64,000 nucleotides of DNA from Edaphobacter paludis (GCF_039993895.1 NZ_CP121194.1:2480001-2544000); one strand, 5' to 3'. Counted from the first letter of the stretch, positions 1-64,000 are shown. A program made the numbers and translations. The notes: generated by a model not told the origin, from the sequence alone.

Positions 1-444
1 AACGATTGCGTCGGAGTCGTTGCCGAGCAGCTTGCAACGGTGGCGCAGGAGAAGCGGCTGCGCATCTCGATCGTTGAAAGTGAAGTGGCGATCGTGGATG
101 TAGCTGCCGAACAACTTCAATTGCTCTGCTCCAATCTGATTCTCAACGCCCTTCAACATAGCGTCGAAGGAGCAGAGGTGCGGGTGGCGGTGCAGGCCCA
201 CAGCCATAGCGTGGAGCTTCGCGTCGAGGATGACGGTAGCGGCATTGATCCGCAAGTCCTTCCCCACGTCTTCGACCGCTTCTATCGAAGCGATCCTTCG
301 CGCAGCCGCAAGACAGGAGGGACCGGGTTGGGCCTCGCCATCTGCAAGGCCATCGTCAGCAAGGCGCGAGGAAGCATCGATATCACCAGCGAATTGGGAC
401 GGGGCGCCATCGTCACCGTCCGCTTCCCTCTGGAGGAAAATTGA
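1..444 (+). CDS. Sensor histidine kinase, C-terminal part (5' end outside window)
   Basis: The reading frame is open from base 1, so only the catalytic ATP-binding domain is present. Visible are the N box (SNLILNALQHS), a G1-type motif (EDDGSGI), the F box with FDRFYRSD, and a G2 motif (GGTGLGLAICKAIV). This order is diagnostic of HATPase_c domains of membrane-associated two-component kinases. The gene ends with TGA about 120 bases before a four-gene efflux operon on the same strand. I infer, but cannot show, that it and a response regulator upstream of the window control that operon. Signal, membrane and dimerisation (H-box) segments are not in the window. Confidence 0.93.
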   Translation, partial: NDCVGVVAEQLATVAQEKRLRISIVESEVAIVDVAAEQLQLLCSNLILNALQHSVEGAEVRVAVQAHSHSVELRVEDDGSGIDPQVLPHVFDRFYRSDPSRSRKTGGTGLGLAICKAIVSKARGSIDITSELGRGAIVTVRFPLEEN

Positions 445-567
445 GGGAGACGACACTCTCCATCTGTCTACGCAAGAAAATAGGTCCTTCTTCATCCTCG
501 CTTAAGGTATGACTGGGATAGTAAAAATGGCCGGCGAATTACTTCGCCGAGTTCACCTGGAGCTTTT

Positions 568-1620
568 ATGACATCGAGAAGTGTTTCCCGCATTTTGGAA
601 TTTGGAAAGCTCGCCCTCACCGCGTCTTTTGCCTGCGCGCTCCTGGCGCCGTCGGCCGCAAGCGCGCAGAAGCCTTACAGCGTTCAGACACGATGGACAG
701 TCGGAGGCGACGGAGGCTGGGACTATCTGACCGCCGATGCCGGAGCGCATCGCCTCTACGTCACTCACGGAACCCGTGTCGAAGTTCTCGACACGAATTC
801 GGGTAAAGTCGTTGGCAACATTCAGGGCCTGCAAGGCATTCATGGCGTCGCACTCGACAACGCCGGAAAGTACGGCTACATCAGCGACGGACGCGCAGGA
901 GCGGTTGTGGTATTCGACCGCGCAAGTCTCAAGACGCTGGCTTCAATTCCGGTCGGCACGAATCCCGACGGAATTGTGTTTGAGCCGGTTACAAAAACAG
1001 TGTGGGCGTTCAATGGCCGCAGCAGCGATGTCTCCGTAATCGATACGGCGACGCGAAAGGTCGTTGCGACGATCGCGCTTCCTGGCAAGCCGGAGTTTCC
1101 AGTTGCAGACGGAAAAGGCACAATCTTCGACAATATTGAGACCAAAAACTCCATCGTGCGGCTGGATGCAAAGACGAAAACGCTGACCGCCACATGGCCG
1201 CTCACCAACTGCGAATCCCCTTCCGGGCTGGCGATGGACCAGGCCGGTCGACGGCTCTTCACTGTCTGCGATGGAAAAACGATGAACGTTGTCGATGCAA
1301 ACTCAGGCAAGGTGCTCGCCACCCCGGCGATTGGTGATGGTCCGGATGCAGCAGCCTACGACCCAGCCCATAAGCTGGCATTTGCGTCGAATGGCGATGG
1401 CACGCTGACCGTGGTGGATGCGAGCAAAAATACCTTTCCCGTACTGCAGAATGTGGCCACCCAGAAGGGTGCGCGTACCATGTCTCTTGATACCGCCACC
1501 GGCCGCATCTATCTTGTGACTGCTGAATTCGGTCCCAAGCCTGCTGCCACGGCAACGAATCCTCGCCCACGGCCTGCCATCCTGCCAGGAAGCTTCACGG
1601 TACTTGTCGTCGGGCGTTAA
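568..1620 (+). CDS. Secreted YncE-like beta-propeller protein
   Basis: A 350-residue protein with a Sec signal peptide (hydrophobic core ALTASFACALLAPSA, cleavage likely after ASAQ). The mature part is repeats of about 40 residues with the pattern VxVxDxxxxKVVxxI-x-G-xPDG, typical of YncE/YVTN seven-bladed beta-propellers. A GGAG sits five bases before the ATG. Its stop codon overlaps the next start by one base, so it is translationally coupled to the TolC-like gene and is the first gene of the RND operon. Such propellers are periplasmic binding or scaffold proteins; no enzymatic residues are visible. The ligand is unknown. A role as periplasmic partner of the pump is inference from position only. 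Confidence 0.85.
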   Translation: MTSRSVSRILEFGKLALTASFACALLAPSAASAQKPYSVQTRWTVGGDGGWDYLTADAGAHRLYVTHGTRVEVLDTNSGKVVGNIQGLQGIHGVALDNAGKYGYISDGRAGAVVVFDRASLKTLASIPVGTNPDGIVFEPVTKTVWAFNGRSSDVSVIDTATRKVVATIALPGKPEFPVADGKGTIFDNIETKNSIVRLDAKTKTLTATWPLTNCESPSGLAMDQAGRRLFTVCDGKTMNVVDANSGKVLATPAIGDGPDAAAYDPAHKLAFASNGDGTLTVVDASKNTFPVLQNVATQKGARTMSLDTATGRIYLVTAEFGPKPAATATNPRPRPAILPGSFTVLVVGR

Positions 1621-2990
1621 TGAGGTTATCTCTGGCTTCTATGCGTATTTTTGTAGCAGGAAAAGCTTTGCTCTGTATTGGTCTGGCATCCGCATCTGCT
1701 GTCGCTTCGGCGCAGCAGGTGCAGGCTGCTGGCGCCGCTGCCCCGGCCTCCGCGATTACGTTGGACCAGGCGATCAGCCGCGCCAAGGCGAACGAACCGA
1801 ACTTTGCCGCGGCTATGGCAGCCAGTGGAGTCAGTAAACTTGACCGCTCGATTGCGCGATCAGCATTGCTGCCCAGCGTTATCTATCACAATCAATTTCT
1901 ATACACCCAGGGAACGGGAGCGCTGACACCGGTCGGTCCCGCGGGCACGGTGCCCACGCCACGCTTTATTGCGAACAACGCCGTTCATGAGTACACCAGT
2001 CAGGGAGTGGTGAGCGAGACCATCGGGTTGCAACAATTTACGGCTCTCGCGCGCGCCTCGGCGGCCGCCTCCCTCGCCAGCGCGAACCTCGAAATTGCGC
2101 GTCGAGGACTGGTCTCGACCGTAGTTAGCCTCTTCTATACTTCACTTGCAACGGAAAACAAAGTTGCGGTCGCACAACGCGCCGCCAGCGAAGCCGACGG
2201 TTTCGTCACCCAGGCCGAGCAGCGTGAGACTGCACGCGAAGGTGCTCACGCAGACGTAGTGAAGGCGCAGCTTCAGCAGCAGCAGCGCAGTCGCGATCTG
2301 GCCGACGCTATTGTTCAGGCGCAGAAAGCGCGGCTCGATCTGGGCGTTCTGCTCTTTCCCGATCCGCGTTCGCCCTATACGCTGACGATGGCGGCCACGC
2401 CCCCGCTTCCCGCACGCACCGATGTGGAGGCTGCCGCGGCGCAGCACAATCCCGAATTGCAGAGCGCACTGGCATCGCTGCATGAGAGCAATCTTGGAGT
2501 GACGGCTGCACGCGCTGCTTATCTCCCTGACCTTTCACTCGACTTCGCTTACGGCATCGATGCGGCACAGTTCGCAACCAGGAACCCTGAGGGCTTTCGC
2601 AACCTCGGCTACTCAGCGACCGCCACGCTCGACATTCCCGTTTGGGACTGGTTTGCGACACAGCATAGGGTCAAACAGAGTCAGATCCTTCAGCACGCTG
2701 CTCGCGTCGTATTGAGCTCGACACAACGCCAATTAATCGCGCAGCTCGATGAGTTCTACGCCGAAGCCGTCACCGCACGCGGCCAGCTCGAATCGCTCAA
2801 TCTCAGTGTCCAGACCGCAGCCGAAAGCTTGCGGCTCACCCGGCTTCGCTACACTGCCGGGGAGGCCACGGTGCTCGAAGTTGTCGATGCGGAGAACTCG
2901 CTCACCACGGCAGAGCTAGCCCGCGAAGACGGAACGATCCGCTACCAGATCTCGCTTGCCAATCTCCAGCTTCTGACAGGAACAATCTAA
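1620..2990 (+). CDS. TolC-family outer membrane efflux channel
   Basis: 456 residues with a signal peptide (LCIGLASASAVASAQ) followed by the long alpha-helical, Ala/Gln-rich segments of outer-membrane factors. The internal duplication is visible: LDQAISRAKANEPNFAAA near the N-terminus and a second half beginning AAAQHNPELQSALASLHES. It ends with the family-typical ARE..TIRYQISLANLQLLTG. It forms the trimeric outer-membrane and periplasmic tunnel for the adaptor and RND pump that follow. The start overlaps the preceding stop by one base and the next gene begins four bases after its stop, so it is in the middle of one transcription unit. Confidence 0.93.
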   Translation: MRLSLASMRIFVAGKALLCIGLASASAVASAQQVQAAGAAAPASAITLDQAISRAKANEPNFAAAMAASGVSKLDRSIARSALLPSVIYHNQFLYTQGTGALTPVGPAGTVPTPRFIANNAVHEYTSQGVVSETIGLQQFTALARASAAASLASANLEIARRGLVSTVVSLFYTSLATENKVAVAQRAASEADGFVTQAEQRETAREGAHADVVKAQLQQQQRSRDLADAIVQAQKARLDLGVLLFPDPRSPYTLTMAATPPLPARTDVEAAAAQHNPELQSALASLHESNLGVTAARAAYLPDLSLDFAYGIDAAQFATRNPEGFRNLGYSATATLDIPVWDWFATQHRVKQSQILQHAARVVLSSTQRQLIAQLDEFYAEAVTARGQLESLNLSVQTAAESLRLTRLRYTAGEATVLEVVDAENSLTTAELAREDGTIRYQISLANLQLLTGTI

Positions 2991-2994
2991 AACC

Positions 2995-4287
2995 ATGAAG
3001 CCCTCTCACCCCGTCCGATCGGCCCTGCACGCAGTTGCATCTTCCGCCATCGTATTTTTTCTACCCCTTGGTTGCACAAAGCCGGAGGCCCCGCCCACGC
3101 CTGAGGTATATGTCCAGGCCGCTCATCCATCGCAGGGCACCATCTCCGAGCAGATCACCGCAGATGCTACGCTCGCGCCGCTGGCACAGGCCGCCATCTC
3201 GCCGAAGATCACCGCTCCTGTAAAGAAGTTCTACGTTCAGCGCGGCTCTCACGTAAAAGCCGGACAGCTTCTGGTTACGCTGGAGAACAGCGACCTGCAA
3301 GCCGCGGCGCTCGATAACAAGGGAAGCTATACAGCTGCGCAGGGCGCTTATGCAACTGAGACGCGTGCGCAGGTTCCGGCAAATCTTATCAAGGCGCAAA
3401 CGGACCTCGCACAGGCCAAGGCTAATCTCGATCTGAACCAGAGCATCGTCAATGGACGTTCGCAGCTCTTCGCTCAGGGCGCGATTCCCGGCCGCGACCT
3501 AGATACCGCGAAGGCCGCGCTTGTTCAGGCGCAGGCAGCCTACGACATCGCCAGGCAAAGCCTCGATGCAATTCAACAGGTTGCGGGCAAGGCTGCTCTC
3601 GAGAGCGCCCAAGGCCAGCTTACTTCTGCCAAAGGAAAATATCTCGGCGCAGAGGCCCAGTTGAGTTACACCGAGATCCGCAGCCCCATCAACGGCGTGG
3701 TCACCGACCGCTCTCTGTTCGCCGGAGAGACCGCACCCGCAGGCGCAGCCGTCGTTACTGTCATGGATACCTCTGCTCTGCTTGCCAAACTGCACATCTC
3801 GCAGATGCAGGCGCAGCAGCTCTCACTCGGCGCGGCCGCCACCATCACCATTCCCGGCGTCACCGAGCCAGTCCCGGCCAAGGTCTCGCTCATAAGTCCA
3901 GCCCTCGATCCCGGCAGCACCACCGTCGAAGTATGGCTGCGACTTGAGAATCCGAAGGGCCGCTTCAAAGCGGGAACCCCGGTGCATACCACCATTACTG
4001 GCCGCACCGCGACCAATGCGCTTCTCATTCCCGCCGAAGCCGTCCAGACCGCGCAGGACGGCTCTTCAAAATCCGTCATGGTCATCGGACCGGACAGCAC
4101 CGCCCATCATCAGGCTGTTGCGCTGGGCATCCAGACTCCTGAAAACGTTCAAATACTCAGTGGCGTCACTGCCTCCGATATGGTCATCACCGCTGGTGCC
4201 TATGCCATGGACGATGGCACCAAAGTAAAGATCGGCAAACCGCCCGCCGAGAGCGCTGCTCCTAAAACCAAGGGCGGTGACGACTGA
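2995..4287 (+). CDS. RND efflux periplasmic adaptor lipoprotein (MFP/HlyD family)
   Basis: 430 residues. The N-terminus has a lipoprotein signal with a LGC lipobox (Cys27), so it should be anchored to the inner membrane. After it come a barrel-sandwich/lipoyl half motif (KKFYVQRGSHVKAGQLLVTLEN), a long alpha-helical hairpin rich in Ala/Gln (about residues 100 to 220), the second lipoyl half (YTEIRSPINGVVTDRSLFAGE), a beta-barrel and a membrane-proximal domain. This is the standard order of membrane-fusion proteins joining an RND pump to TolC. Its TGA overlaps the pump's ATG, indicating coupled translation. Substrate cannot be read from the sequence. Confidence 0.94.
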   Translation: MKPSHPVRSALHAVASSAIVFFLPLGCTKPEAPPTPEVYVQAAHPSQGTISEQITADATLAPLAQAAISPKITAPVKKFYVQRGSHVKAGQLLVTLENSDLQAAALDNKGSYTAAQGAYATETRAQVPANLIKAQTDLAQAKANLDLNQSIVNGRSQLFAQGAIPGRDLDTAKAALVQAQAAYDIARQSLDAIQQVAGKAALESAQGQLTSAKGKYLGAEAQLSYTEIRSPINGVVTDRSLFAGETAPAGAAVVTVMDTSALLAKLHISQMQAQQLSLGAAATITIPGVTEPVPAKVSLISPALDPGSTTVEVWLRLENPKGRFKAGTPVHTTITGRTATNALLIPAEAVQTAQDGSSKSVMVIGPDSTAHHQAVALGIQTPENVQILSGVTASDMVITAGAYAMDDGTKVKIGKPPAESAAPKTKGGDD

Positions 4288-7200
4288 TGACTGCGCCCGA
4301 AAAGCAAACTTCGGCCGCCGAATCTTTCTGGCTCTCGCGCGCCGCCAAGCCAATCTTCTTCTTCCTCATCGTCCTGACCTTCGCCGGGGTTTACGCCGCG
4401 TTTCAGGTGCCGATCTCCGTCTTCCCGATGACCAACTTTCCCCGTGTGGTCATCGGCATCGACAACGGCGTCATGCCAGTCGAGCAGATGCAGGTCACCA
4501 TCACCAAGCCGATTGAGGATGCCATCAACAGCGTCCCCGGCCTGCTCACGGTACGCAGCACAACCAGCCGCGGGTCAGCCGAGATCAGTCTCTTCTTCGA
4601 CTGGAACGTCGATATGTACCGCACACTCCAGCTCACCGATGCGGCGCTCGCCAAGGTGCAGCAGGCGTTGCCCCCCACAGCACGCATCACGACCAACCGC
4701 CTCACCTTCGCCACCTTCCCCATCCTTGGCTACGCGCTCACCGCCGAAAACCGTGGCAAAGACACCGTCTCGCAGACGCGTCTCTGGGAGATCGCAACCT
4801 ACGATCTGAAGCCACCCTTGAACCGCGTCCTCGGCGTCAGCACGGTCGTCGTTCAGGGCGGACAGGTCCCCGAGTTCCAGATCACTCCCAATCTCGCCCG
4901 CCTCCAGACCGCCGGCGTCACGCTTCTCGACCTCGTCAATGCCGTCCAGGCTTCCAACATCATCGATTCGCCCGGCCTGTACGAAGCCGACCACAAACTC
5001 ATTCTCGGGCTCGTCGGGGCGCAGGCACACGACGCCTCCGAACTAGGCAACCTCGTCGTCAAAACCACCACCGGGGGCGCCCCCGTCCGCGTCTCCGATG
5101 TCGCCACCGTCGAGCCGTCAACCATGCCCGTCTACACGATGGTCACGGCGGATGGTAAGCCCTCCGTTCTCCTCAACATCGCGCGCCAACCGGACAGCAA
5201 CACTGTCTCCGTAGCCAATGCCATCGCCGCAAAGATCGATTCGCTCAAGTCGGTCCTTCCGCCCGGCGTCAAACTGGAACCCTTCTACGACCAATCCGAA
5301 CTCGTTCGCGAAAGCATCGCCAGCGTCCGCGACGCCATCCTCATCGGTCTCTTTCTCGCCTGCGTCGTCCTCTTCCTCTTCCTTCGCGACTGGACCTCCT
5401 CACTCATCGCTGGTCTCGTCATTCCTGTCACCGTCGCAGTCACAATCCTTTTTCTCTGGATCATCGGACAAAGCTTCAACCTGATGACCCTCGGCGGCCT
5501 CGCCGCAGCCATCGGCCTTGTCATCGATGACGCCATCGTTGTTGTCGAGGGCATCGTCGTCCATCGCGACTCCGGCGAAACGCGCATCACCGCCGTCCGA
5601 AAAGCCCTGCACGAACTCTCCACCCCGCTCGTCTTCTCCACGCTCACTCCGGTCGTCGTCTTCCTCCCGCTCATCTCAGTCACAGGAGTTACAGGCAGCT
5701 TCTTCCGCGCGCTTGCCGTCACCATGACGGCGGCCCTGCTCACCTCGCTCGCGCTCGCGCTCAGTTGGACACCTGCCCTCTCGCTCACCATTCTTCGCAA
5801 ATCTAAAAAGACCGTCGCCGACCCAGCTCCGGATTCCGCAACAGTACTTGCCGATCCGCCCTCCGAGCACACATCGCCACTCGAGAGCCACGAAGAGAAC
5901 GGCCCCCTCATGCGCCGCATCCTCCACGCTCACGAGCGGTCCCTCTCCTGGGCATTGTCTCGTCCGCTCGCCCTCGCCGGTATCTGCGTCCTGCTTGTTG
6001 TCGGTGCATACTTTGGCTACAACGCTCTCGGCTCCGACCTCCTCCCCGCAATGGATGAAGGCGCCTTCGTCCTTGACTACCTCATGCCCGCCGGCAGTTC
6101 CCTTGTGGAGACCAACAAGGTTCTCCTTCAGGTCGAGCAGATACTGCACAACACGCCCGAAGTCGAAATCACATCCCGCCGCACCGGCATGCAGATGGGA
6201 TTGGCTCCCGTTACCGAAGCCAATACAGGAGACTTCACCGTCCGTCTGAAATCAAAGCGCTCGCGCAGCATCGACGAAATCATGGCCGACGTCCGCCAGC
6301 AGATCAAAACCAGCGTGCCTCAGCTAGACGTCGAGTTCACGCAGGTCCTTCAGGACATGATCGGCGATCTCTCCAACTCACCCGAGCCGATACAGATTAA
6401 ACTCTTTTCCTCCGACACAACGCTTCTCAACCAACTCGCCCCCCGTGTGGCCGACGCCATAGGCAAGATCCCAGGCGTTGTCGATATCCAAAATGGTGTC
6501 GACAACACCATCAGCGGTCCAGCCACTAACTTTCAAATCGATCCCGTCGTCGCCGGACGTCTCGGCTTCACGCCCACCGAAGTCGCCGAAGACGCCACCT
6601 CCATCCTCGATGGTCTGCCCACCACGAATCCGATCATTCTCAATGGCCGCCCCTACACCATCCGCGTCCGGCTTCCCGACGCCAACCGCGCCTCGCTCGA
6701 TGCCATCGAGAACACGGTCTTCAACAGCAGCACCGGCCACACCGCAACCCTCGGCTCAATGGCGAAGGTCGAAGCCCTCCCCCCTCAGAACGAAATCCTC
6801 AGAGAGAACCTGCAGCGGCTCGTCACCGTCAGCGGACGCCTTGAAGGCTCCAACCTCGGCGGCGCGATGGTGCAGGTCAAACAAGCCGTCGCCAACCTCA
6901 ATATCCCAGCCAGCGTCCGCGTCGAGTACGGAGGCACCTATCAGGAGCAGCAGAAGTCCTTCCACGATCTCGCTCGCGTCCTCATCCTCGCGCTCGCCCT
7001 TGTCTTCGGTGTTCTCCTCGCAGAATTCCGCAACTTCTCTGCCCCCATCGCCATCCTCACCAGCTCTATCCTCTCGATCACCGGTGTCGTCGTCGCCCTG
7101 CTCATCACCGGCACCATCTTCAACGTTGCCAGCTTCATGGGGCTCATCATGGTCATCGGAATCGTGGCCAAGAACGGCATCCTGCTTCTCGATGCCGACG

Positions 7201-7475
7201 AGAAGGCGCGCGCCACTGGCATCAATGCGCGCGACGCCATGCTCCACGCCGCCCAGCGACGGCTTCGTCCCATCATCATGACCGCCATCGCCGCAATCTG
7301 CGGTATGCTGCCGCTGGCCTTCGCCCTCGGTGCAGGCTCACAGATGCTCCAGCCGCTGGCCATCGCCGTCATCGGCGGCCTTTTACTGTCGGTCCTTCTA
7401 AGCCTGATCGTCACCCCGGTGATCTACTACATCCTCACCAGCAAGCGCCACGATCAAACAACCGCCCAGGCTTAG
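4287..7475 (+). CDS. RND efflux pump, inner-membrane permease (HAE-type)
   Basis: 1062 residues, the usual length of RND pumps. The fourth transmembrane segment carries GLVIDDAIVVVEG with paired Asp414/Asp415, the proton-relay pair of hydrophobe/amphiphile (HAE) exporters, unlike the single Asp of metal-exporting HME pumps. Two large periplasmic loops separate the TM1-2 and TM7-8 segments, and the C-terminal half ends in the expected helices (GIVAKNGILLLDADE, LRPIIMTAIAAICGMLPLAFALG). It should use proton influx to expel drugs, solvents or envelope lipids through the adaptor and channel encoded just upstream. The kinase fragment at the left edge suggests regulated expression. Confidence 0.95.
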   Translation: MTAPEKQTSAAESFWLSRAAKPIFFFLIVLTFAGVYAAFQVPISVFPMTNFPRVVIGIDNGVMPVEQMQVTITKPIEDAINSVPGLLTVRSTTSRGSAEISLFFDWNVDMYRTLQLTDAALAKVQQALPPTARITTNRLTFATFPILGYALTAENRGKDTVSQTRLWEIATYDLKPPLNRVLGVSTVVVQGGQVPEFQITPNLARLQTAGVTLLDLVNAVQASNIIDSPGLYEADHKLILGLVGAQAHDASELGNLVVKTTTGGAPVRVSDVATVEPSTMPVYTMVTADGKPSVLLNIARQPDSNTVSVANAIAAKIDSLKSVLPPGVKLEPFYDQSELVRESIASVRDAILIGLFLACVVLFLFLRDWTSSLIAGLVIPVTVAVTILFLWIIGQSFNLMTLGGLAAAIGLVIDDAIVVVEGIVVHRDSGETRITAVRKALHELSTPLVFSTLTPVVVFLPLISVTGVTGSFFRALAVTMTAALLTSLALALSWTPALSLTILRKSKKTVADPAPDSATVLADPPSEHTSPLESHEENGPLMRRILHAHERSLSWALSRPLALAGICVLLVVGAYFGYNALGSDLLPAMDEGAFVLDYLMPAGSSLVETNKVLLQVEQILHNTPEVEITSRRTGMQMGLAPVTEANTGDFTVRLKSKRSRSIDEIMADVRQQIKTSVPQLDVEFTQVLQDMIGDLSNSPEPIQIKLFSSDTTLLNQLAPRVADAIGKIPGVVDIQNGVDNTISGPATNFQIDPVVAGRLGFTPTEVAEDATSILDGLPTTNPIILNGRPYTIRVRLPDANRASLDAIENTVFNSSTGHTATLGSMAKVEALPPQNEILRENLQRLVTVSGRLEGSNLGGAMVQVKQAVANLNIPASVRVEYGGTYQEQQKSFHDLARVLILALALVFGVLLAEFRNFSAPIAILTSSILSITGVVVALLITGTIFNVASFMGLIMVIGIVAKNGILLLDADEKARATGINARDAMLHAAQRRLRPIIMTAIAAICGMLPLAFALGAGSQMLQPLAIAVIGGLLLSVLLSLIVTPVIYYILTSKRHDQTTAQA

Positions 7476-7543
7476 GAAAATCTCCGCTCAGGTCCTAGTC
7501 TTAAAGGACCACGCCTTCACAGGTTGCACAAAACATTGCTTCG

Positions 7544-7602
7544 CTTAAGGGCACGGCTTCAGCCGTGCCATAAGCGCTCTGTCTTTTAAGGGGCTTTAGC
7601 CC
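7544..7602. repeat. Intergenic palindromic (REP-like) element, copy 1
   Basis: Two hairpins in tandem: GGCACGGC-ttca-GCCGTGCC (7550-7569) and GGGCT-tt-AGCCC (7591-7602), linked by a short spacer ending in TTTTAAGG. Nearly the same arrangement recurs at 15238-15297 and a relative at 15418-15471. It lies between the end of the RND operon and a convergent gene, so it may also act as a bidirectional terminator. Confidence 0.75.
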
Positions 7603-7614
7603 TGAGGTAGGGTC

Positions 7615-7932
7615 TCAAAGAGTTTGATCCGGCAAAGCTGCCTTAGTCTCCACAACAAAGCTCTTCACAATAACGCCTTCCGTCTCAAAGTGCGTCACCC
7701 GATGGTCTGTACTATGCCCCATAAAAACAGCCTTGCGCAGAAGCGTAATCAGCGGCCGCGAGCTTTCGGGAAACCACCGATCGGCAGCCTGGTCCCAATC
7801 GACCACGAGGTTGTAAGTCACATCGCACTTGGGGCAATTCAGCGGAGTATCCAACCAGCGATGAAATGCGCCCGTCGGCAACTTGCCCACCGGGTCGGTG
7901 CCCGAACGAATCGCTGCAATCTTCAGGTTCAT
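7615..7932 (-). CDS. Small hypothetical protein (unknown)
   Basis: 105 residues, cytosolic, no signal peptide or membrane segment. Features visible: a LNCPKCDVTYNLVVDWD stretch with a single CxxC pair, a central ESSRPLITLLRKAVFMGHSTDHRVTHFETEGVIVKSF segment, and an acidic/aromatic composition unlike a random frame. Base composition at third positions follows the host genes. It is transcribed convergently to the RND operon and divergently from the cytochrome oxidase genes. I do not recognise the family. The CxxC could bind metal with partners, but two cysteines alone do not make a zinc site. Confidence 0.6.
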   Translation of the reverse strand: MNLKIAAIRSGTDPVGKLPTGAFHRWLDTPLNCPKCDVTYNLVVDWDQAADRWFPESSRPLITLLRKAVFMGHSTDHRVTHFETEGVIVKSFVVETKAALPDQTL

Positions 7933-8009
7933 TGATCTTCAGCTTAACATTCGCGCCATCCTTCGTTTCATCCGGGCAATGGCAGAATGCGAACGCGCTA
8001 TCCTTAACT

Positions 8010-8768
8010 GTGACCTCTGCCTCCATTCAGTCCGGCCTGCACGCTCTTTCGCTGGCAACGTGGAGACTCCCATTCGACGCCAGCGCGCACGGTCCTGCCC
8101 TCGACCATCATCTCCTGCTGAACCTCTGGATCATCCTCGGCCTCGCCGCCCTCGCCCACCTAATCCTCCTCATCGGACTAGCCGCCCGCCGCCGCCCCGA
8201 ATCTAAAAGCTGGCGAATCGAATATCTCCCATTGGCAGCCCTCGCCATCCTCTTCGCCTTCCTCACCCTCCGCGCCGAACGCCTCTGGGCCGACTCCCGC
8301 TACACCGGCCCCGAACCCACCGCGCTGCAAGTTCAGGTAGTCGGCCAGCAATTCGCCTGGTACTTCCGCTATCCCGGAACCGACTACACCTTCGGCGTCA
8401 CGAAGCCCGAACTCGTAGACGCCCCATCCGGCAATCCACTCGGCATCGACCCAGCCGACGGTCACGGCGCGGACGACATCGTCACCTCCGAACTCGTCCT
8501 GCCCGCGAACCGCCAGATCGACCTCCGCATCAACTCGCTCGACGTCATTCACGGCTTCTCCGTCCCCGTGATGCGGCTCAAGCAAAACGCCGTTCCCGGC
8601 ATGACCATCCACATCCACTTCACGCCAAAGGTCCCCGGAACCTACGCCATCCTCTGCACCCAGGTCTGCGGCCTCGGCCACTACCGCATGAACGCCAACC
8701 TGCGCGTCCTTCCGCCCGACCAGTTCGCCGCATGGCTCGCCGCGAAAGAAAAGGCGGTGCAGCCATGA
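8010..8768 (+). CDS. coxB: Cytochrome c oxidase subunit II (CuA protein)
   Basis: Two N-terminal membrane helices (LLLNLWIILGLAALAHLILLIG and YLPLAALAILFAFLTL) are followed by a periplasmic cupredoxin domain. CuA ligands are all present: His181 (DVIHGFSVP), Cys216, Cys220, His224 and Met227 in CTQVCGLGHYRM. The position that is Glu in most A-type enzymes (C-x-E-x-C, also contacting Mg) is Gln218, as in ba3-type CuA motifs. No ATG fits; I chose GTG at 8010 because it leaves room for the divergent gene. A TTG at 7932 or a further upstream ATG at 7866 are alternatives. The stop overlaps coxA (ATGA). Confidence 0.9.
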   Translation: MTSASIQSGLHALSLATWRLPFDASAHGPALDHHLLLNLWIILGLAALAHLILLIGLAARRRPESKSWRIEYLPLAALAILFAFLTLRAERLWADSRYTGPEPTALQVQVVGQQFAWYFRYPGTDYTFGVTKPELVDAPSGNPLGIDPADGHGADDIVTSELVLPANRQIDLRINSLDVIHGFSVPVMRLKQNAVPGMTIHIHFTPKVPGTYAILCTQVCGLGHYRMNANLRVLPPDQFAAWLAAKEKAVQP

Positions 8769-10531
8769 ATCTCACCAAACTACCAGCGAAGCGCCGCCGC
8801 CTCTTCACCACCGACCACCGCATCATCGGAATCCAGTACCTCATCCTCGCGCTGGTCTCCGTCACCATCGGCACACTGCTCTCGCTGCTGATGCGCATCC
8901 ACCTCGTCTGGCCCGACCGCATTGTTCCCTTCCACGGCCCCATCCTGCCCGAAGACTATCTCGCACTGGTCACCATTCATGGCACCATCATGCTCTTCTT
9001 CGTGCTCACGACCGCACCGCAATCCGGCTTCGGAAACCTCATCCTCCCCGCCCAGATCGGCGCTCGCCGCATGGCCTTCCCCGTCGCCAACGCCCTCAGC
9101 TTCTGGCTGACAGCGCTCGCACTCCTCATCCTGCTCAGCTCCACCTTCGTCCCCGGTGGCAGCGCCATCTCCGGCTGGACAGCCTATCCACCCTTCAGCG
9201 CTGTTCCCAGCGCCGGTCCCGGCCAAGGCCTCGGCATGGACCTCTGGCTCGCCAGCATCGCCGTCTTCGCCATCGCCTCAACCATCGGCGCGATCAACAC
9301 GCTGGTCACCATCATCAAGTTCCGCTGCGAAGGCATGACCTGGGAGCGAATCCCACTCACCGTCTGGGGCTGGTTCACCGCCGCTCTGCTCAGCATCATC
9401 GCCTTCTCCGTCCTTCTCGCCGCGCTTCTACTGCTCTTCTGCGACCGCCACGCCGGAACCAGCTTCTTCATCCCCGCCGGAGACCTCGTCAGCGGCACCC
9501 TCCACGCCGCCACCCACCCCGGCAACGGCTCCCCTCTGCTCTGGCTGCATCTCTTCTGGTTCTTCGGACACCCCGAGGTCTACATCGCCATCCTCCCCGG
9601 TCTCGGCCTGACCTCGATGCTGTTGGCCAACTTCAGCCACCGCCGCGTCTTCGCCTACCGGACGATGATCTTCACCACCCTCCTCATCGGCTTCCTCGGC
9701 ATCCTGCTCTGGGGACACCACATGTTCGTCGCCGGGCTCAACCCCTTCGCCGCCTCTGCCTTTTCCGTCTCCACCATGGCCATCGCCCTCCCCGCCTCCG
9801 CCAAGGTCCTAAGCTGGCTCACAACCGTCTGGCGCAGCCGCCCGCGCTACACCACGGCCATGCTCTTCTCGCTCGGCTTCGTCTCCCTCTTCATCACCGG
9901 AGGCCTCACCGGCCCCATCCTCGCCCAACCCATCCTCGACGAGTACCTGCACAACACCTTCTTCGTCGTCGCCCACTTCCACCTCATCATGGCGATGGCC
10001 GCAATCTTCGGCCTCTTCGCCGCTACCTACTACTGGTTCCCCCTGATGACCGCCCACAGCGGAAGACCGGGCCGCCTGATGTCCGAACGCCTCGGCCGCC
10101 TCCACTTCTGGACAACTCTCGTCGGAGCCTACGCCACCTTCCTCCCCATGCACCTCACCGGTCTCATGGGCGAGCCCCGCCACTACGCCCAGCTCATAGG
10201 AGTGCCCAACGCCGCCGGACATCTCCTCGCCGGAACCCTGCCCCTTAACCGCTTCATCACCTGGTCGGCAATCTTCCTTGCCACGTCGCAACTCCTCTTC
10301 TTCGCCAACCTGATCCACACCCTCCTCCGCGGCAAAACAGCCCCGCCAAATCCCTGGCAGGCCACCACGCTCGAATGGCACCCGGCGCTGCACCCCAACG
10401 CTCCTCCTGAAGCGTCTGAAGTACAGATCGCCGTCTATCGCCAGCCATGCGAATACCAGTCCACCGCCGAGGGAGAATTAATCCTTCCCCAGTGGAGCAC
10501 CGATACAATCTCAAACATCAAACCGGAGTAA
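8765..10531 (+). CDS. coxA: Cytochrome c oxidase subunit I (haem-copper catalytic subunit)
   Basis: 588 residues, 12 or more membrane helices. Haem and CuB ligands are visible: low-spin haem His72 (TIHGTIMLFF), the crosslinking His-Tyr motif WFFGHPEVYIAILPG, WGHHMF, and VVAHFHLIM. A K-channel-like Lys is retained (TMAIALPASAKVLSW). The D-channel entrance segment, normally GAPDMAFPRxNN, reads GARRMAFPVANA, so Arg102 replaces the usual Asp and one Asn is lost. The ATG overlaps the coxB stop; an ATG eleven codons upstream lies inside coxB and is less likely. It reduces O2 to water at the cytoplasmic membrane, with electrons from CuA of the preceding gene product. Confidence 0.94.
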   Translation: MNLTKLPAKRRRLFTTDHRIIGIQYLILALVSVTIGTLLSLLMRIHLVWPDRIVPFHGPILPEDYLALVTIHGTIMLFFVLTTAPQSGFGNLILPAQIGARRMAFPVANALSFWLTALALLILLSSTFVPGGSAISGWTAYPPFSAVPSAGPGQGLGMDLWLASIAVFAIASTIGAINTLVTIIKFRCEGMTWERIPLTVWGWFTAALLSIIAFSVLLAALLLLFCDRHAGTSFFIPAGDLVSGTLHAATHPGNGSPLLWLHLFWFFGHPEVYIAILPGLGLTSMLLANFSHRRVFAYRTMIFTTLLIGFLGILLWGHHMFVAGLNPFAASAFSVSTMAIALPASAKVLSWLTTVWRSRPRYTTAMLFSLGFVSLFITGGLTGPILAQPILDEYLHNTFFVVAHFHLIMAMAAIFGLFAATYYWFPLMTAHSGRPGRLMSERLGRLHFWTTLVGAYATFLPMHLTGLMGEPRHYAQLIGVPNAAGHLLAGTLPLNRFITWSAIFLATSQLLFFANLIHTLLRGKTAPPNPWQATTLEWHPALHPNAPPEASEVQIAVYRQPCEYQSTAEGELILPQWSTDTISNIKPE

Positions 10532-10563
10532 GCTGTAGCCAGTGCGTGCCATGAAAGGGCGCC

Positions 10564-11337
10564 ATGCCGACAACCATCACGCCGACCAGTACCGAACCAA
10601 AACCGAAGCGACACCTCGAAGACCACGACCACGGTTCAGGCCGCAGGCCGCCAACCGACAAGCGCACCGGTGGCGGTGGCGATAACGACAACTGGAACGA
10701 CCGCCCCAACGGGAATCGCGGCCCGCGCGAGCGTCTCGTCCGCTACCGCATGGGCATCTTCTTCGCCCTCGCCAGCGACCTGATGTTCTTCGTCGCCATC
10801 GTCAGCACCTTCTTCGTCAGCCAGTCCACCGGCCACTTCGACGCCTACAACAACTACGTCAACGAGTGGTCACCGACCCTCATTCCGCCCATCCTCTGGC
10901 TCAACACCGCCGTTCTCATCCTCAGCTCCATCACCATGGAGGCGGCCCGCCGCCGCATGTTCCACGAGGTCGACGTCATGGACGAGTGGCTCGGCCTGGG
11001 CAAACCCATCACCCGCGGTGCCATCCCCTGGGTCGCCGCCACAGTAATTCTGGGCATCGTCTTTCTCATCGGCCAGTGGGTCGCCTGGACCCAGTTGGCC
11101 CTCCAACACGTCTTTTTCCTCTCCAACCCCAGCAGCCACTTCTTCTACCTGATTACCGGCGTCCACGGAATCCACCTTATCCTCGGCATCTTCGGCCTCT
11201 CCGCCGCGCTGATCGGCCTCTACGCCTCGCGCTCACTCGAATCCCGCCAGATCATGGTCGATTGCGCTGCCTGGTACTGGCACTCCATGGGCATCTTCTG
11301 GCTTTTCCTCTTCACCCTGTTAGTCTTCTTCCAATGA
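10564..11337 (+). CDS. coxC: Cytochrome c oxidase subunit III
   Basis: 257 residues. A hydrophilic N-terminal extension of about 55 residues rich in Thr, Pro, Gly, Asp and Asn precedes five membrane helices. Family signatures include MGIFFALASDLMFFVAIVS, the conserved glutamate-containing SITMEAARR, SHFFYLITGVHGIHLILG and the terminal AAWYWHSMGIFWLFLF. It is the third core subunit of the oxidase encoded immediately upstream (32-base gap) and lacks metal centres. The stop overlaps the next ATG by the usual ATGA. Confidence 0.93.
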   Translation: MPTTITPTSTEPKPKRHLEDHDHGSGRRPPTDKRTGGGGDNDNWNDRPNGNRGPRERLVRYRMGIFFALASDLMFFVAIVSTFFVSQSTGHFDAYNNYVNEWSPTLIPPILWLNTAVLILSSITMEAARRRMFHEVDVMDEWLGLGKPITRGAIPWVAATVILGIVFLIGQWVAWTQLALQHVFFLSNPSSHFFYLITGVHGIHLILGIFGLSAALIGLYASRSLESRQIMVDCAAWYWHSMGIFWLFLFTLLVFFQ

Positions 11338-11552
11338 AGACGATGAAGCGCACTGTCCTCGCCGCGTCGCTGCTCTTCGCGCTTCTAAGCGCCGCCCCAG
11401 CCCTCGCCCAGGGCTGCACTCAATGCCGCGACAACACCGCCGCCACCCCACCCGCCACCCGCACCGCCTACCGCCACGCCATCATCCTCATGGCAGGCGC
11501 CGGGTGCGGCCTCTTCATCGCCACCCTCGTCCTGCTCAAACGCCAAAGCTAG
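11334..11552 (+). CDS. Small membrane protein with CxxC, end of the oxidase cluster
   Basis: 72 residues. An N-terminal signal-like segment (VLAASLLFALLSAAPALAQ) is followed by a Gly-Cys28-x-x-Cys31 motif, a short Thr/Ala/Pro linker and one membrane helix (AIILMAGAGCGLFIATLVLL) ending in KRQS. It therefore has an exported CxxC and a membrane anchor. The ATG overlaps the coxC stop, so it is co-translated with the oxidase subunits. The function is not known to me. By position it may help oxidase assembly, copper or haem delivery, or be an accessory subunit. Confidence 0.72.
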   Translation: MKTMKRTVLAASLLFALLSAAPALAQGCTQCRDNTAATPPATRTAYRHAIILMAGAGCGLFIATLVLLKRQS

Positions 11553-11595
11553 AGCCAAGTAGCAGTTCGCGTCGAGTCGGTCGTATCTCCTGGTT

Positions 11596-11739
11596 GTCAT
11601 TCCCGAAGGGAATCTGCGTTTGACTCCCTCCCTGCCAACAGCAAATTCGATCTGATCGCCTTCGCCGCACCAAACCTTGTCATCCGCGCTGCGCCAAAGC
11701 CTTGTCATCCTTCGCCGCAGGCGGAGGATCTGCGTTTCG
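11596..11739. repeat. Dispersed GTCAT-type intergenic repeats, copies 1 and 2
   Basis: Between coxC-associated and reductase genes two related units occur, at 11596-11622 and 11704-11739. Each starts GTCATyC, holds a small G/C palindrome and ends in a TCTGCGTTT stretch. Related units lie at 12501-12540 and 12556-12601. I see no gene in 11553-11845. Confidence 0.6.
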
Positions 11740-11845
11740 TCCGGGTATCCATCACCATCGGAGGCGCTTTTGCTCCCGCTTTGTTCTTATCCGTTCTTCT
11801 CCGCGCAATCCGTGGTCGTGTCTTCCCCCTCCACGCCAAATAGCG

Positions 11846-12436
11846 TCAATAAGGCAAGCCCTTCTCCCGCTCCCGCTTCATCGCCCGCATATACCACTCG
11901 AACTCATCGAAAAACTTCCCACTCTTCTCCGCGAGTTCCTGCGTCAAAGCCACACCATCCTCGCTCAAAGCATCGCCAATCCTGGGAATCGGCTGCACCG
12001 AAGGAATCGACGGCATCCCCGTCTCCGCCAGCAAAGCCCGCAACTGCATCGCCGCCCGCACCCCGCCAAACGCCGTCGCCGAATAGCAGACAATCGCCGA
12101 TGGCCGAAAGAAATACTCCTCCAGAAAATAGTCGATCAGGTTTGTCATTCCCGGCGAAATGCTGTGGTTGTACTCCGCGTTGACGATGCAAAACCCATCC
12201 GCCCGCGCATACAGCTTCGCCAGCGGAGCCAGCTTCTCATACAGCTCGGCATATTTTGCAGGAGGATCCTTCTTAATCTCTTTCCACATCTTGTCCAGCA
12301 GCGGCAGCTTCAACTCCGCGGCATCGACCAGCACCGCCTCATGCCCACGCTTCTCCAGCTCAGCCACCGCCCACTTCGCCGCACGAATCCCCATCCGCTC
12401 CGACCGCACCGACCCCAGCAAAACCGCAACCACCAT
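11846..12436 (-). CDS. NADPH-dependent FMN reductase (flavodoxin-fold)
   Basis: 196 residues of the NADPH_FMN_red family. N-terminal VVAVLLGSVRSERMGIRAAKWA is the FMN-phosphate loop region, and AEYNHSISPGMTNLIDYF contains the family's characteristic PxYNxSxPxxLKNxIDW-like motif. YSATAFGGVRAAMQLRALLAETG is the conserved second FMN-contact region. It should be a cytosolic reductase that uses NAD(P)H to reduce flavin or quinone-type acceptors. I started at the ATG preceded by a strong GGAGG eight bases away; the frame is open 38 codons further upstream, but that part overlaps a dispersed repeat. A terminator-like hairpin lies upstream, between it and the CCA gene, so it has its own promoter. Confidence 0.9.
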   Translation of the reverse strand: MVVAVLLGSVRSERMGIRAAKWAVAELEKRGHEAVLVDAAELKLPLLDKMWKEIKKDPPAKYAELYEKLAPLAKLYARADGFCIVNAEYNHSISPGMTNLIDYFLEEYFFRPSAIVCYSATAFGGVRAAMQLRALLAETGMPSIPSVQPIPRIGDALSEDGVALTQELAEKSGKFFDEFEWYMRAMKREREKGLPY

Positions 12437-12500
12437 CGCAGATTCCTCCACACCATTCAGATGCGCGATAGCGCGAAAGCAGCACCGTCCCTTTTTGTTT

Positions 12501-12601
12501 GTCATTCCGCAGCGAAGCGGAGAAACCTGCCCTTCGTTTGACCGCATCAACCTCCGTCATCTCGACCGGAGCGAAGCGCAGTGGAGAGACCCCTGTATTT
12601 C
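12501..12601. repeat. Dispersed GTCAT-type intergenic repeats, copies 3 and 4
   Basis: Two adjacent units (12501-12540 and 12556-12601) start GTCATyyCG and contain the self-complementary block AGCGAAGCGgAG or a relative. They end in a Cys/Phe-codon-like CCTTCG/TATTTCG stretch. They match the units at 11596 and 11704 in layout. Confidence 0.6.
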
Positions 12602-12618
12602 GCCTTTGCTCGACGCCG

Positions 12619-12653
12619 CAAAAAAGGCGACCCAAGTCTAGCTCAGGTCGCCT
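12619..12653 (-). terminator. Intrinsic terminator of the CCA-adding enzyme gene
   Basis: Read on the minus strand: an 8-bp perfect stem (AGGCGACC / GGTCGCCT) with a 13-base loop, followed directly by six Ts. It sits about 20 bases after the stop codon of the reverse-strand gene. Confidence 0.8.
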
Positions 12654-12673
12654 CTTCTTCCATCAAAAAGTAA

Positions 12674-14437
12674 CTACCGCTTCTTTTTAGCCGGGACAGC
12701 CTTCTTAGCCGGAGCCTTGGCCGGTTTCCCCTTCACCGGAGCCTTCTTAGCCGCAACCTTGGCAGGAGCCTTGTGGGGAACAGCCTTGACCACCGCCTTT
12801 TTAGCAACAGGCTTCTTCACCGGGGCAGCAGCTTTCTTCGCCACAACCTTCTTCGCCGGAGCCTTGGCCACAGCCTTCTTCACCGGAGCGGCCTTCTTTG
12901 CCGGCACTACTGCCTTCTTAGCCGGCGCAGCAACATGCTTCGCCGCCACCTTCGCCGGCGCAGCCCCCTTTGCAGGAGCAACCTTCGCTGGAGCAGCCGC
13001 CTTCACCGGCTTGGCCGCAGCCACCGGCGTCTCAGCCGAAACCTCCACAGCCTCCGCCTCAGCACCTTCCTCGACCGCAGCAGCGGCCTTCTTCCGGCTC
13101 TTCGCTGGTTTCGCGTCCTTCTTCGCCACGCGCGCCCGTCGCAGATGCACCGGAGGCGGCGGAGCCGGAGGAGAATAAGGCTCCAGATACGCCTTCATCT
13201 CTTCCACCGTGCCCAGCTTCGAATCCATCAGTTCAAAGAACAGCTTGTCCAGCAGCTCCTCGTAGTGAGGCACACCCGGAACGATCCGCATCTCCTGCAT
13301 CAGCGTGTAGGGCAGCTGCTGCTTCGCCTGCGGCCATTCCGTATAGAAGCTCTTGAACTTCGCCTGCACCGCCGGGCTCTTTGCCGTATGTGCCGTCCAC
13401 AGAATCGCCTCTGGCTTCGACGAGTAGAGCAGCTTCCAGGCCTGCGAAGGCGCCGCCGCTCCCTTGCCCGAAAACTGCGTGGCAAACTCCTTCGCCTCGC
13501 CTTCCAATGCCTCGATTTCGGCCACGAAACCCTGTCGTGGAAAGCTCTGCTTCAGCGCCGCAACTTCCTTGGGTGTCATCTTCGCGGTCAACAGCGGAAA
13601 ATTCGCCACCGAACCCTCGGGATGGATTCCCCGCAACTGCAACTGTGTCTGCGTTGCCCGCAGCCGCTCCAGCTCTGGAACATTCGCCTTTGCCGCGGTC
13701 AACGACGGGGCAAGGTACTTCATCCAGCCCTCGCTCTCCAACCGTCGCAGCACCCGCAGGGGGTCTTCCTCGTGGAAGATCTCCTCCGTCTCATATCCGC
13801 GATGAAAGTCATCGAGCGCCGCAATGTAGTCTTCGCGCTTACCGGTCTCGTAGCGCTCCTGGGTCTTCTCGTCCATGTGCCAGCCCAGGCGTGCGCCCAA
13901 CCGGACTGCGCGGATCATCCGCACCGGCTCCTCGATGAACCCGTAATTGCTCACCAGCCGCAGCTCACGGTTTTCGATGTCCGCCACACCGTTCAGAGGG
14001 TCCATCAGCAGACCATAGGAACCGTCATTCAGCGAGATGGCCATCGCATTCGCGGTAAAGTCACGCCGCCGCAGATCTTCGAGAATCGTTGCCGGCTTGA
14101 ATACCGGCTTCCCTGGCTTGGGATAGGTGGCTGACAGGGTGCTGCCAATCTCCATTCGTACGCCATCAGGAAAGCGCGCATAGAAGGTCTGCTCGGCCTC
14201 ATGTTCCCCCGAGATCTTGCCTCCAGCTTTCTCTATATCTTTCTTCAGCTTGAGAGCATTTCCCTGAACCACTACATCCAGGTCGCGTACAGGTGATCCA
14301 CTGGTCAGGTCACGTACAGCTCCGCCCACCAGAAACACGGTAAGCCCTTTGTTTCGCGCAGCTTCGCGCACCGTCTGTAGCGACGCCTGTTGACCTTGCG
14401 AGAGGCGGTTTTCGAGCAGGTAAATGTAGTCGGCCAT
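12674..14437 (-). CDS. CCA tRNA nucleotidyltransferase/poly(A) polymerase-family protein with H1-like tail
   Basis: About 587 residues. The N-terminal nucleotidyltransferase domain shows VFLVGGAVRDL and VRDLDVVV (metal-binding DxD), then the RRRDFTANAMAIS and RMIRAVRLGARLGW motifs of class II CCA-adding enzymes. A helical region follows to about residue 425. The last 160 residues are an extreme low-complexity tail of Lys, Ala, Pro and Val with repeated PAKKA, VAKK and APAK units, like histone-H1/AlgP-type DNA-binding tails. ATG at 14437 is preferred by homologue-like MADYIY; GTG at 14452 is possible. The enzymatic role (adding or repairing the tRNA 3' CCA) is firm by motif. The tail's role, probably nucleic-acid binding, is inference. 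Confidence 0.9.
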   Translation of the reverse strand: MADYIYLLENRLSQGQQASLQTVREAARNKGLTVFLVGGAVRDLTSGSPVRDLDVVVQGNALKLKKDIEKAGGKISGEHEAEQTFYARFPDGVRMEIGSTLSATYPKPGKPVFKPATILEDLRRRDFTANAMAISLNDGSYGLLMDPLNGVADIENRELRLVSNYGFIEEPVRMIRAVRLGARLGWHMDEKTQERYETGKREDYIAALDDFHRGYETEEIFHEEDPLRVLRRLESEGWMKYLAPSLTAAKANVPELERLRATQTQLQLRGIHPEGSVANFPLLTAKMTPKEVAALKQSFPRQGFVAEIEALEGEAKEFATQFSGKGAAAPSQAWKLLYSSKPEAILWTAHTAKSPAVQAKFKSFYTEWPQAKQQLPYTLMQEMRIVPGVPHYEELLDKLFFELMDSKLGTVEEMKAYLEPYSPPAPPPPVHLRRARVAKKDAKPAKSRKKAAAAVEEGAEAEAVEVSAETPVAAAKPVKAAAPAKVAPAKGAAPAKVAAKHVAAPAKKAVVPAKKAAPVKKAVAKAPAKKVVAKKAAAPVKKPVAKKAVVKAVPHKAPAKVAAKKAPVKGKPAKAPAKKAVPAKKKR

Positions 14438-14632
14438 ATCTGCTGCGTTCACTCCATGCCGGGTGTAACCCGGGGACGCGCCGCTCGCCTTAAACTGCGA
14501 CGAATCAATCGCTTAGAAAGATCTGTGAAGCCAAGCACAAAACGTCACTTTACCACATGGATGACGAATTGGCTACCTTTTTTGCACCTTTTTCGCTGCG
14601 ATGCTCGCGTTCATGCGACAATCCGCGAAAGC

Positions 14633-15184
14633 ATGTCTTCCTCTCGCAAAAAAGTCATCGTGCGCCGCATCACCGGAGAGACGGTTCCCGGCTATCTGCC
14701 CTTGGCTGCCTTCGTCCACAACCGGACGGTCGATCTCCTAGACCTCAGCGGCCATGTCATCCCCATCCCTTTAAGTGACATCAAGTACATCTGCTATGTC
14801 CGCGACTTCAATCTGAACGACTCCCTGAACCCCGAGCGCCTCACTCGCCGCACCTTCCTCGCCCGGCCTCGCACCGAAGGACTCTGGCTCCGCATCACCT
14901 TTCGCTCCCCCACCCCGGAGGCCGATCAGCTTGAAGGGCTCGCTCCCATCGACGCCTCCCTGCTCGACGACCTCATCAACGACGCCGGCCTCCAACTCAC
15001 CCCACCCGACATTCGCTCGAACACCCAGCGCATCTACGTCCCCCGAACCGCCATCTCTGATCTTCAGCTCATAGCAGTCATTACCACCCCCTCCCGCAAG
15101 AAGCCCCTGCCCGCCTCTGCCGCCCCCAGTCTCCAAAGCGATCTCTTCAACGCCCCTCTCCCACCCAACGCCCGCCCCAACTAA
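14633..15184 (+). CDS. Hypothetical protein (unknown)
   Basis: 183 residues, soluble, no signal. The N-terminus VIVRRITGETVPGYLPLAAFVHNRTVDLLDLSGHVIPIPLSDIKYICYVRDF resembles a small beta-sheet domain repeating the idea 'write a setting, convert to amino-acid scale'. The second half has LWLRITFRSPTPEADQLEGLAP and a Pro-rich low-complexity C-terminus. Start is the ATG at 14633; the frame is open for 81 codons upstream but that stretch overlaps the divergent gene's promoter region and has poor composition. It is divergent from the CCA enzyme gene. I do not recognise a characterised family. Confidence 0.65.
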   Translation: MSSSRKKVIVRRITGETVPGYLPLAAFVHNRTVDLLDLSGHVIPIPLSDIKYICYVRDFNLNDSLNPERLTRRTFLARPRTEGLWLRITFRSPTPEADQLEGLAPIDASLLDDLINDAGLQLTPPDIRSNTQRIYVPRTAISDLQLIAVITTPSRKKPLPASAAPSLQSDLFNAPLPPNARPN

Positions 15185-15237
15185 GGTTCGGTTTTGAAAG
15201 GGCACGACTCTACCAGGCGCGGAAATAGCCGGTTTTG

Positions 15238-15297
15238 CTTAAGGGCACGGCTTCAGCCATGCCACAAGTGCTTTCCTTGAAATGGGGCTTTAGCCCC
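15238..15297. repeat. REP-like palindromic element, copy 2
   Basis: Same two-hairpin layout as at 7544: GGCACGGC-ttca-GCCATGCC (15244-15263) and GGGGCT-tt-AGCCCC (15284-15297), followed by TGAGGTA as in copy 1. The first stem has one G-T wobble relative to copy 1. Confidence 0.75.
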
Positions 15298-15417
15298 TGA
15301 GGTACGGTTCTTCGTTGCACATCGACTTTTCCGCAGCCTGTTTAATTGGGCCGCGAGCGCCTTATCTACAAGGTGCTGTGGTAGTGTGACGAATCGCACT
15401 TGGCTTCTAGGTACCTC

Positions 15418-15471
15418 AAGGCTTCAGCCTTAGCCCTCTCAGCATCACCCAAAAGGCGGGGCTTCAGCCCC
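15418..15471. repeat. REP-like palindromic element, diverged copy
   Basis: Two palindromes, AAGGCTTCAGCCTT (15418-15431) and GGGGCTTCAGCCCC (15458-15471), are separated by 26 bases. The flanking TACCTCA is the complement of the TGAGGTA that ends copies 1 and 2, so this copy is in the opposite orientation. Confidence 0.65.
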
Positions 15472-15653
15472 TGGGGTTTGGTTTCCAACCTTATGATGAA
15501 CAAATCCCTGTCAAGCCCTCAATCCCCCAAGAACAGCTCGAAGATCAACTAAGTTGAACAACACAAACCACTTCCACCAAAAAAATAAATCTCTATCCTC
15601 TGCAAAATAGTTTTCTTTCATTCGCTATACTGGAAACAGAAGAGAAATAAGAG

Positions 15654-15675
15654 GGCCCAGCGACATAGCTGGGCC
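15654..15675. other. Perfect hairpin in the gene-free stretch before lpxD
   Basis: GGCCCAGC-gacata-GCTGGGCC, an 8-bp perfect stem with a 6-base loop, followed by an A/T-rich run but no clean T tract. It lies in the 620-base stretch 15185-15805, which holds repeats but no gene I can support. Confidence 0.5.
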
Positions 15676-15687
15676 TAAATTATTTAG

Positions 15688-15752
15688 AATCAACAGCTTA
15701 GACATAAACAATTTGAAATCAATACTTTACGATTTAACCCTCATACAATCAA
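15688..15752 (+). repeat. Short motif AATCAA repeated at 29-30 base spacing
   Basis: AATCAA starts at 15688, 15717 and 15747, each followed by a loose xACTTTA-like word. The same motif with exactly 30-base spacing occurs far away at 57321 and 57351. The third copy is followed 20 bases later by an exceptional G-rich block and GTACCCCC just before the lpxD ribosome site. Confidence 0.55.
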
Positions 15753-15805
15753 GACTTTAGGAGTAAAAGTACAGGAGGGGGGGTACCCCCGAACGGAGAG
15801 GAGCA

Positions 15806-16846
15806 ATGGTGAAAAACGTCAAGCGCGCTACAATCCCATCCATGAAACTCGCCGACCTCGCCCAGCGTCTTGGGGCCACCCTGCATGGCGACCCCGAACT
15901 CGAGATCACCGGACTCGCCGCCATCGACAAAGCCGCTCCCGGCGACCTCTCCTTCATCGCCAACCCCAAATACGCCGCCCTCGCGCGCTCCACCCGCGCC
16001 AGCGCCGTCCTCGTCGAACCAGCCTTTTCCGGGATCACCGCCGCCACCCTGCGCATCGACAATCCCTATCTCGCCTTCGCGCGCGCCATCGAGCTCTTCT
16101 ACCAGCCGCCCAACTATGCTCCCGGCATCCATCCCACTGCCGTCGTCTCCGCCACCGCCAAAATCGGCGCGAACGCCCACATCGGCGCCTACGTCGTCGT
16201 CGGAGATTACGTTGTCGTCGGAGACAACGCCACGCTGCTCCCTCACGTCGTCCTCTACCCCCATGTCCGCGCCGGCAACCACTTCTTCGCGCACGCCCAC
16301 GCCGTAGTCCGCGAGCACTGCCAGCTAGGCGATAACGTCATCCTGCAAAATGGGGCCATCATCGGCTCCGACGGCTTCGGCTTTGCCAAACAGGCAGGCG
16401 TACCGCCGGGCAAGAGCTGGCACAAGATCCAGCAATCCGGCCCCGCCATCCTCGAAGATGCGGTAGAAGTGCAAGCCAACGCCTGCATCGACCGCGCCAG
16501 CATCGGCGAGACCCGCATCCATGCCGGAGCCAAGATCGACAATCTCGTCCAGGTAGGTCACGGCTCAACCGTCGGCAGCGACACCCTCCTCTGCGCCCAG
16601 GTCGGCCTCGCCGGGTCGACCACCATCGGTCGCGGCGTCATCCTCGCCGGGCAGGTCGGCGTCGCCGGTCACTGCACGGTCGGCGACGGCGCCATCGCCA
16701 CCGCCCAATCAGGAATCCCCAACGACATCCCTCCCGGCAAGATCGTGAGCGGCTACCCGGCCGTCGACAACCGCCAATGGCTCCGCTCTGTGGCGCTCAT
16801 CAACCGTCTGCCCGAACTTCTGCGCAATCTCAAGTCGCCAAAATAA
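15806..16846 (+). CDS. lpxD: UDP-3-O-acylglucosamine N-acyltransferase
   Basis: 346 residues. N-terminal LpxD domain (MKLADLAQRLGATLHGDPELEITGLAAID) binds the nucleotide; the middle and C-terminal parts are a left-handed beta-helix of hexapeptide repeats (for example IGANAHIGAYVVVGD, VGSDTLLCAQVGLAGSTTIG). The catalytic His lies in NLVQVGHGSTVG near residue 251, and GSDGFGFA is the conserved loop. It transfers a hydroxyacyl chain from acyl-ACP to UDP-3-O-acyl-glucosamine, the third step of lipid A synthesis, in the cytosol. I chose the ATG at 15806 because GAGAGGAG lies just upstream; an ATG twelve codons later lacks such a site. It stands apart from other lpx genes. Confidence 0.95.
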   Translation: MVKNVKRATIPSMKLADLAQRLGATLHGDPELEITGLAAIDKAAPGDLSFIANPKYAALARSTRASAVLVEPAFSGITAATLRIDNPYLAFARAIELFYQPPNYAPGIHPTAVVSATAKIGANAHIGAYVVVGDYVVVGDNATLLPHVVLYPHVRAGNHFFAHAHAVVREHCQLGDNVILQNGAIIGSDGFGFAKQAGVPPGKSWHKIQQSGPAILEDAVEVQANACIDRASIGETRIHAGAKIDNLVQVGHGSTVGSDTLLCAQVGLAGSTTIGRGVILAGQVGVAGHCTVGDGAIATAQSGIPNDIPPGKIVSGYPAVDNRQWLRSVALINRLPELLRNLKSPK

Positions 16847-16897
16847 CCGTCCCTCTGGTTACCTCCGGAACGGCAAACGCATCAAAGGGCTTAGCTG

Positions 16898-17710
16898 ATG
16901 ATCAATCCACCTGAAACACGCAGTGGCGACAGCTCTGTCTCTCTCAGTCCGCCACGCGTTCGTGTCCTTCTGCTCGACGACGAGCCTGACAACCTGTTTC
17001 TTCGCGCCACCATCCTGCGTCAACACGGCTACGACTGCGTTCCCGCCTCCAGCATCGAAGAGGCAACCGCTCTCTTCGGCGGCATCGACATCGCCGTGCT
17101 CGATTATCACCTCGGCGCGGGCCAGTTCGGCACCGAAGCCGCCGCTCTGCTACGCCGCAGTCGGCCGCACGTTCCGATCATCATCCTGTCGGCAACCCTC
17201 GAACATATCTTCGGCGGGGCCGAAGACATGCATCTGCTCAAAGGCTACAGCTCAGTCGAGGACATTCTCTCCGCTCTAAGCTCCCTGGAAGCCAAACGCC
17301 GCGGCGCTCCGGTCGTCGTCGATGCCCGCGACTTCTTCTATTCGCGCATCGCGATGGCCATCGGTTCCGATGTACTCGTCCAGATCTTCGACAGTCGCAG
17401 CATCTGGCTCTACTGCAACGAGGCCGCCGCCGAATACCTCGGTCAGCCCCGCGACTGGTTTCCCGGCCGCAGTCCTGCCGCCGAGATGCCCACCTTCATG
17501 CGCGATTGGAGCGGCATCATTCAGACCGTCTCCCACACCCGCGAGACCTACCTCGACCGCACTCGCCGCGGCCTACTCAATGTCCCAAAACCGGACGAGC
17601 AGAACATCACCTGGAGCGTGCTCGCCTTTCCCATCACCCTCCACGACAACCGCAGCGGAGTCGTCCTCACCGCCCGCATCCTCGACCGCTCTCCGTCCGC
17701 TTACGTTTAA
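16898..17710 (+). CDS. Response-regulator receiver protein with PAS-like output
   Basis: 270 residues. The receiver domain (about 21-135) has the acidic pair Asp27/Asp28 (LLLDDEP), phosphoacceptor Asp69 (VLDYHLG), Ser98/Thr100 (LSAT) and Lys115 (LLKGYS), so it should be phosphorylatable. The second half (about 145-265: IFDSRSIWLYCNEAAAEYLGQPRDWFPG) resembles a PAS sensor domain, with no HTH or enzymatic domain visible. It could be a single-domain-plus-sensor relay or a stand-alone regulator. No cognate kinase is adjacent. The stop overlaps the end of the convergent nucleoside hydrolase gene by four bases. Confidence 0.82.
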   Translation: MINPPETRSGDSSVSLSPPRVRVLLLDDEPDNLFLRATILRQHGYDCVPASSIEEATALFGGIDIAVLDYHLGAGQFGTEAAALLRRSRPHVPIIILSATLEHIFGGAEDMHLLKGYSSVEDILSALSSLEAKRRGAPVVVDARDFFYSRIAMAIGSDVLVQIFDSRSIWLYCNEAAAEYLGQPRDWFPGRSPAAEMPTFMRDWSGIIQTVSHTRETYLDRTRRGLLNVPKPDEQNITWSVLAFPITLHDNRSGVVLTARILDRSPSAYV

Positions 17711-18651
17711 TTTCCGCTCGGAGCGAGCAGGCGAGGCAAATAGAAGTGAAAGAAAGCATCAGAGCTGGAGTTCAGGCAAACCTGCGCGTTTGGCGCTCCA
17801 TCGCTGGGAATTGTCATGCCACGATCATCGATGCTCAGATGCAGCGGAGTCGTCGGACAAAGCGCGGGATTGATCGCATACGCAACAGCCATCGCGTCGA
17901 AGAGCGTCGGCGTCGGCTGACCCCATTCCTTGTACAGAATGGCAAGCTGATCGGTCAGATGCGATCCATGTGAAAACACCTGCTGGCGCTTTGCGTCATC
18001 GAGCTTCAGGTTCGTCGCATCGAGCGGCATCACGAAAATGGGCACGCCAGATGCGAAGAGCTTGCGCGCCGAGCCAATGTCCATCTTGATGTTCCACTCC
18101 GGTTCTGGAGTCTTACTGTCGTTATAGCCGCGGTGAATTGAGCCGCCCATCAAGACCACTCGCTTCAGCTTGCGAAAGGTTGCAGGATCGCGGTCGATCA
18201 TCGCGCCGATGTTGCTGAGTGGAGCGATGGCAATCAGTGTGATCTCGCCCGGTGATTTACGGATCAGGTCCAGCGATGTACCAATCGCGTCGGCATAAGG
18301 ACGGGAAGGCTCCGTCTGCTGCTCCGCATAGACACGCTGCGTAAAGAGGTTGGTCGTGTGAGTGACCACTCCCTGCGCCACTGGCACCGGCAGCAACGAT
18401 GCGTCGTGCAGAAAATGCTCCAGCAACCGAGCCCGCAGATGGGTGTCGCCATATACTGAGTCGATCTGCAGAATCTGTAGTTCAGGACTGCGAAATGCCA
18501 ACGCCAAGGCAAAGGCATCGTCGATGTCGTCGCCGATATCCGTGTCGATGATGACCTTCTGCTTCGGAACGGGATGCTGCGCCGCTGCGAGGTGACCGCC
18601 CGCCAAAAGCAGGCCGAGCGCGGCTGAGGTAAGAACATGCCTGACGAGCAT
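17707..18651 (-). CDS. Secreted nucleoside hydrolase (inosine-uridine-type)
   Basis: 314 residues with an N-terminal signal peptide (LTSAALGLLLAGGHLAAAQ). The family calcium/ribose site VIIDTDIGDDIDDAFAL is intact near residues 33-47, and LVIAIAPLSNIG-like LIAIAPLSNIGAMI, VVLMGGSIHRGYN and a late PLFDAMAVAY-like TLFDAMAVAYAINP carry the other family motifs. It should hydrolyse the N-glycosidic bond of ribonucleosides outside the cytosol, releasing ribose and base. Export suggests scavenging of environmental nucleosides. It runs toward the receiver gene and has its own promoter upstream of 18651. Confidence 0.92.
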   Translation of the reverse strand: MLVRHVLTSAALGLLLAGGHLAAAQHPVPKQKVIIDTDIGDDIDDAFALALAFRSPELQILQIDSVYGDTHLRARLLEHFLHDASLLPVPVAQGVVTHTTNLFTQRVYAEQQTEPSRPYADAIGTSLDLIRKSPGEITLIAIAPLSNIGAMIDRDPATFRKLKRVVLMGGSIHRGYNDSKTPEPEWNIKMDIGSARKLFASGVPIFVMPLDATNLKLDDAKRQQVFSHGSHLTDQLAILYKEWGQPTPTLFDAMAVAYAINPALCPTTPLHLSIDDRGMTIPSDGAPNAQVCLNSSSDAFFHFYLPRLLAPSGN

Positions 18652-18767
18652 CTGGGGTGTGCCTCACTGTTGCTATCGAAGTGTTCTGATTCTGAAGAAA
18701 TCCTATCAGCGTGGGGTTACCGATGCCGGCAATTTGATTGAGTCACTTGAACTGTTACCTTTGAACC

Positions 18768-19139
18768 ATGCGTCCGTTCGGCATCGTTATTTTTCTCACC
18801 TGCCTGCTCGCCGTCACTGGCTGCCACTCTGCCCACGTACAGGCAACCGTCAGCAACCACACCAGCCAGCCGCTCCTGCTGCTCGAGGTGGACTATCCCA
18901 GCGCCAGCTTCGGTACGCAGGTACTAGCTCCTGGCGCGGACTTTCACTACCGGTTCAAGGTGCTTGGCACAGGAAATCTCCACCTCACCTATACCGACCA
19001 GTCCCACCACGATCACAAGTCGGAAGGCCCCTACCTCAACGAAAACGCCGACGGCCCCATCCATATCACCGTCGATCCCGACGGAGTGCATTGGCAGACT
19101 AGTCCGAAGACGACAATGCAGGCACCGCCAGAGTCATAG
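18768..19139 (+). CDS. Small secreted lipoprotein, unknown function
   Basis: 123 residues. A lipoprotein signal is clear: FGIVIFLTCLLAVTGC with lipobox VTGC, Cys19 being the lipidated residue. The mature part has alternating hydrophobic beta strands (LLLLEVDYPSASFGTQVLAPGADFHYRFKVLG) and a His-rich stretch (DQSHHDHKSEGP) that could bind metal. I do not recognise the family. It lies between the nucleoside hydrolase and a small membrane gene and is transcribed rightward alone. Confidence 0.72.
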   Translation: MRPFGIVIFLTCLLAVTGCHSAHVQATVSNHTSQPLLLLEVDYPSASFGTQVLAPGADFHYRFKVLGTGNLHLTYTDQSHHDHKSEGPYLNENADGPIHITVDPDGVHWQTSPKTTMQAPPES

Positions 19140-19156
19140 CTCCGAATGCAAACCTA

Positions 19157-19309
19157 CTAATCTTCTCCGGGCGCCCGGCCTATGTGAGGCGATGCTGTTA
19201 CGTCGACGACTGGCGTCTCACTTTGCCCTTTCCGCTTTCGATTTCTTGCGCCGAAGATCATGAAAATCACAATCGCGAGCCCGAGCACTAACAAATACAG
19301 AATGATCAT
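19157..19309 (-). CDS. Small single-pass membrane protein
   Basis: 50 residues: one membrane helix (IILYLLVLGLAIVIFMIFG) then basic RNRKRKG and a polar tail. The start at 19309 is supported by a good GAAGGGGGG site seven bases before; 37 extra codons upstream would overlap tmk's promoter and look random. It is transcribed divergently from tmk. The function is unknown. Confidence 0.55.
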   Translation of the reverse strand: MIILYLLVLGLAIVIFMIFGARNRKRKGQSETPVVDVTASPHIGRAPGED

Positions 19310-19418
19310 ATAAATCCCCCCTTCTTTCAGTGGGTTGGGTTGAGCGTCGCATCTTCCATCGGCAACGCTGCTCCATCTTGTTGGATGCCAATCGCTGACA
19401 TTGAGATAACCTGTCTCC

Positions 19419-20093
19419 ATGGCGCGCGGTTATTTCATCACCTTCGAAGGCCTTGACGGCTCAGGCAAAACCACCCAGCTTCGTCTCCTTGCCGCTTCAC
19501 TTACCGCCGCGGGCCGCAACATCGTCACACTCCGTCAACCCGGCGGAACCGCCCTTGGCGACCGCATTCGCGGCATCCTGCTCGATTCCCGCTCCGAAGC
19601 CGCGCTCGGCACCATCGCACCACCGACCGAGATGGCGCTGATGTTCGCCGACCGCGCGCAGGCCATCGCGGAGATCATCGAACCTGCTCTCGCCGCCGGC
19701 AGCATTGTCCTCTGCGATCGCTACACCGACTCTTCCGAAGCCTATCAGGGCGGTGGCCGCCAGCTCGGCAGCGAGCGCATCCTCGCCATGCACGCCGCTG
19801 CCTGCGGCAACCTGCAGCCCGACCTCACGCTGTTGCTTCAACCATCGCTCGAAGACTCTCTTCGCCGTGCCCGCCGCCGCAACCAGCGCCACATCCAGAA
19901 ACTGGGCACCGATGAAAACCGCTTCGAGCGCGAGTCCGACGACTTCTACCGCCGCATCTATGAGAAGTACGAAGAGATCGCCACCCGCGAGCCCCGCCGG
20001 ATCATGCCCATCCGCGACGAAGCTCCCATCGACCAGATCCATAATCGCATCCTTGAAGTCGTCGCTACGCGGCTAGGCACAGTCACGGCATGA
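19419..20093 (+). CDS. tmk: Thymidylate kinase
   Basis: 224 residues. The P-loop GLDGSGKTTQ is near residues 11-20, the DR motif DRYTDSSEAYQGGGRQLG follows, and an Arg-rich LID (RRARRRNQRHIQKLG) is present. These are standard for bacterial TMP kinases. It phosphorylates dTMP to dTDP, essential for DNA synthesis. The stop codon overlaps the start of the P450 gene by four bases, so the two are co-translated, an unusual pairing for a housekeeping enzyme. Confidence 0.96.
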   Translation: MARGYFITFEGLDGSGKTTQLRLLAASLTAAGRNIVTLRQPGGTALGDRIRGILLDSRSEAALGTIAPPTEMALMFADRAQAIAEIIEPALAAGSIVLCDRYTDSSEAYQGGGRQLGSERILAMHAAACGNLQPDLTLLLQPSLEDSLRRARRRNQRHIQKLGTDENRFERESDDFYRRIYEKYEEIATREPRRIMPIRDEAPIDQIHNRILEVVATRLGTVTA

Positions 20094-21478
20094 GCGCACG
20101 GGCGAACTCCAGATGGAACCTGCCGCCCGGCCTCAAATATTCGCTGCCCTTCTACGCCAATAAGCCGTGGGTCAAGCTCGGCGAGCCGATCCTTCTCTTC
20201 GAGCATCTTCACCGCACCTATGGCCCCATCGCCCACTACCGCTTCATGGGCACGCCGATCGTCTTCCTCAACGACCCGGAATACATCCGCGAAATCCTCA
20301 TCAACCAGGCCGCATCCTTCGTCAAGGAACGGACCGTTCGCCGCATGAAGGTGCTGCTCGGCGAAGGACTCATCACCTCCGACGATCCCGTCCACCTGCG
20401 CCAGCGCCGCATTGTCGCTCCGGCCTTTCACCGGCAGCGCATTGCCGGCTATGCCGATCAGATCGTCGCCAGCGCCGCCGCTCACCGCGACCGTTGGCAG
20501 TCCGGCGAAGTCCTCGATATCTCCGCGGCGATGATGTCACTCTCGCTCGAAATTATTGCTCGCACCCTGTTCAACACCGAGGTCACAGACGACATTCGCC
20601 GCATCAACGAGGAGGTCAACACCATCATGGATCTCTACAACTTCCTCGTCGTCTTTCCCCGCCTCGAATCCTTTCTGCATCTCCCCATCCCCGGCGTTAT
20701 TAAATTTCGCCGATCCCGTAACCGACTCGACGCGGTCGTCAATCGGCTTATCCGCGAACGTCGCGCCTTCGGCATTGACAAGGGAGATCTGCTCTCGATG
20801 CTGATCTCGTCGCGCGATGAACAGGACAACGCCACAACGAACCCCGCAGGAATGTCCGATGAGCAGGTCCGCGACGAAGTACTTACCATCTTTCTCGCAG
20901 GCTACGAGACTGTGGCCAATGCCCTCACCTGGACGTGGTATCTCCTCAGCCAGAATCCCGAGGCCGAAGGCAAGCTTCATGCAGAACTCGATACGGTACT
21001 CGGTGCTGGCAATGCAGCGCGGCTTCCCACTCTCGCCGACTATCCAAACCTTCGCTATACCGAACAGGTCTTCGCCGAATCGATGCGGCTGTATCCGCCC
21101 GCGTGGGCGATGGGCCGCATGTCCACTAAACCTGTCACACTGGGTCCCTATCGGATCCCGCCCGGCTCTCACTTTTTCTTCAGTCAATACGTGATGCATC
21201 GCAGCGAGGAGTACTTCCCCGATCCTCTCCGCTTCGACCCCGACCGCCACACGCCAGCGAATAAGGCCGACCGTCCCCGCTTCGCGTACTTCCCCTTCGG
21301 GGGCGGCGGACGTCAATGCATCGGCGAAGGATTCGCATGGATGGAAGGTGTGCTCGCCATTGCCACCATCGCGCAGCGCTGGCGATTGAGGTACGAAGGC
21401 GCGGCCCCTCCCGAAGTCCAGGCCAAAATCACTCTGCGCCCACGCGACCCATTGCGGATGAAAATCGTTCCTCGATGA
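20090..21478 (+). CDS. Cytochrome P450
   Basis: 462 residues, full length for a bacterial P450. The haem-binding loop FPFGGGGRQCIGEGFAWMEG places the cysteine ligand at about residue 410. The I-helix oxygen-activation motif is FLAGYETVANALTW (about 268-281), and the ExxR pair is in FAESMRLYPP (about 329-332). No membrane anchor is obvious, so it should be soluble. Substrate is unknown; a redox partner is not encoded nearby. It begins within the tmk stop codon (ATGA), suggesting coupling. Confidence 0.95.
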   Translation: MSARANSRWNLPPGLKYSLPFYANKPWVKLGEPILLFEHLHRTYGPIAHYRFMGTPIVFLNDPEYIREILINQAASFVKERTVRRMKVLLGEGLITSDDPVHLRQRRIVAPAFHRQRIAGYADQIVASAAAHRDRWQSGEVLDISAAMMSLSLEIIARTLFNTEVTDDIRRINEEVNTIMDLYNFLVVFPRLESFLHLPIPGVIKFRRSRNRLDAVVNRLIRERRAFGIDKGDLLSMLISSRDEQDNATTNPAGMSDEQVRDEVLTIFLAGYETVANALTWTWYLLSQNPEAEGKLHAELDTVLGAGNAARLPTLADYPNLRYTEQVFAESMRLYPPAWAMGRMSTKPVTLGPYRIPPGSHFFFSQYVMHRSEEYFPDPLRFDPDRHTPANKADRPRFAYFPFGGGGRQCIGEGFAWMEGVLAIATIAQRWRLRYEGAAPPEVQAKITLRPRDPLRMKIVPR

Positions 21479-21507
21479 TGACGCGATCGCTTACTTCCCT
21501 GCTGCTC

Positions 21508-23787
21508 TTATTCAACCCGCTGCAGGGTGAACGCCGCTGCCTGGAAATCGCCGTTAAGCTGAACGTCAACTCCCCGATTCATCCAGTACGCTCCGCTCGC
21601 GGAGTCAGGCGTATCGCCTGCCAGTTTTCCGTCCAGCGCCGCCAACCGATACGTTGCACCTGCATCGAGCCCGCGCAGATAGATGCGCGGAAAGGGATAT
21701 CTCTCGCGGCTGGAGTGCAGGAAGGCAAAGGTGACAGCCTGCTTACCGTCGCGTGAGACGGATTCCGTTACCGACTGCTCGCTGTTGTCCTCTGGCGTGA
21801 TGAGCCGATACAACGCTCCGCGCTGTACGGTCTCGCGGATCGCCTTGTATTGCGCCACCATCTTCTTCGCTGTGGCGAAGTCTTCCGGTGTCCACTTATT
21901 CAGATTGGCTCCGATGCCAAGCGATCCCTGCATAGAAGAGAGGAAGCGATATTCCAACGAGAGAGTGCGCTGGTTGACCCATGTGGGCGAGTCGGTAACC
22001 CAGGCCATCATCACGCCTGGGGAATAGGCATAGGTGAAGCCGTTCTGGATGAGGAGCCGGTCATAAGCGTCGGTGTTGTCGGAGGTCCAGAACTCATCGG
22101 TAAGCTTCATGACGCCGAGATCAACACGGCTGCCGCCACCGGAGCAGCTTTCAATCTCGACGTTTGGATGCTTCGCGCGCAGCTCCGCGAGAATGGAGTA
22201 GAGATTGTTAATGAAATCGACGTAGACCTTCTTCTGGTCTTCTGGCGCGACGGCAGGCCAGCCTGGTTCGGACCAGTTGCGGTTGTAGTCCCACTTGAGA
22301 AACGCTATGTCGTTCTCGGTGAGGAGCTTGTCGAGGAAGCCATAGACATAAGCGCGCACGTCTGGCCGTGCCAGGTTCAGCACTAACTGATTACGTCCCT
22401 CGGTGCGTGGCCGCCCGGCAAAGTTCAACACCCAGTCGGGATGCTTACGGTAGAGATCGCTGTTGGGGTTAACCATCTCTGGCTCGACCCACAAACCGAA
22501 GTCCATGTTGAGCGAGTGGACTTTGTCGATGAGCGGTTTGAGACCGTGGGGAAATTTCTGCGGATTCACATACCAGTCGCCTAGGCCCGCGTGATCGTCC
22601 TTGCGCTGCCCGAACCAGCCATCGTCCATCACGAAGCGCTCAACGCCAATGCTGGCGGCCTTTTCGGCGAGCGCCATCTGGCCCGGTTCGTCTACACGAA
22701 ACTCCGTCGCCTCCCATGAGTTGTAAAGGACCGGGCGCAGCTTCGGCGTCGGTGCATGAGGCAGCAACGAATCGATCTCGAAGCGGTGCAGTAGACGCGA
22801 TGCGCCGCCGATGCCGTGGCTCGAGTAGCCGCCGTAGAAGTACGGCGTCTGAAGTCGCTCGCCTTTCTGGAGACGATAGCCGAAGTCAAAGGCGTTGAAG
22901 CCGCCGGTGACGCGCACCTGTTGCAGCAGGTCCTGTTCGACTGAGATCTGCCACGATCCGCTCCAACCGAGCGCTCCGAACCAGACGCCACCGGTATCCT
23001 GATCGTTGTTGCCTTCGTGGTCGATTGCAAACCAGGGATTGTTCTGTGCACCGGTGGTACCGCGACGGCTCTCGAGCACCGTCTTGCCCGGATGAACTGC
23101 CTGCTCCTGCACGTTCCACTCACCTGCCCAACGTCCGGTCAGGTAACGCAGGCGATAGTCGGTGCCACGCGGCAGGTTCCAGGTCGCAGCGGCGGCCTGT
23201 TCGACGGTGAAAGGTGCGTCGGTGCGGTTTTCAATCTCGGCAGAACGGCGCAGAATGCCGGTTTCTGCATCGGCCTGATATTGCAGCGTGACGTAGACGT
23301 CGCGCGAGATGTCCTTCGTGACGATGCTAAGCTTGTCGCCATCGATGTGGTGCGAGACATACTTGAGCTCAAGGTCGCGATTGCCGTCTGGGAACGTGAT
23401 CTTGAGATCGGGTTCGACATACAGGCCGCCGCCCCAACCGACGAACTCATGCGGGGTCGTCGTAATGGGGAGGTCGAATGCTGCTGCGCCGGGCATGGCC
23501 TTGGCGGCTGGAAAGCTGTCATTGGCGCCCAGCCGCTTGCCCCAGTAGAGCGACTGGATCTGCTGATGCTCGTTAATGCCAAGAACGTAGCTGGTGTCAG
23601 CGGCATCGATACGGAAGATGCGGGTTGCAGCGTCAAATCGAATCGAGGCGGTCCCGGTCTCCGCCGTGGCAATGGAAGCCTGCGAGACGAGGCAAAGCAG
23701 AATGGCAAAGGCACAAGTCCGTGCGACGCGGCGGAGTTGGCGCTGGCATAGTGAAAAAGTATGTGATGCGTCGTAACTCTCGTTCAT
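21508..23787 (-). CDS. Secreted alpha-galactosidase (GH36)
   Basis: 759 residues, reverse strand. The N-terminus has a signal peptide (TCAFAILLCLVSQASIATA). A beta-sandwich domain (about 40-330) precedes a TIM barrel. The predicted nucleophile is the Asp of FLKWDYNRNW (near residue 498) and the acid/base is in SDNTDAYDR (near residue 570). Both fit GH36. It should cut alpha-1,6-galactosides such as melibiose, raffinose or galactomannan side chains. A GAGGAG site precedes the ATG. Downstream on the same strand, in the same transcription direction, lie debranching enzyme and symporter genes, so it belongs to a carbohydrate-uptake group. Confidence 0.95.
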   Translation of the reverse strand: MNESYDASHTFSLCQRQLRRVARTCAFAILLCLVSQASIATAETGTASIRFDAATRIFRIDAADTSYVLGINEHQQIQSLYWGKRLGANDSFPAAKAMPGAAAFDLPITTTPHEFVGWGGGLYVEPDLKITFPDGNRDLELKYVSHHIDGDKLSIVTKDISRDVYVTLQYQADAETGILRRSAEIENRTDAPFTVEQAAAATWNLPRGTDYRLRYLTGRWAGEWNVQEQAVHPGKTVLESRRGTTGAQNNPWFAIDHEGNNDQDTGGVWFGALGWSGSWQISVEQDLLQQVRVTGGFNAFDFGYRLQKGERLQTPYFYGGYSSHGIGGASRLLHRFEIDSLLPHAPTPKLRPVLYNSWEATEFRVDEPGQMALAEKAASIGVERFVMDDGWFGQRKDDHAGLGDWYVNPQKFPHGLKPLIDKVHSLNMDFGLWVEPEMVNPNSDLYRKHPDWVLNFAGRPRTEGRNQLVLNLARPDVRAYVYGFLDKLLTENDIAFLKWDYNRNWSEPGWPAVAPEDQKKVYVDFINNLYSILAELRAKHPNVEIESCSGGGSRVDLGVMKLTDEFWTSDNTDAYDRLLIQNGFTYAYSPGVMMAWVTDSPTWVNQRTLSLEYRFLSSMQGSLGIGANLNKWTPEDFATAKKMVAQYKAIRETVQRGALYRLITPEDNSEQSVTESVSRDGKQAVTFAFLHSSRERYPFPRIYLRGLDAGATYRLAALDGKLAGDTPDSASGAYWMNRGVDVQLNGDFQAAAFTLQRVE

Positions 23788-24107
23788 TCCTGGCTCCTCA
23801 CAATCGCAGACTGGTTCCTATAAAACCCGAGGGAAACTCGATTGGCGAAGATACACAGCTTCTCCTGGCCGCAGGCCAAATGGAAGAGCCACATCCACAA
23901 AACGCACGCAGAATGCCACCACGGGTTCGATAGCAACGATAGCAGAAAGCAGTGTACGTTCTGTCGTGGGCAGGAAGAATGTGCGAGGAAAATGAGAACA
24001 CACGCGTGCGATCTGAGCCAAGAAACCCGATCCCGTATGGCGAGATGGTCTTCCGGGCTTCTTCTCAGACGATTGCAATTGGCGACTAGAGCAGCAAGGT
24101 ATGCAGC
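23788..24107. other. Intergenic stretch, no gene seen
   Basis: 320 bases between the GH36 gene and glgX, both reverse. It contains the GH36 promoter region. Short frames in it have no ribosome site and odd composition. Confidence 0.6.
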
Positions 24108-26243
24108 TTAGTATTCACCGCTTTGTGCATTCTTCGATTTCAATGCGAACAGAAGAAGCGAACGCGCCGTCACTGAATAGCTCTCGCCTGTCTTGTGTAT
24201 GCCCTGAGCCTCGTTCTCTTCGAGATTTGTGTCGATGAGGAGAGCCCATTGGTCGCCACCGTATGACTCGGGCAAGGTAAATTCAACCAGGTCATGATGC
24301 GCATTGATCACAAGAAGCATGGTGGCGTCATCGCCGGGCTTCTGAATTCCGGTCCGCTGGGCGCGCCCGTCCATCAGCATACCGAAGCACCTCATCTCAT
24401 CGTCAGCCCATTGCTCGTTTCCCATCTCCTGCCCGTTCGCATTGATCCACGTCAGGTCCTTGACGCCAAGCGCCTCATTGTAGGTTCCGCTATAGAATCG
24501 GCCTCGGCGCAGAATTGGGAATTTATGTCGCAGAGCAGTGAGTCTCTGTACAAAGCTGACCAGATGCTTGCCTTTGTCCCGCAGGTCCCAGTTCAACCAG
24601 GAGATCTCATTGTCCTGGCAGTAAGCGTTGTTATTGCCCTGTTGAGTTCGTCCGAACTCGTCGCCGGCAACCAATAACGGAGTGCCCTGTGAAAGCAGGA
24701 GTGTGGCCAGCAGATTCCGAATCTGGCGCGATCGCAAGGTGTTGATCTCCGGGTCATCTGTGGGACCTTCTACACCACAGTTCCAGGATCGGTTGTCTGA
24801 GTTGCCATCGTTATTGTTCTCACCATTCGCTTCATTGTGCTTTTCGTTATAAGTCACAAGGTCGTTCGTGGTGAAACCGTCATGCGCGGCGATGAGATTG
24901 ACGGAAGCCCATGGCTTGCGCCCTACCCGGTGGAAAACCTTGGCTGAGCCGCAAAGGTAATCTGTCAGTTCGGCGGCTGAGGCATGGCCGCGCCAAAAGT
25001 CACGTACCGTATCGCGAAATTGATCGTTCCATTCAGCCCAGCCCGGAGGGAATCCCCCCATCTGGTAGCCTCCAAGACCCACATCCCATGGCTCCGCAAT
25101 CAGCTTGACCGAGCCTAAGAGTGGATCTTGCGAACACGCTTTCATGAAGCCGCTCTGGCTGTTGAAGCCGTCAAGATCCCTGGCAAGAATCGTCCCGAGG
25201 TCAAAGCGGAAACCATCCACACTGGTCGACTCTACCCAGTATCGCAAGGAGTCCATCACCAGTTGCAAAACGCGTGGATGATCCACGTTCAGCGTGTTTC
25301 CTGTGCCTGTCTCGTTGATATAGTACCGGGGCTGATCGGGCAAGAGGCGATAGTAACTCGCATTGTCAATGCCTTTGAAGGAGATCGTCGGGCCCTTTTC
25401 GTTGCCTTCGGCGGTGTGGTTATAGACAACATCGAGAATGATCTCCAGACCAGCTTCGTGATAGCGGGCGATCATCTCCTTGAATTCTCTTAGAGTATTA
25501 GGCCGGTCTGCAGCATACCTGGGATCCGGTGCGAAAAATCCAATACTGTTGTAACCCCAGTAATTGACCAGTCCTTTCTCGAGCAACTGGCTGTCATTTA
25601 CGAAAGTATGAATGGGAAGAAGTTCAACAGAAGTCACTCCAAGCGATTTGATGTAGTCGATCACCGGCTGTTGAGCGAGGCCCGCATACGTTCCCCTGAG
25701 ATGCTCGGGAATGTCTTGCCGAAGTTTCGTAAATCCCTTTACGTGCGCTTCGTAGAAGATCGTCTCATCCCAATGAATACACTTCCGCCCTCGCTCGCCG
25801 GTGAAGTCGAAGTTGGGATCGACCACGATGCATTTCGGAACAAAAGGCGCGGAATCACGTTCATCGAACGTGAGGTCGTCCATGGATTCCATGTTGTAAC
25901 CAAAAATTGCCGGATCCCAAATTAACTCACCGATATGAGCTTGGGCATAAGGATCAAGAAGCAACTTGTTAGGATTAAATCGATGTCCATTTTCCGGTTC
26001 GTAAGGACCGTAAACCCGATATCCGTATCGTTGCGCGGGTCCAATGTCCTGCACATAGCCATGCCAGATCTCATTTGTGTGTTCGGGGAGGACAATGCGC
26101 TCCAGCTCTGTCTTCCCATCCTCTGAAAACAGGCACAACTCCACCTTTGTTGCGTTTCTTGAAAAGAGCGCGAAATTGACGCCCTTGCCGTCCCAAGTGG
26201 CGCCGCGCTTCGTCGAGTAACCTTCTTGAATTTCGTAAGGCAT
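24108..26243 (-). CDS. glgX: Glycogen debranching enzyme (GH13)
   Basis: 711 residues, reverse strand. An N-terminal CBM48-like domain (TWDGKGVNFALFSRNATKVELCLF) precedes a GH13 TIM barrel. The catalytic triad is visible: nucleophile Asp in VDGFRFDLGTIL (about 345), acid/base Glu in LIAEPWDVG (about 382) and the stabilising Asp in AAHDGFT (about 453). GlgX removes the maltotetraose stubs left by glycogen phosphorylase. The start at 26243 has GGAAGG five bases upstream and matches the usual GlgX N-terminus; an ATG 13 codons earlier (26282) is a weaker alternative. Confidence 0.95.
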   Translation of the reverse strand: MPYEIQEGYSTKRGATWDGKGVNFALFSRNATKVELCLFSEDGKTELERIVLPEHTNEIWHGYVQDIGPAQRYGYRVYGPYEPENGHRFNPNKLLLDPYAQAHIGELIWDPAIFGYNMESMDDLTFDERDSAPFVPKCIVVDPNFDFTGERGRKCIHWDETIFYEAHVKGFTKLRQDIPEHLRGTYAGLAQQPVIDYIKSLGVTSVELLPIHTFVNDSQLLEKGLVNYWGYNSIGFFAPDPRYAADRPNTLREFKEMIARYHEAGLEIILDVVYNHTAEGNEKGPTISFKGIDNASYYRLLPDQPRYYINETGTGNTLNVDHPRVLQLVMDSLRYWVESTSVDGFRFDLGTILARDLDGFNSQSGFMKACSQDPLLGSVKLIAEPWDVGLGGYQMGGFPPGWAEWNDQFRDTVRDFWRGHASAAELTDYLCGSAKVFHRVGRKPWASVNLIAAHDGFTTNDLVTYNEKHNEANGENNNDGNSDNRSWNCGVEGPTDDPEINTLRSRQIRNLLATLLLSQGTPLLVAGDEFGRTQQGNNNAYCQDNEISWLNWDLRDKGKHLVSFVQRLTALRHKFPILRRGRFYSGTYNEALGVKDLTWINANGQEMGNEQWADDEMRCFGMLMDGRAQRTGIQKPGDDATMLLVINAHHDLVEFTLPESYGGDQWALLIDTNLEENEAQGIHKTGESYSVTARSLLLFALKSKNAQSGEY

Positions 26244-26445
26244 TTGTACCTTCCATATCTGATTGCCGGGCTGAAATAGCATGATCAACCCTTGCTTCAG
26301 TGCTTAGGTCATAAGCTACTTACACGAAAGGCCACGCTTCCGCGAGAGACACATCTCCAGGAGCAAAATGTTCTTTTCGCTGTCTCTTTGTTTGGTGCAT
26401 TTGTGCCGCTGTGAGTTGCATACTCCTACATGTGCTCGAGGCGCA

Positions 26446-26471
26446 GACCTATAGGGAGGGGCTTATAGGTC
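26446..26471. other. Hairpin with a Shine-Dalgarno-like loop
   Basis: GACCTATA / TATAGGTC, 8-bp perfect stem, loop GGGAGGGGCT. It lies 25 bases downstream of the small membrane gene and upstream of glgX, both on the minus strand. No T tract follows, so if it terminates it does so without one. Confidence 0.45.
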
Positions 26472-26496
26472 GCGCGCAGCAGCCATCGGCACGCAA

Positions 26497-26751
26497 TTAG
26501 TGATGCGGCCCCGCACCGCGCTCCCATGGACGCGGACTGACGGGGTCATCCTGCCACTTCTTGCGCCGCCCCACCAGAAACATGATGAGCCCGAAGACGA
26601 ACATGATCGCCCCCCAGGTCAGGTTAAGGTTGATTCCCATCGACTTCTCGTAGATTGCGGCATTCCCGCGGGTGATCAGTCCATAGACGCTCATCAGGCC
26701 GCCAGTGATAAGGAAGATGAGGCCAAGGGGGATGCGTATGTCGAGTCCCAT
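26497..26751 (-). CDS. Small two-helix membrane protein
   Basis: 84 residues. Two hydrophobic segments (IPLGLIFLITGGLMSVYGLI and LTWGAIMFVFGLIMFLV) are joined by an amphipathic loop, ending in basic GRRKKW and a His-rich tail. The ATG at 26751 has an AAGGA eight bases before; earlier in-frame codons are Ser-rich and overlap the symporter's 3' end. It starts 22 bases after the SSS symporter on the same strand, so it is probably a companion subunit of, or co-expressed with, that transporter. The function is unknown. Confidence 0.72.
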   Translation of the reverse strand: MGLDIRIPLGLIFLITGGLMSVYGLITRGNAAIYEKSMGINLNLTWGAIMFVFGLIMFLVGRRKKWQDDPVSPRPWERGAGPHH

Positions 26752-26773
26752 TGAAAGTTCCTTTGCGTGCGCT

Positions 26774-28573
26774 TTAGGCGAAGACGAGGTTGAGGACGAC
26801 GAGGATGGCAAGAACCGCAATAGCGAGCGTCGCAGGCTTCTGATACCAGCTTAGATGCCCTTCCTCGGGCTTGGGAGTCAGCGAGTAAACCAGCCCTACG
26901 AGTTCCGCCTCTTCACGCGGGCGAGTGGCGAGGCTCACCACAACCGTTACAAGCAGATTGACGGAGAAGGCAAAGATGGCCGTCCAGAAGTTCTGCGCCA
27001 TATCGCTCGGATAGTGATGAACGATGGCGATCCATCCGCCATGCATGCCGGGCTTAGCGTCCGTGGGAATCGTGAGCCCATGATGCATCAAAGCGGCGAC
27101 TGTGCCCGAAATCAACCCGGTAAAGGCGCCATGCCCGGTCGTCCGCTTCCAGAACATCCCGAGAAGAAACGTAGCGAAAAGCGGCGCATTCACGATGGAG
27201 AACACCAGTTGCAGCGCGTCCATGATGTTGTTGAAGTTGGTAACGGCGTAGGCCGCCCCAATCGATAAGAGGACCCCCCCGATGGTTGCCATGCGACCCA
27301 TCCAGAGATAGTGCGCGTCTGTTCCCTTCTTATTGATGTACGCCTGATAGATGTCGTAGGTCCAGACCGTATTGAATGCAGTGACGTTGCCAGCCATGCC
27401 GGACATGAAGCTGGCGAGCAGTGCGGTGAGACCGAGACCGAGGATGCCCGTGGGAAAGAAGTGCAGCAGCATGACCGGAATGGCGAGGTCGTAGTTATAG
27501 ACGGGATTGCCGTTGGTGTCGAGCACCGGCAAGCCAGTGATAGCGTCCATCTTCTGCGGAATGATGCCGTGCGGATGCTGCTCGTCCAGCGGAATGGCGT
27601 GACCGCTGGCGGTATGGGTAGCAACGACGGCTGAAGGAGTCGCCATGTGCGAGGTCACCGTGATGGCGATCAGGCCGGGCAGGATAACAAGGAACGGAAA
27701 GAACATCTTCGGGATCGCCGCAATCAGCGGAACACGGCGGGCCGAAACCTCGGAGTCGGCCGCCATGGCGCGCTGGATAACGAGGAAGTCAGTGCACCAG
27801 TAGCCGAAGCTGAGGACGAAGCCCAGCCCCATGGCCAGTCCCACCCACTCGACGCCGAGCGTGTTCGTGGAGGCATGCGCCATGCCCTTCCACGAGTGGG
27901 TCATGGTGGCGGGCAGGGTCCGCTTGATGCCCTCCCATCCGCCAACGTTGCGGAGACCTATCCACACCAGGGGAGCGAAGCCCGCCACGATAAGAAAGAA
28001 CTGTAGAACTTCGTTATAGATGGCGCTGGTAAGGCCGCCCAGGAAGATATAGCCGAGGACGATGATCGCGGAAAGAAATATTGAGACGTGAAAGACATAC
28101 TGGTCCGGGATGATGCCATGAAAGAGACCCAGCGTCTGGATCAGCAGCGCCATCGCATACATCGAGATGCCGGAGCTGAAGATGGTCATGACCGCGAAGG
28201 AGAACGCGTTGACGGCCCGAGTCTTCTCGTCGAAACGCATCCTCAGATACTCGGGCACCGATCGCGCCTTCGAACCGTAGTAGAAGGGCATCATGAAGAT
28301 GCCGACAAATACCATGGCAGGAATGGCGCCTATCCAATAGAACTGGCTCGTGATGATGCCGTACTTCGCACCCGAGGCACCCATGCCGATGACTTCCTGT
28401 GCCCCCAGATTTGCCGAGATGAAGGCCAGGCCGCAGACCCAGGCCGGTATGGATCGCCCTGCAAGAAAAAAGTCGTTGCTGGTGCGCATGTAGCGCTTCA
28501 GCGCAAACCCGATTCCCAGAACGAAGACGAAATAGACCAGCATGATTAGCCAGTCAATAATGGATAGAGTCAC
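26774..28573 (-). CDS. Sodium:solute symporter, sugar-type (SSS family)
   Basis: 599 residues with at least 13 membrane helices. N-terminal IIDWLIMLVYFVFVLGIGFALKRYMRTSNDFFLAGRSIPAWVCGLAFISANLGAQEVIGMGASGAKYG is the SSS signature, closely like sodium/galactose transporters of the vSGLT type. It should take up a hexose with Na+. Neighbours on the same strand (small membrane protein, GlgX, GH36 alpha-galactosidase) fit uptake of released galactose or glucose. Sugar specificity is inferred from family and context. Confidence 0.92.
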   Translation of the reverse strand: MTLSIIDWLIMLVYFVFVLGIGFALKRYMRTSNDFFLAGRSIPAWVCGLAFISANLGAQEVIGMGASGAKYGIITSQFYWIGAIPAMVFVGIFMMPFYYGSKARSVPEYLRMRFDEKTRAVNAFSFAVMTIFSSGISMYAMALLIQTLGLFHGIIPDQYVFHVSIFLSAIIVLGYIFLGGLTSAIYNEVLQFFLIVAGFAPLVWIGLRNVGGWEGIKRTLPATMTHSWKGMAHASTNTLGVEWVGLAMGLGFVLSFGYWCTDFLVIQRAMAADSEVSARRVPLIAAIPKMFFPFLVILPGLIAITVTSHMATPSAVVATHTASGHAIPLDEQHPHGIIPQKMDAITGLPVLDTNGNPVYNYDLAIPVMLLHFFPTGILGLGLTALLASFMSGMAGNVTAFNTVWTYDIYQAYINKKGTDAHYLWMGRMATIGGVLLSIGAAYAVTNFNNIMDALQLVFSIVNAPLFATFLLGMFWKRTTGHGAFTGLISGTVAALMHHGLTIPTDAKPGMHGGWIAIVHHYPSDMAQNFWTAIFAFSVNLLVTVVVSLATRPREEAELVGLVYSLTPKPEEGHLSWYQKPATLAIAVLAILVVLNLVFA

Positions 28574-28911
28574 GGTAACCCTTAAGCGAAAGCTAAGTTT
28601 GGATTTGGGACGCTCTGGCCAACTCTAAATTGTCCGACAGGCTGCGTCCAGCGGGAAAAGGTTCGGAACTGTTTGAAATGCCTATATTCCGCAAGAGCCC
28701 TCCTTTCTGCCAAAACTGTTATTTTCCACCCGTTCTGGACCCATGTCATTTGACCGGGGCGATGTACAACCTCATCGTGGACGCGCTGTATGAAAAGATT
28801 GGCGAGAAAAGGCAGATTCGTGCGGCGGAAAGGCACGGAAGTCAAGACCTCATTTAAGCGCCTGCTTCGTCTCACAAATGCCGGAATCGAATAATCTCAT
28901 TGCTGAGCCCG
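28574..28911. other. Divergent promoter region, no gene seen
   Basis: About 340 bases between the reverse symporter and the forward regulatory-like gene. A short forward frame (28630-28857) has a cysteine pair but no ribosome site; I do not count it as a gene. Confidence 0.5.
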
Positions 28912-30531
28912 ATGCGAGACCCTGTGCAAGCAACCCGAAGCAGATTTCATCTTGGATCCTATGTCCTCCTGCTCTCTCTGGTGGGGACGGGAGCCGGCGC
29001 TCCGGCCCAGGGGCAGAATAGTTTTCCCCAGTCTGCGTCCGCCACCGACTCGTCTAATCCCGTTACCGTCTCTGGACGCGTGTTGAATGCCACTACCGGT
29101 CAGCCGGTTGCGCGCGCGCTCGTACGTTTGAACGATCGGGCGGTGCTGACCACCTATGACGGAAGATTCGAATTTAGCCAGGTGACGGATGCCGGCAACG
29201 TCCAGGTCAGCAAGCCGGGCTTTTATGCCAGCACCGAGCCTGGGGGTTCGTCCGGCATTTTTCTGCGTACAGGGGAGCCAACGACTGCGTTGGAATTGCG
29301 TCTCTACCCCGAGGCTATCTTTACCGGTACGGTAACGGCGCCGAATGGCGATCCATTGCCGAACATTCTGGTGAGCGCCAAAAGAAGTATGTTCAATGAC
29401 TCAGGCCACATCTGGATACCGGTTGCGCAGATGCAGACGGATGCTCATGGCCGATTCCGCCTGCCCGTGCCCGCAGGCGATTACAAACTCACGTCAACCT
29501 ACGCATCTCGGGTGAATGGAACCGACGAGGTTGTCTTACCGGTGACTCTTCCGTCTGAAAACTCCGCAAACACCTCAGGTTTACTCCATATTCGAAGCGG
29601 TGAGGAGCAGCATTTTGAGCTGCATCCAATAACCAGCCGCGCCTATACCGTAACCGCCGTCTTCGACTCCGATTTAGGTCGCAGCTTTCCTCGGATCACC
29701 GCGCGCTCCAATAACGGCGCCTCCCTCTCGTTGCCGATTCGTACTGTAGCAGGAGCCACCCAGACCGAGCTTCCCAACGGCACCTATACGCTCAACGCCA
29801 GCATTTTTTCGATCGACGGGATCGAACAAGGTGAGACCACCGTGACCGTGGCAGGCCACGACGTCTCCGAAGTTTTCTTCCACCTGACGCCCGTGCCAAA
29901 GCTGCCGGTGGAGCTTCAGATTGATGGTGCTGCAACGGCTGATGACCGCCAGCCTAATCTGATGCAATTTGGCCTGATGCTCGAAAACGATCAGGTTGAT
30001 ACTGACGGCATCAACTCGGTCTATCTCTCCATGCAGAGAGGAGGCGCGATGGGCTTCACAGCCCTTCCTGGCAGCTATCGGCTTCGTGCGCGCAACAACG
30101 GCAGCAGCACCTGGTATATCAAATCCGTCACTTACGGAACGTCGGATGTTCTGCAACAGGAGGTGGTCGTCGCTCCCGGTACAACTGGTGGGCCCATTCG
30201 GGTGACGGTGAGCAACCAGACATCAAGCCTTCAAGGCACCTGCAAACTGGGTGGCGTTCCGGCTGCCTGCTGGGTTTATTTGATACCCACGACTCCCAGC
30301 GCGACCTCCGTCTTCACGGAACGGAGTAATGAACGGGGCATCTATAACTACCCTCACCTGCCGCCGGGAAGCTATCAAGCCGTCGCGTTTGAGCAGAAAC
30401 ACTCGATCGATTATGGAGACCCTCCCGCGCTTACTCCATTTGCTACCCACGTCCGCGCAGTTACCGTCAACGTTGGAGACAAACCCTCGCTCGATCTGGA
30501 TGCAGTCCCCGAAGCGGAGATGGCGCCATGA
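28912..30531 (+). CDS. Secreted carboxypeptidase-regulatory-like protein 1
   Basis: 539 residues. A signal peptide (SYVLLLSLVGTGAGAPAQG) is followed by a carboxypeptidase-regulatory/CnaB-like beta-sandwich (VTVSGRVLNATTGQPVARALVRLNDRAVLTTYDGRFEFSQVTDAGNVQVSKPGF), then further such repeats (TGTVTAPNGDPLPNILVSAK, CKLGGVPAACWVYL). No catalytic residues are visible. Such proteins are common in Acidobacteriota and are usually taken as exported binding or structural modules. The ATG at 28912 follows a TTG four codons earlier, with only a weak ribosome site. The stop overlaps the next start (ATGA). Confidence 0.78.
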   Translation: MRDPVQATRSRFHLGSYVLLLSLVGTGAGAPAQGQNSFPQSASATDSSNPVTVSGRVLNATTGQPVARALVRLNDRAVLTTYDGRFEFSQVTDAGNVQVSKPGFYASTEPGGSSGIFLRTGEPTTALELRLYPEAIFTGTVTAPNGDPLPNILVSAKRSMFNDSGHIWIPVAQMQTDAHGRFRLPVPAGDYKLTSTYASRVNGTDEVVLPVTLPSENSANTSGLLHIRSGEEQHFELHPITSRAYTVTAVFDSDLGRSFPRITARSNNGASLSLPIRTVAGATQTELPNGTYTLNASIFSIDGIEQGETTVTVAGHDVSEVFFHLTPVPKLPVELQIDGAATADDRQPNLMQFGLMLENDQVDTDGINSVYLSMQRGGAMGFTALPGSYRLRARNNGSSTWYIKSVTYGTSDVLQQEVVVAPGTTGGPIRVTVSNQTSSLQGTCKLGGVPAACWVYLIPTTPSATSVFTERSNERGIYNYPHLPPGSYQAVAFEQKHSIDYGDPPALTPFATHVRAVTVNVGDKPSLDLDAVPEAEMAP

Positions 30532-32240
30532 AGCTGACCTCCCTGCTGCGCCTTTTGGTCTTCGCCTTCGCAGCCAGCGGATATTTTGCGGCCGCACAGA
30601 GCAAAACAGCGCCTGCGATCTCCTATCGAATTACGGGCACAATCGTCAGCAGCGCCGACGGCTCGCCGATTCCGCATGGTCACCTGACTGCTACCCTCGT
30701 TCCCCGGGGAGGCGATGGCGAGCAGCAGTTCCCTGCTCCTGTCGGCACCTTCGATGCCGATGATCATGGCCGATTCTCGATGGCGCTGCCGTCGGCGGGA
30801 ATGTGGCGGGTCGTTGGCAGCGCTTACGGATACGTGGCACAAGCCTACGATGAGCATCAACTCTTTTCGAGCGGCATTGTGCTGACCCCCGCTTCGCCAG
30901 TCATCGACGTTCGTTTTCAGCTTTCGCCGGAGGCGGTGATTACAGGCAACATCATCGACGAGGCAGGCGAGCCTGTCCGCAATGCCCGCGTTTCCCTGTT
31001 GGCGGTTCCCTCTGCGGAACCGGATTCGACCCAGCCTGCCGCGCGAACTCGCGCCAGTACATCCACGGATGATCGCGGCTCGTACGAGTTCGACGACCTC
31101 GCGCCGGGTGACTATCGCATCAAAGTGCAGGCGCAGGTATGGTACGCGATGGCCGCTCAACAGGGAGGATCGAGATCCGACTCGGATCAGCATCCACTGG
31201 ATCCCTCGCTGGACGTGACCTATCCCCTTATGTGGTATCCGGGAACCAGCGATCCGTCAACCGCCGAGACACTCACGCTTCATGCTGGAGACAGCCGTCA
31301 GGCGGACTTCCAACTGACTCCTATCCCGTCCGTTCACCTTCACATCCTGCCCGAGGAGAGCGCGGATTCAAGTGGCCGCCGGATGCAAACTTATCCAATG
31401 ATCGAACGGCTGTCTTCTGATGGCAATGACTTCGTTCCCGTCTCCGCACATATAGGTCCCCAAGGCACGATTGATGTCGGCGGACTTGCGCCCGGGCGCT
31501 ACGAAGTGAGGATGCAAGGCGCGGGGCAGACGATCAAGCCTGCGCTGGTCGAAGTAGGAGAGGGCTCCGCGCAGACGCTGGATATGAGTGCCGCATCATT
31601 GGTTGCCAACGTATCGATTCACTTTGAAGGAGTCCCTGCCGCGGATGCCGGCTCCGTGCATGTCAACTTTATCGATCCAGAGAGTGGACGCGATGCCACA
31701 CGGGATGATGCAGGCGCTTATTTCCTATCCGGCAGCCTGTTGCATCAACGACGAACGAAGGTCCTCAGCCGGACAGTGGAAGTGCCGCCTGGCCGCTATG
31801 AAGTGCTACTGACAGGCAAGCCCAACCTCTATCTCACCGGAATTACCGCTGAATCGGCGACAGCCACAGGACGCTTCGTGACCGTGCCCAGCGGCGACTC
31901 GGCGCTTACTTTGCATATTGCCGAAGGCCGATCCACGCTGACCGGCGTAGCCATGTTGCAGGGCAAGCCGTCGGTAGGTGCGATGGTTCTTCTCATTCCT
32001 GCGACCCTTGGCGAACCGGATAGTCTCAACATCACTCGTCGCGACCAGACGAATACCGACGGCAGCTTCGATCTCAACAACGTGTTGCCCGGCCAGTACA
32101 TCCTGCTCGCAATCGACCACGGTTGGCAGGTCAACTGGAAAGATCCTTCCACGCTGCGCGGCTATATGATGCATGGCGTTCCCGTGGATCTCACGTCAAC
32201 GCGCAAGATGACAGAGACCATCGAAGCCCAGGCCCCGTGA
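30528..32240 (+). CDS. Secreted carboxypeptidase-regulatory-like protein 2
   Basis: 570 residues, with signal peptide ([16 protein letters not shown]) and the same class of beta-sandwich units: [47 protein letters not shown], and a late [25 protein letters not shown]. It is translated with the preceding gene by a four-base overlap and shares architecture with it, so the pair probably arose by duplication and acts together at the cell surface. No enzymatic motif is visible. Its gene ends 65 bases before tRNA-Ser, the attachment site of the neighbouring element. Confidence 0.78.
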
Positions 32241-32305
32241 GTCTGGCGCTTGATCCATTCATCTCAAGGGCGACTGTGTTAGATTCAAAAAGGTAGCTCG
32301 ATCGC

Positions 32306-32393
32306 GGAGAGATGGCCGAGTGGCTGAAGGCGCACGCTTGGAAAGCGTGTATACCGCAAGGTATCCAGGGTTCGAATCCCTGTCTCTCCGCCA
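32306..32393 (+). tRNA. tRNA-Ser (anticodon GGA)
   Basis: 88 bases with encoded CCA. The 7-bp acceptor stem pairs GGAGAGA with TCTCTCC, the discriminator base is G, and the anticodon loop TTGGAAA gives anticodon GGA at 32340-32342. A long variable arm is present, as expected for serine. The TTCGAAT T-loop is intact. Its 3' end is the attachment site of the integrated element. Confidence 0.97.
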
Positions 32394-32395
32394 TA
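32377..32395 (+). repeat. Left attachment site (attL) in the tRNA-Ser 3' end
   Basis: TCCCTGTCTCTCCGCCATA covers the T-stem/acceptor end of the tRNA and two bases beyond. The same 19 bases recur perfectly at 46109-46127. The tRNA remains complete on this side. Confidence 0.92.
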
Positions 32396-32485
32396 TTCCT
32401 TTGGAATCAATAACATACATAAAAACAAGGACTTATGCTGTCCTCAATGTTCATGGATTCGACCTTGGTTAGGCTGTTCCCCGTT

Positions 32486-32515
32486 TTTACCTAGCTATAA
32501 AAATTTACCTAACTA
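32486..32515 (+). repeat. Two candidate integrase arm sites near attL
   Basis: TTTACCTAGCTA (32486-32497) and TTTACCTAACTA (32504-32515), 18 bases apart. A third related word, TTTACCTCGCTA, lies at 46025-46036 beside the integrase start and attR. This distribution at both element ends is what integrase arm sites show. Confidence 0.45.
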
Positions 32516-32641
32516 AGAATTTTCAAGTAGCCTGGTTTCGTGTCGAACAATAGCACTTGACACATGGCGCTGGGTTCAGTTATGGTTGGAAATGTTCCCG
32601 CCTCCATCTAGGCGGTCGATCTCTTTTACTCCAAAATAAGC

Positions 32642-32670
32642 TTGACATTGCTGTGTGCGCACGGTAGGTT
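32642..32670 (+). promoter_or_regulatory. Candidate early promoter with operator-like palindrome
   Basis: TTGACA, a 17-base spacer, then TAGGTT. The spacer contains the palindrome GTGCGCAC (32655-32662). The first ten bases, TTGACATTGC, recur on the minus strand at the promoter region near 44316. It points toward the element's first genes. Confidence 0.45.
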
Positions 32671-32760
32671 ATTGTTATGCCTAAACGAGAAAAGAGGAAT
32701 TCCAACCCCAACCAACGCTAAGACAGAAGCCTGTCATCCCCTGAAGCGGGAACAGAACAC

Positions 32761-32826
32761 CCAATTGCAGTAAGTGCAGCAAGGCAGCGCCCTGAAGAGC
32801 GACCTTTTAGCCAATTGCGATAAGTG
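32761..32826 (+). repeat. Direct repeat pair, 50-base spacing
   Basis: CCAATTGCAGTAAGTG (32761-32776) and CCAATTGCGATAAGTG (32811-32826) differ at two bases and are exactly 50 bases apart. They lie in the 700-base gene-free left arm of the element (32394-33097). A protein-binding role (repressor or integrase accessory) is possible. Otherwise I see no gene in this stretch. Confidence 0.5.
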
Positions 32827-33097
32827 TTGATATCCCTCGGTAATGCCTAAGATATCTCGAACAACGGTTCCGTAGAAAGCGGACAGCAAAAGTTTAGATA
32901 TGGCCACGTATCGCCAAACGTGTAGTTTTTGGCAGTCTCTCCTATGGAAGAGGATCTGAGACTAGAGGATGGCCCACTGAGCGGCCCAATACACCCTAAA
33001 AACGAAGCAAAGAAGGCAGAGTTGACGTGTGTGATTTTGCGCATGTTCATCCTGCGCACATTAACCCTCAACACATGATTCCCAAAGGAAATCAATA

Positions 33098-33409
33098 ATG
33101 CCTGAAGCTGAACTGTTTAATTTTTCTGCTCCATCTGTCTCATCCATTCTCGATATCGCAGCAATAGATGAATGTTTTATTGGAGAAATCTGCGCCTCGG
33201 CTGAGAACAGCTTGGCCCGGATGGTGGAGGACTACGGCTGCGCGATCACGGTCGTCCAGCTCGCCAAGATCCTGCAATGCTCACGCGGTCAGATTTACAA
33301 ATTGATTGACGATAAACGATTGCCAGCCCTGAAGGTGGGAACAATGGTGCGCCTAGATCCGGGCACCGTGGCTGACTGGATTAGACGCAAGATGACAATG
33401 ACCGCCTAG
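33098..33409 (+). CDS. Excisionase/MerR-like HTH DNA-binding protein
   Basis: 103 residues. The C-terminal half (about 48-98) is a helix-turn-helix of the HTH_17/excisionase type: ITVVQLAKILQCSRGQIYKLIDDKRLPALKVGTMVRLDPGTVADWIRRK. The N-terminal 45 residues are unassigned. An AAAGG site lies upstream of the ATG. As the first gene of the element and near attL, it is well placed to act as recombination directionality factor or as the element's regulator. Confidence 0.78.
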   Translation: MPEAELFNFSAPSVSSILDIAAIDECFIGEICASAENSLARMVEDYGCAITVVQLAKILQCSRGQIYKLIDDKRLPALKVGTMVRLDPGTVADWIRRKMTMTA

Positions 33410-33520
33410 TTCCCTCCCCTAAAACCTATCGACGCAGCCACGACCCCACAGAGGGCCGAGAGGATGCCTGTCTTAATTCCTGCCTATTGGCTTTACCAAG
33501 AATAACGAGTGAAAAGAAAC

Positions 33521-34765
33521 ATGAGTGATATCCAGCTTAAACGATCTACAGATTTGTATGACCACGCTAAACCACGACGGTTGCGTGAGAGTGACAAAAC
33601 GATTCCGGCATCTGCTCCCACCTCAGCCAGCCCTGGAAGGTGGCTATCAGAAATCATTGTTGATGCTCTGTTGCCGGATGAATCCAATCCGCCTGAACCT
33701 CGAACAGAGGAACAGGCTGCACAATATGTTTCTGCTGTTGAGATTCTGAATGCATACCGCCTGGTTCCACGGTACAAGCGTCTCCGGTATCCCACTGAGC
33801 TTATTTATTACCGTTCATGGGAGAAAGAACTCCCTGCCACGAAGTTTATAGAGGATGAATTCGAGACACTGGAAACCAAGTCTCTTTGCTTTGGGTTTGC
33901 GGATATTGCCGCGATGAAGGCTGACGATGACTCCTCCAGCTTCTCTATGTTGGGACAGGATGGTGTGCTGTCTGGAATCCAGTTGCATGAGTACCAAACC
34001 AATCGAGCTAAAGAGCTTGAGGGCTATAAGGCCACACGCAAGCCAGCCAAGAAAACCAAGGGTAAGGCGGCAGATTCTAAAGTCAAGAACAAATATGACT
34101 TCATTCCTGATGACGTTATGGACGCAGCTTACCGCACCTGGTTCATTGATCCCAACGACGCCAACAAAGAAATCCTCTGGAAGACTCTGCACAATTTCTT
34201 TTCGAGGGAAACAAGCCTTGCACGCAAAGGTGATGACCTGCACGCACAGGGCGAGTCTGATGACTTTCAACAGAATTTAGTCATTAGGCTTATGGGTGTT
34301 CTGGAAAAGATGGCAGCAAGGGGCAAAGAGATTGAGCAGCCATCTAACTATCTGCGGAGGACCTGGAAGAATTGCCGGATAACTGCCTTTGAGAAGCTAG
34401 ACAAGGCAAACCGCACTTGGCTGCCTATCGAAATTCCTTGCTCAGACGGTGACGGCGCACCTTCCAATGATGAATCATGCGATGCGCCAAACCATCTTGA
34501 CGAACAGGCTTATAAGAATTGGGCTGACGGCAACAATGCTACAGGTGAGGCCACAGAAGACCCAGAGGTGATCCGTCAGCGCCGTTTGGCTATGCTGCCC
34601 ATGTTGCGTGATGACATCCGCGACGTTGTAGGAATGCACCTCGCTGGCAAGACACAAACGGAGATTGGCACTGAGAAGGGTGTCAGTCAACAGGCGGTGA
34701 GCAAAACCTTAAAAAAGGCGGCAGAGTTGCTACAGGCGATGCAGCACGAGGCTGCGACGAAATGA
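33521..34765 (+). CDS. Sigma-70-like protein with a long N-terminal region
   Basis: 414 residues. The C-terminus has a sigma region-4-type HTH: LPMLRDDIRDVVGMHLAGKTQTEIGTEKGVSQQAVSKTLKKAAELL. A region-2-like helical stretch (DDFQQNLVIRLMGVLEKMAARGKEIEQPSNYLRRTWKNCRITAFEKLDK) precedes it. The first 200 residues match nothing I know and include a basic linker (RKPAKKTKGKAADSKVKNK). It could redirect host polymerase to element genes or act as a DNA-binding regulator. ATG at 33521 chosen; GTG four codons earlier is possible. It overlaps the next start by four bases. Confidence 0.65.
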   Translation: MSDIQLKRSTDLYDHAKPRRLRESDKTIPASAPTSASPGRWLSEIIVDALLPDESNPPEPRTEEQAAQYVSAVEILNAYRLVPRYKRLRYPTELIYYRSWEKELPATKFIEDEFETLETKSLCFGFADIAAMKADDDSSSFSMLGQDGVLSGIQLHEYQTNRAKELEGYKATRKPAKKTKGKAADSKVKNKYDFIPDDVMDAAYRTWFIDPNDANKEILWKTLHNFFSRETSLARKGDDLHAQGESDDFQQNLVIRLMGVLEKMAARGKEIEQPSNYLRRTWKNCRITAFEKLDKANRTWLPIEIPCSDGDGAPSNDESCDAPNHLDEQAYKNWADGNNATGEATEDPEVIRQRRLAMLPMLRDDIRDVVGMHLAGKTQTEIGTEKGVSQQAVSKTLKKAAELLQAMQHEAATK

Positions 34766-35484
34766 GCAATATGCTTCGAGGACTAGGTCTTAGCTATTCG
34801 CAAGTACCCGATGACGTGTCAATGAGTGACTCCATGATGTCCGCACTCAGAGGTGATTCGCTAAAAATATACATAAGGGTATGTGGGATAACGCAACAGA
34901 AGAGTAAAACTACGGTGAGGATGGCATCGAAGGAAATACAGGCATTGGGCATAGGTATTAATTATGTGAATGCCGCCGTAGACAATCTTGTGGACCTGGG
35001 ATTGATGGCAGTAACACGGCGTAAGGGGCCAAGTGGCTACTTCGAGTTTGAACTTCTGGACCCGCTGACCCGTCTACCCATTCCGACGCGGTACGCACGG
35101 AAACTAGATGCTAGTACGCTGACAGACAGGCAGCTTGAAACGTACTTCATGCACAGGCTACAGACAAACTACAGTCACCATGATACGCAGGGGTTCATGG
35201 CTTTCTGTCCGTTCCATGAGGACGGCAGGAAGAAACCCACCCTGTCAATCAAGACTGTAGGCAGTGGAGCATGGCACTGCTTTAATCCAAAGTGTCCGCA
35301 CCATATTGGTGGCAGCGTGATCTATTTTGAAGTTGCTTACAATCTGCTTTTCAACCACAGGCCGATTAGTATGCCCCTCGCCTGGGAGCGCATAGTCTGC
35401 ATTATCCGTGGAGCAGAAAGACGGGAAGAAATAGACAACCAAAGTGTGAGCAATGCTACAGCGGAAATGGCGTCCGTGCAGTAG
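34762..35484 (+). CDS. Winged-helix plus CHC2-type zinc-finger protein (replication candidate)
   Basis: 240 residues. The N-terminal half has a winged-helix look (KTTVRMASKEIQALGIGINYVNAAVDNLVDLGLMAVTRR). Residues near 145-190 read FMAFCPFHEDGRKKPTLSIKTVGSGAWHCFNPKCPHHIGGSVIYF, a CPFH...CFNPKC zinc finger as in DnaG-type primases and phage P4-like initiators. No TOPRIM or helicase domain follows. I read it as an origin-binding or primase-accessory protein of the element. Just downstream is a perfect 18-bp inverted repeat that could be its target. Confidence 0.68.
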   Translation: MSNMLRGLGLSYSQVPDDVSMSDSMMSALRGDSLKIYIRVCGITQQKSKTTVRMASKEIQALGIGINYVNAAVDNLVDLGLMAVTRRKGPSGYFEFELLDPLTRLPIPTRYARKLDASTLTDRQLETYFMHRLQTNYSHHDTQGFMAFCPFHEDGRKKPTLSIKTVGSGAWHCFNPKCPHHIGGSVIYFEVAYNLLFNHRPISMPLAWERIVCIIRGAERREEIDNQSVSNATAEMASVQ

Positions 35485-35491
35485 GAGTAAA

Positions 35492-35553
35492 GCAGGAGTC
35501 ATTTTCACGAAACCGTGAACAAACTTGTAACAAAACGTGAAAATGACTCCTGC
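35492..35553. repeat. Perfect 18-bp inverted repeat (origin or terminator candidate)
   Basis: GCAGGAGTCATTTTCACG (35492-35509) and its exact complement (35536-35553) surround a 26-base A-rich loop that itself contains CCGTGAAC. It starts eight bases after the stop of the zinc-finger gene. No T tract follows on either strand, which makes an origin or protein-binding cruciform at least as likely as a terminator. Confidence 0.75.
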
Positions 35554-36024
35554 AACTTATAGATAAACCGTGTACTTACAAGACGAGTTTCATTGATATA
35601 TGGGTATGTGTTAAAGGGAACAAGAGGGGTACAGTTTGGGTATCGTCGCTACCGCTCCTCTTCGGGTACTAGCGTACCCTCATCCACCTGTTTACCTGTC
35701 ACTCCCTTTACTTGTACCCGTCACTTCGCTACCGCTCGTGACAAAAACAAAACCCTTTGCATAGGGACAGTCTGAGAATCTCTTAGCGAATACCCTCTGA
35801 ATACTCGGACTGTTCCTACTCTGTTCCCAGAGAACCAATGGGCGAAATTCCCAGATTCCTTACAGAGTGTGCGCGAGTGTCTACCTGGAAACCAACGCGC
35901 ATATTTATGCTCAAACACATCCTTTAAAAATAAATTCATAAATCTTGATCAACTCTGGTTGTGAAAAGTCCTTAGTGCTGTCTATGTATTAGGAAGGGTA
36001 TTTCACTCACTTTCTATTCTTGTT
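35554..36024. other. Structured gene-free stretch with repeats
   Basis: TCGCTACCGCTC occurs at 35646 and 35726, exactly 80 bases apart. GGGTAC-tagc-GTACCC (near 35666) is a short palindrome, and GGGACAGTC (35764) pairs with GACTGTTCC (about 35807) save one base. No frame in it has a ribosome site. It could be a non-coding RNA or part of the replication origin. Confidence 0.5.
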
Positions 36025-36064
36025 CGGGATGCCGGACCTACTCCAGCCGGTATCCCGTTTTTTA
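36025..36064 (+). terminator. Intrinsic terminator before the small-gene operon
   Basis: Stem CGGGATGCCGG / CCGGTATCCCG (11 bp with one G-T pair), 11-base loop, then TTTTTTATT. It ends ten bases before the ribosome site of the next gene, so it separates the two transcription units. Confidence 0.82.
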
Positions 36065-36075
36065 TTGAAAGGAAG

Positions 36076-36543
36076 ATGATGACGACCCCATACAAAACAT
36101 TAGATGTACTCGATACAAAGATTCAACTGGTCCGGCTGACCACACGCCAGATTCACGAAAATTACACCGGGCAAGAAGATGATGCAGAGCAGACAGACAC
36201 CCTTCTGGGAGTTTTACATCAGTACGAGCACGCACTTCTCCGCGAACAATTGAAGTTGAGCACCAGTTTTGAAAACATCCGCTGGATCAAAGAAGCCATC
36301 CGCAATGCGGGTTGCCTGCTGGTCGATTTAGGGCAGGATGAACCCGATTTGATGCGTGACTGGGTTCATGGTGCTCCACCAATCAATCTTGCCTATGCCG
36401 TTGCCAATCTCTTGAGCAGAATAATTCTCGAACTCAGTGGAATCGTCTGGGTATTTGAGCAGAACTATCCAGAGATGAAGGAAGAATTTGATGCGGAGCG
36501 CAGGTATCACGCAAAGCTGATTCAGGATGCCGAAGATGCGTAG
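36076..36543 (+). CDS. Hypothetical element protein 1
   Basis: 155 residues, largely alpha-helical, no signal or membrane segment: KTLDVLDTKIQLVRLTTRQIHENY, LLREQLKLSTSFENIRWIKEAIRNAG, LAYAVANLLSRIILELSGIVWVFEQNYPEMKEEF. Preceded by an AAAGGAAG site; first ATG at 36076, a second three bases later. It follows a terminator and starts the middle gene group of the element. I do not recognise it. Coiled-coil-like heptads suggest a regulator or interference protein. Confidence 0.62.
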   Translation: MMTTPYKTLDVLDTKIQLVRLTTRQIHENYTGQEDDAEQTDTLLGVLHQYEHALLREQLKLSTSFENIRWIKEAIRNAGCLLVDLGQDEPDLMRDWVHGAPPINLAYAVANLLSRIILELSGIVWVFEQNYPEMKEEFDAERRYHAKLIQDAEDA

Positions 36544-36811
36544 GCACATTGTTTATAGACAGCCATATACCCCTGATGCACCTGGTCTGCACAGAATGCT
36601 TGCATTCCTGCTCAACCGTCGCCACATGGACAAAATCAAGCTCAGAGACTCAGACACAGCAAAACGGCTTGGCGTGACGATTGACGAATTGGCTAGATTG
36701 CAGGCAGCGGTTGAGGCAGAAGGTTTGCTATTCGTGCGCAGGTCATCGGCAGAAGCAACGCGGACAGTTTATGGATTTACAGATACCAACAATGGAGCAG
36801 ACGTTAAATGA
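36527..36811 (+). CDS. Hypothetical element protein 2 (HTH-like)
   Basis: 94 residues. It overlaps the preceding gene by 17 bases and ends in the start of the next (ATGA). The middle KLRDSDTAKRLGVTIDELARLQAAVEAEGLLFVRRS resembles a short helix-turn-helix. No homologue comes to mind. It belongs to a cotranslated three-gene set. Confidence 0.55.
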   Translation: MPKMRRHIVYRQPYTPDAPGLHRMLAFLLNRRHMDKIKLRDSDTAKRLGVTIDELARLQAAVEAEGLLFVRRSSAEATRTVYGFTDTNNGADVK

Positions 36812-37107
36812 TTCGCAGCAGCCGTTCGCCCAGAATGCCTTTCCAAACTATAGACAAAATTCTCTCGCCTGATATCTACGAACGGCTCTCGCCATATGCA
36901 AGAAAGGTTTACTCAGGTGTTTGGAATTCTGCCAACTGGCGGGGAACGAATCCAATTTGGTTGAAAGATGATGAAGTGGCAGAACGTGCCAAGGTTCCTA
37001 TGAGTGCAATGAATACGATTCAATCGGATCTAGTGAAGGCTGGCCTGTTGCATATTGTGCCTGGCAGTTTCGACACCCAATATGAAATTCTCGATATTGA
37101 CCAATAG
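36808..37107 (+). CDS. Winged-helix-like hypothetical element protein 3
   Basis: 99 residues. Central LSPYARKVYSGVWNSANWRGTNPIWLKDDEVAERAKVPMSAMNTIQSDLVKAGLLHIVPGSFDTQYEI has the pattern of a winged helix of phage replication or repressor proteins. It overlaps the preceding gene by four bases and is the last before an 843-base gene-free stretch. DNA binding is likely, target unknown. Confidence 0.6.
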   Translation: MIRSSRSPRMPFQTIDKILSPDIYERLSPYARKVYSGVWNSANWRGTNPIWLKDDEVAERAKVPMSAMNTIQSDLVKAGLLHIVPGSFDTQYEILDIDQ

Positions 37108-37950
37108 ACATTTAGACATTGCTGATGGATGCGCCACCTGGCCACCAGCAATACCCGTTCGCAATAGCGGGTTTATGGGATGATGCTTTCTTTGCGTGAT
37201 GGTTTTAGGCGGCTGTCACGATTTCCGTTCACATCATCTCATCAGGGGCAGCCGCTTGACTAGCAGGTTGCTGTCCCTCAACAACATTGATATGCGTTAG
37301 GGTGACTCATAACACCTTAACGAGTAGGGTTGGTCTTTTTCACACGAGTTGACGCTCTTCGCGTGTGCCTTTCTCCCAACCCGATGAACGGGGTAGTAGA
37401 GCGCAACTGCTCCTGCCCCGTCTCATTACCATCGCAATCCAAATGACATTGATCGTGTCCCATCGTGCTTACAGGCTGCGACGACATAGGACTGCGACTT
37501 GCCATCAGTTTGTCGAAGACTAATCACGTCAACGATTGTGTCGCAGTCTCCATTTTGATATTGCCGTGGGGATTCCTCACCCGTTCGACACGGCAATGGT
37601 TGGTGCCTACATCCGCAGTGCTCGTTCCACTGTGGAGACTCCTCACCAATCGTATGGCGTGGGGTGTGTCTGAGCTATGCTCCGCACTCCACCCATCAAC
37701 TACCAAACTCCTAACAGTAAAAATGATGTAACTATCATGTTATCAATAAGATGGTAGGCGGTCGAATTCTTACAGTACTGTTCAATCCGGAACCGACGCC
37801 AACCATTTGCGCGTGTATTCGCGAAATAAAAATTCTGAATTACTGGAAGTTTGAGGCAGGATCTTAGGCTGTTACTCGCCGTTTGCACAATCTGCAAAGC
37901 CAGTCTGCCTAACTACAGAGTACCAAACAACAGACAGGAAGTCAAGAATT
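37108..37950. other. Gene-free, repeat-rich stretch upstream of the terminases
   Basis: 843 bases without a supportable gene. It contains CGTTAGGGTG-8-CACCTTAACG (37295-37322, 10-bp arms with one G-T), the perfect inverted pair GACTGCGAC / GTCGCAGTC (37490-37498, 37540-37548) and direct repeats GTGGGGATTCCTCACC (37566-37581) and GTGGAGACTCCTCACC (37632-37647). Its place directly before the small terminase is where pac/cos sites and terminase-binding repeats are found in phages and satellites. Confidence 0.5.
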
Positions 37951-38469
37951 ATGGGCAGAAAAACTAAGCCTACAGCATTAAAGAAGTTACAAGGTAATCC
38001 TGGTAGACGTGCTCTGAATGACAGTGAGCCGCAATTCTCAGGCACTCCAAAGTGTCCGGCCTGGTTGGATAAAGACGCTAAGACGGAATGGAAACGAGTT
38101 ACTAGAGCATTGGCTGCACTAAAGATGCTTACCGCTGTAGATCAGGCCGCACTAGCTGGATATTGTAAGTCCTATTCAACGTGGAAACAGGCTGAGTTAC
38201 TGACTACTAAGCACGGCATCGTCCTATCTGAACCCATTCTGAGCAAGACGGGTGAGGTGATTGGACAGCGAATGAAGCGCAATCCAGCCACAACGATTGC
38301 CTCTGACTCCCTTAAATCACTTGCACGATACGGATCTTTGTTTGGATTCGATCCTTCATCGCGTGCTCGATTGCATATCTCCCCCAATGAAACGGCAGAC
38401 CCGTTTGAAGAGTTCCTAAATGCTGAAGACGATGAAACAGAAGATGTCTCCAGCGGAGGAATTCATTGA
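37951..38469 (+). CDS. Phage terminase small subunit (P27 family)
   Basis: 172 residues. The family N-terminus is clear: MGRKTKPTALKKLQGNPGRRALNDSEPQFSGTPKCPAWLDKDAKTEWKRV, followed by LTAVDQAALAGYCKSYSTWKQAE and an RNPATTIASDSLKSLARYGSLFGFDPSSRARL helix. The acidic C-terminus (DDETEDVSS) overlaps the large-subunit gene by 50 bases. It recognises the packaging site and recruits the large subunit. A weak AGGA-type site precedes the ATG. Confidence 0.93.
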   Translation: MGRKTKPTALKKLQGNPGRRALNDSEPQFSGTPKCPAWLDKDAKTEWKRVTRALAALKMLTAVDQAALAGYCKSYSTWKQAELLTTKHGIVLSEPILSKTGEVIGQRMKRNPATTIASDSLKSLARYGSLFGFDPSSRARLHISPNETADPFEEFLNAEDDETEDVSSGGIH

Positions 38470-40096
38470 AGGGGTTCTGGACGGAACAATCGTCACTTCT
38501 GCGCTGGTTAGACAGACGATTGAACGTCATGAGCGGGATCTCGACTTTGGGCATCTACGGGGCTTGCGGTTTGATCGTAAGAAGGCGCAACGGGTTATAG
38601 ATTTCTTCGGCTTCCTCAGACATTCAAAGGGTGAATGGGCCGGACATAAATTCATTCTGGAACCCTGGCAACAGGCTTTTATCTGGATTCTTTTCGGATG
38701 GGTTCATGCTGATACAAGCCTGAGACGGTTTCGTTTCAGCTATACAGAACTTGCCAGAGGCAACGGGAAATCAACCCTTGCGTCTGGTGTTGCTCTGTTC
38801 CTATTGGCTGCTGACGGTGAGGGCGGAGCAGAAATCTACTCCGCTGCCACAAAGAAGGATCAGGCGCGAATTGTATTCAGTGAATCAGAGCGGATGGTTA
38901 AGAGTTCGCCTGCACTCAGAGCAAAGATAGCAACCTTCAGAGATAACCTGCACATTGTCGGCACGGCTTCTAAATATCAGCCTCTCAGTAGTGACAAAGA
39001 CAGCTTAGATGGTCTCAATATCCACGGTGTTATTGCTGATGAAGTCCACGCATGGAAGGGTAGAGCACTTTGGGACGTGCTTGTAACCGCTCTTGGCAAG
39101 CGCAGACAGTCTCTTTTGTTTGCCATCACCACGGCGGGATATGACAAACATTCTGTCTGCTTTGAGCAGCACGGTTATTCAGAAAAGGTACTCGCTGGAA
39201 TCATTGAGGATGACACCTGGTTCTGTTGGATAGCGGGATTGGATGATGAGGACGATTGGGAGGATGAGTCCAATTGGATCAAAGCTAATCCTGCACTTGG
39301 CACGATGGTAAAGATTGAAGAGTTGAGGACAGCGGCGGCCAAAGCCAAAGAAACACCTGGCTCTCTGAATGCCTTCCTACGGCTTCGCCTCAACAAATGG
39401 ACCTCACAGCACACCTTATGGATGCCGATGGACAGGTGGGACTCCTGTAACGCAGCATTCACCCCTGAGAGTTTGCACGGTAGAGAATGCTTTGCTGGTT
39501 TGGACCTGTCCACCACAACGGATATCTCCGCTCTCGTTCTGCTGTTCCCACCCATTGAGACAGATAAACGATGGTACGTGCTGCCCCATTTCTTCATCCC
39601 GTCAGAGAACATTGAGGACCGCGTAAAGCGTGACCGTGTTCCCTATGACGTTTGGAAGAAACAGGGACACCTCATCACCACTGACGGCAACGTGATTGAT
39701 TATGACGCAATCCGCCTCAAGGTGAATGAGCTAGGCCAGTTATACAACATCCGTGAGCTTATGTTCGACCGTTGGAACGCAACACAGCTTACAACTCAAT
39801 TGGCTGGTGACGGCTTTGAGACGGTGCAGTTTGGGCAGGGATTCACCAGCATGAATGCACCCACCAAACGACTGTTAGAGCTTGTCCTCTCCTCTGAGTT
39901 GGCGCATGGCGGTAATCCTGTCCTTCGATGGATGGCTTCAAACGTCACTGTCAAACAAGATCCAGCCGGCAACCTCAAACCAGATAAATCGAAATCGACA
40001 GAGAAGATAGACGGGATTGTTGCTCTCTGTATGGCATTAGGCCGAGCAAGTGTCGCCACTCCTACACCCATCCCAGCAGGCATATTTTTTGCCTAG
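38420..40096 (+). CDS. Phage terminase large subunit (TerL, P27-associated)
   Basis: 558 residues. ATPase half: Walker A variant ARGNGKST (Lys near residue 117) and Walker B GVIADEVHAW (about 205). Nuclease half: FAGLDLSTTTDISALVLL, MFDRWNA and the late KIDGIVALCMALGRA, providing the acidic residues for DNA cutting. It is full length for the family. It is the motor that cuts and packages DNA into proheads. It overlaps the small-subunit gene; the exact start (ATGs at 38420, 38432, 38444) is not decided. Confidence 0.95.
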   Translation: MLKTMKQKMSPAEEFIEGVLDGTIVTSALVRQTIERHERDLDFGHLRGLRFDRKKAQRVIDFFGFLRHSKGEWAGHKFILEPWQQAFIWILFGWVHADTSLRRFRFSYTELARGNGKSTLASGVALFLLAADGEGGAEIYSAATKKDQARIVFSESERMVKSSPALRAKIATFRDNLHIVGTASKYQPLSSDKDSLDGLNIHGVIADEVHAWKGRALWDVLVTALGKRRQSLLFAITTAGYDKHSVCFEQHGYSEKVLAGIIEDDTWFCWIAGLDDEDDWEDESNWIKANPALGTMVKIEELRTAAAKAKETPGSLNAFLRLRLNKWTSQHTLWMPMDRWDSCNAAFTPESLHGRECFAGLDLSTTTDISALVLLFPPIETDKRWYVLPHFFIPSENIEDRVKRDRVPYDVWKKQGHLITTDGNVIDYDAIRLKVNELGQLYNIRELMFDRWNATQLTTQLAGDGFETVQFGQGFTSMNAPTKRLLELVLSSELAHGGNPVLRWMASNVTVKQDPAGNLKPDKSKSTEKIDGIVALCMALGRASVATPTPIPAGIFFA

Positions 40097-40105
40097 AAAG
40101 AATTC

Positions 40106-41746
40106 ATGAACATTATTAAAAGTGTAAAGACTGCCCTGGGCATGGAGCAGAGAAGCAATCCGAACGGCCAAGGTCTATCGTTGCGTGATCCTAGTATCGC
40201 TGGTTGGCTTGGTGGTGAGCCTACCTCTAGCGGTGTAGAGGTGACAGAGACCACGGCACTGAGAAACCTTACGGTGATGGCAATTCTGAAAGTGCTTTCC
40301 AACTCTGTGGCCAGTTTGCCCCTTGTACTTTATGAGCGAACTGACAACGGCAGGGTGGAAGCCTTTGATAATCCGCTGCACGATTTGCTCAGTGTCTCTC
40401 CCAACCCAGAGACGAGCGCATACACCTTCTGGGAATCATTCACTTTGGCTCTAGCCCTGGGCAATGCGTATGCAGAGATTGAAAAAGATTCGACTGGCCG
40501 AGTTGTTGGGTTGTGGAATCTTCATCCCTGGTTAACCCGTCCGTGGCGTGCCGGAGATGGTTCTCTCAAATACATCACAACCGATGGAGAGAAACTAGGC
40601 CAGCAACGGATTTTGGATAAGTCGCAAGTGCTTCACTGCCCCTTGCTGTCTTTTACTGGTGATCTCGGTTGGTCGCCCGTTAAGATGGCCGCTGAGTCAA
40701 TCGGCGTCAGCATTGCCACTGAGCGTTTTTCAGCGCGATTTTTCGGATCGGGCAGCAGACCTGGCGGGATAATGTCGTCGCCAACCCACCTCAAGCCAGA
40801 GGACGTAACACGGACGCAGCAAGATTGGCAATCGTTACAGGGCGGGGCGAATCAAGGGAAGACAGCATTCCTGATGGGGGATTGGAAATATCAGCCTCTC
40901 TCATTGACTCCAGAGGAATCTCAATTCATTCAATCGCAGCAGTTCAACCGTCAGCAATTGGCTGCCCTCTGGTCTGTACCGCCTCACATGATTGGCGATA
41001 TGACGCGGTTGAGCGATAACAATTACATTTCCCAGCAGCTTGAATTCCTCTGCGACTGTATCCGCCCATATACGTCTAGGATCACTCAGCAAGTGACAAT
41101 GAAAATTCTGGGACCCCAGAGCAAGTATTTTGCTGAGTTCAATTTGCGTGAACGTCTGAAGGGTGATCCGAAAACCACGATGGATGCCCTCAGTGCGGGC
41201 AGAAATTCTGGCTTCTACAGTGTTAATGACATTCGCAAGGAATTGGGTGATAACCCGATTGGGCCAGAAGGGGATATCTATCTGGTGCCAGTTAATTACA
41301 CCAACCTTGCAACTCTTCTGAAGCCTGCCACGCCTGAACCCGATGCAATTCCTACTGAGCAGGTACGGAACACGCTAGGCAGCATGAGGACGGCTTATCT
41401 GCATACTGTGCGCGATGCGGTTTCCCGCATGTGTGCCAGAGATGCAAGCAAGCGGGATGCAATGGCAGTCAATAAGACTTTCGAGCATATTCTCCTGAGT
41501 CTGTCTGAGGTTTCCGCCGATGAAGTCCGCTCTACTATGGGGCAGACCGAATGGAAGCCTGATGCAGCCAAAGCCATTAAAGAACATCTGCGTTCAATCT
41601 CTGAGCGAGTTTCAGGATGGAAAACAGAAGATATCGACTCCATTACATCCGCAGAATTGGTTAGAGCAGTAAAGGCCATGAGCTTTGCTGTCCACCATTC
41701 CGCCGCTGACTACACAGCAAAGAAAGCGTCCTCACATGAACAGTAA
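40106..41746 (+). CDS. HK97-family portal protein
   Basis: 546 residues, typical portal length. Seen: VTETTALRNLTVMAILKVLSNSVASLPLVLYER, WNLHPWLTRPWRAGDGSLKYITTDG, the family SQVLHCPLLSFTGDLGWSPVKMAAESIGVSIATERFSARFFGSGSRPGGIMSS, and MIGDMTRLSDNNYISQQLEFLCDCIRPY. It forms the dodecameric ring at the unique vertex through which TerL drives DNA. The C-terminal 130 residues are longer than many homologues and contain helical DAKS..AMAVNKTFEHILLSLSEVSADEVRS. It begins nine bases after terL and overlaps the protease gene by 11 bases. Confidence 0.95.
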   Translation: MNIIKSVKTALGMEQRSNPNGQGLSLRDPSIAGWLGGEPTSSGVEVTETTALRNLTVMAILKVLSNSVASLPLVLYERTDNGRVEAFDNPLHDLLSVSPNPETSAYTFWESFTLALALGNAYAEIEKDSTGRVVGLWNLHPWLTRPWRAGDGSLKYITTDGEKLGQQRILDKSQVLHCPLLSFTGDLGWSPVKMAAESIGVSIATERFSARFFGSGSRPGGIMSSPTHLKPEDVTRTQQDWQSLQGGANQGKTAFLMGDWKYQPLSLTPEESQFIQSQQFNRQQLAALWSVPPHMIGDMTRLSDNNYISQQLEFLCDCIRPYTSRITQQVTMKILGPQSKYFAEFNLRERLKGDPKTTMDALSAGRNSGFYSVNDIRKELGDNPIGPEGDIYLVPVNYTNLATLLKPATPEPDAIPTEQVRNTLGSMRTAYLHTVRDAVSRMCARDASKRDAMAVNKTFEHILLSLSEVSADEVRSTMGQTEWKPDAAKAIKEHLRSISERVSGWKTEDIDSITSAELVRAVKAMSFAVHHSAADYTAKKASSHEQ

Positions 41747-42473
41747 AAATAAGCAGGAAATCCGCACACTGCCTGCAAAGGAATTGCGAATCGCTCCAGT
41801 AGCAGCAGACGGGACCAGAACCCTTACGGGCAGGGCGATTGTGTTCAATCAGCGCAGCCAAGATTTGGGCGGGTTTCAGGAGATTGTTTCGCCTGGTGCT
41901 GTAACTGAGACTTTGAGCGGCAGCCCCAATATCCTCCTACTTAACAATCACAACACCAGCCAGCCCCTTGCCTCCGTTCGCGCTGGTAATTTGCAGCTAA
42001 CAACGGATTCAAAGGGTGTGTCTTTCAGATGCAAACTGGATACGCGAATCAGCTATGCAAATGACTTGGCACTCTCTGTAGAAAATGGTGTCACTCAGGG
42101 ATGCAGCTTCGGATTCCGCACGCTCAAAGATTCGTATGCAAATGAAAATGGAACCCTGGTGAGAACACTCGAAACGATTGAGTTGCTAGAGCTAACAGTC
42201 ACTACCTGTCCCGCGTATTTGCAGACGCAGGTTGACGTTAGATCCTGCCCAAAGGAATTAAGAAGCCTTCTGACTCGTTCTCTTGATGATGAGGATGACG
42301 AGGATGAAGACGGACCTTGCGACGATCCAGACTGTGAAGCCTGCATTAACGGTGACTATGCTGATTGTCCCAATCGTGATGATGATGACGATGATGAGGA
42401 TGAAGACAGAAGCCTCAGCAAGTCTGAAGTCCGCCGTCTCGAAATGCGTCTAGCTCTCGCAAAACTGCGATAG
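41736..42473 (+). CDS. HK97-type prohead protease with acidic, Cys-bearing tail
   Basis: 245 residues. The protease domain (about 15-175) shows LTGRAIVFNQRSQDLGGFQEIVSPGAV, NHNTSQPLASV with the likely His, and GVTQGCSFGFRT with the nucleophile Ser. The remaining 70 residues are extremely acidic (runs of Asp/Glu) with a CDDPDCEACINGDYADC cluster, then a helical basic end. It should cleave the capsid scaffold/delta domain during maturation. The tail may serve as an internal scaffold or bind metal. ATG at 41736 chosen; it overlaps the portal gene. Confidence 0.92.
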   Translation: MNSKNKQEIRTLPAKELRIAPVAADGTRTLTGRAIVFNQRSQDLGGFQEIVSPGAVTETLSGSPNILLLNNHNTSQPLASVRAGNLQLTTDSKGVSFRCKLDTRISYANDLALSVENGVTQGCSFGFRTLKDSYANENGTLVRTLETIELLELTVTTCPAYLQTQVDVRSCPKELRSLLTRSLDDEDDEDEDGPCDDPDCEACINGDYADCPNRDDDDDDEDEDRSLSKSEVRRLEMRLALAKLR

Positions 42474-42622
42474 AGCAACAACCAAAAAGTTTACAGGGAT
42501 AGAACGCTTGGCCTTTTGGTCATGGCTTGGATGCCGTGCGTTGTGCCCCTTGGATGGAAGTTATCAGCGTGCAGTTGATAGCCGTCCTCCACCAAAAAAT
42601 CAAATCAAAGGTAACAAATAAA

Positions 42623-43849
42623 ATGTTGAATCTCAATGATCTAAAAGTGAAGCATGGCCAGTTGCTCAACGAAGCTAAAACCCTGATTACGGGTAAGAAT
42701 GTTACCAGCGAACATCGCAGTCAGTTCGATAAGATCGTAGCCTCTGCCGATGAAATCCAGCAGGATATCAACCGTCTGGAACAGGTTGCCAAGTTTGAGG
42801 CAGAATCCCGCTCCACCTCGAAGCCACCGCGCAGCCAGCCCGGTGAGCAGCAGGAAGCCACGCCAGAGCGTGTAGAGAATGAGAAGCGTGCATTCTCGCA
42901 GTGGTTCAAGACGGGCCATGTGAGTGAAGAGAACCGCAGCTATCTGCGTAGCTCAGAGACTCGTGATCTTGGTGCAGGCGCGGTGACTGGCTCGATTACT
43001 GGCGGGGCCTTCATGGTGCCAGTCTCGATGTATCCATCCATCATTCAAGCCAAGAAATCCTATGGCGCAATTTTGGCTTCGCTCGATACTCTCGTAACGG
43101 ACCACGGCAACCCGTTGCGTCTGAGCCTGAGCAATGATACCGGCAACGGTCTGACGGTCATCGGGGAAGCTGTAGCGGCCAGTGAGACAGACCCTATCCT
43201 TACGGGTGTAACCAGTTCCTGCGACTTCGTAACGACTGGCGTAGTCAAGGTGTCTCTGTCCCTCATTAGTCAGAGTGGCTTTGACCTCGAAGCCTTCCTC
43301 ACGCAGAACCTGTATCAGCGGTATTACCGTGGCCTCAGTCAGCTTGTAACCAACGGCTCGACCTCTGGCAACGTGGCATCGTTCACGGCCTCTGCAACGG
43401 CGGGTGTTACGACTGAGAACCCCATCTCCATCCAATATTCTGAGTTGACCAGTTTATTTGGTGCGCTTGACGCGAGTTTTGTCGAAACGTCCTCGTTCTA
43501 CATGACAAGCTCGACCAGGGCCTACCTCATGTCCCTTACGGCATCGGCTAGCGGATTGCCCGTCCTACAGCCAGATGCTAACGGCAATCCTTTTTCGAGC
43601 ATCTTTGGTCGTCCGATTGTTATTTCTCAGTTCAGCGATCAGATTGCAGCGACCAAGACGCCGATCCTGTTTGGTTCGGGTGTTGATAGCTACCTGGTCC
43701 GTGAGGCAGGCGGATTGAGCGTCTCCGTGATGCGAGAAGCGTTTTTGCCGCAAGGAGAATTGGGAGTGATTGGCTTTGGGTTGGTCGGAGGTGTCAGTAA
43801 GAATGCTGGCGTCTCTCCGCTGGTTGCTCTCAAGATGGCAACCTCGTAA
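42623..43849 (+). CDS. Major capsid protein (HK97 fold)
   Basis: 408 residues. An N-terminal delta-like coiled-coil region (about 1-95: LNDLKVKHGQLLNEAKTLITG..QFDKIVASADEIQQDINRLEQVAKFEAESRS) is followed by the HK97 shell: GAGAVTGSITGGAFMVPVSMYPSII, SFYMTSSTRAYLMSLTASASGLPVLQPDANGNPFSSIFGRPIVISQF and IGFGLVGGVSKNAGVSPL. It would build the prohead cleaved by the preceding protease. ATG at 42623 chosen with AAAGG upstream; 32 earlier codons are open but have no site. The gene is followed by a strong terminator. Confidence 0.95.
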   Translation: MLNLNDLKVKHGQLLNEAKTLITGKNVTSEHRSQFDKIVASADEIQQDINRLEQVAKFEAESRSTSKPPRSQPGEQQEATPERVENEKRAFSQWFKTGHVSEENRSYLRSSETRDLGAGAVTGSITGGAFMVPVSMYPSIIQAKKSYGAILASLDTLVTDHGNPLRLSLSNDTGNGLTVIGEAVAASETDPILTGVTSSCDFVTTGVVKVSLSLISQSGFDLEAFLTQNLYQRYYRGLSQLVTNGSTSGNVASFTASATAGVTTENPISIQYSELTSLFGALDASFVETSSFYMTSSTRAYLMSLTASASGLPVLQPDANGNPFSSIFGRPIVISQFSDQIAATKTPILFGSGVDSYLVREAGGLSVSVMREAFLPQGELGVIGFGLVGGVSKNAGVSPLVALKMATS

Positions 43850-43865
43850 GAATAATGTTTCCTGT

Positions 43866-43907
43866 CCCTGTATACATCTGAGAGAACCTGCTCACTCGTA
43901 TACAGGG
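43866..43907. repeat. 10-bp inverted repeat after the capsid gene
   Basis: CCCTGTATAC and its exact complement GTATACAGGG are separated by 22 bases. It lies just upstream of the capsid-operon terminator and could bind a protein or stabilise the mRNA end. Confidence 0.6.
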
Positions 43908-43943
43908 GAGTGAACACAACAGCTTCACATATTGGAAACAAAC

Positions 43944-43984
43944 TGCCCCGTCCTCTGGATACTCTCCATTGGGCGGGGCATTTT
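43944..43984 (+). terminator. Intrinsic terminator of the head-gene operon
   Basis: TGCCCCGTCC pairs with GGGCGGGGCA (10 bp, one G-T), with a 17-base loop, then TTTT. It ends the packaging/capsid operon just before the convergent small gene. Confidence 0.82.
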
Positions 43985-43989
43985 CTGCG

Positions 43990-44244
43990 TTAGGGGTTAA
44001 GGCATCGCTTGAGTCCAATTTCCAGCTTGTCCATGCGGTTGTAGAGACTTGTTAACAGTCGCTGCTCAGTCTTGGTTCTCTGTCTCCCTGCACTCTGTGC
44101 AATGATGGCAGCAATCTTCTTTGCTACCGTTTCCATCTTCAGGGCAGAGTCCATTACTCGCATTGGCATTTCAATGTATGGGCTGTAGCTGGATGATTGT
44201 GGACCGGAGAGAGGACGGACAGCGATTGTATTTGTTGCAGTCAT
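43990..44244 (-). CDS. Hypothetical element protein (reverse)
   Basis: 84 residues; AGGAG is placed eight bases before the ATG on the minus strand, which supports reality. Second half ETVAKKIAAIIAQSAGRQRTKTEQRLLTSLYNRMDKLEIGLKRC is helical and basic. It is convergent with the head operon and divergent from the next small gene; the two share a promoter region with a TGTCAAGACA palindrome. The function is unknown; a small regulator is a plausible guess. Confidence 0.6.
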   Translation of the reverse strand: MTATNTIAVRPLSGPQSSSYSPYIEMPMRVMDSALKMETVAKKIAAIIAQSAGRQRTKTEQRLLTSLYNRMDKLEIGLKRCLNP

Positions 44245-44301
44245 GATTAAGGCTCCTGGGTTGTTTCTAATTACTCAACCATAATCACACATGCACAAAA
44301 G

Positions 44302-44329
44302 TTATCGCAATGTCAAGACATTTTATACT
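44302..44329. promoter_or_regulatory. Divergent promoter/operator region inside the element
   Basis: On the plus strand TTATCG, 16 bases, TATACT points to the gene at 44394. On the minus strand TTGACATTGC (44316-44307) points to the gene at 44244. The palindrome TGTC-aa-GACA overlaps both. The ten bases TTGACATTGC also occur at 32642. Confidence 0.38.
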
Positions 44330-44393
44330 GCATGGATATTATTGAACGTAATAGAGTTAATAGCAAAAATGAAGAGAAAGGTATTCTGCTCAA

Positions 44394-44798
44394 ATGATGC
44401 AGCACTCAATACTCAAGGATTCGCACTTGGTCACAATCAATTACACAGGCGGCAGCAGTGATTCTCTCCATGCCGCAAAATTCACTGTTGACGCCAATGA
44501 CTCCACCGCACTCCTGGCTTTCGATCTGTCTTATAACCAGAGAAGAGGCAAACAGACGGACAACTATACGGACGTGACGTATCTGTTGGAACACTTAGCG
44601 AAAGTTCACATCATTCAAATGAACATAGATAAGGTGAGCAAAGAGCTAAGAAAGTACGACGACAGATATCCTAATGCCAAGTGGACATTGGAAATGGTGT
44701 TTGCAGATGGGGTGAAACATCATTTTCCCGGTAAGCTAAACGCGGGATTCAATTCCTTCACTGTGGCTGCACAGGACGGCGCAATTCCTACGTCTTAA
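44394..44798 (+). CDS. Hypothetical element protein 4
   Basis: 134 residues, soluble: LKDSHLVTINYTGGSSDSLHAAKFTVDANDSTALLAFDLSYNQRRGKQTDNYTDVTYLLEHLAKVHI, then a basic helical part ending in FTVAAQDGAIPTS. It is the last forward gene, converging on the integrase stop 12 bases away. I do not recognise it. Satellites often keep helper-interference or accessory genes in this position, but nothing in the sequence proves such a role. Confidence 0.58.
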   Translation: MMQHSILKDSHLVTINYTGGSSDSLHAAKFTVDANDSTALLAFDLSYNQRRGKQTDNYTDVTYLLEHLAKVHIIQMNIDKVSKELRKYDDRYPNAKWTLEMVFADGVKHHFPGKLNAGFNSFTVAAQDGAIPTS

Positions 44799-44810
44799 CC
44801 TGATGGCAGG

Positions 44811-46004
44811 TCATGCTGTCCAGTCAATCGAATTGATCTTGGATTGTGTGTGCGCATCCTCTTGTGGTCGCAAATAACGCATGGTTGAGGCTATGTCAGA
44901 GTGTCCCATCATCCCCTGTACCGTGCGGAGATCCAGACCAGACCGGAGCAACTGAGTGCAATAGGTGGCACGAAACTTGTGAAGAAACCACTTCTCACAC
45001 TCTTCCCTGCTCTTGCATCCCTCGCAACGTCCGCAGTTTAGCTCTGCCTTCTTAACCAAGCCTTTCAGCAACCGGAGCAACTTTGTGTGCGGCCTGTCTT
45101 TCGCATTGCCAATAACGAAGTGTTTGTCTGGATTCGCTTCCCTGTACTTTTTCAGCCTCTTAATCAAATCCAAGGGGATCGGGACAGACCGTTCCTCTTT
45201 ATCCTTGATCCTGAAACCTAATGATGGCTTTGAATGGATGGTGAGCGTTTGGGTCTGAAATGAAATGTCCTCCCATTCCAGATACATTGCTTCCTGTTCC
45301 CTCAATCCAGTCTTGAGCAAAAGATCGAAGATGAGCAGATGGTAGGGATCTGTCAGAAACTCGAAAAATGTCTTCAACTCTTTAGGGTCGTATATCTCAG
45401 GCAGAGTCTTATCGTATTTGGGTGCACTCTTGCCGAGGGCTGCCACAGGCACGCCACAATCGACTAGAAACGCCTTTACGTTCATGTGCCGGTTGTGAAC
45501 AGTACGAGCACCACACCCGCGCTTCTTGAGGGCTAAATGGTGGGCTGCAATGTCCTCTGCTGTCACCTGGTCAGCGTATGTCTTGCCTGTGACTGAAAGA
45601 AACTCACCTATTGCGAGACGGTATGCAGCGGCAGCAACGGTTGCCCCTCTGTCCTCTGCCGACTGGACAAATGTGTCGGCCCGACGCGATAGCAGAATGC
45701 GCCCTTTCTCTTCTACCAGCACGGCACCACCTGCCACGGCTGCATCACGCGCAACCAACAATTGCGCTTCCTTGTCTCTCTCCTGCAAGGCATCCTGCGC
45801 ATTGGTTCCAACATTGCGATAGACAGGCTTTGATCCTTTATAGGACCGCAACTCGTAATGCCCTTCCGCATACTCGCGGGGCTGGCCATCTACGACCACA
45901 TAGTTAGGTCTGATTCGTCCATTGCGACCAATGGCGACGGGGTAACGTCTCCACCCTTTTTCGGTTTTGCAGTATCGGAGTAGGATTACCTTGCGATTTG
46001 CCAT
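44811..46004 (-). CDS. int: Tyrosine integrase with Cys-cluster insertion
   Basis: 397 residues, reverse strand. Catalytic residues of tyrosine recombinases are recognisable: Arg in LLLKTGLREQEAMYLEW (about 236), the H-x-x-R pair in LHKFRAT (about 341-344), the late His in MMGHSD (about 365) and nucleophile Tyr in STMRYLRPQ (about 374). The N-terminal half has a core-binding domain (YADQVTAEDIAAHHLALKKRG). Unusual is NCGRCEGCKSREECEKW immediately before HxxR, four Cys in a zinc-ribbon-like spacing. It catalyses insertion at the tRNA-Ser end; its start lies 105 bases from attR. AGAGG serves as ribosome site. Confidence 0.95.
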   Translation of the reverse strand: MANRKVILLRYCKTEKGWRRYPVAIGRNGRIRPNYVVVDGQPREYAEGHYELRSYKGSKPVYRNVGTNAQDALQERDKEAQLLVARDAAVAGGAVLVEEKGRILLSRRADTFVQSAEDRGATVAAAAYRLAIGEFLSVTGKTYADQVTAEDIAAHHLALKKRGCGARTVHNRHMNVKAFLVDCGVPVAALGKSAPKYDKTLPEIYDPKELKTFFEFLTDPYHLLIFDLLLKTGLREQEAMYLEWEDISFQTQTLTIHSKPSLGFRIKDKEERSVPIPLDLIKRLKKYREANPDKHFVIGNAKDRPHTKLLRLLKGLVKKAELNCGRCEGCKSREECEKWFLHKFRATYCTQLLRSGLDLRTVQGMMGHSDIASTMRYLRPQEDAHTQSKINSIDWTA

Positions 46005-46024
46005 GAGCTAGCCTCTGGAGGTGT

Positions 46025-46036
46025 TTTACCTCGCTA
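46025..46036 (+). repeat. Candidate integrase arm site near attR
   Basis: TTTACCTCGCTA, matching the pair at 32486 and 32504 at ten or more of twelve positions. It lies 21 bases upstream of the integrase start. Confidence 0.4.
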
Positions 46037-46108
46037 AAATCTAGCTATGACTATATGCCAACATCTAAGTAATTGTAAACAATAAGGTAACAGATTATTA
46101 GCTTACAG

Positions 46109-46127
46109 TCCCTGTCTCTCCGCCATA
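46109..46127 (+). repeat. Right attachment site (attR)
   Basis: The 19 bases are identical to tRNA-Ser 32377-32395. Only the 3' piece of the tRNA is duplicated here; the upstream part is unrelated, as expected for the far junction of an integrated element. Confidence 0.92.
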
Positions 46128-46169
46128 AACTAGTTCCAAGACTTCCAAAGACATCTAAACGAGATCATC

Positions 46170-46201
46170 TAACCCCAGAAAATACTGGGGTTATGTTTTT
46201 T
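46170..46201 (+). terminator. Intrinsic terminator just right of attR
   Basis: TAACCCCAG-aaaata-CTGGGGTTA, a 9-bp perfect stem, then TG and six Ts. It could be the original tRNA-Ser terminator pushed right by integration, or belong to the second island. Confidence 0.75.
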
Positions 46202-46237
46202 AGCGTCCAATAAGGTACAGGGGGAGCCAGCGCTGGG

Positions 46238-46282
46238 TGCGGGTACATTCGCAGGTATCCTCCTCGCGTAATGCGGGTACAT
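46238..46282 (+). repeat. Direct repeats in the leader of the integrase pseudogene
   Basis: TGCGGGTACAT at 46238 and 46272, with a looser relative (CGCAGGTATCC) between. Such GCGGGTA words before DUF4102-type integrases are plausible arm sites. Confidence 0.5.
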
Positions 46283-46308
46283 CTCAGAAAAACGGGTGCG
46301 AGAGCACG

Positions 46309-47525
46309 ATGTCGCTTACCGATACCGAGATCCGAAGGGCCAAGAAGAGGGAGAAGCCCTACAATCTGAGCGATGGCGGAAACCTCTACCTATGGATCAC
46401 GCCTCCGGGTGGGAAGCTGTGGCGCTGGGCTTACAGGTATGAGGGAAAAGCGAAACTCATGACCTTTGGAAGGTACCCTGAGATTCCCCTTGCACTGGCC
46501 AGGGAGCGCCACGGTGAAGCCCGCAAGCTATTGGCAGTCGGCGTTGATCCGATGGCGAAGCGCAAAGGCGATAGAGCCGCGAGCAAGGCATCTGACGCGA
46601 ACTCCTTTCAAACTATCGCGCAACTGTGGCTGGAGCACTGGAAGCAGGGTAAGAGCGCTCGCCATGCCGACGGTACGCGGCGACGATTGAAGGCGAATGT
46701 GTATCCTCTGCTGGGCATCCGCCCTATTACGGAGATCGAAGCTCCCGAACTTGTGGCGATGGTCAAGGCAATCGAGACGAGGGGCGCAGCTGATTTGGCC
46801 AAGCGAGCACTGGAGACAACCGGGCAGATCTTCCGTTATGCCATCGCGCACGGCTGCGCTAAGCGCAACACCGCCGCCGACATCAAGCCCCGGGACGTTC
46901 TCAAGCCGACTCGCACGGTCAATCTCGCCCGCGTAAACGCCAAGGAATTACCTGCGCTGCTGAGAGCGATCGAGGTCTACCGAGGGAAAGTGATTACCCG
47001 ACTGGCAATGAAACTGATGGCTCTAACCTTCGTTCGCACGTCTGAACTGATCGGCGCTCGCTGGGATGAGTTCGACTTAGAGGCGCAGCGCTGGAATATC
47101 CCAGCCGAGCGGATGAAGATGAAGACCTCGCACATTGTCTCGTTGGCCACTCAGGCTTTGGAACTTTTGGAACTGTTGCGCCCGCTGACAGGAGGCAGCG
47201 AGCTGCTCTTCCCCGGCGACCGCGATCACCGAAAGCCCATGAGCAATAACACCATTCTGGGATCGCTGAAACGCATGGGCTATGGCGGCGTCATGACCGG
47301 CCACGGTTTAGGGGGCTCGCGAGCACGATCCTTCACGAGCAGGGATATCAGCATGAGCATATCGAGTTGCAGCTTGCCCACGCGCCTCGTAATGCGGTGA
47401 GCGCCGCTTATAACCATGCGCTCTATCTGGAGCCGCGAGCGAAGATGATGCAGCAATGGGCGGACTTCTTAGAACAAACTCAACGCGGCGCCAAGGTCTT
47501 AGTCTTTCGGGACGTGGTGGCATAG
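46309..47525 (+). pseudogene. DUF4102-type tyrosine integrase, frameshifted
   Basis: Reads MSLTDTEIRRAKKREKPYNLSDGGNLYLWITPPGGKLWRWAYRYEGK..., the DUF4102/P4-type N-terminal arm domain, then a core-binding domain (FQTIAQLWLEHWKQGKSARH) and LTFVRTSELIGARWDEFDL with the first catalytic Arg. In GHGLGG, near 47312, one base is missing compared with the family GHGFRGLAS. The frame then fails, while the expected end (LASTILHEQGYQHEHIELQLAHAPRNAVSAAYNHALYLEPRAKMMQQWADF) continues in another frame to 47525. The HxxR Arg is lost even if the frame is repaired. It marks the left end of the second island. Confidence 0.88.
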
Positions 47526-47574
47526 TGCCAGTCTTCAATCTGGGCGTAACCGTGTCGTCGCTCTCCATCAGCAC

Positions 47575-47779
47575 GTTTTTCTAGCTCCGGAAGCTGTTTG
47601 CTGAGCCAGATCGAGTGCGTCCCAGCCTTCATGGCCACTCGTGTCGGAGGCACATCAATAAACCACTTCTCGACTCCCTTCGGAGCGGCTTTGAAACGGT
47701 TTCGATCGACCACTTCTACTTCTTCGTTGAGCGTGCAGTAATAGCTCTAGACATCTCCAAGGTTGATACCGACCATCAT
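47575..47779 (-). pseudogene. IS110-family transposase N-terminal remnant
   Basis: Minus-strand translation GINLGDV-stop-SYYCTLNEEVEVVDRNRFKAAPKGVEKWF then IDVPPTRVAMKAGTHSIWLSKQL is the N-terminal RuvC-like part of IS110-family transposases, with the usual W of GDxW turned into a TAG stop. Similarity ends at about LPELEK; the rest of the gene is gone. No inverted repeats are seen, as expected of IS110. Confidence 0.75.
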
Positions 47780-47950
47780 CTCAACCCTAGGCTGTCTGCA
47801 TTGGACTTTCGCGACGAGGTGCTGCGAAGAATTTTTCATAGGAAACAGCTCTTTCTCTTTTGAAAGGCCTGCTCATCCTATTTTCCAAATTAATTCGCAA
47901 GACAGAGAAATATGGTTCAGGAGTGACTGTATTTCGATTTTCGGTGCAGA

Positions 47951-48103
47951 TTACTTTTTCCATTGATCGAGTGCCTGAAGCAGGACCATCACAAAAATCC
48001 ACATTAGAACCACCATAATCAATCCAAAACCCACCCAGAAAAGTATCTGCACAAGCTGACTTCCGAACGGTTGCTTTTTCCGCGGATAACGATTTTTCGA
48101 CAT
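47951..48103 (-). CDS. 50-residue membrane protein downstream of the metal pump
   Basis: Reads MSKNRYPRKKQPFGSQLVQI then LFWVGFGLIMVVLMWIFVMVLLQALDQWKK. A basic N-terminus is followed by one long hydrophobic helix rich in Met. It begins 53 bases after the czcA stop on the same strand. A longer frame over the same bases in another phase has no such organisation. Small helices of this kind sometimes accompany RND pumps; the role here is inference. Confidence 0.58.
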   Translation of the reverse strand: MSKNRYPRKKQPFGSQLVQILFWVGFGLIMVVLMWIFVMVLLQALDQWKK

Positions 48104-48156
48104 CAGTCACTCGGATTTCGAAGAATGTTTTTAAGTGCAGAGCAGAAATTTCGGCG

Positions 48157-51100
48157 CTAATTCTGAAACTCTGTCTCCACAGCAGGAAGAATGTCATCGT
48201 CGTCAGCAATCCAAACGTATAACGTGGGCAGCAGGAAAACACTCATCACTAGACTGGCGACTAGACCGCCGACGATCACAATGGCAAATGGCCGCTGCGA
48301 ATCGGAGCCAATTCCGTGTGACAACGCAGCAGGCAGAAGACCGAGCGTTGCCACGAGCATCGTGATCATGATCGGGCGCAGGCGTAGAACGGCGCCTTCC
48401 ACTGCAGATTCTTCGATCCCATTGCCACGTGCACGTAACTGGTTGATGTATTCAAGCATGATGACGCCTGTCTGCACCGATACGCCGAATAGTGCCAGCA
48501 GTCCGACATCAGAAGAGACGCTGAAGTTAGTATGTGTGACCAGGAGCGCCACCAGTCCGCCGATGCTGGCCAGAAGCACATTGGCCATGATGAGCATCGC
48601 CCACTTGAAGGACTTGAACATCGTGTAGAGGATAAGAAAGATGAGCAGCACTGTAACGGGAAGTACTACCGCAAATCGCCGGTTAGCGCGCTTCTGGCTT
48701 TCATACTCGCCGGCCCAGTCGAAGTGATATCCAGGCGGAAGTTTTACCTCTTTGTTTACATGTGCGATCGCTTCTTCCACAGTGCTGCCCAGATCGCGTC
48801 CGCGCACGCTGTACTTAATTGCCACATAACGCTGGCCGCCCTCGCGGTAAATCTCCTCTGCTCCATCATCGGTAGTCGCATTTGTGAGTTGTGCAAGAGA
48901 TACGCGTTCGCCCGATGGAGAGAGCAGGCGGATGTTCTCGATGGCTTCTCGGGTATCTCGATATTGTTTCTGGTACCGTAATGTGACATCGTAACGTGCA
49001 TCACCCTTCAATACCTGCGTGAGCGCCCCACCGCCGACTGCTGTCTGAATAGCATCCTGGACATCCGCAACATTGATGCCCCAGCGCGCAGCAGCATCGC
49101 GGTTTACGGTGAGATTGAGGTTAGGTTGGCCGATGATGCGGAAGAGTCCCAGATCCTGCACTCCGCGCACGTGACTCATGACGTCGACTACTTGATTGCC
49201 CTTTGCTTCGAGAGTCTTCAGATCGTCACCGTAAATTTTTACTGCCAACTCGCCTTTTACTCCGCTGACGGCTTCTTCCATGTTGTCCGAGATCGGCTGC
49301 GAGAAGTTCCAGATCACTCCGGGCATTTTCTCCAACTGCTGATTCATGGCAGCGATCAATTCATCCTTGTTCTGGTGAAAGACAGAACGCCATTCTTCCT
49401 TTTGCTTTAGATCTACAAAATACTCGGTATTGAAGAAACCGGTTGTGTCGGTGCCATCATCGGGACGGCCAACCTGGCTGACCACCTGCTTGACTTCAGG
49501 AAATGAAGACATAACAATGCGGGCCTTGTTCATCAGGTCCACACCCTCGGTTGGGCCAGTGCTTGGCGCGAGCGTGCCGCGAACCCACAGCGCTCCTTCA
49601 TCGAGGTGAGGTAGAAACTCTGAACCGATGGCGCCTCCAAAGGCAAGAAATGCGGCAACCAGGAGTGCGCCTACTGCCACTCCTACCGTGAGGACGCGGC
49701 GTTTAATGGCCCATTTTACCGCTGGACGGTATCGAACGGTAAGCCACGTCATTACCGGATTAGCCCACTCTTTAGCACCGCGCTGAAAGAAGAAATCTGC
49801 CAGCACCGGGGCAATGAGCATAGAGAAGGTGAGCGCGCCGAGAAGAGCAAACGCTACCGTCCAGGCCATCGGTTTGAAGAGACGCCCTTCTACGGACTGT
49901 AGCGTAAAGATTGGAAGATAGGCAGTGATAATGATAGCAATCGCATAGAAAACGGGGCGCTGTACTTCGTGTGCGGCGTCGCGAATTTTATCTCTTGGGC
50001 TGCGATAGTCGGTTCCATTGTGACTCAGGTGGCGGATGATGTTCTCGATCATAACTACGGCGCCGTCTACCACCATGCCGAAGTCGAGAGCGCCAAGCGA
50101 AAGAAGGTTCGCCGGAATGTGCCGTAGATCGAGACATATCGACGCGAACAGTAGCGAGAAAGGAATGGTAAGCGCAACGATAAAAGCGCCGCGAGCATTC
50201 CCGAGGAACAGAAACAAAATGATCGCCACGAGAATAATGCCGTGCGCCATGTTGTGGAGCACAGTATGCGTTGTGAAATGCACTAAATCAGACCGATCAA
50301 GGAACGGAACAATCTTCACTCCCTTGGGAAGGATATGATCGTTCAACTCGTCGGTCATTTTGTGAATGGCCTGGAGTACCGGGTCGGCATCGTCGCCTTT
50401 TTGCAGAAGAACGACACCTTCTACAACGTCATCGTTATCGACGACTTTGCCGTCCACGCGCCGGATGGCTTTGCCGATCTGCCCCAGACGGATCTTCGAG
50501 CCTTGCGTTACAGTCGCAATGTCTTTGATCCGCAGTGGCGTTCCGCTCTGCGTTTTGATAACTGTATTGGCGATGTCCTGAATGCTTGTGAAGAGGCCGA
50601 CGGAGCGCACATTGATCTGCTGGCTGCCCTCCTCGATAAAGCTGCCGCCGGCATTTACATTGTTATTCGCGAGCTGTTGTTCTACCTGGCCGATGCTTAG
50701 CCCATACGAGATGAGTTTGTCGGGGTCCAGCCGTACCTGATACTCCTTGGTTGTTCCTCCGAAGCTCGAAACGTCCACGACTCCAGGGACATTTTTGTAT
50801 GCCTTCTCCAGTGTCCAATCTTCGAGCGACTTCAATTCCATCAGGTCGTACGAAGGGTTTTTGCTCTCCAGCGTGTACCAGTAAATTTGCCCTACGGGAC
50901 TCCAGTCGGTACCGATTTGCGGCTGTAGACCGGTAGGCAGGGTGACTTGCGAAAGCCTTTCCAGCACATGCTCGCGGTTCCAGTCATTCGTCGAATCGTC
51001 ATCGAAGACCATGGTGACGCTGGAAAGTCCCGCCAGCGACACTGATCGCAGATGCTGCATGTGCGGGATGCCGGCCATCGCTATTTCGAGGGGAATTGTA

Positions 51101-51294
51101 ACCTGCTGTTCCACCTCTTCCGACGCGCGGCCAGGCCATTGAGTGATCACCTGCACATAATTGTTTGCAACGTCTGGATACGCTTCAATAGGCAGGTTGC
51201 GAAACGAGAGAATACCCCAGCAAAACAACAGGACGGCACCGCCAAGCACAATCCAGCGGTTCCGGAGCGCAAAATCAACCAGTGCACGAATCAT
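48157..51294 (-). CDS. czcA: Heavy-metal efflux RND pump (CzcA/CusA-like)
   Basis: 1045 residues, reverse strand. It belongs to the HME branch: LSLGALDFGMVVDGAVVMIENIIRHLSH near residue 400 has the single-Asp TM4 motif DFGxxVDGAVVxxEN of Czc/Cnr/Cus pumps, unlike the DD of the other RND pump in this window. The N-terminus (IVLGGAVLLFCWGILSFRNLPIEAYPDV) is also typical. It should export divalent or monovalent metal ions (Co/Zn/Cd or Cu/Ag) from the periplasm by proton exchange. The adaptor gene ends one base before its start region. The metal cannot be named with certainty. Confidence 0.94.
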   Translation of the reverse strand: MIRALVDFALRNRWIVLGGAVLLFCWGILSFRNLPIEAYPDVANNYVQVITQWPGRASEEVEQQVTIPLEIAMAGIPHMQHLRSVSLAGLSSVTMVFDDDSTNDWNREHVLERLSQVTLPTGLQPQIGTDWSPVGQIYWYTLESKNPSYDLMELKSLEDWTLEKAYKNVPGVVDVSSFGGTTKEYQVRLDPDKLISYGLSIGQVEQQLANNNVNAGGSFIEEGSQQINVRSVGLFTSIQDIANTVIKTQSGTPLRIKDIATVTQGSKIRLGQIGKAIRRVDGKVVDNDDVVEGVVLLQKGDDADPVLQAIHKMTDELNDHILPKGVKIVPFLDRSDLVHFTTHTVLHNMAHGIILVAIILFLFLGNARGAFIVALTIPFSLLFASICLDLRHIPANLLSLGALDFGMVVDGAVVMIENIIRHLSHNGTDYRSPRDKIRDAAHEVQRPVFYAIAIIITAYLPIFTLQSVEGRLFKPMAWTVAFALLGALTFSMLIAPVLADFFFQRGAKEWANPVMTWLTVRYRPAVKWAIKRRVLTVGVAVGALLVAAFLAFGGAIGSEFLPHLDEGALWVRGTLAPSTGPTEGVDLMNKARIVMSSFPEVKQVVSQVGRPDDGTDTTGFFNTEYFVDLKQKEEWRSVFHQNKDELIAAMNQQLEKMPGVIWNFSQPISDNMEEAVSGVKGELAVKIYGDDLKTLEAKGNQVVDVMSHVRGVQDLGLFRIIGQPNLNLTVNRDAAARWGINVADVQDAIQTAVGGGALTQVLKGDARYDVTLRYQKQYRDTREAIENIRLLSPSGERVSLAQLTNATTDDGAEEIYREGGQRYVAIKYSVRGRDLGSTVEEAIAHVNKEVKLPPGYHFDWAGEYESQKRANRRFAVVLPVTVLLIFLILYTMFKSFKWAMLIMANVLLASIGGLVALLVTHTNFSVSSDVGLLALFGVSVQTGVIMLEYINQLRARGNGIEESAVEGAVLRLRPIMITMLVATLGLLPAALSHGIGSDSQRPFAIVIVGGLVASLVMSVFLLPTLYVWIADDDDILPAVETEFQN

Positions 51295-52425
51295 CTACTG
51301 CTCCACCGTACTGTTCAGTGAAAGTGCATTGCTGACCACCTGCTGGCCTGCACTGACGCCCGACATGATCTCCTGCTGATTGTTCGGCAGCATTTTGCCC
51401 GTGGTAACTTCCACTCGCCGGAACTGATTGTCTCCGGCAGGAACAAAGACCCAATCCCGATCGTGCAGATGGAGGACCGCATCTGCCGGAACTGTGGCCC
51501 GCTGTTCGAGATGTTTCCCATGGAAATTAGCCGTGACAAACATACCGATATTCATGAATCCAGGGTTGTGTACCTGAAGACGTACCTGGGCAGTTCGGAG
51601 ATTCGGATCAAGGATCGGGCTGATATTGCTGATCGTACCGGTGAGAACCTTATCGGGATAGGCATTGAAGTGAATGTCTGCCGTCTGTCCAAGATGGATG
51701 GAAGGAATGTCGTTCTCATACACGTTGCAGATCACCCAGACATCGGAAAGATTGGCAATCGTGAAAGCTGTGGAGGATCCTGAATAGGTGACGCCCGCGG
51801 CTGCAGCATCTGTCACGTTTTGCGTAACGACTACACCGGATGTCGGTGCGTACACGTTAACAATGTTGCTCGGGTGATCTTTATCAATACCCAGCGTCTG
51901 CAATTGTTGCTCTGCTGCATGTAAGTCGGCTACTGCATCCTGCTCTGTATTCTGTGCCTGTTCGAGCTGGCTTTGTGGAATCGCGCCATGCTGATAAAGA
52001 ATTTCTGCGCGCCTTAACTGGGTAGTCGCGAGATGCTCATCGTTGACCGCTTTGAGGTATGTATTGAATGCTCCGGCGACGTCATTGCTTTGCACCCGCA
52101 TGAGCAACTGTCCTTTCTTTACGGTATCTCCAAGCCGTACACGAATATCAACGACACGACCTGATGCGAGCGAGATGACAGGAAGCATTTTGGCGATATC
52201 GGGATTCACCGTTCCTGTCACATTCAGATCAGAGGCAGCCTGATAGGGAGCGGATACCGTTAACGGAAATTGTTCTGGGTGATCGACAGTCACTTCGTTT
52301 GAATCTGAAACGTGGATTACCTGTGTTGGTGGAGGTGCACCAGCTGCAGGGTCGGACTTTTTTTCGCACGCGGTCAGCGAAAGGCAGATGATGCAGCCGA
52401 CAGCTTTCAATATAAACTTACGCAT
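51295..52425 (-). CDS. czcB: Metal-efflux periplasmic adaptor lipoprotein (CzcB-like)
   Basis: 376 residues. Lipobox LTAC gives lipidated Cys20. Adaptor domains follow: PVISLASGRVVDIRVRLGDTVKKGQLLMRVQS (lipoyl half 1), a helical hairpin (about 120-190), NIVNVYAPTSGVVVTQNVTDAA (lipoyl half 2) and a beta-barrel (VWVICNVYENDIPSIHLGQTADIHFNAYPD). It links the pump to the outer-membrane channel. Its stop overlaps the start region of the pump gene and its ATG overlaps the stop of the channel gene by one base. Confidence 0.93.
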   Translation of the reverse strand: MRKFILKAVGCIICLSLTACEKKSDPAAGAPPPTQVIHVSDSNEVTVDHPEQFPLTVSAPYQAASDLNVTGTVNPDIAKMLPVISLASGRVVDIRVRLGDTVKKGQLLMRVQSNDVAGAFNTYLKAVNDEHLATTQLRRAEILYQHGAIPQSQLEQAQNTEQDAVADLHAAEQQLQTLGIDKDHPSNIVNVYAPTSGVVVTQNVTDAAAAGVTYSGSSTAFTIANLSDVWVICNVYENDIPSIHLGQTADIHFNAYPDKVLTGTISNISPILDPNLRTAQVRLQVHNPGFMNIGMFVTANFHGKHLEQRATVPADAVLHLHDRDWVFVPAGDNQFRRVEVTTGKMLPNNQQEIMSGVSAGQQVVSNALSLNSTVEQ

Positions 52426-53705
52426 TATTGGATCACCTCGCGCCCAACGGCAAGATTCAACTGGCTCGCGGCCGTTAAATAAGAACCGACCAGTTGTAGA
52501 TAGGCCAACTGGACATTGCGGTAGTCACTCTGCGCATTGAGAAAATCCAGCAAAGAAGCTCCACCGTGCTGATAAGAGAACGTGATGGTGTCGCGGACGC
52601 GAGAGGCTTGCGCCAGATATTTGTCTTTGTATGGCCGGAGCAAGATGAGATTGCTGTTCACCTGTGCATGGGCCGAATCGACATCAGCGAACACCTGCGC
52701 CCGCACCGCATCCTCTACTTGCTGATTGCGTCCGATGTCCAGTTGCGTACGTTGCTTTTCGCCCTGATTGCGATCGAAGATGCGAAGTGGAATGCTCACG
52801 CTGGCGCCCACTGTCTGGTGGGCATACGGATTATTAAAGGATGGGTTGTACGTATACCACGCGCTGAACGTTGGATCGGTTGAACCATTGGCGATAGCCA
52901 ATTTATGGTTAGTGATCGACTGCTGAGCCGACTCAAGAGCTGCTCTCAGATCAGGACGGTTATCGAGGGCGATCTGGCGGAACGTTGCAAGCGGCTGCAA
53001 TTGGTCAGAGAAATCAAAAGTACCCTGAACATCAAACTGGTCTACCGGCGTTTTGTCATTAAGCAGTTGAAGCAGCTGAATCTTGGACGTTCGCAGATTT
53101 ACTTCAGCTGTTTGTAGATCGGACTCATACTGCACGCGCTGCAACTCAATTCGATCCAGGTCCACCTGCGCGAGGTCTCCCTGCTTGAAGCGGTCGCGGC
53201 TGATATCGATGATGTGATCGTAGTAATCAAGTTCCTGACGCGCCAACTGTAGTACCGCTTTTGCCTGGAGAGTCTGCACGAATACTGACCTTAGATTGAA
53301 AAGAAGATTCCGCTCAAGATCCTCGTGTTGCGACCCTGCAATTTGAGTGCCCTCTTTCGCAGTCTCCAGACGGAATTCCCTTTTGCGGTCGCGTTCATGG
53401 AGGTAACTAAAATTCGATTGATATTGAGTTCCTACCAATGGTTGCCAAACTCCTTTATAAGGAGTGAGTTGGGTCCCATCCGTTGATAAGGTGAGTTGGG
53501 GATTCGGCCTGAGATAAGCCGTGATTTCCTCGGCTTTCATCTCCTGCACGTTGATGGCATCCGCCTTCAACGTAGGATTTGCGGTTTCAAACTTGATCTT
53601 AACTTGCTCCCACGTCAGGCCGGTTTGCGCGTTCAAAGACATGCTTGTGAGCATCAGAGCGGCACAAGACAAAAGCAGAGAAATAAATGGCTTTCTGAGA
53701 ATCAT
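52425..53705 (-). CDS. czcC: Outer membrane channel of the metal pump (CzcC/TolC-like)
   Basis: 426 residues with a signal peptide (FISLLLSCAALMLTSMSLNAQ). The outer-membrane-factor core is visible: LTWEQVKIKFETANPTLKADAINVQEMKAEEITAYLRPNPQL, LRSVFVQTLQAKAVLQLARQELDYYDHII, and a second-half IALDNRPDLRAALESAQQSITNHKLAIANGS. First gene of the reverse czcCBA operon. The 288 bases upstream, up to the divergent kinase gene, contain two inverted repeats that could be operators. Confidence 0.92.
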   Translation of the reverse strand: MILRKPFISLLLSCAALMLTSMSLNAQTGLTWEQVKIKFETANPTLKADAINVQEMKAEEITAYLRPNPQLTLSTDGTQLTPYKGVWQPLVGTQYQSNFSYLHERDRKREFRLETAKEGTQIAGSQHEDLERNLLFNLRSVFVQTLQAKAVLQLARQELDYYDHIIDISRDRFKQGDLAQVDLDRIELQRVQYESDLQTAEVNLRTSKIQLLQLLNDKTPVDQFDVQGTFDFSDQLQPLATFRQIALDNRPDLRAALESAQQSITNHKLAIANGSTDPTFSAWYTYNPSFNNPYAHQTVGASVSIPLRIFDRNQGEKQRTQLDIGRNQQVEDAVRAQVFADVDSAHAQVNSNLILLRPYKDKYLAQASRVRDTITFSYQHGGASLLDFLNAQSDYRNVQLAYLQLVGSYLTAASQLNLAVGREVIQ

Positions 53706-53763
53706 GCAATAAATTCGGCTTCGGAGTATGGTTCGAGGAAGTGTGTTCCCAGATTTAAGCTAC

Positions 53764-53816
53764 CCACCTAATGATGTTTAGGTGGCAAAGGCTCAGGAAA
53801 TGCTCTACTCGTAGAG
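53764..53816. promoter_or_regulatory. Two inverted repeats between czcC and the kinase gene
   Basis: CCACCTAA-6-TTAGGTGG (53764-53785) and CTCTAC-tc-GTAGAG (53803-53816). They lie in the divergent intergenic region and are good candidates for binding sites of the response regulator, although only sequence symmetry supports this. Confidence 0.5.
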
Positions 53817-53993
53817 TAGAGGCATAGAGTGGCGAAATCGCCCTATCTATCAGACACAGAGGCTATCTTTCGGCTATCCAGCATTGAGCCATCAAAGGAT
53901 GCGGGCACCATGTTTTATACCGAAGTCACAAAAAAATGAGCCGTTAATACAATGAAAGAGCTTACGTTCCCTAGTTGCTAAGGCAGGAAAATC

Positions 53994-55388
53994 ATGCTTT
54001 CGTCAGTGTTTCAAGGCAGCAAGAAATCCGTTTTGGTCAGCACCAGCGTGTTAATTGTGGTGATCGCACTGATTGATTGGCGCGCGATTAATGAACTTCC
54101 GCTAGGTTTTCTTTACCTGCTTCCAATGCTCATGGTGGGAAGAATCCTGAATCCTCGCCAGATTGCTCTAGTCGCCGCACTATGTACATTTCTCACTGAG
54201 ATTTTTGATGAATTTGTTTGGAGTTTTAGAACAGGAATTCCCCGCGATATCTTGTACTTCTCCGGCTTCTTTTGCGCGGGCTTATTTGTGTGTGAAATCA
54301 ACCGAAGTCGCCGCACTGCCATCGAACACTTGCATGAAATTGAGAGACAGCGAGACGCGCGTCGCGATGCTGAAGATCAACTTAAGGTACTGGTAGAAAG
54401 TAGCCCCGCAGCCATCGTCACTACTGACTCGACTGGATGCGTTGTCATGGCGAATGAAGCAGCTCATCGAATGCTGGCGTTGCAACCCGGTGTTCTTCCG
54501 GGACAATTGATTCATCGGTATTTTCCATCTCTTGTAAATGTCTCCCGCCAGGAAGCGACACCTCGCCTCTTTCGCACGATGATGCAATCCCGCGGTCAGC
54601 GTGCTGACGGAGAAGTATTTTTGGCAGAGATTTGTTTTTCGACCTATCGTACAAATGGCGGGACGCGCCTCGCAGCCATGATTCTGGATACATCCGAAGA
54701 ACTTCGTACTCGTGAGGAGAGCAGTCTGCACCAAATGCTGGCCGGGTCGCGCATCGCAGCGGCAGCAGTTTCCCATGAAGTTCGCAATGTATCCGGCGCT
54801 ATTTCAGTAGTTCATCAGAATCTCGCACGTAGCGGACTGCTTTCTCAAAATAAGGACTTTGAAGCCCTCGGAAGTCTCCTGCATGCGTTGGAACGTATCG
54901 CTGGCGTAGACCTGCGTCAATATACAGACCAGACTGCGGAGACTGACCTGACCTCCGTACTTGACGATGTGCGGATCGTAGTGGCACCGGCGCTTAGGGA
55001 AGCTGGGATCGAAGGCCGATGGGAGATTCCTTCCGAACTACCTGTGGTGTGGGCAGACCAGCAGAATCTTATGCAGGTCTTTCTGAATCTGGCCTCGAAT
55101 AGTATTCGCGCACTTACAGATAGAGACGACAAAAAGCTGTCTATTGTAGCCAGAGTCAGCGATCAGTATGTGCTGATTGAGTTCACTGACAACGCCGGTG
55201 GGGTAGCTTATCCCGATCAATTGTTTCGTCCATTTCAAAGGGAAGCGCAGATAACAGGCCTCGGTCTATTTCTGTCACGTGCTTTTATGCGCGCTTGTAG
55301 AGGCGAACTGCGATACAGGCCCATCCCAGGGGGAGCCTGTTTCATCGTCGAGATGCCAATTGTGGAACAATCAAAGGGGCTCGCATGA
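53994..55388 (+). CDS. Membrane sensor histidine kinase (four helices, PAS)
   Basis: 464 residues. About four N-terminal membrane helices with short loops (SVLVSTSVLIVVIALI, LGFLYLLPMLMVGRIL, IALVAALCTFLTEIF, ILYFSGFFCAGLFVC) imply sensing within the membrane. A PAS domain (about 125-230) follows, then H box AAAVSHEVRNVSGA, N box FLNLASNSIRAL and G boxes DNAGGV and GLGLFLSRAFM. It is divergent from czcCBA and coupled (ATGA) to the response regulator. I infer metal or envelope-stress sensing. AGGAAAATC before the ATG supports the start. Confidence 0.9.
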   Translation: MLSSVFQGSKKSVLVSTSVLIVVIALIDWRAINELPLGFLYLLPMLMVGRILNPRQIALVAALCTFLTEIFDEFVWSFRTGIPRDILYFSGFFCAGLFVCEINRSRRTAIEHLHEIERQRDARRDAEDQLKVLVESSPAAIVTTDSTGCVVMANEAAHRMLALQPGVLPGQLIHRYFPSLVNVSRQEATPRLFRTMMQSRGQRADGEVFLAEICFSTYRTNGGTRLAAMILDTSEELRTREESSLHQMLAGSRIAAAAVSHEVRNVSGAISVVHQNLARSGLLSQNKDFEALGSLLHALERIAGVDLRQYTDQTAETDLTSVLDDVRIVVAPALREAGIEGRWEIPSELPVVWADQQNLMQVFLNLASNSIRALTDRDDKKLSIVARVSDQYVLIEFTDNAGGVAYPDQLFRPFQREAQITGLGLFLSRAFMRACRGELRYRPIPGGACFIVEMPIVEQSKGLA

Positions 55389-56056
55389 GCACTCCAACAC
55401 GCATTCTACTGCTCGACGATCACAGTCTTTTTCGCGAAAGCCTTGTCCGGCTTCTCGAGTCGGAGCCGGATTTCCGTGTTGTGGCCCATTGTGCAACCGT
55501 TTCCGCGGCAATCGATGTTCTCCAACGGACCCCAATTGATGTTGTCCTGCTGGACTATGATCTCGGCGAAGAGCGGGGAACCGATCTACTGCGCCAGCTT
55601 CATGCCTGCAAAAGCTCGCCAAGAGTGCTGATGGTAACGGCGGGGATAAGTGAGCGTACCACTCTGGACATACTTAATGCTGGTGTGGCCGGAGTTCTTT
55701 TCAAACATAGCAATCCAACTCAGTTGGTGGATGCTATTCGAAAAATAGCACAGGGCGAGATGTGGCTTGACGGCGGCATCGTTCGATCATTGGTGTCGGG
55801 AGTAAAAGACCGAGGCGCAGAGACTCGGAACACGCGACCGCTGACCTCACGCCAGCAAGAGGTTCTTTCAGGAATTCTCGATGGCCTCACTAATAAAGAG
55901 ATTGCGTGGAATCTGAAGGTTTCAGAAAGCTCGATTAAGGCCGTGATTCAGGAGTTGTTCCAGAAGGCGGGGGTGAGAACACGTAGCCAATTGGTGAGAA
56001 TCGCCATCGAAAAACATGCTGGCGACTGGCTCAGTAATGACAAGAAGCTAGGATAG
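55385..56056 (+). CDS. NarL/FixJ-type response regulator
   Basis: 223 residues. Receiver: Asp11/Asp12 (LLLDDHS), phosphoacceptor Asp57 (LLDYDLG), Thr85 (MVTAG), Lys107 (LFKHSN), all complete. C-terminal LuxR-type HTH (LTSRQQEVLSGILDGLTNKEIAWNLKVSESSIKAVIQELFQKAGVRTRSQL). It should bind DNA as a phosphorylated dimer; the divergent repeats upstream of czcC are natural targets. It is co-translated with the kinase. Confidence 0.94.
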   Translation: MSTPTRILLLDDHSLFRESLVRLLESEPDFRVVAHCATVSAAIDVLQRTPIDVVLLDYDLGEERGTDLLRQLHACKSSPRVLMVTAGISERTTLDILNAGVAGVLFKHSNPTQLVDAIRKIAQGEMWLDGGIVRSLVSGVKDRGAETRNTRPLTSRQQEVLSGILDGLTNKEIAWNLKVSESSIKAVIQELFQKAGVRTRSQLVRIAIEKHAGDWLSNDKKLG

Positions 56057-56743
56057 GCCGAATCAACTGACCGGGGCAGGCTATTTAGCGTTGGGAGGTC
56101 AGCAGATTGGAAGTGCGCTCATTTCCAATCGTCAAGGTTCTTAAACCCTCCGGCTAAAGGTATCTGGAAATTGAGCTTCAAGTTGCGATAACAGGGCGAT
56201 GCACTCATCCGCTCCGTTTGAGACCGCGATTTCTGCTAGATGCAAAGTTGTCCGTGGATACAGCTTTGTCCCTCATACTCTAGGCCGCTTCGAAATATCC
56301 CGTATATTACGTGGAGCAACAGCGATGAGCACCTGTAGACGGTTTTGTTTCGGGCCAGGAGGCACGGAAAGAGATCAGTGCCGGCATGTAAAGCGCTCTT
56401 CTCAGGTGACGATTCCCGGCACGATCCGAGACGCCAATCGACTCCTGGGATGGCGCACCGCGATCTGGTTAGCCAAATCACCAAAGCTCTCGTCACTCAG
56501 GTCTCTCAATTGCTTTATGAGCGCCGAGCAAATTCTTTCTCCGCTTTGTGCGCGCTATTTTTGAACTCCATCATGCAACCGCTCTGTGCGCTTCTGGATC
56601 CACTTCGTGACTACTTGTGCCAGCACGCAAAACTGTTTGATCGAACACACGGCTCACAGTTGTTCCGTTGGCCTGCTTATCTCAGGAAGGTTAAGTTCGG
56701 TTATCATGGCAATTCCCTGCCGGGCTGAACGCTGGGACGGACC
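56057..56743. other. Gene-poor stretch in the second island
   Basis: About 690 bases. GATTGGAA-10-TTCCAATC (56105-56130) is a perfect 8-bp hairpin 50 bases after the regulator gene, perhaps its terminator. The frames of 90-130 codons here lack ribosome sites and I do not support any as genes. It may hold decayed island DNA. Confidence 0.5.
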
Positions 56744-56944
56744 CTAAAGCCGGACGGTGCGACTCTCAAGCCATTGGTCGATCTGATTCTCTATCCAGCC
56801 AACCGCCCGCGCGCCGAGCGAAACAGGCTTGGGGAAGATGCCGTCAGACATCATCTTGTAGATCGAACTGCGAGAGATGCCCGTGCGCGATTCGACTTGT
56901 TTACGGCGAAGAATTGAGACGGATGAGCAGGCTTGCTGTGACAT
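56744..56944 (-). CDS. AlpA-family transcriptional regulator
   Basis: 66 residues. SILRRKQVESRTGISRSSIYKMMSDGIFPKPVSLGARAVGWIENQIDQWLESR is a complete AlpA/HTH_17 domain with the typical FPKPV and VGW signatures. AAGGAGCAACC directly before the ATG is a strong ribosome site. AlpA proteins regulate integrase expression or excision in P4-like islands. It sits at the right end of the second island. Confidence 0.9.
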   Translation of the reverse strand: MSQQACSSVSILRRKQVESRTGISRSSIYKMMSDGIFPKPVSLGARAVGWIENQIDQWLESRTVRL

Positions 56945-57556
56945 GGTTGCTCCTTGAGATTTTGGCGCTAAACACTGAACCCTGGCTACTGGGCTTGGCT
57001 CTGCGTGGTAATCCCACGGATAATCTCGCCCTTTGAGAAGGCGGCACCAACACTGTTGCAGCTAGTACACCAAATTCAAGGTCGACGGTTATTCCGCTGA
57101 ACGCTCAGAGATTCCATTGCAGGCCGACCTACCAGCCCTCCGTCGTGGCAGAAATTATAAATAGGTTTCACGTTTGCACGTGTCAATTCGCGAAGTGGTC
57201 CAAGAATTGTGCCGGTGAGGGTACTTTTGCGGGCACTTCAAGACAACACATTTCTATCCACTTGAAATTGAGCAACTTGCGGTTAGATAAGAATCCCTGT
57301 CTCTTTTAAGGGGCTTTCATAATCAACGATTTAGCCACTAACCAGTTCACAATCAATACTTACAAGCAATCCGATAATTCTGGACGAATCGCCCATTTCG
57401 GCTTTTTTTGGCTCCTTTTGGGCCTGTTTTGGATACCATGGATGGATACCTCCCCGCCTGCACATCTAATTCTTGGCTGTCAGCGAATCACGCGGTACGT
57501 GGCTCAGTTTAAAATTCTTGCCGATAGATTCTATGGCCGGCGCCAAAATCGTCTCA
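56945..57556. other. Right end of the second island: att-like match, REP word and AATCAA repeats
   Basis: 612 bases without a gene. GAATCCCTGTCTCT (57291-57304) equals the tRNA-Ser end over 14 bases; TTTTAAGGGGCTTT (57304-57317) equals part of the REP element at 7584; AATCAA at 57321 and 57351 has 30-base spacing as at 15688. The mixture suggests a junction between island and host DNA. Confidence 0.5.
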
Positions 57557-58171
57557 TCAGCGCGCATACCCCGTTGTGGCCATGCGCGAGCCGAGACGCT
57601 TGAAGGCTTCATCGCTTACAGGATGGACGCCGCTGGCCGAGACCCACCGGTTGTAGAAGTTGAATAGGGCGCAGGCGGAGATGGCATAGAAAATTGCTCC
57701 ATCGTCCCATCCTGCGGCATTCAGCTCGCTGGTGTCCGCCGCCGTGATGGATGCCGGAGCGAGCGTGACTTTGCGAACGAAGCGGAGCAGAGCTTTCTGC
57801 TTTTCGTCGATGCTCGATGATTCAAGGTCATGAATCACACCCCAGACAAGGGATTCGTCCCCCAGCAATTTTGCGGAGACAGCGGCATGCGCCTTCATGC
57901 AGAACTCGCACTGATTGAGCGACGAGGTGTAAGCAGCGATCAGTTCGCGAAGCCCGGGGCTGATCGGACACTCGTTATGCATCAGCGTGTGCGAAAGTGC
58001 GGCAAGATGATGCGCCACTTCGGGATCGAAGGCCAGCAGATGCCATATCTGCCAGTAGTCCCCGCCGGAAGACTTTGCGCTCTCGATGAGGTCACGATAG
58101 ACGCTGGGCTTTGGGTTATCTTCGACTCCGCGGAGAAACATTGGTTCCTGTGCAACATGCGATGTGCTCAT
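57557..58171 (-). CDS. AhpD/carboxymuconolactone-decarboxylase-family protein 1
   Basis: 204 residues, helical. The CxxC-x3-H signature NQCEFCMKAHAAV places Cys88, Cys91 and His95, the redox/peroxidase-type active site of AhpD-like proteins. GAGGAG lies just before the ATG at 58171; an upstream extension of 30 codons lies in the neighbouring gene. It overlaps that gene by four bases. It probably reduces peroxides or decarboxylates a small ring compound; no single substrate can be chosen. Confidence 0.85.
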   Translation of the reverse strand: MSTSHVAQEPMFLRGVEDNPKPSVYRDLIESAKSSGGDYWQIWHLLAFDPEVAHHLAALSHTLMHNECPISPGLRELIAAYTSSLNQCEFCMKAHAAVSAKLLGDESLVWGVIHDLESSSIDEKQKALLRFVRKVTLAPASITAADTSELNAAGWDDGAIFYAISACALFNFYNRWVSASGVHPVSDEAFKRLGSRMATTGYAR

Positions 58172-58800
58172 AGGTTCTCCTCTGTGCGGGCCTGGCTTAG
58201 ATCGACATCGAAGAGTTGTTGCGATGCCAGGCCGAAGGTATTGGCTACGCGGTTGAAACAAGAGAACAGCGCCGTAATGTGAACCGTCTCGGCGATCTGA
58301 GGCTCACGCCATCCGGCATCCTGCAACGATGCGATATCGGCCCGGGAAATTTTGTAGGACTCGTCGGTCACTTTGGCGACGAAGTTCAAAAGACCGCGCT
58401 CGTTGACGGTGAGGGAGGGACTGGTTAGATCTCCGGTGAAGAGTGCTAGCAGGAGCCGCTCGCTGCCTCCCTGCTGATGCAGGAACGAGGCATGGCTGTC
58501 GAGACAGTAGGGGCAGGCGTTAAGCGCGGAGACGTACGTCGCGATCATCTCTTTCGTCCTGCGGGGGAGGTGCCCCTCGACAAAGAGAAGATCGGAGGCG
58601 ATTGCCAGCATCTGTTCCAGCAACGGCGGGTGAGTGGCGAAGCATTTCAAAATGCCGGGGACGTGCTCACGCCCGAAGCGAGTGCGATAGTCGGCGTAGA
58701 CCCTGGCCACGGCGCCGGTTGCAACGTCTTCTTCTACGACGGCAAGAGTAGGAGCGGATTGATACGGGATATCGGCGAGAGCGGTTTCTAGCGTGCTCAA
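58168..58800 (-). CDS. AhpD/carboxymuconolactone-decarboxylase-family protein 2
   Basis: 210 residues. Motif NACPYCLDSHASF gives Cys96, Cys99 and His103, in the same order as the overlapping downstream gene and the gene at 63643. The start is a TTG at 58800 with AAAGG six bases upstream; no ATG fits, and earlier codons overlap the receptor gene. It lies 59 bases after the TonB receptor's stop on the same strand, so the three may be one operon. Confidence 0.84.
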   Translation of the reverse strand: MSTLETALADIPYQSAPTLAVVEEDVATGAVARVYADYRTRFGREHVPGILKCFATHPPLLEQMLAIASDLLFVEGHLPRRTKEMIATYVSALNACPYCLDSHASFLHQQGGSERLLLALFTGDLTSPSLTVNERGLLNFVAKVTDESYKISRADIASLQDAGWREPQIAETVHITALFSCFNRVANTFGLASQQLFDVDLSQARTEENL

Positions 58801-58859
58801 AGAGAACCTTTCTTGATGGGATGCGGCAGCAGTAGCCGCCGCATCCCCTTGGGAAATGC

Positions 58860-61800
58860 TTAAAAAGCCAGCCGCGCGGCAAACTGAAAGGCCCTTGGGC
58901 CGCCTGAACCGAAGAAGCCTCCAGCGGTGGTTACGGCAGAGTAGAAGTTGCTCTGGACGCTCTGTGTCGGCTGGCCGTTCTGTGCCGCCTGATAAGGGCC
59001 GATGGCGATGTTTCTTCCCGAGTAGTTGTTGTTGCTGGTGCCGCGAATATTGGTCTCGTTGAAGACGTTGAATGTCTCTCCAATTAAGCTCAGAGTTACA
59101 CGGTCTTTGAAAAGGAAGTCCTTCTTCAAGCGAAGGTCGAGCGAACTGAATGGGCTGTAAAAGTTGATATTGGCAGGCACATGCTGGAGAGTTCCGCCGG
59201 CCAGGCACGGATATGCCGCCGGACAGGCAGGAAGAGCGTTCCACTTGTCGATAACGGCGTTGAGCTGATTGCTGTTCTTGATCTGTCGGCCAATCGAGTT
59301 GCGGGAAAGCAGTGGCAGACGCGAACCGCTTGCGCCATTGATGGAGCCAGTGCCGGGAAGGAAGGTATCGGCCGGAACGCCCGAGCCAAAGGTATAGATG
59401 GGCGCCAGCGAGACACGCCAGGGAAGCTGCGCCTCTCCGTAGAGAGTAATCCGGCTGCGCTCATCGGTAACGGCGTATCCCTTTTCAAGCTGAGGCTGGT
59501 TGATTCCCTCCACCAGGTTGACCTGCTCATTGGCGTTACCGTTAGTGAGTTGATCGTCGTTGGAGTAGTCCAGCGTCTTCGAGAGGGTGTAGCTGATGTT
59601 GTATTGATAGCCGATGGGGCCCAGCTTTGCGCTACGGTGCTGGAAACTGAAGATGAACCCGTCATACCAGGACTTCGCCTTCGACTCCAGAATCGTAATG
59701 CTGTCAGAGATGCCGGTAACGGGGTCGGTGATCAGACAGGGAGCGTTGCTGCCAGGGCAGGAGACGTAGGGCGATGTCGAATCGTCTGTGCGAAGAAAAT
59801 GCCCGTTCAACTGACGGCGCGCGAAGACGTGCAGGCCGTCGGCGGACAGGATCCAATTGTTGCCGAATTGTTGCTGCAGACCCAGGGAGAACTGCTGGAC
59901 GATAGGATGGTGGGCGTCAGGCCCGGTGGCCTGCATGCCGACACCGCCGGTCTGATGCGGTCCGCTAAAGGGAGCGGCCAGGCTGGGGGTGCCGGGAGCG
60001 AAGCTGGATAACGGCGCGAAGCAGGCTCCGAGGCTTGGAGGCCCGGGTACATAAGGCGAGATGCAGGCGGAGCCGGCATATTGGGTTACCGTCAGCGCGC
60101 GATTATTCTGCACCAGTTCTTTCGAGGCAGCTTCGAGAATAATGCGGTCGTAGTAGATCCCGTAACCTCCGCGGAGAACAGTCTTACCGCCACCGAAGGG
60201 ATCATAGGCAAAGCCGAGGCGTGGACTGAAGTCTTTGGTATCGGGAGATTTCTTGAGGTTGAGGATGTTCGCCATCCAGGTGCATGGCGTTGAGGGCAAC
60301 GATGTGAGGTTTGGGCACGGTCCATGTTCGCTGGAGGTGCCGGTGATGTTCGTATCGTATTCCCAACGAAGTCCCAGATTCAGCGTCAAACGGGAAACGA
60401 CACGCCAGTCGTCTTGTATATAACCTGCCACATAACTATTGAAGACAGTGGGGATGGGCACGGGCGTGACGGGAGCGCTGCTCTTAAGAGCAACCGCGAT
60501 GGGGATGTCGAGATCGTTGACCTTGCCGTCTCCGTTGAGATCGGCGAAACCGAAGTCAGTGGTAAGAATGACAGTGCCTGAACCGAAGACATTGATCTCA
60601 CCAGCTGCAGTATAGTGTTGAAACTCCGCTCCCAGTCGCAGGGAATGCTTGCCAAGAGCCCAGGAGTAAGCGTCACGGAACTGGACGCGGTTGAGATGCG
60701 TGGCCTGGGGAAGATTGAAGTTGGCGCCATCCGCGAGACTGGGGAAGATGAGTTCATTGGTAAGGTCTAGTTGCGGGTTGGTAACAGGTGAACTCTGCGG
60801 GAAGGGAGGAATCTCGTTGGCAAAGTTGTCATAGTGGAAGGAGAAGTCGTTGACGCGCGTAGGAGAGAGAACTGTGGTGAGAGCGGCCTGAATGGAGTTG
60901 AAGCGGTTGAGCGAATTCTGCCGCTCCGCGGCGCTGAAGGAAGGGGTGGACTGCGAGGGCGTGGCCTCACCGGTGTCGGTCGAACGATTGAAAGAGTACC
61001 GCACCATAAGGCTGTTGCTTGCACCGAGCTTCTGGTCGTAACGGGTAGACCAGAGGGCATCGCGTAGCGGAGCAGGTGCAGACGTATGTTGGATCTGTGA
61101 ATTCGTGAAATCGCGTGCGCCCGTCTGGAGCGCCGCATTCTGATCCCGATATTCAAATGCACTGAAGAGCCACGCTTTGTCTCGGCGCAGCGGGCCATCG
61201 AACGATGCGCCGTATTGCTCGCGATCGAAGGGTGGGGTGGGGAGAGAGCGGTCGAAGGTTGCCGGCAGTGCCTGCAGGTTTCGGTTGCGTTCAAACATGA
61301 AGAGCGATCCGTGAAACGCATTTGTTCCTGATTTGGTGACGATATTGATGATGCTGTTGCCGGAACGTCCGACTTCAGCCGTGAATCTCGCGGTGGCAAT
61401 CTGAAACTCCTGAACGGAGTCGGCGGGAAAGTTGGCGAGAGTTCCTCCGACGATCTCGTCGTTGTTGTCCCCGCCATCCACCGTAATATTTCCGCCTCGA
61501 CCGAAGCTACCCGCGGAGCTTACTTCGAGCGTGTTGGTCTTGGTGGGATCGAAAGTGGGAGCGGGACGATTGCCCGGCACAAGGTAGGCGAGTTCGAGGA
61601 AGTTTCGGCCGTTGAGCGGAATGTTCGCTATGGTCTTCGAAGTGATCTGGCCCTGGATCATGGACTGCGATAAATCGACACCTTGATTGTCGGCAGTCAC
61701 ATTTACCACCGAGTGGGCGCCTGCGGGGTAGATTTCCACGTCAATGGTCCGCGCTTTGCCAGCTTCAAGGACAATGCCGTGCGTTTCGGTTGCCGCGAAG

Positions 61801-62045
61801 GTGGAACTTTCGACACGCAAGTTATAGCTACCGACATCGAGCGACGAGAAGACATACAAGCCTTCTGCGTTTGTCAGCGCCTGCCGCGAAGTGCCTTGGG
61901 CCGTGTTGGTGACAGTGACTTGTGCGCCTGAGACACTGGCGCCCTGAGGGTCAGCAACTCTGCCATTGATTGTGGCGCTGGGAAGCTGTCCATAGGCCAG
62001 TGTGGTCACTGCCATCCAGACAAGTGATGCAAGGGTTTTACGCAT
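58860..62045 (-). CDS. Oar-like TonB-dependent receptor
   Basis: 1061 residues, reverse strand. Signal peptide ([17 protein letters not shown]), then a carboxypeptidase-regulatory-like domain ([54 protein letters not shown]), a plug region ([57 protein letters not shown]) and a large beta-barrel ending in aromatic FQFAARLAF. It should import a substrate over the outer membrane with TonB energy. The substrate is unknown. GGAG lies eight bases before the ATG at 62045. Downstream are two AhpD-like genes on the same strand. Confidence 0.93.
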   Translation of the reverse strand: [1061 protein letters not shown]

Positions 62046-62300
62046 TTCGACCACTCCATTTTTCAGCTGGCACACGCACGTACAGAAGTACGGCAGTTCA
62101 GGAACCGTTGTACCGATCAAAGAATCTTGATGAGTTGTGTTGGTGCCAACACTATAGGCGAGGATGAGACTTGTCATGGCCCGGAGGATTGAGTGGCCGC
62201 TCCATCCTTTGATGGAAGCTCACTGTAAATGAATTCTCTTCTCGGTCTCAATCTTTTGGTGGATGCCGATTGCGGAAACGACACGTAGCATGGTGCCTCA

Positions 62301-63626
62301 ATGGAACAGCGTCGGCAGATGGGTTTGGCGGGGACGGTCGCCGTGGTAATGGGCGAGTCGATCGCGCTCGGCATTTTTCTGACGCCGGCGGCCATGGCAA
62401 AGTCGCTCGGCTCGCCCATGCTGCTCGCCGCTGTGTGGTGCGGTATGGGGCTTATCGCGCTGTGCGGTGCGCTCTGCTACTCGGAGCTTGCGGTGCGCTT
62501 TCCCCATGCCGGTGGCGAGTATGTCTATCTGCGCGAAGGATATGGCGGCCGCATAGCCTTTCTCTACGGATGGATGTCTGCCGCGGTGATGGATCCGGGC
62601 CTTGCTGCAGCTCTGGCTATGGGCGCAACACCGTATATCTTCTCGATGCTGGGAATGTCCCAGCAGGTACGGCTATGGGTTCCCGCATTGATCCTCATCT
62701 CGCTCGCAGCGAACAATTACGTCGGAACGCGGCTCAGCCGGCGCGCCATGGCGACGGCAAACCTGCTGAAGATTGGCGTGCTGCTCTGCCTGGTGGCATG
62801 GGCCTGGATCTCCGGCCACTCGACCGTCGCCAACATACTGCCGCTAGTGCACCGGCGCGCGGGCTCCGAGCCGATCTTCGCCGCCGTCGCGGGAGCCACG
62901 GTCGCCGCGTTCTTCAGCTTCGGCGGATGGTGGGAGGCAGGCAAGATCGCTGGCGAAGTCCGCAACCCGCGGCGGAACCTTCCGCTCGCATTTACCTGTG
63001 GTGTGCTGCTGGTGACAGTGGTCTATCTGCTGGTGAGCTTCGCGTTTCTGTCCGTGGTTCCACTGGACCGAATCGTCTCCAACACGGCATTCGTCGCCCA
63101 GTTCGGCGAGGCGCTGTTCGGAAGCCTGGGTGGTCGTGTACTCTCCGGTTGTGTGCTGCTTTCGGTGCTGGGCGGGATGATGGCGATGACGATGGCCGCG
63201 CCGCGTGTCTACTATGCGATGGCAAAGGACGGCGCATTCTTCTCGATCTTTGGACGACTCCACCCGCGCTTCGGGACGCCGGCGAACGCGGTCCTGCTCC
63301 AGACTGGGCTTGCGCTTCTTGTGCTTTGCTTCGGCGCATTCGACCGCATCCTCTCGTTCATTATTTTTTCGGCGATCTGTTTTCTTGCCTTGTCCGCCGC
63401 CTCTCTCTTCCGGCTCAAGGAGCCAGTACACCGTTGGTGGTATCCGGCGGCTCCAATCCTTTTTCTCTTTGGATGCGGAGTAATTGATTTGCTTATCCTG
63501 ATGCACGACCCGATCCCTGCCCTGCTCGGTCTGCTTGCTGTACTGTGCGGCGATCCTGTCCGCCATTTCTTCTTCTCGTCATCGCGTGCCGCTGTGACGC
63601 CTATTCCCGAACAGCACCTATTTTGA
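62301..63626 (+). CDS. APC-type amino acid permease
   Basis: 441 residues with about 12 membrane helices. The TM1 unwound motif GESIALGIFLTPAAMAKSLGSPM and PHAGGEYVYLREGYGG, then VTVVYLLVSFAFLSVVPLDRI are typical of the amino acid-polyamine-organocation superfamily. It should import an amino acid or related compound. It is divergent from the receptor gene and followed 16 bases later by an AhpD-like gene on the same strand. A competing frame in another phase over the same bases was discarded. Confidence 0.9.
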   Translation: MEQRRQMGLAGTVAVVMGESIALGIFLTPAAMAKSLGSPMLLAAVWCGMGLIALCGALCYSELAVRFPHAGGEYVYLREGYGGRIAFLYGWMSAAVMDPGLAAALAMGATPYIFSMLGMSQQVRLWVPALILISLAANNYVGTRLSRRAMATANLLKIGVLLCLVAWAWISGHSTVANILPLVHRRAGSEPIFAAVAGATVAAFFSFGGWWEAGKIAGEVRNPRRNLPLAFTCGVLLVTVVYLLVSFAFLSVVPLDRIVSNTAFVAQFGEALFGSLGGRVLSGCVLLSVLGGMMAMTMAAPRVYYAMAKDGAFFSIFGRLHPRFGTPANAVLLQTGLALLVLCFGAFDRILSFIIFSAICFLALSAASLFRLKEPVHRWWYPAAPILFLFGCGVIDLLILMHDPIPALLGLLAVLCGDPVRHFFFSSSRAAVTPIPEQHLF

Positions 63627-63642
63627 AAGGACACGATCATCC

Positions 63643-64000
63643 ATGGCTCACATTCAATTGCCCGAAGGACTTCCTGGCATCCGGGGAGCAATGGCTTTCC
63701 GTCCCGAGACAGCCAAGCCTCTGAATGAACTGGTAGAGATTTTGCTACACGGACCAAACTCCCTGACGCCGGGTGAGCGAGAATTGATTGCGACATACGT
63801 CTCGACTCAAAATGACTGTTACTACTGCCAGACGATTCACGGAGCCATTGCTGCTGCCAGCCTGGGCGACGATGAAGCGTTAGTCCAGAAGGTAAAGTTC
63901 GATTTTCAAAATGCCTCGATCTCTGACAAGTTGGAGGCCCTGCTCGTGATCGCAGGACAGGTGCAGAAGGGTGGAAAAAATGTCACATCAGACGCCGTGG
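63643..64000 (+). CDS. AhpD-like protein 3, cut by the window edge
   Basis: 119 residues seen, no stop. QNDCYYCQTIHGAIA gives Cys59, Cys62 and His66, as in the two genes near 58 kb. The segment ELIATYVSTQND is near-identical in pattern to EMIATYVSALNA of the second AhpD-like protein. It follows the permease gene on the same strand with a 16-base gap and AAAGG before the ATG. The function should be that of the other family members. Confidence 0.88.
   Translation, partial: MAHIQLPEGLPGIRGAMAFRPETAKPLNELVEILLHGPNSLTPGERELIATYVSTQNDCYYCQTIHGAIAAASLGDDEALVQKVKFDFQNASISDKLEALLVIAGQVQKGGKNVTSDAV

Follow-up and report, generated by a model that had tools for sequence, protein, structure and literature searches.

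Evidence for tandem occupation of a tRNA-Ser(GGA) gene in an acidobacterium by a capsid-coding satellite and a decayed P4-type element with a czcCBA module

The host is an acidobacterium of or near the GTDB genus Edaphobacter, as seen from the relatives compared. We analysed a 64-kb stretch of DNA (the window; bases 2480001-2544000) of its genome, which is one contig of 4.04 Mb. The sole tRNA gene in the window is tRNA-Ser(GGA), and an Rfam search of the window finds nothing besides it. To its right lies a satellite-like element, element A, and past the attR of the satellite we find, from left to right, a broken integrase gene, czcCBA on the minus strand, a kinase and a regulator on the plus strand, an AlpA gene on the minus strand, and a 14-base copy of the tRNA end. 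We call the part from 46109 to 57304 element B. All features are collected in Table 1.

Table 1. Features at the tRNA-Ser(GGA) locus, in window coordinates.
Feature	Position	Strand	Basis or remark
tRNA-Ser(GGA), attachment gene for elements A and B	32306-32393	+	ARAGORN, Rfam RF00005
Element A, capsid-coding, satellite-like	32394-46108	.	Pfam/PHROGs
Tyrosine integrase of element A, intact	44811-46004	-	Pfam Phage_integrase, E 1.9e-26
att copy common to A and B, TCCCTGTCTCTCCGCCATA	46109-46127	+	sequence, script
Decayed arm-like repeats, left end of B, GCGGGTACATTCGCAGGTATCC	46237-46260	+	sequence; decayed pair
P4-type integrase of element B, one frameshift	46309-47524	+	Pfam, frame reading
Decayed remnant, IS110-type transposase N-terminus by eye	47560-47860	-	no Pfam match
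Putative membrane peptide, 50 residues, directly downstream of czcA	47951-48103	-	also in G001 (C2:197547-197699)
CzcA-type HME-RND pump	48157-51294	-	TIGR00914, 948 bits
CzcB-type periplasmic adaptor	51295-52425	-	HlyD_D23
CzcC-type outer-membrane factor	52425-53705	-	OEP
Membrane PAS histidine kinase, divergent from czcC	53994-55388	+	Pfam
NarL/LuxR-type response regulator	55385-56056	+	Pfam
AlpA-type excisionase/regulator	56744-56944	-	Pfam PF05930, E 5.6e-22; PHROG excisionase
Decayed arm-like tandem repeats, right end of B, GAGGGTACTTTTGCGGGCACTTC	57217-57239	+	74 bp from core
Right att core of element B, GAATCCCTGTCTCT	57291-57304	+	sequence search, G001/G024 junctions
Probable 37-bp insertion in att site, starting with REP-like piece	57305-57341	+	sequence comparison
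Probable native-site continuation, CCAGTTCACAATCAATACTTAC	57342-57363	+	like CCACTTTAGAATCAATAACTTAC at G001 junction

Element A encodes TerS, TerL, a portal protein, an S78 protease and a major capsid protein together with its own integrase, which is unrelated to that of element B; no tail genes are seen in it. In this gene content it resembles the capsid-forming PICIs, small integrative elements that have terminase, portal, protease and capsid genes. At its right end, the 19 bp shared with element B repeat exactly the 3' end of the tRNA plus TA. A different capsid-bearing element occupies the same position in another species of the genus (G001), where the A-type element repeats 60 bp of the tRNA versus 19 bp in the window.

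The integrase gene of element B begins about 182 bp from the tRNA-side att copy. Pfam identifies the domains Arm-DNA-bind_3, Phage_int_M and Phage_integrase between 46309 and 47400. The first frame ends at MTGHGL, and the remaining 71 residues, RGLASTILHEQGY and the rest of the C-terminus, are read in another frame from 47310 to 47524. The frameshift near 47305 falls within the HxxR box, so that the product lacks the HxxR arginine and, with the C-terminal part, the region in which the nucleophile is expected. Between the att copy and the gene we find a decayed pair of arm-like repeats; the left end in G001 carries an intact pair of the same type (GGGGGTATTTCAGGGGGTATC). An IS110 assignment for the remnant right of the integrase was considered and set aside, as the resemblance is by eye only and Pfam gave no match.

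In the czc module (czcCBA at 48157-53705, two-component genes at 53994-56056), czcA, czcB and czcC are all full length and form one operon, and these genes and the two-component genes have lengths equal to those of their G001 counterparts. As in other CzcCBA HME-RND systems, the three subunits come in the order C-B-A and CzcA scores above the TIGR00914 cut-off (701 bits), but the regulator here is a NarL/LuxR-type pair, while the CzcRS regulators of CzcCBA systems are OmpR-type. CzcA reads GALDFGMVVDGAVVMIEN, with the acidic D-D-E residues typical of Zn/Co/Cd-type pumps retained, and export of Co, Zn or Cd is predicted. The module has likely been kept as a working metal-efflux unit. Pairing of the czc operon with NarL/LuxR-type two-component genes is seen across the genus. 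The 50-residue peptide next to czcA, not evident in most other czc loci, might be a small partner of the pump.

The initial annotation had described this region as a decayed metal-resistance island, with an integrase pseudogene right of attR, a czcCBA operon with two-component regulators, then AlpA and a 14-base partial tRNA end. The gene order and the pseudogene are borne out by our analysis, as are AlpA and the partial tRNA end; the decay concerns the mobility part, and the czc genes are intact.

In G001, too, AlpA lies just left of the right end, and many relatives have it near their integrase gene. Allowing at most one mismatch, the 14-mer has just two matches in the 4.04-Mb genome, the tRNA and position 57291, the latter on the strand expected from the tRNA. 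In G001 (C2:181026) and in a further species of the same genus, G024 (C7:157436), the partial tRNA copy starts at the identical base, GAATCCCTGTCTC, and arm-like tandem repeats lie inside the core at an offset of 74-76 bp (GGGGGTATTTTCGGGGGTATT in G001, GGGGGTATGTTTGGGGGTATG in G024). For the 110 bp inside the core, the alignment of the window with G001 beats 2000 of 2000 random windows and that with G024 beats 1999 of 2000. Because of the same first base in both species and the arm repeats at a matching offset, position 57291 is a true element end.

To the right of the core, comparison with the G001 junction supports, with moderate confidence, a 37-bp insertion into the right att site, after which the native site probably continues (the likeness of the two continuations is equalled by 9-23 of about 20000 random windows). 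Since the HxxR box is frameshifted, the arm sites have decayed and a small insertion sits at the right att, element B is very likely immobile now. Right of the complete tRNA in the window, G001 and G024 stands a short CTTTAGAATCAATAACTTAC-like block, and it recurs past the outer att copy (57342-57363 in the window); this suggests that, for some elements, the block of identity reaches past the tRNA. Farther right, the flank from 57 to 84 kb in window coordinates has no counterpart in the G001 and G024 stretches compared (about 27 kb, from 57400 to about 84400), with synteny resuming near 84-88 kb; a DNA search of the relatives with the right flank gives no syntenic match.

Relatives of the B integrase show how this family uses tRNA genes. 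We found 22 in 61 genomes. In 20 of the 22, a complete tRNA adjoins the integrase, and the tRNAs include several Ser isoacceptors as well as Gln, Pro, Val, Arg and Glu. Only the window and G001 depart from this, and in both an element with capsid and integrase genes lies between the tRNA and the P4-type integrase. In another relative (G044), a related integrase (63% identity) stands directly at an intact tRNA-Ser(GGA) that is flanked by the same genes on its left; this type of integrase therefore uses tRNA-Ser(GGA) on its own, and the satellite is a further occupant. The P4-type integrase element at that tRNA-Ser(GGA) (G044, C12, about 184100-191800) has Phage_capsid and Peptidase_S78 genes of its own, which shows that either integrase type can be accompanied by capsid genes. 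Among 40 relatives we find no strict empty site: the tRNA is present, and the sequence to its right differs in nearly every genome examined. In one relative (G012), a copy of the tRNA end with an identical flank of 17 bp lies 17 kb to the right. The tRNA-Ser(GGA) gene is a hotspot for integration. A different arrangement is seen in G021, where a 5' half copy (bases 1-43; C12:33924-33966) lies about 10 kb from the complete tRNA-Ser (C12:23939-24026), with homologues of the G001 satellite genes between the two; it looks like an insertion at the anticodon loop.

Taken with the G001 and G024 junctions, the tRNA-adjacent integrases and the G044 arrangement give good support to two element types in tandem at one tRNA, as had been proposed. 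Tandem or composite islands that form at tRNAs by accretion are described, for example, in an IME review (PMC5704250) and in a report on a tRNA-Trp composite (PMC8978831). Stacking of elements at a tRNA is thus a known pattern, found here with matching end sequences in related species. Element B carries the direct repeat of the tRNA 3' end at both of its ends. It shares with the tRNA islands with P4-type (Arm-DNA-bind_3) integrases the integrase beside the tRNA-side att, the 3'-end tRNA direct repeats, AlpA, cargo genes and several elements on one site; the acidobacterial host, the capsid satellite next to the tRNA and the immobilised island are different. P4-like satellites (PMC8628076) likewise have a P4-type integrase and AlpA, but in B the inside is filled by czc and two-component genes, and the ORFs tested between 46309 and 56944 have no Pfam match to a P4-type primase/helicase or to capsid-size genes. 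No relaxase or type IV secretion genes are seen among the long ORFs inside B, all of which are the integrase, czcABC and the two-component genes. In the literature searched, no paper on this tRNA-Ser locus was found.

Where the czc module came from bears on how the locus was built. Whole or partial czcCBA with divergent kinase and regulator genes occurs at 8 or more other loci in related species, with no tRNA near them in the stretches examined. The G001 module is found outside the last att copy, 6.4 kb to its right and in inverted orientation, and an asparagine-synthase-like gene (so called on the basis of its sequence) separates the kinase gene from czcC. When the window and G001 are compared at fourfold-degenerate sites, the module has an identity of 0.37-0.61, housekeeping genes have 0.43-0.82, and the two genes that lie left of the tRNA have 0.39-0.41. 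The overlap with the housekeeping range indicates no recent exchange, and we rejected a recent transfer of czc between the two lineages. A simple inversion relating the two arrangements was rejected as well, since the minus strand would then carry the outer att copy. The common ancestor of the two lineages probably had the module at or close to this locus already; the module may be cargo of B, or may have been drawn in or enclosed later from a neighbouring position.

The history that we consider highly probable is one in which B entered tRNA-Ser(GGA), A came to occupy the same site, and B was immobilised with the czc module between its ends. In that history, the element with the P4-type integrase would have entered the 3' end of the tRNA. 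The satellite would have taken the site between tRNA and B either by inserting into the tRNA after B or by B inserting into the attR of A. With the loss of mobility of B, czcCBA and the divergent two-component genes would have been retained. The gene order, the repeats, the frameshift, the decayed arms and the homologous ends in other species are read directly from sequence, from which the insertion events, the loss of mobility and the metal efflux are inferred.

One alternative, possible although we hold it to be unlikely, is that czc, rather than being island cargo, is an old chromosomal neighbour of tRNA-Ser that became enclosed by later insertion and rearrangement. The fourfold-site identities agree with this, as does the nearness of the module to this tRNA in the window and in G001, but the stretches examined around the module in other species of the genus contain no tRNA, in G023 the module and tRNA-Ser are 505 kb apart on the same contig, and the G+C of the module is below that of its flanks.

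A little less probable, and doubtful in our view, is a collapsed array of more than two elements, in which one P4-type element supplied the integrase as its left end, another supplied AlpA and the 57291 site as its right end, and czc was situated between the two or next to them. The integrase side and the AlpA and att side could indeed derive from separate members of one element family. The position of czc outside the att array and inverted in G001 is consistent with this, as are the remnants on both sides of czc in the window. Between the window and G001, the integrases share just 62% identity, far under the 87-96% of housekeeping genes, so that B and the G001 element are separate arrivals. 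Against a collapsed array, the left and right arm repeats in the window share GGGTAC and GC variants unseen in G001 and G024, which favours one element, and no further att copy is found between 46127 and 57291.

It is scarcely credible that the match at 57291 arose by chance or belongs to a REP element, with the tRNA used by one element only: the REP-like 16-mer TCTTTTAAGGGGCTTT (57302-57317) does begin within the match but overlaps it by 3 of 14 bases, so does not fully explain it as the initial annotation had allowed for, and the 14-mer occurs nowhere else in the genome except in the tRNA, lies on the right strand and has homologous junctions with arm repeats in two other species. The REP-like repeat with GGGGCTTTAGCCC occurs at 7540-7602 and 15234-15296, and the piece in the right att is a partial copy.

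Returning to the reading of B as one immobilised element behind satellite A, the intact integrase and capsid genes of A might excise A and package it along with the crippled B, via the tRNA and the outer 57291 site. We regard this as very improbable; if true, a trapped metal-efflux island would still spread in satellite particles.

The locus shows how elements of unlike kind accrete and decay step by step at a single tRNA, in a phylum whose mobile elements have been little studied. For an integrase family whose members target several different tRNAs within the genus, it provides the sequences of the element ends (core and arm-like repeats). In two species a capsid satellite separates the tRNA from a P4-type element, so that tRNA-Ser(GGA) is a good place for testing the order of insertion and the dependence of one element on the other.
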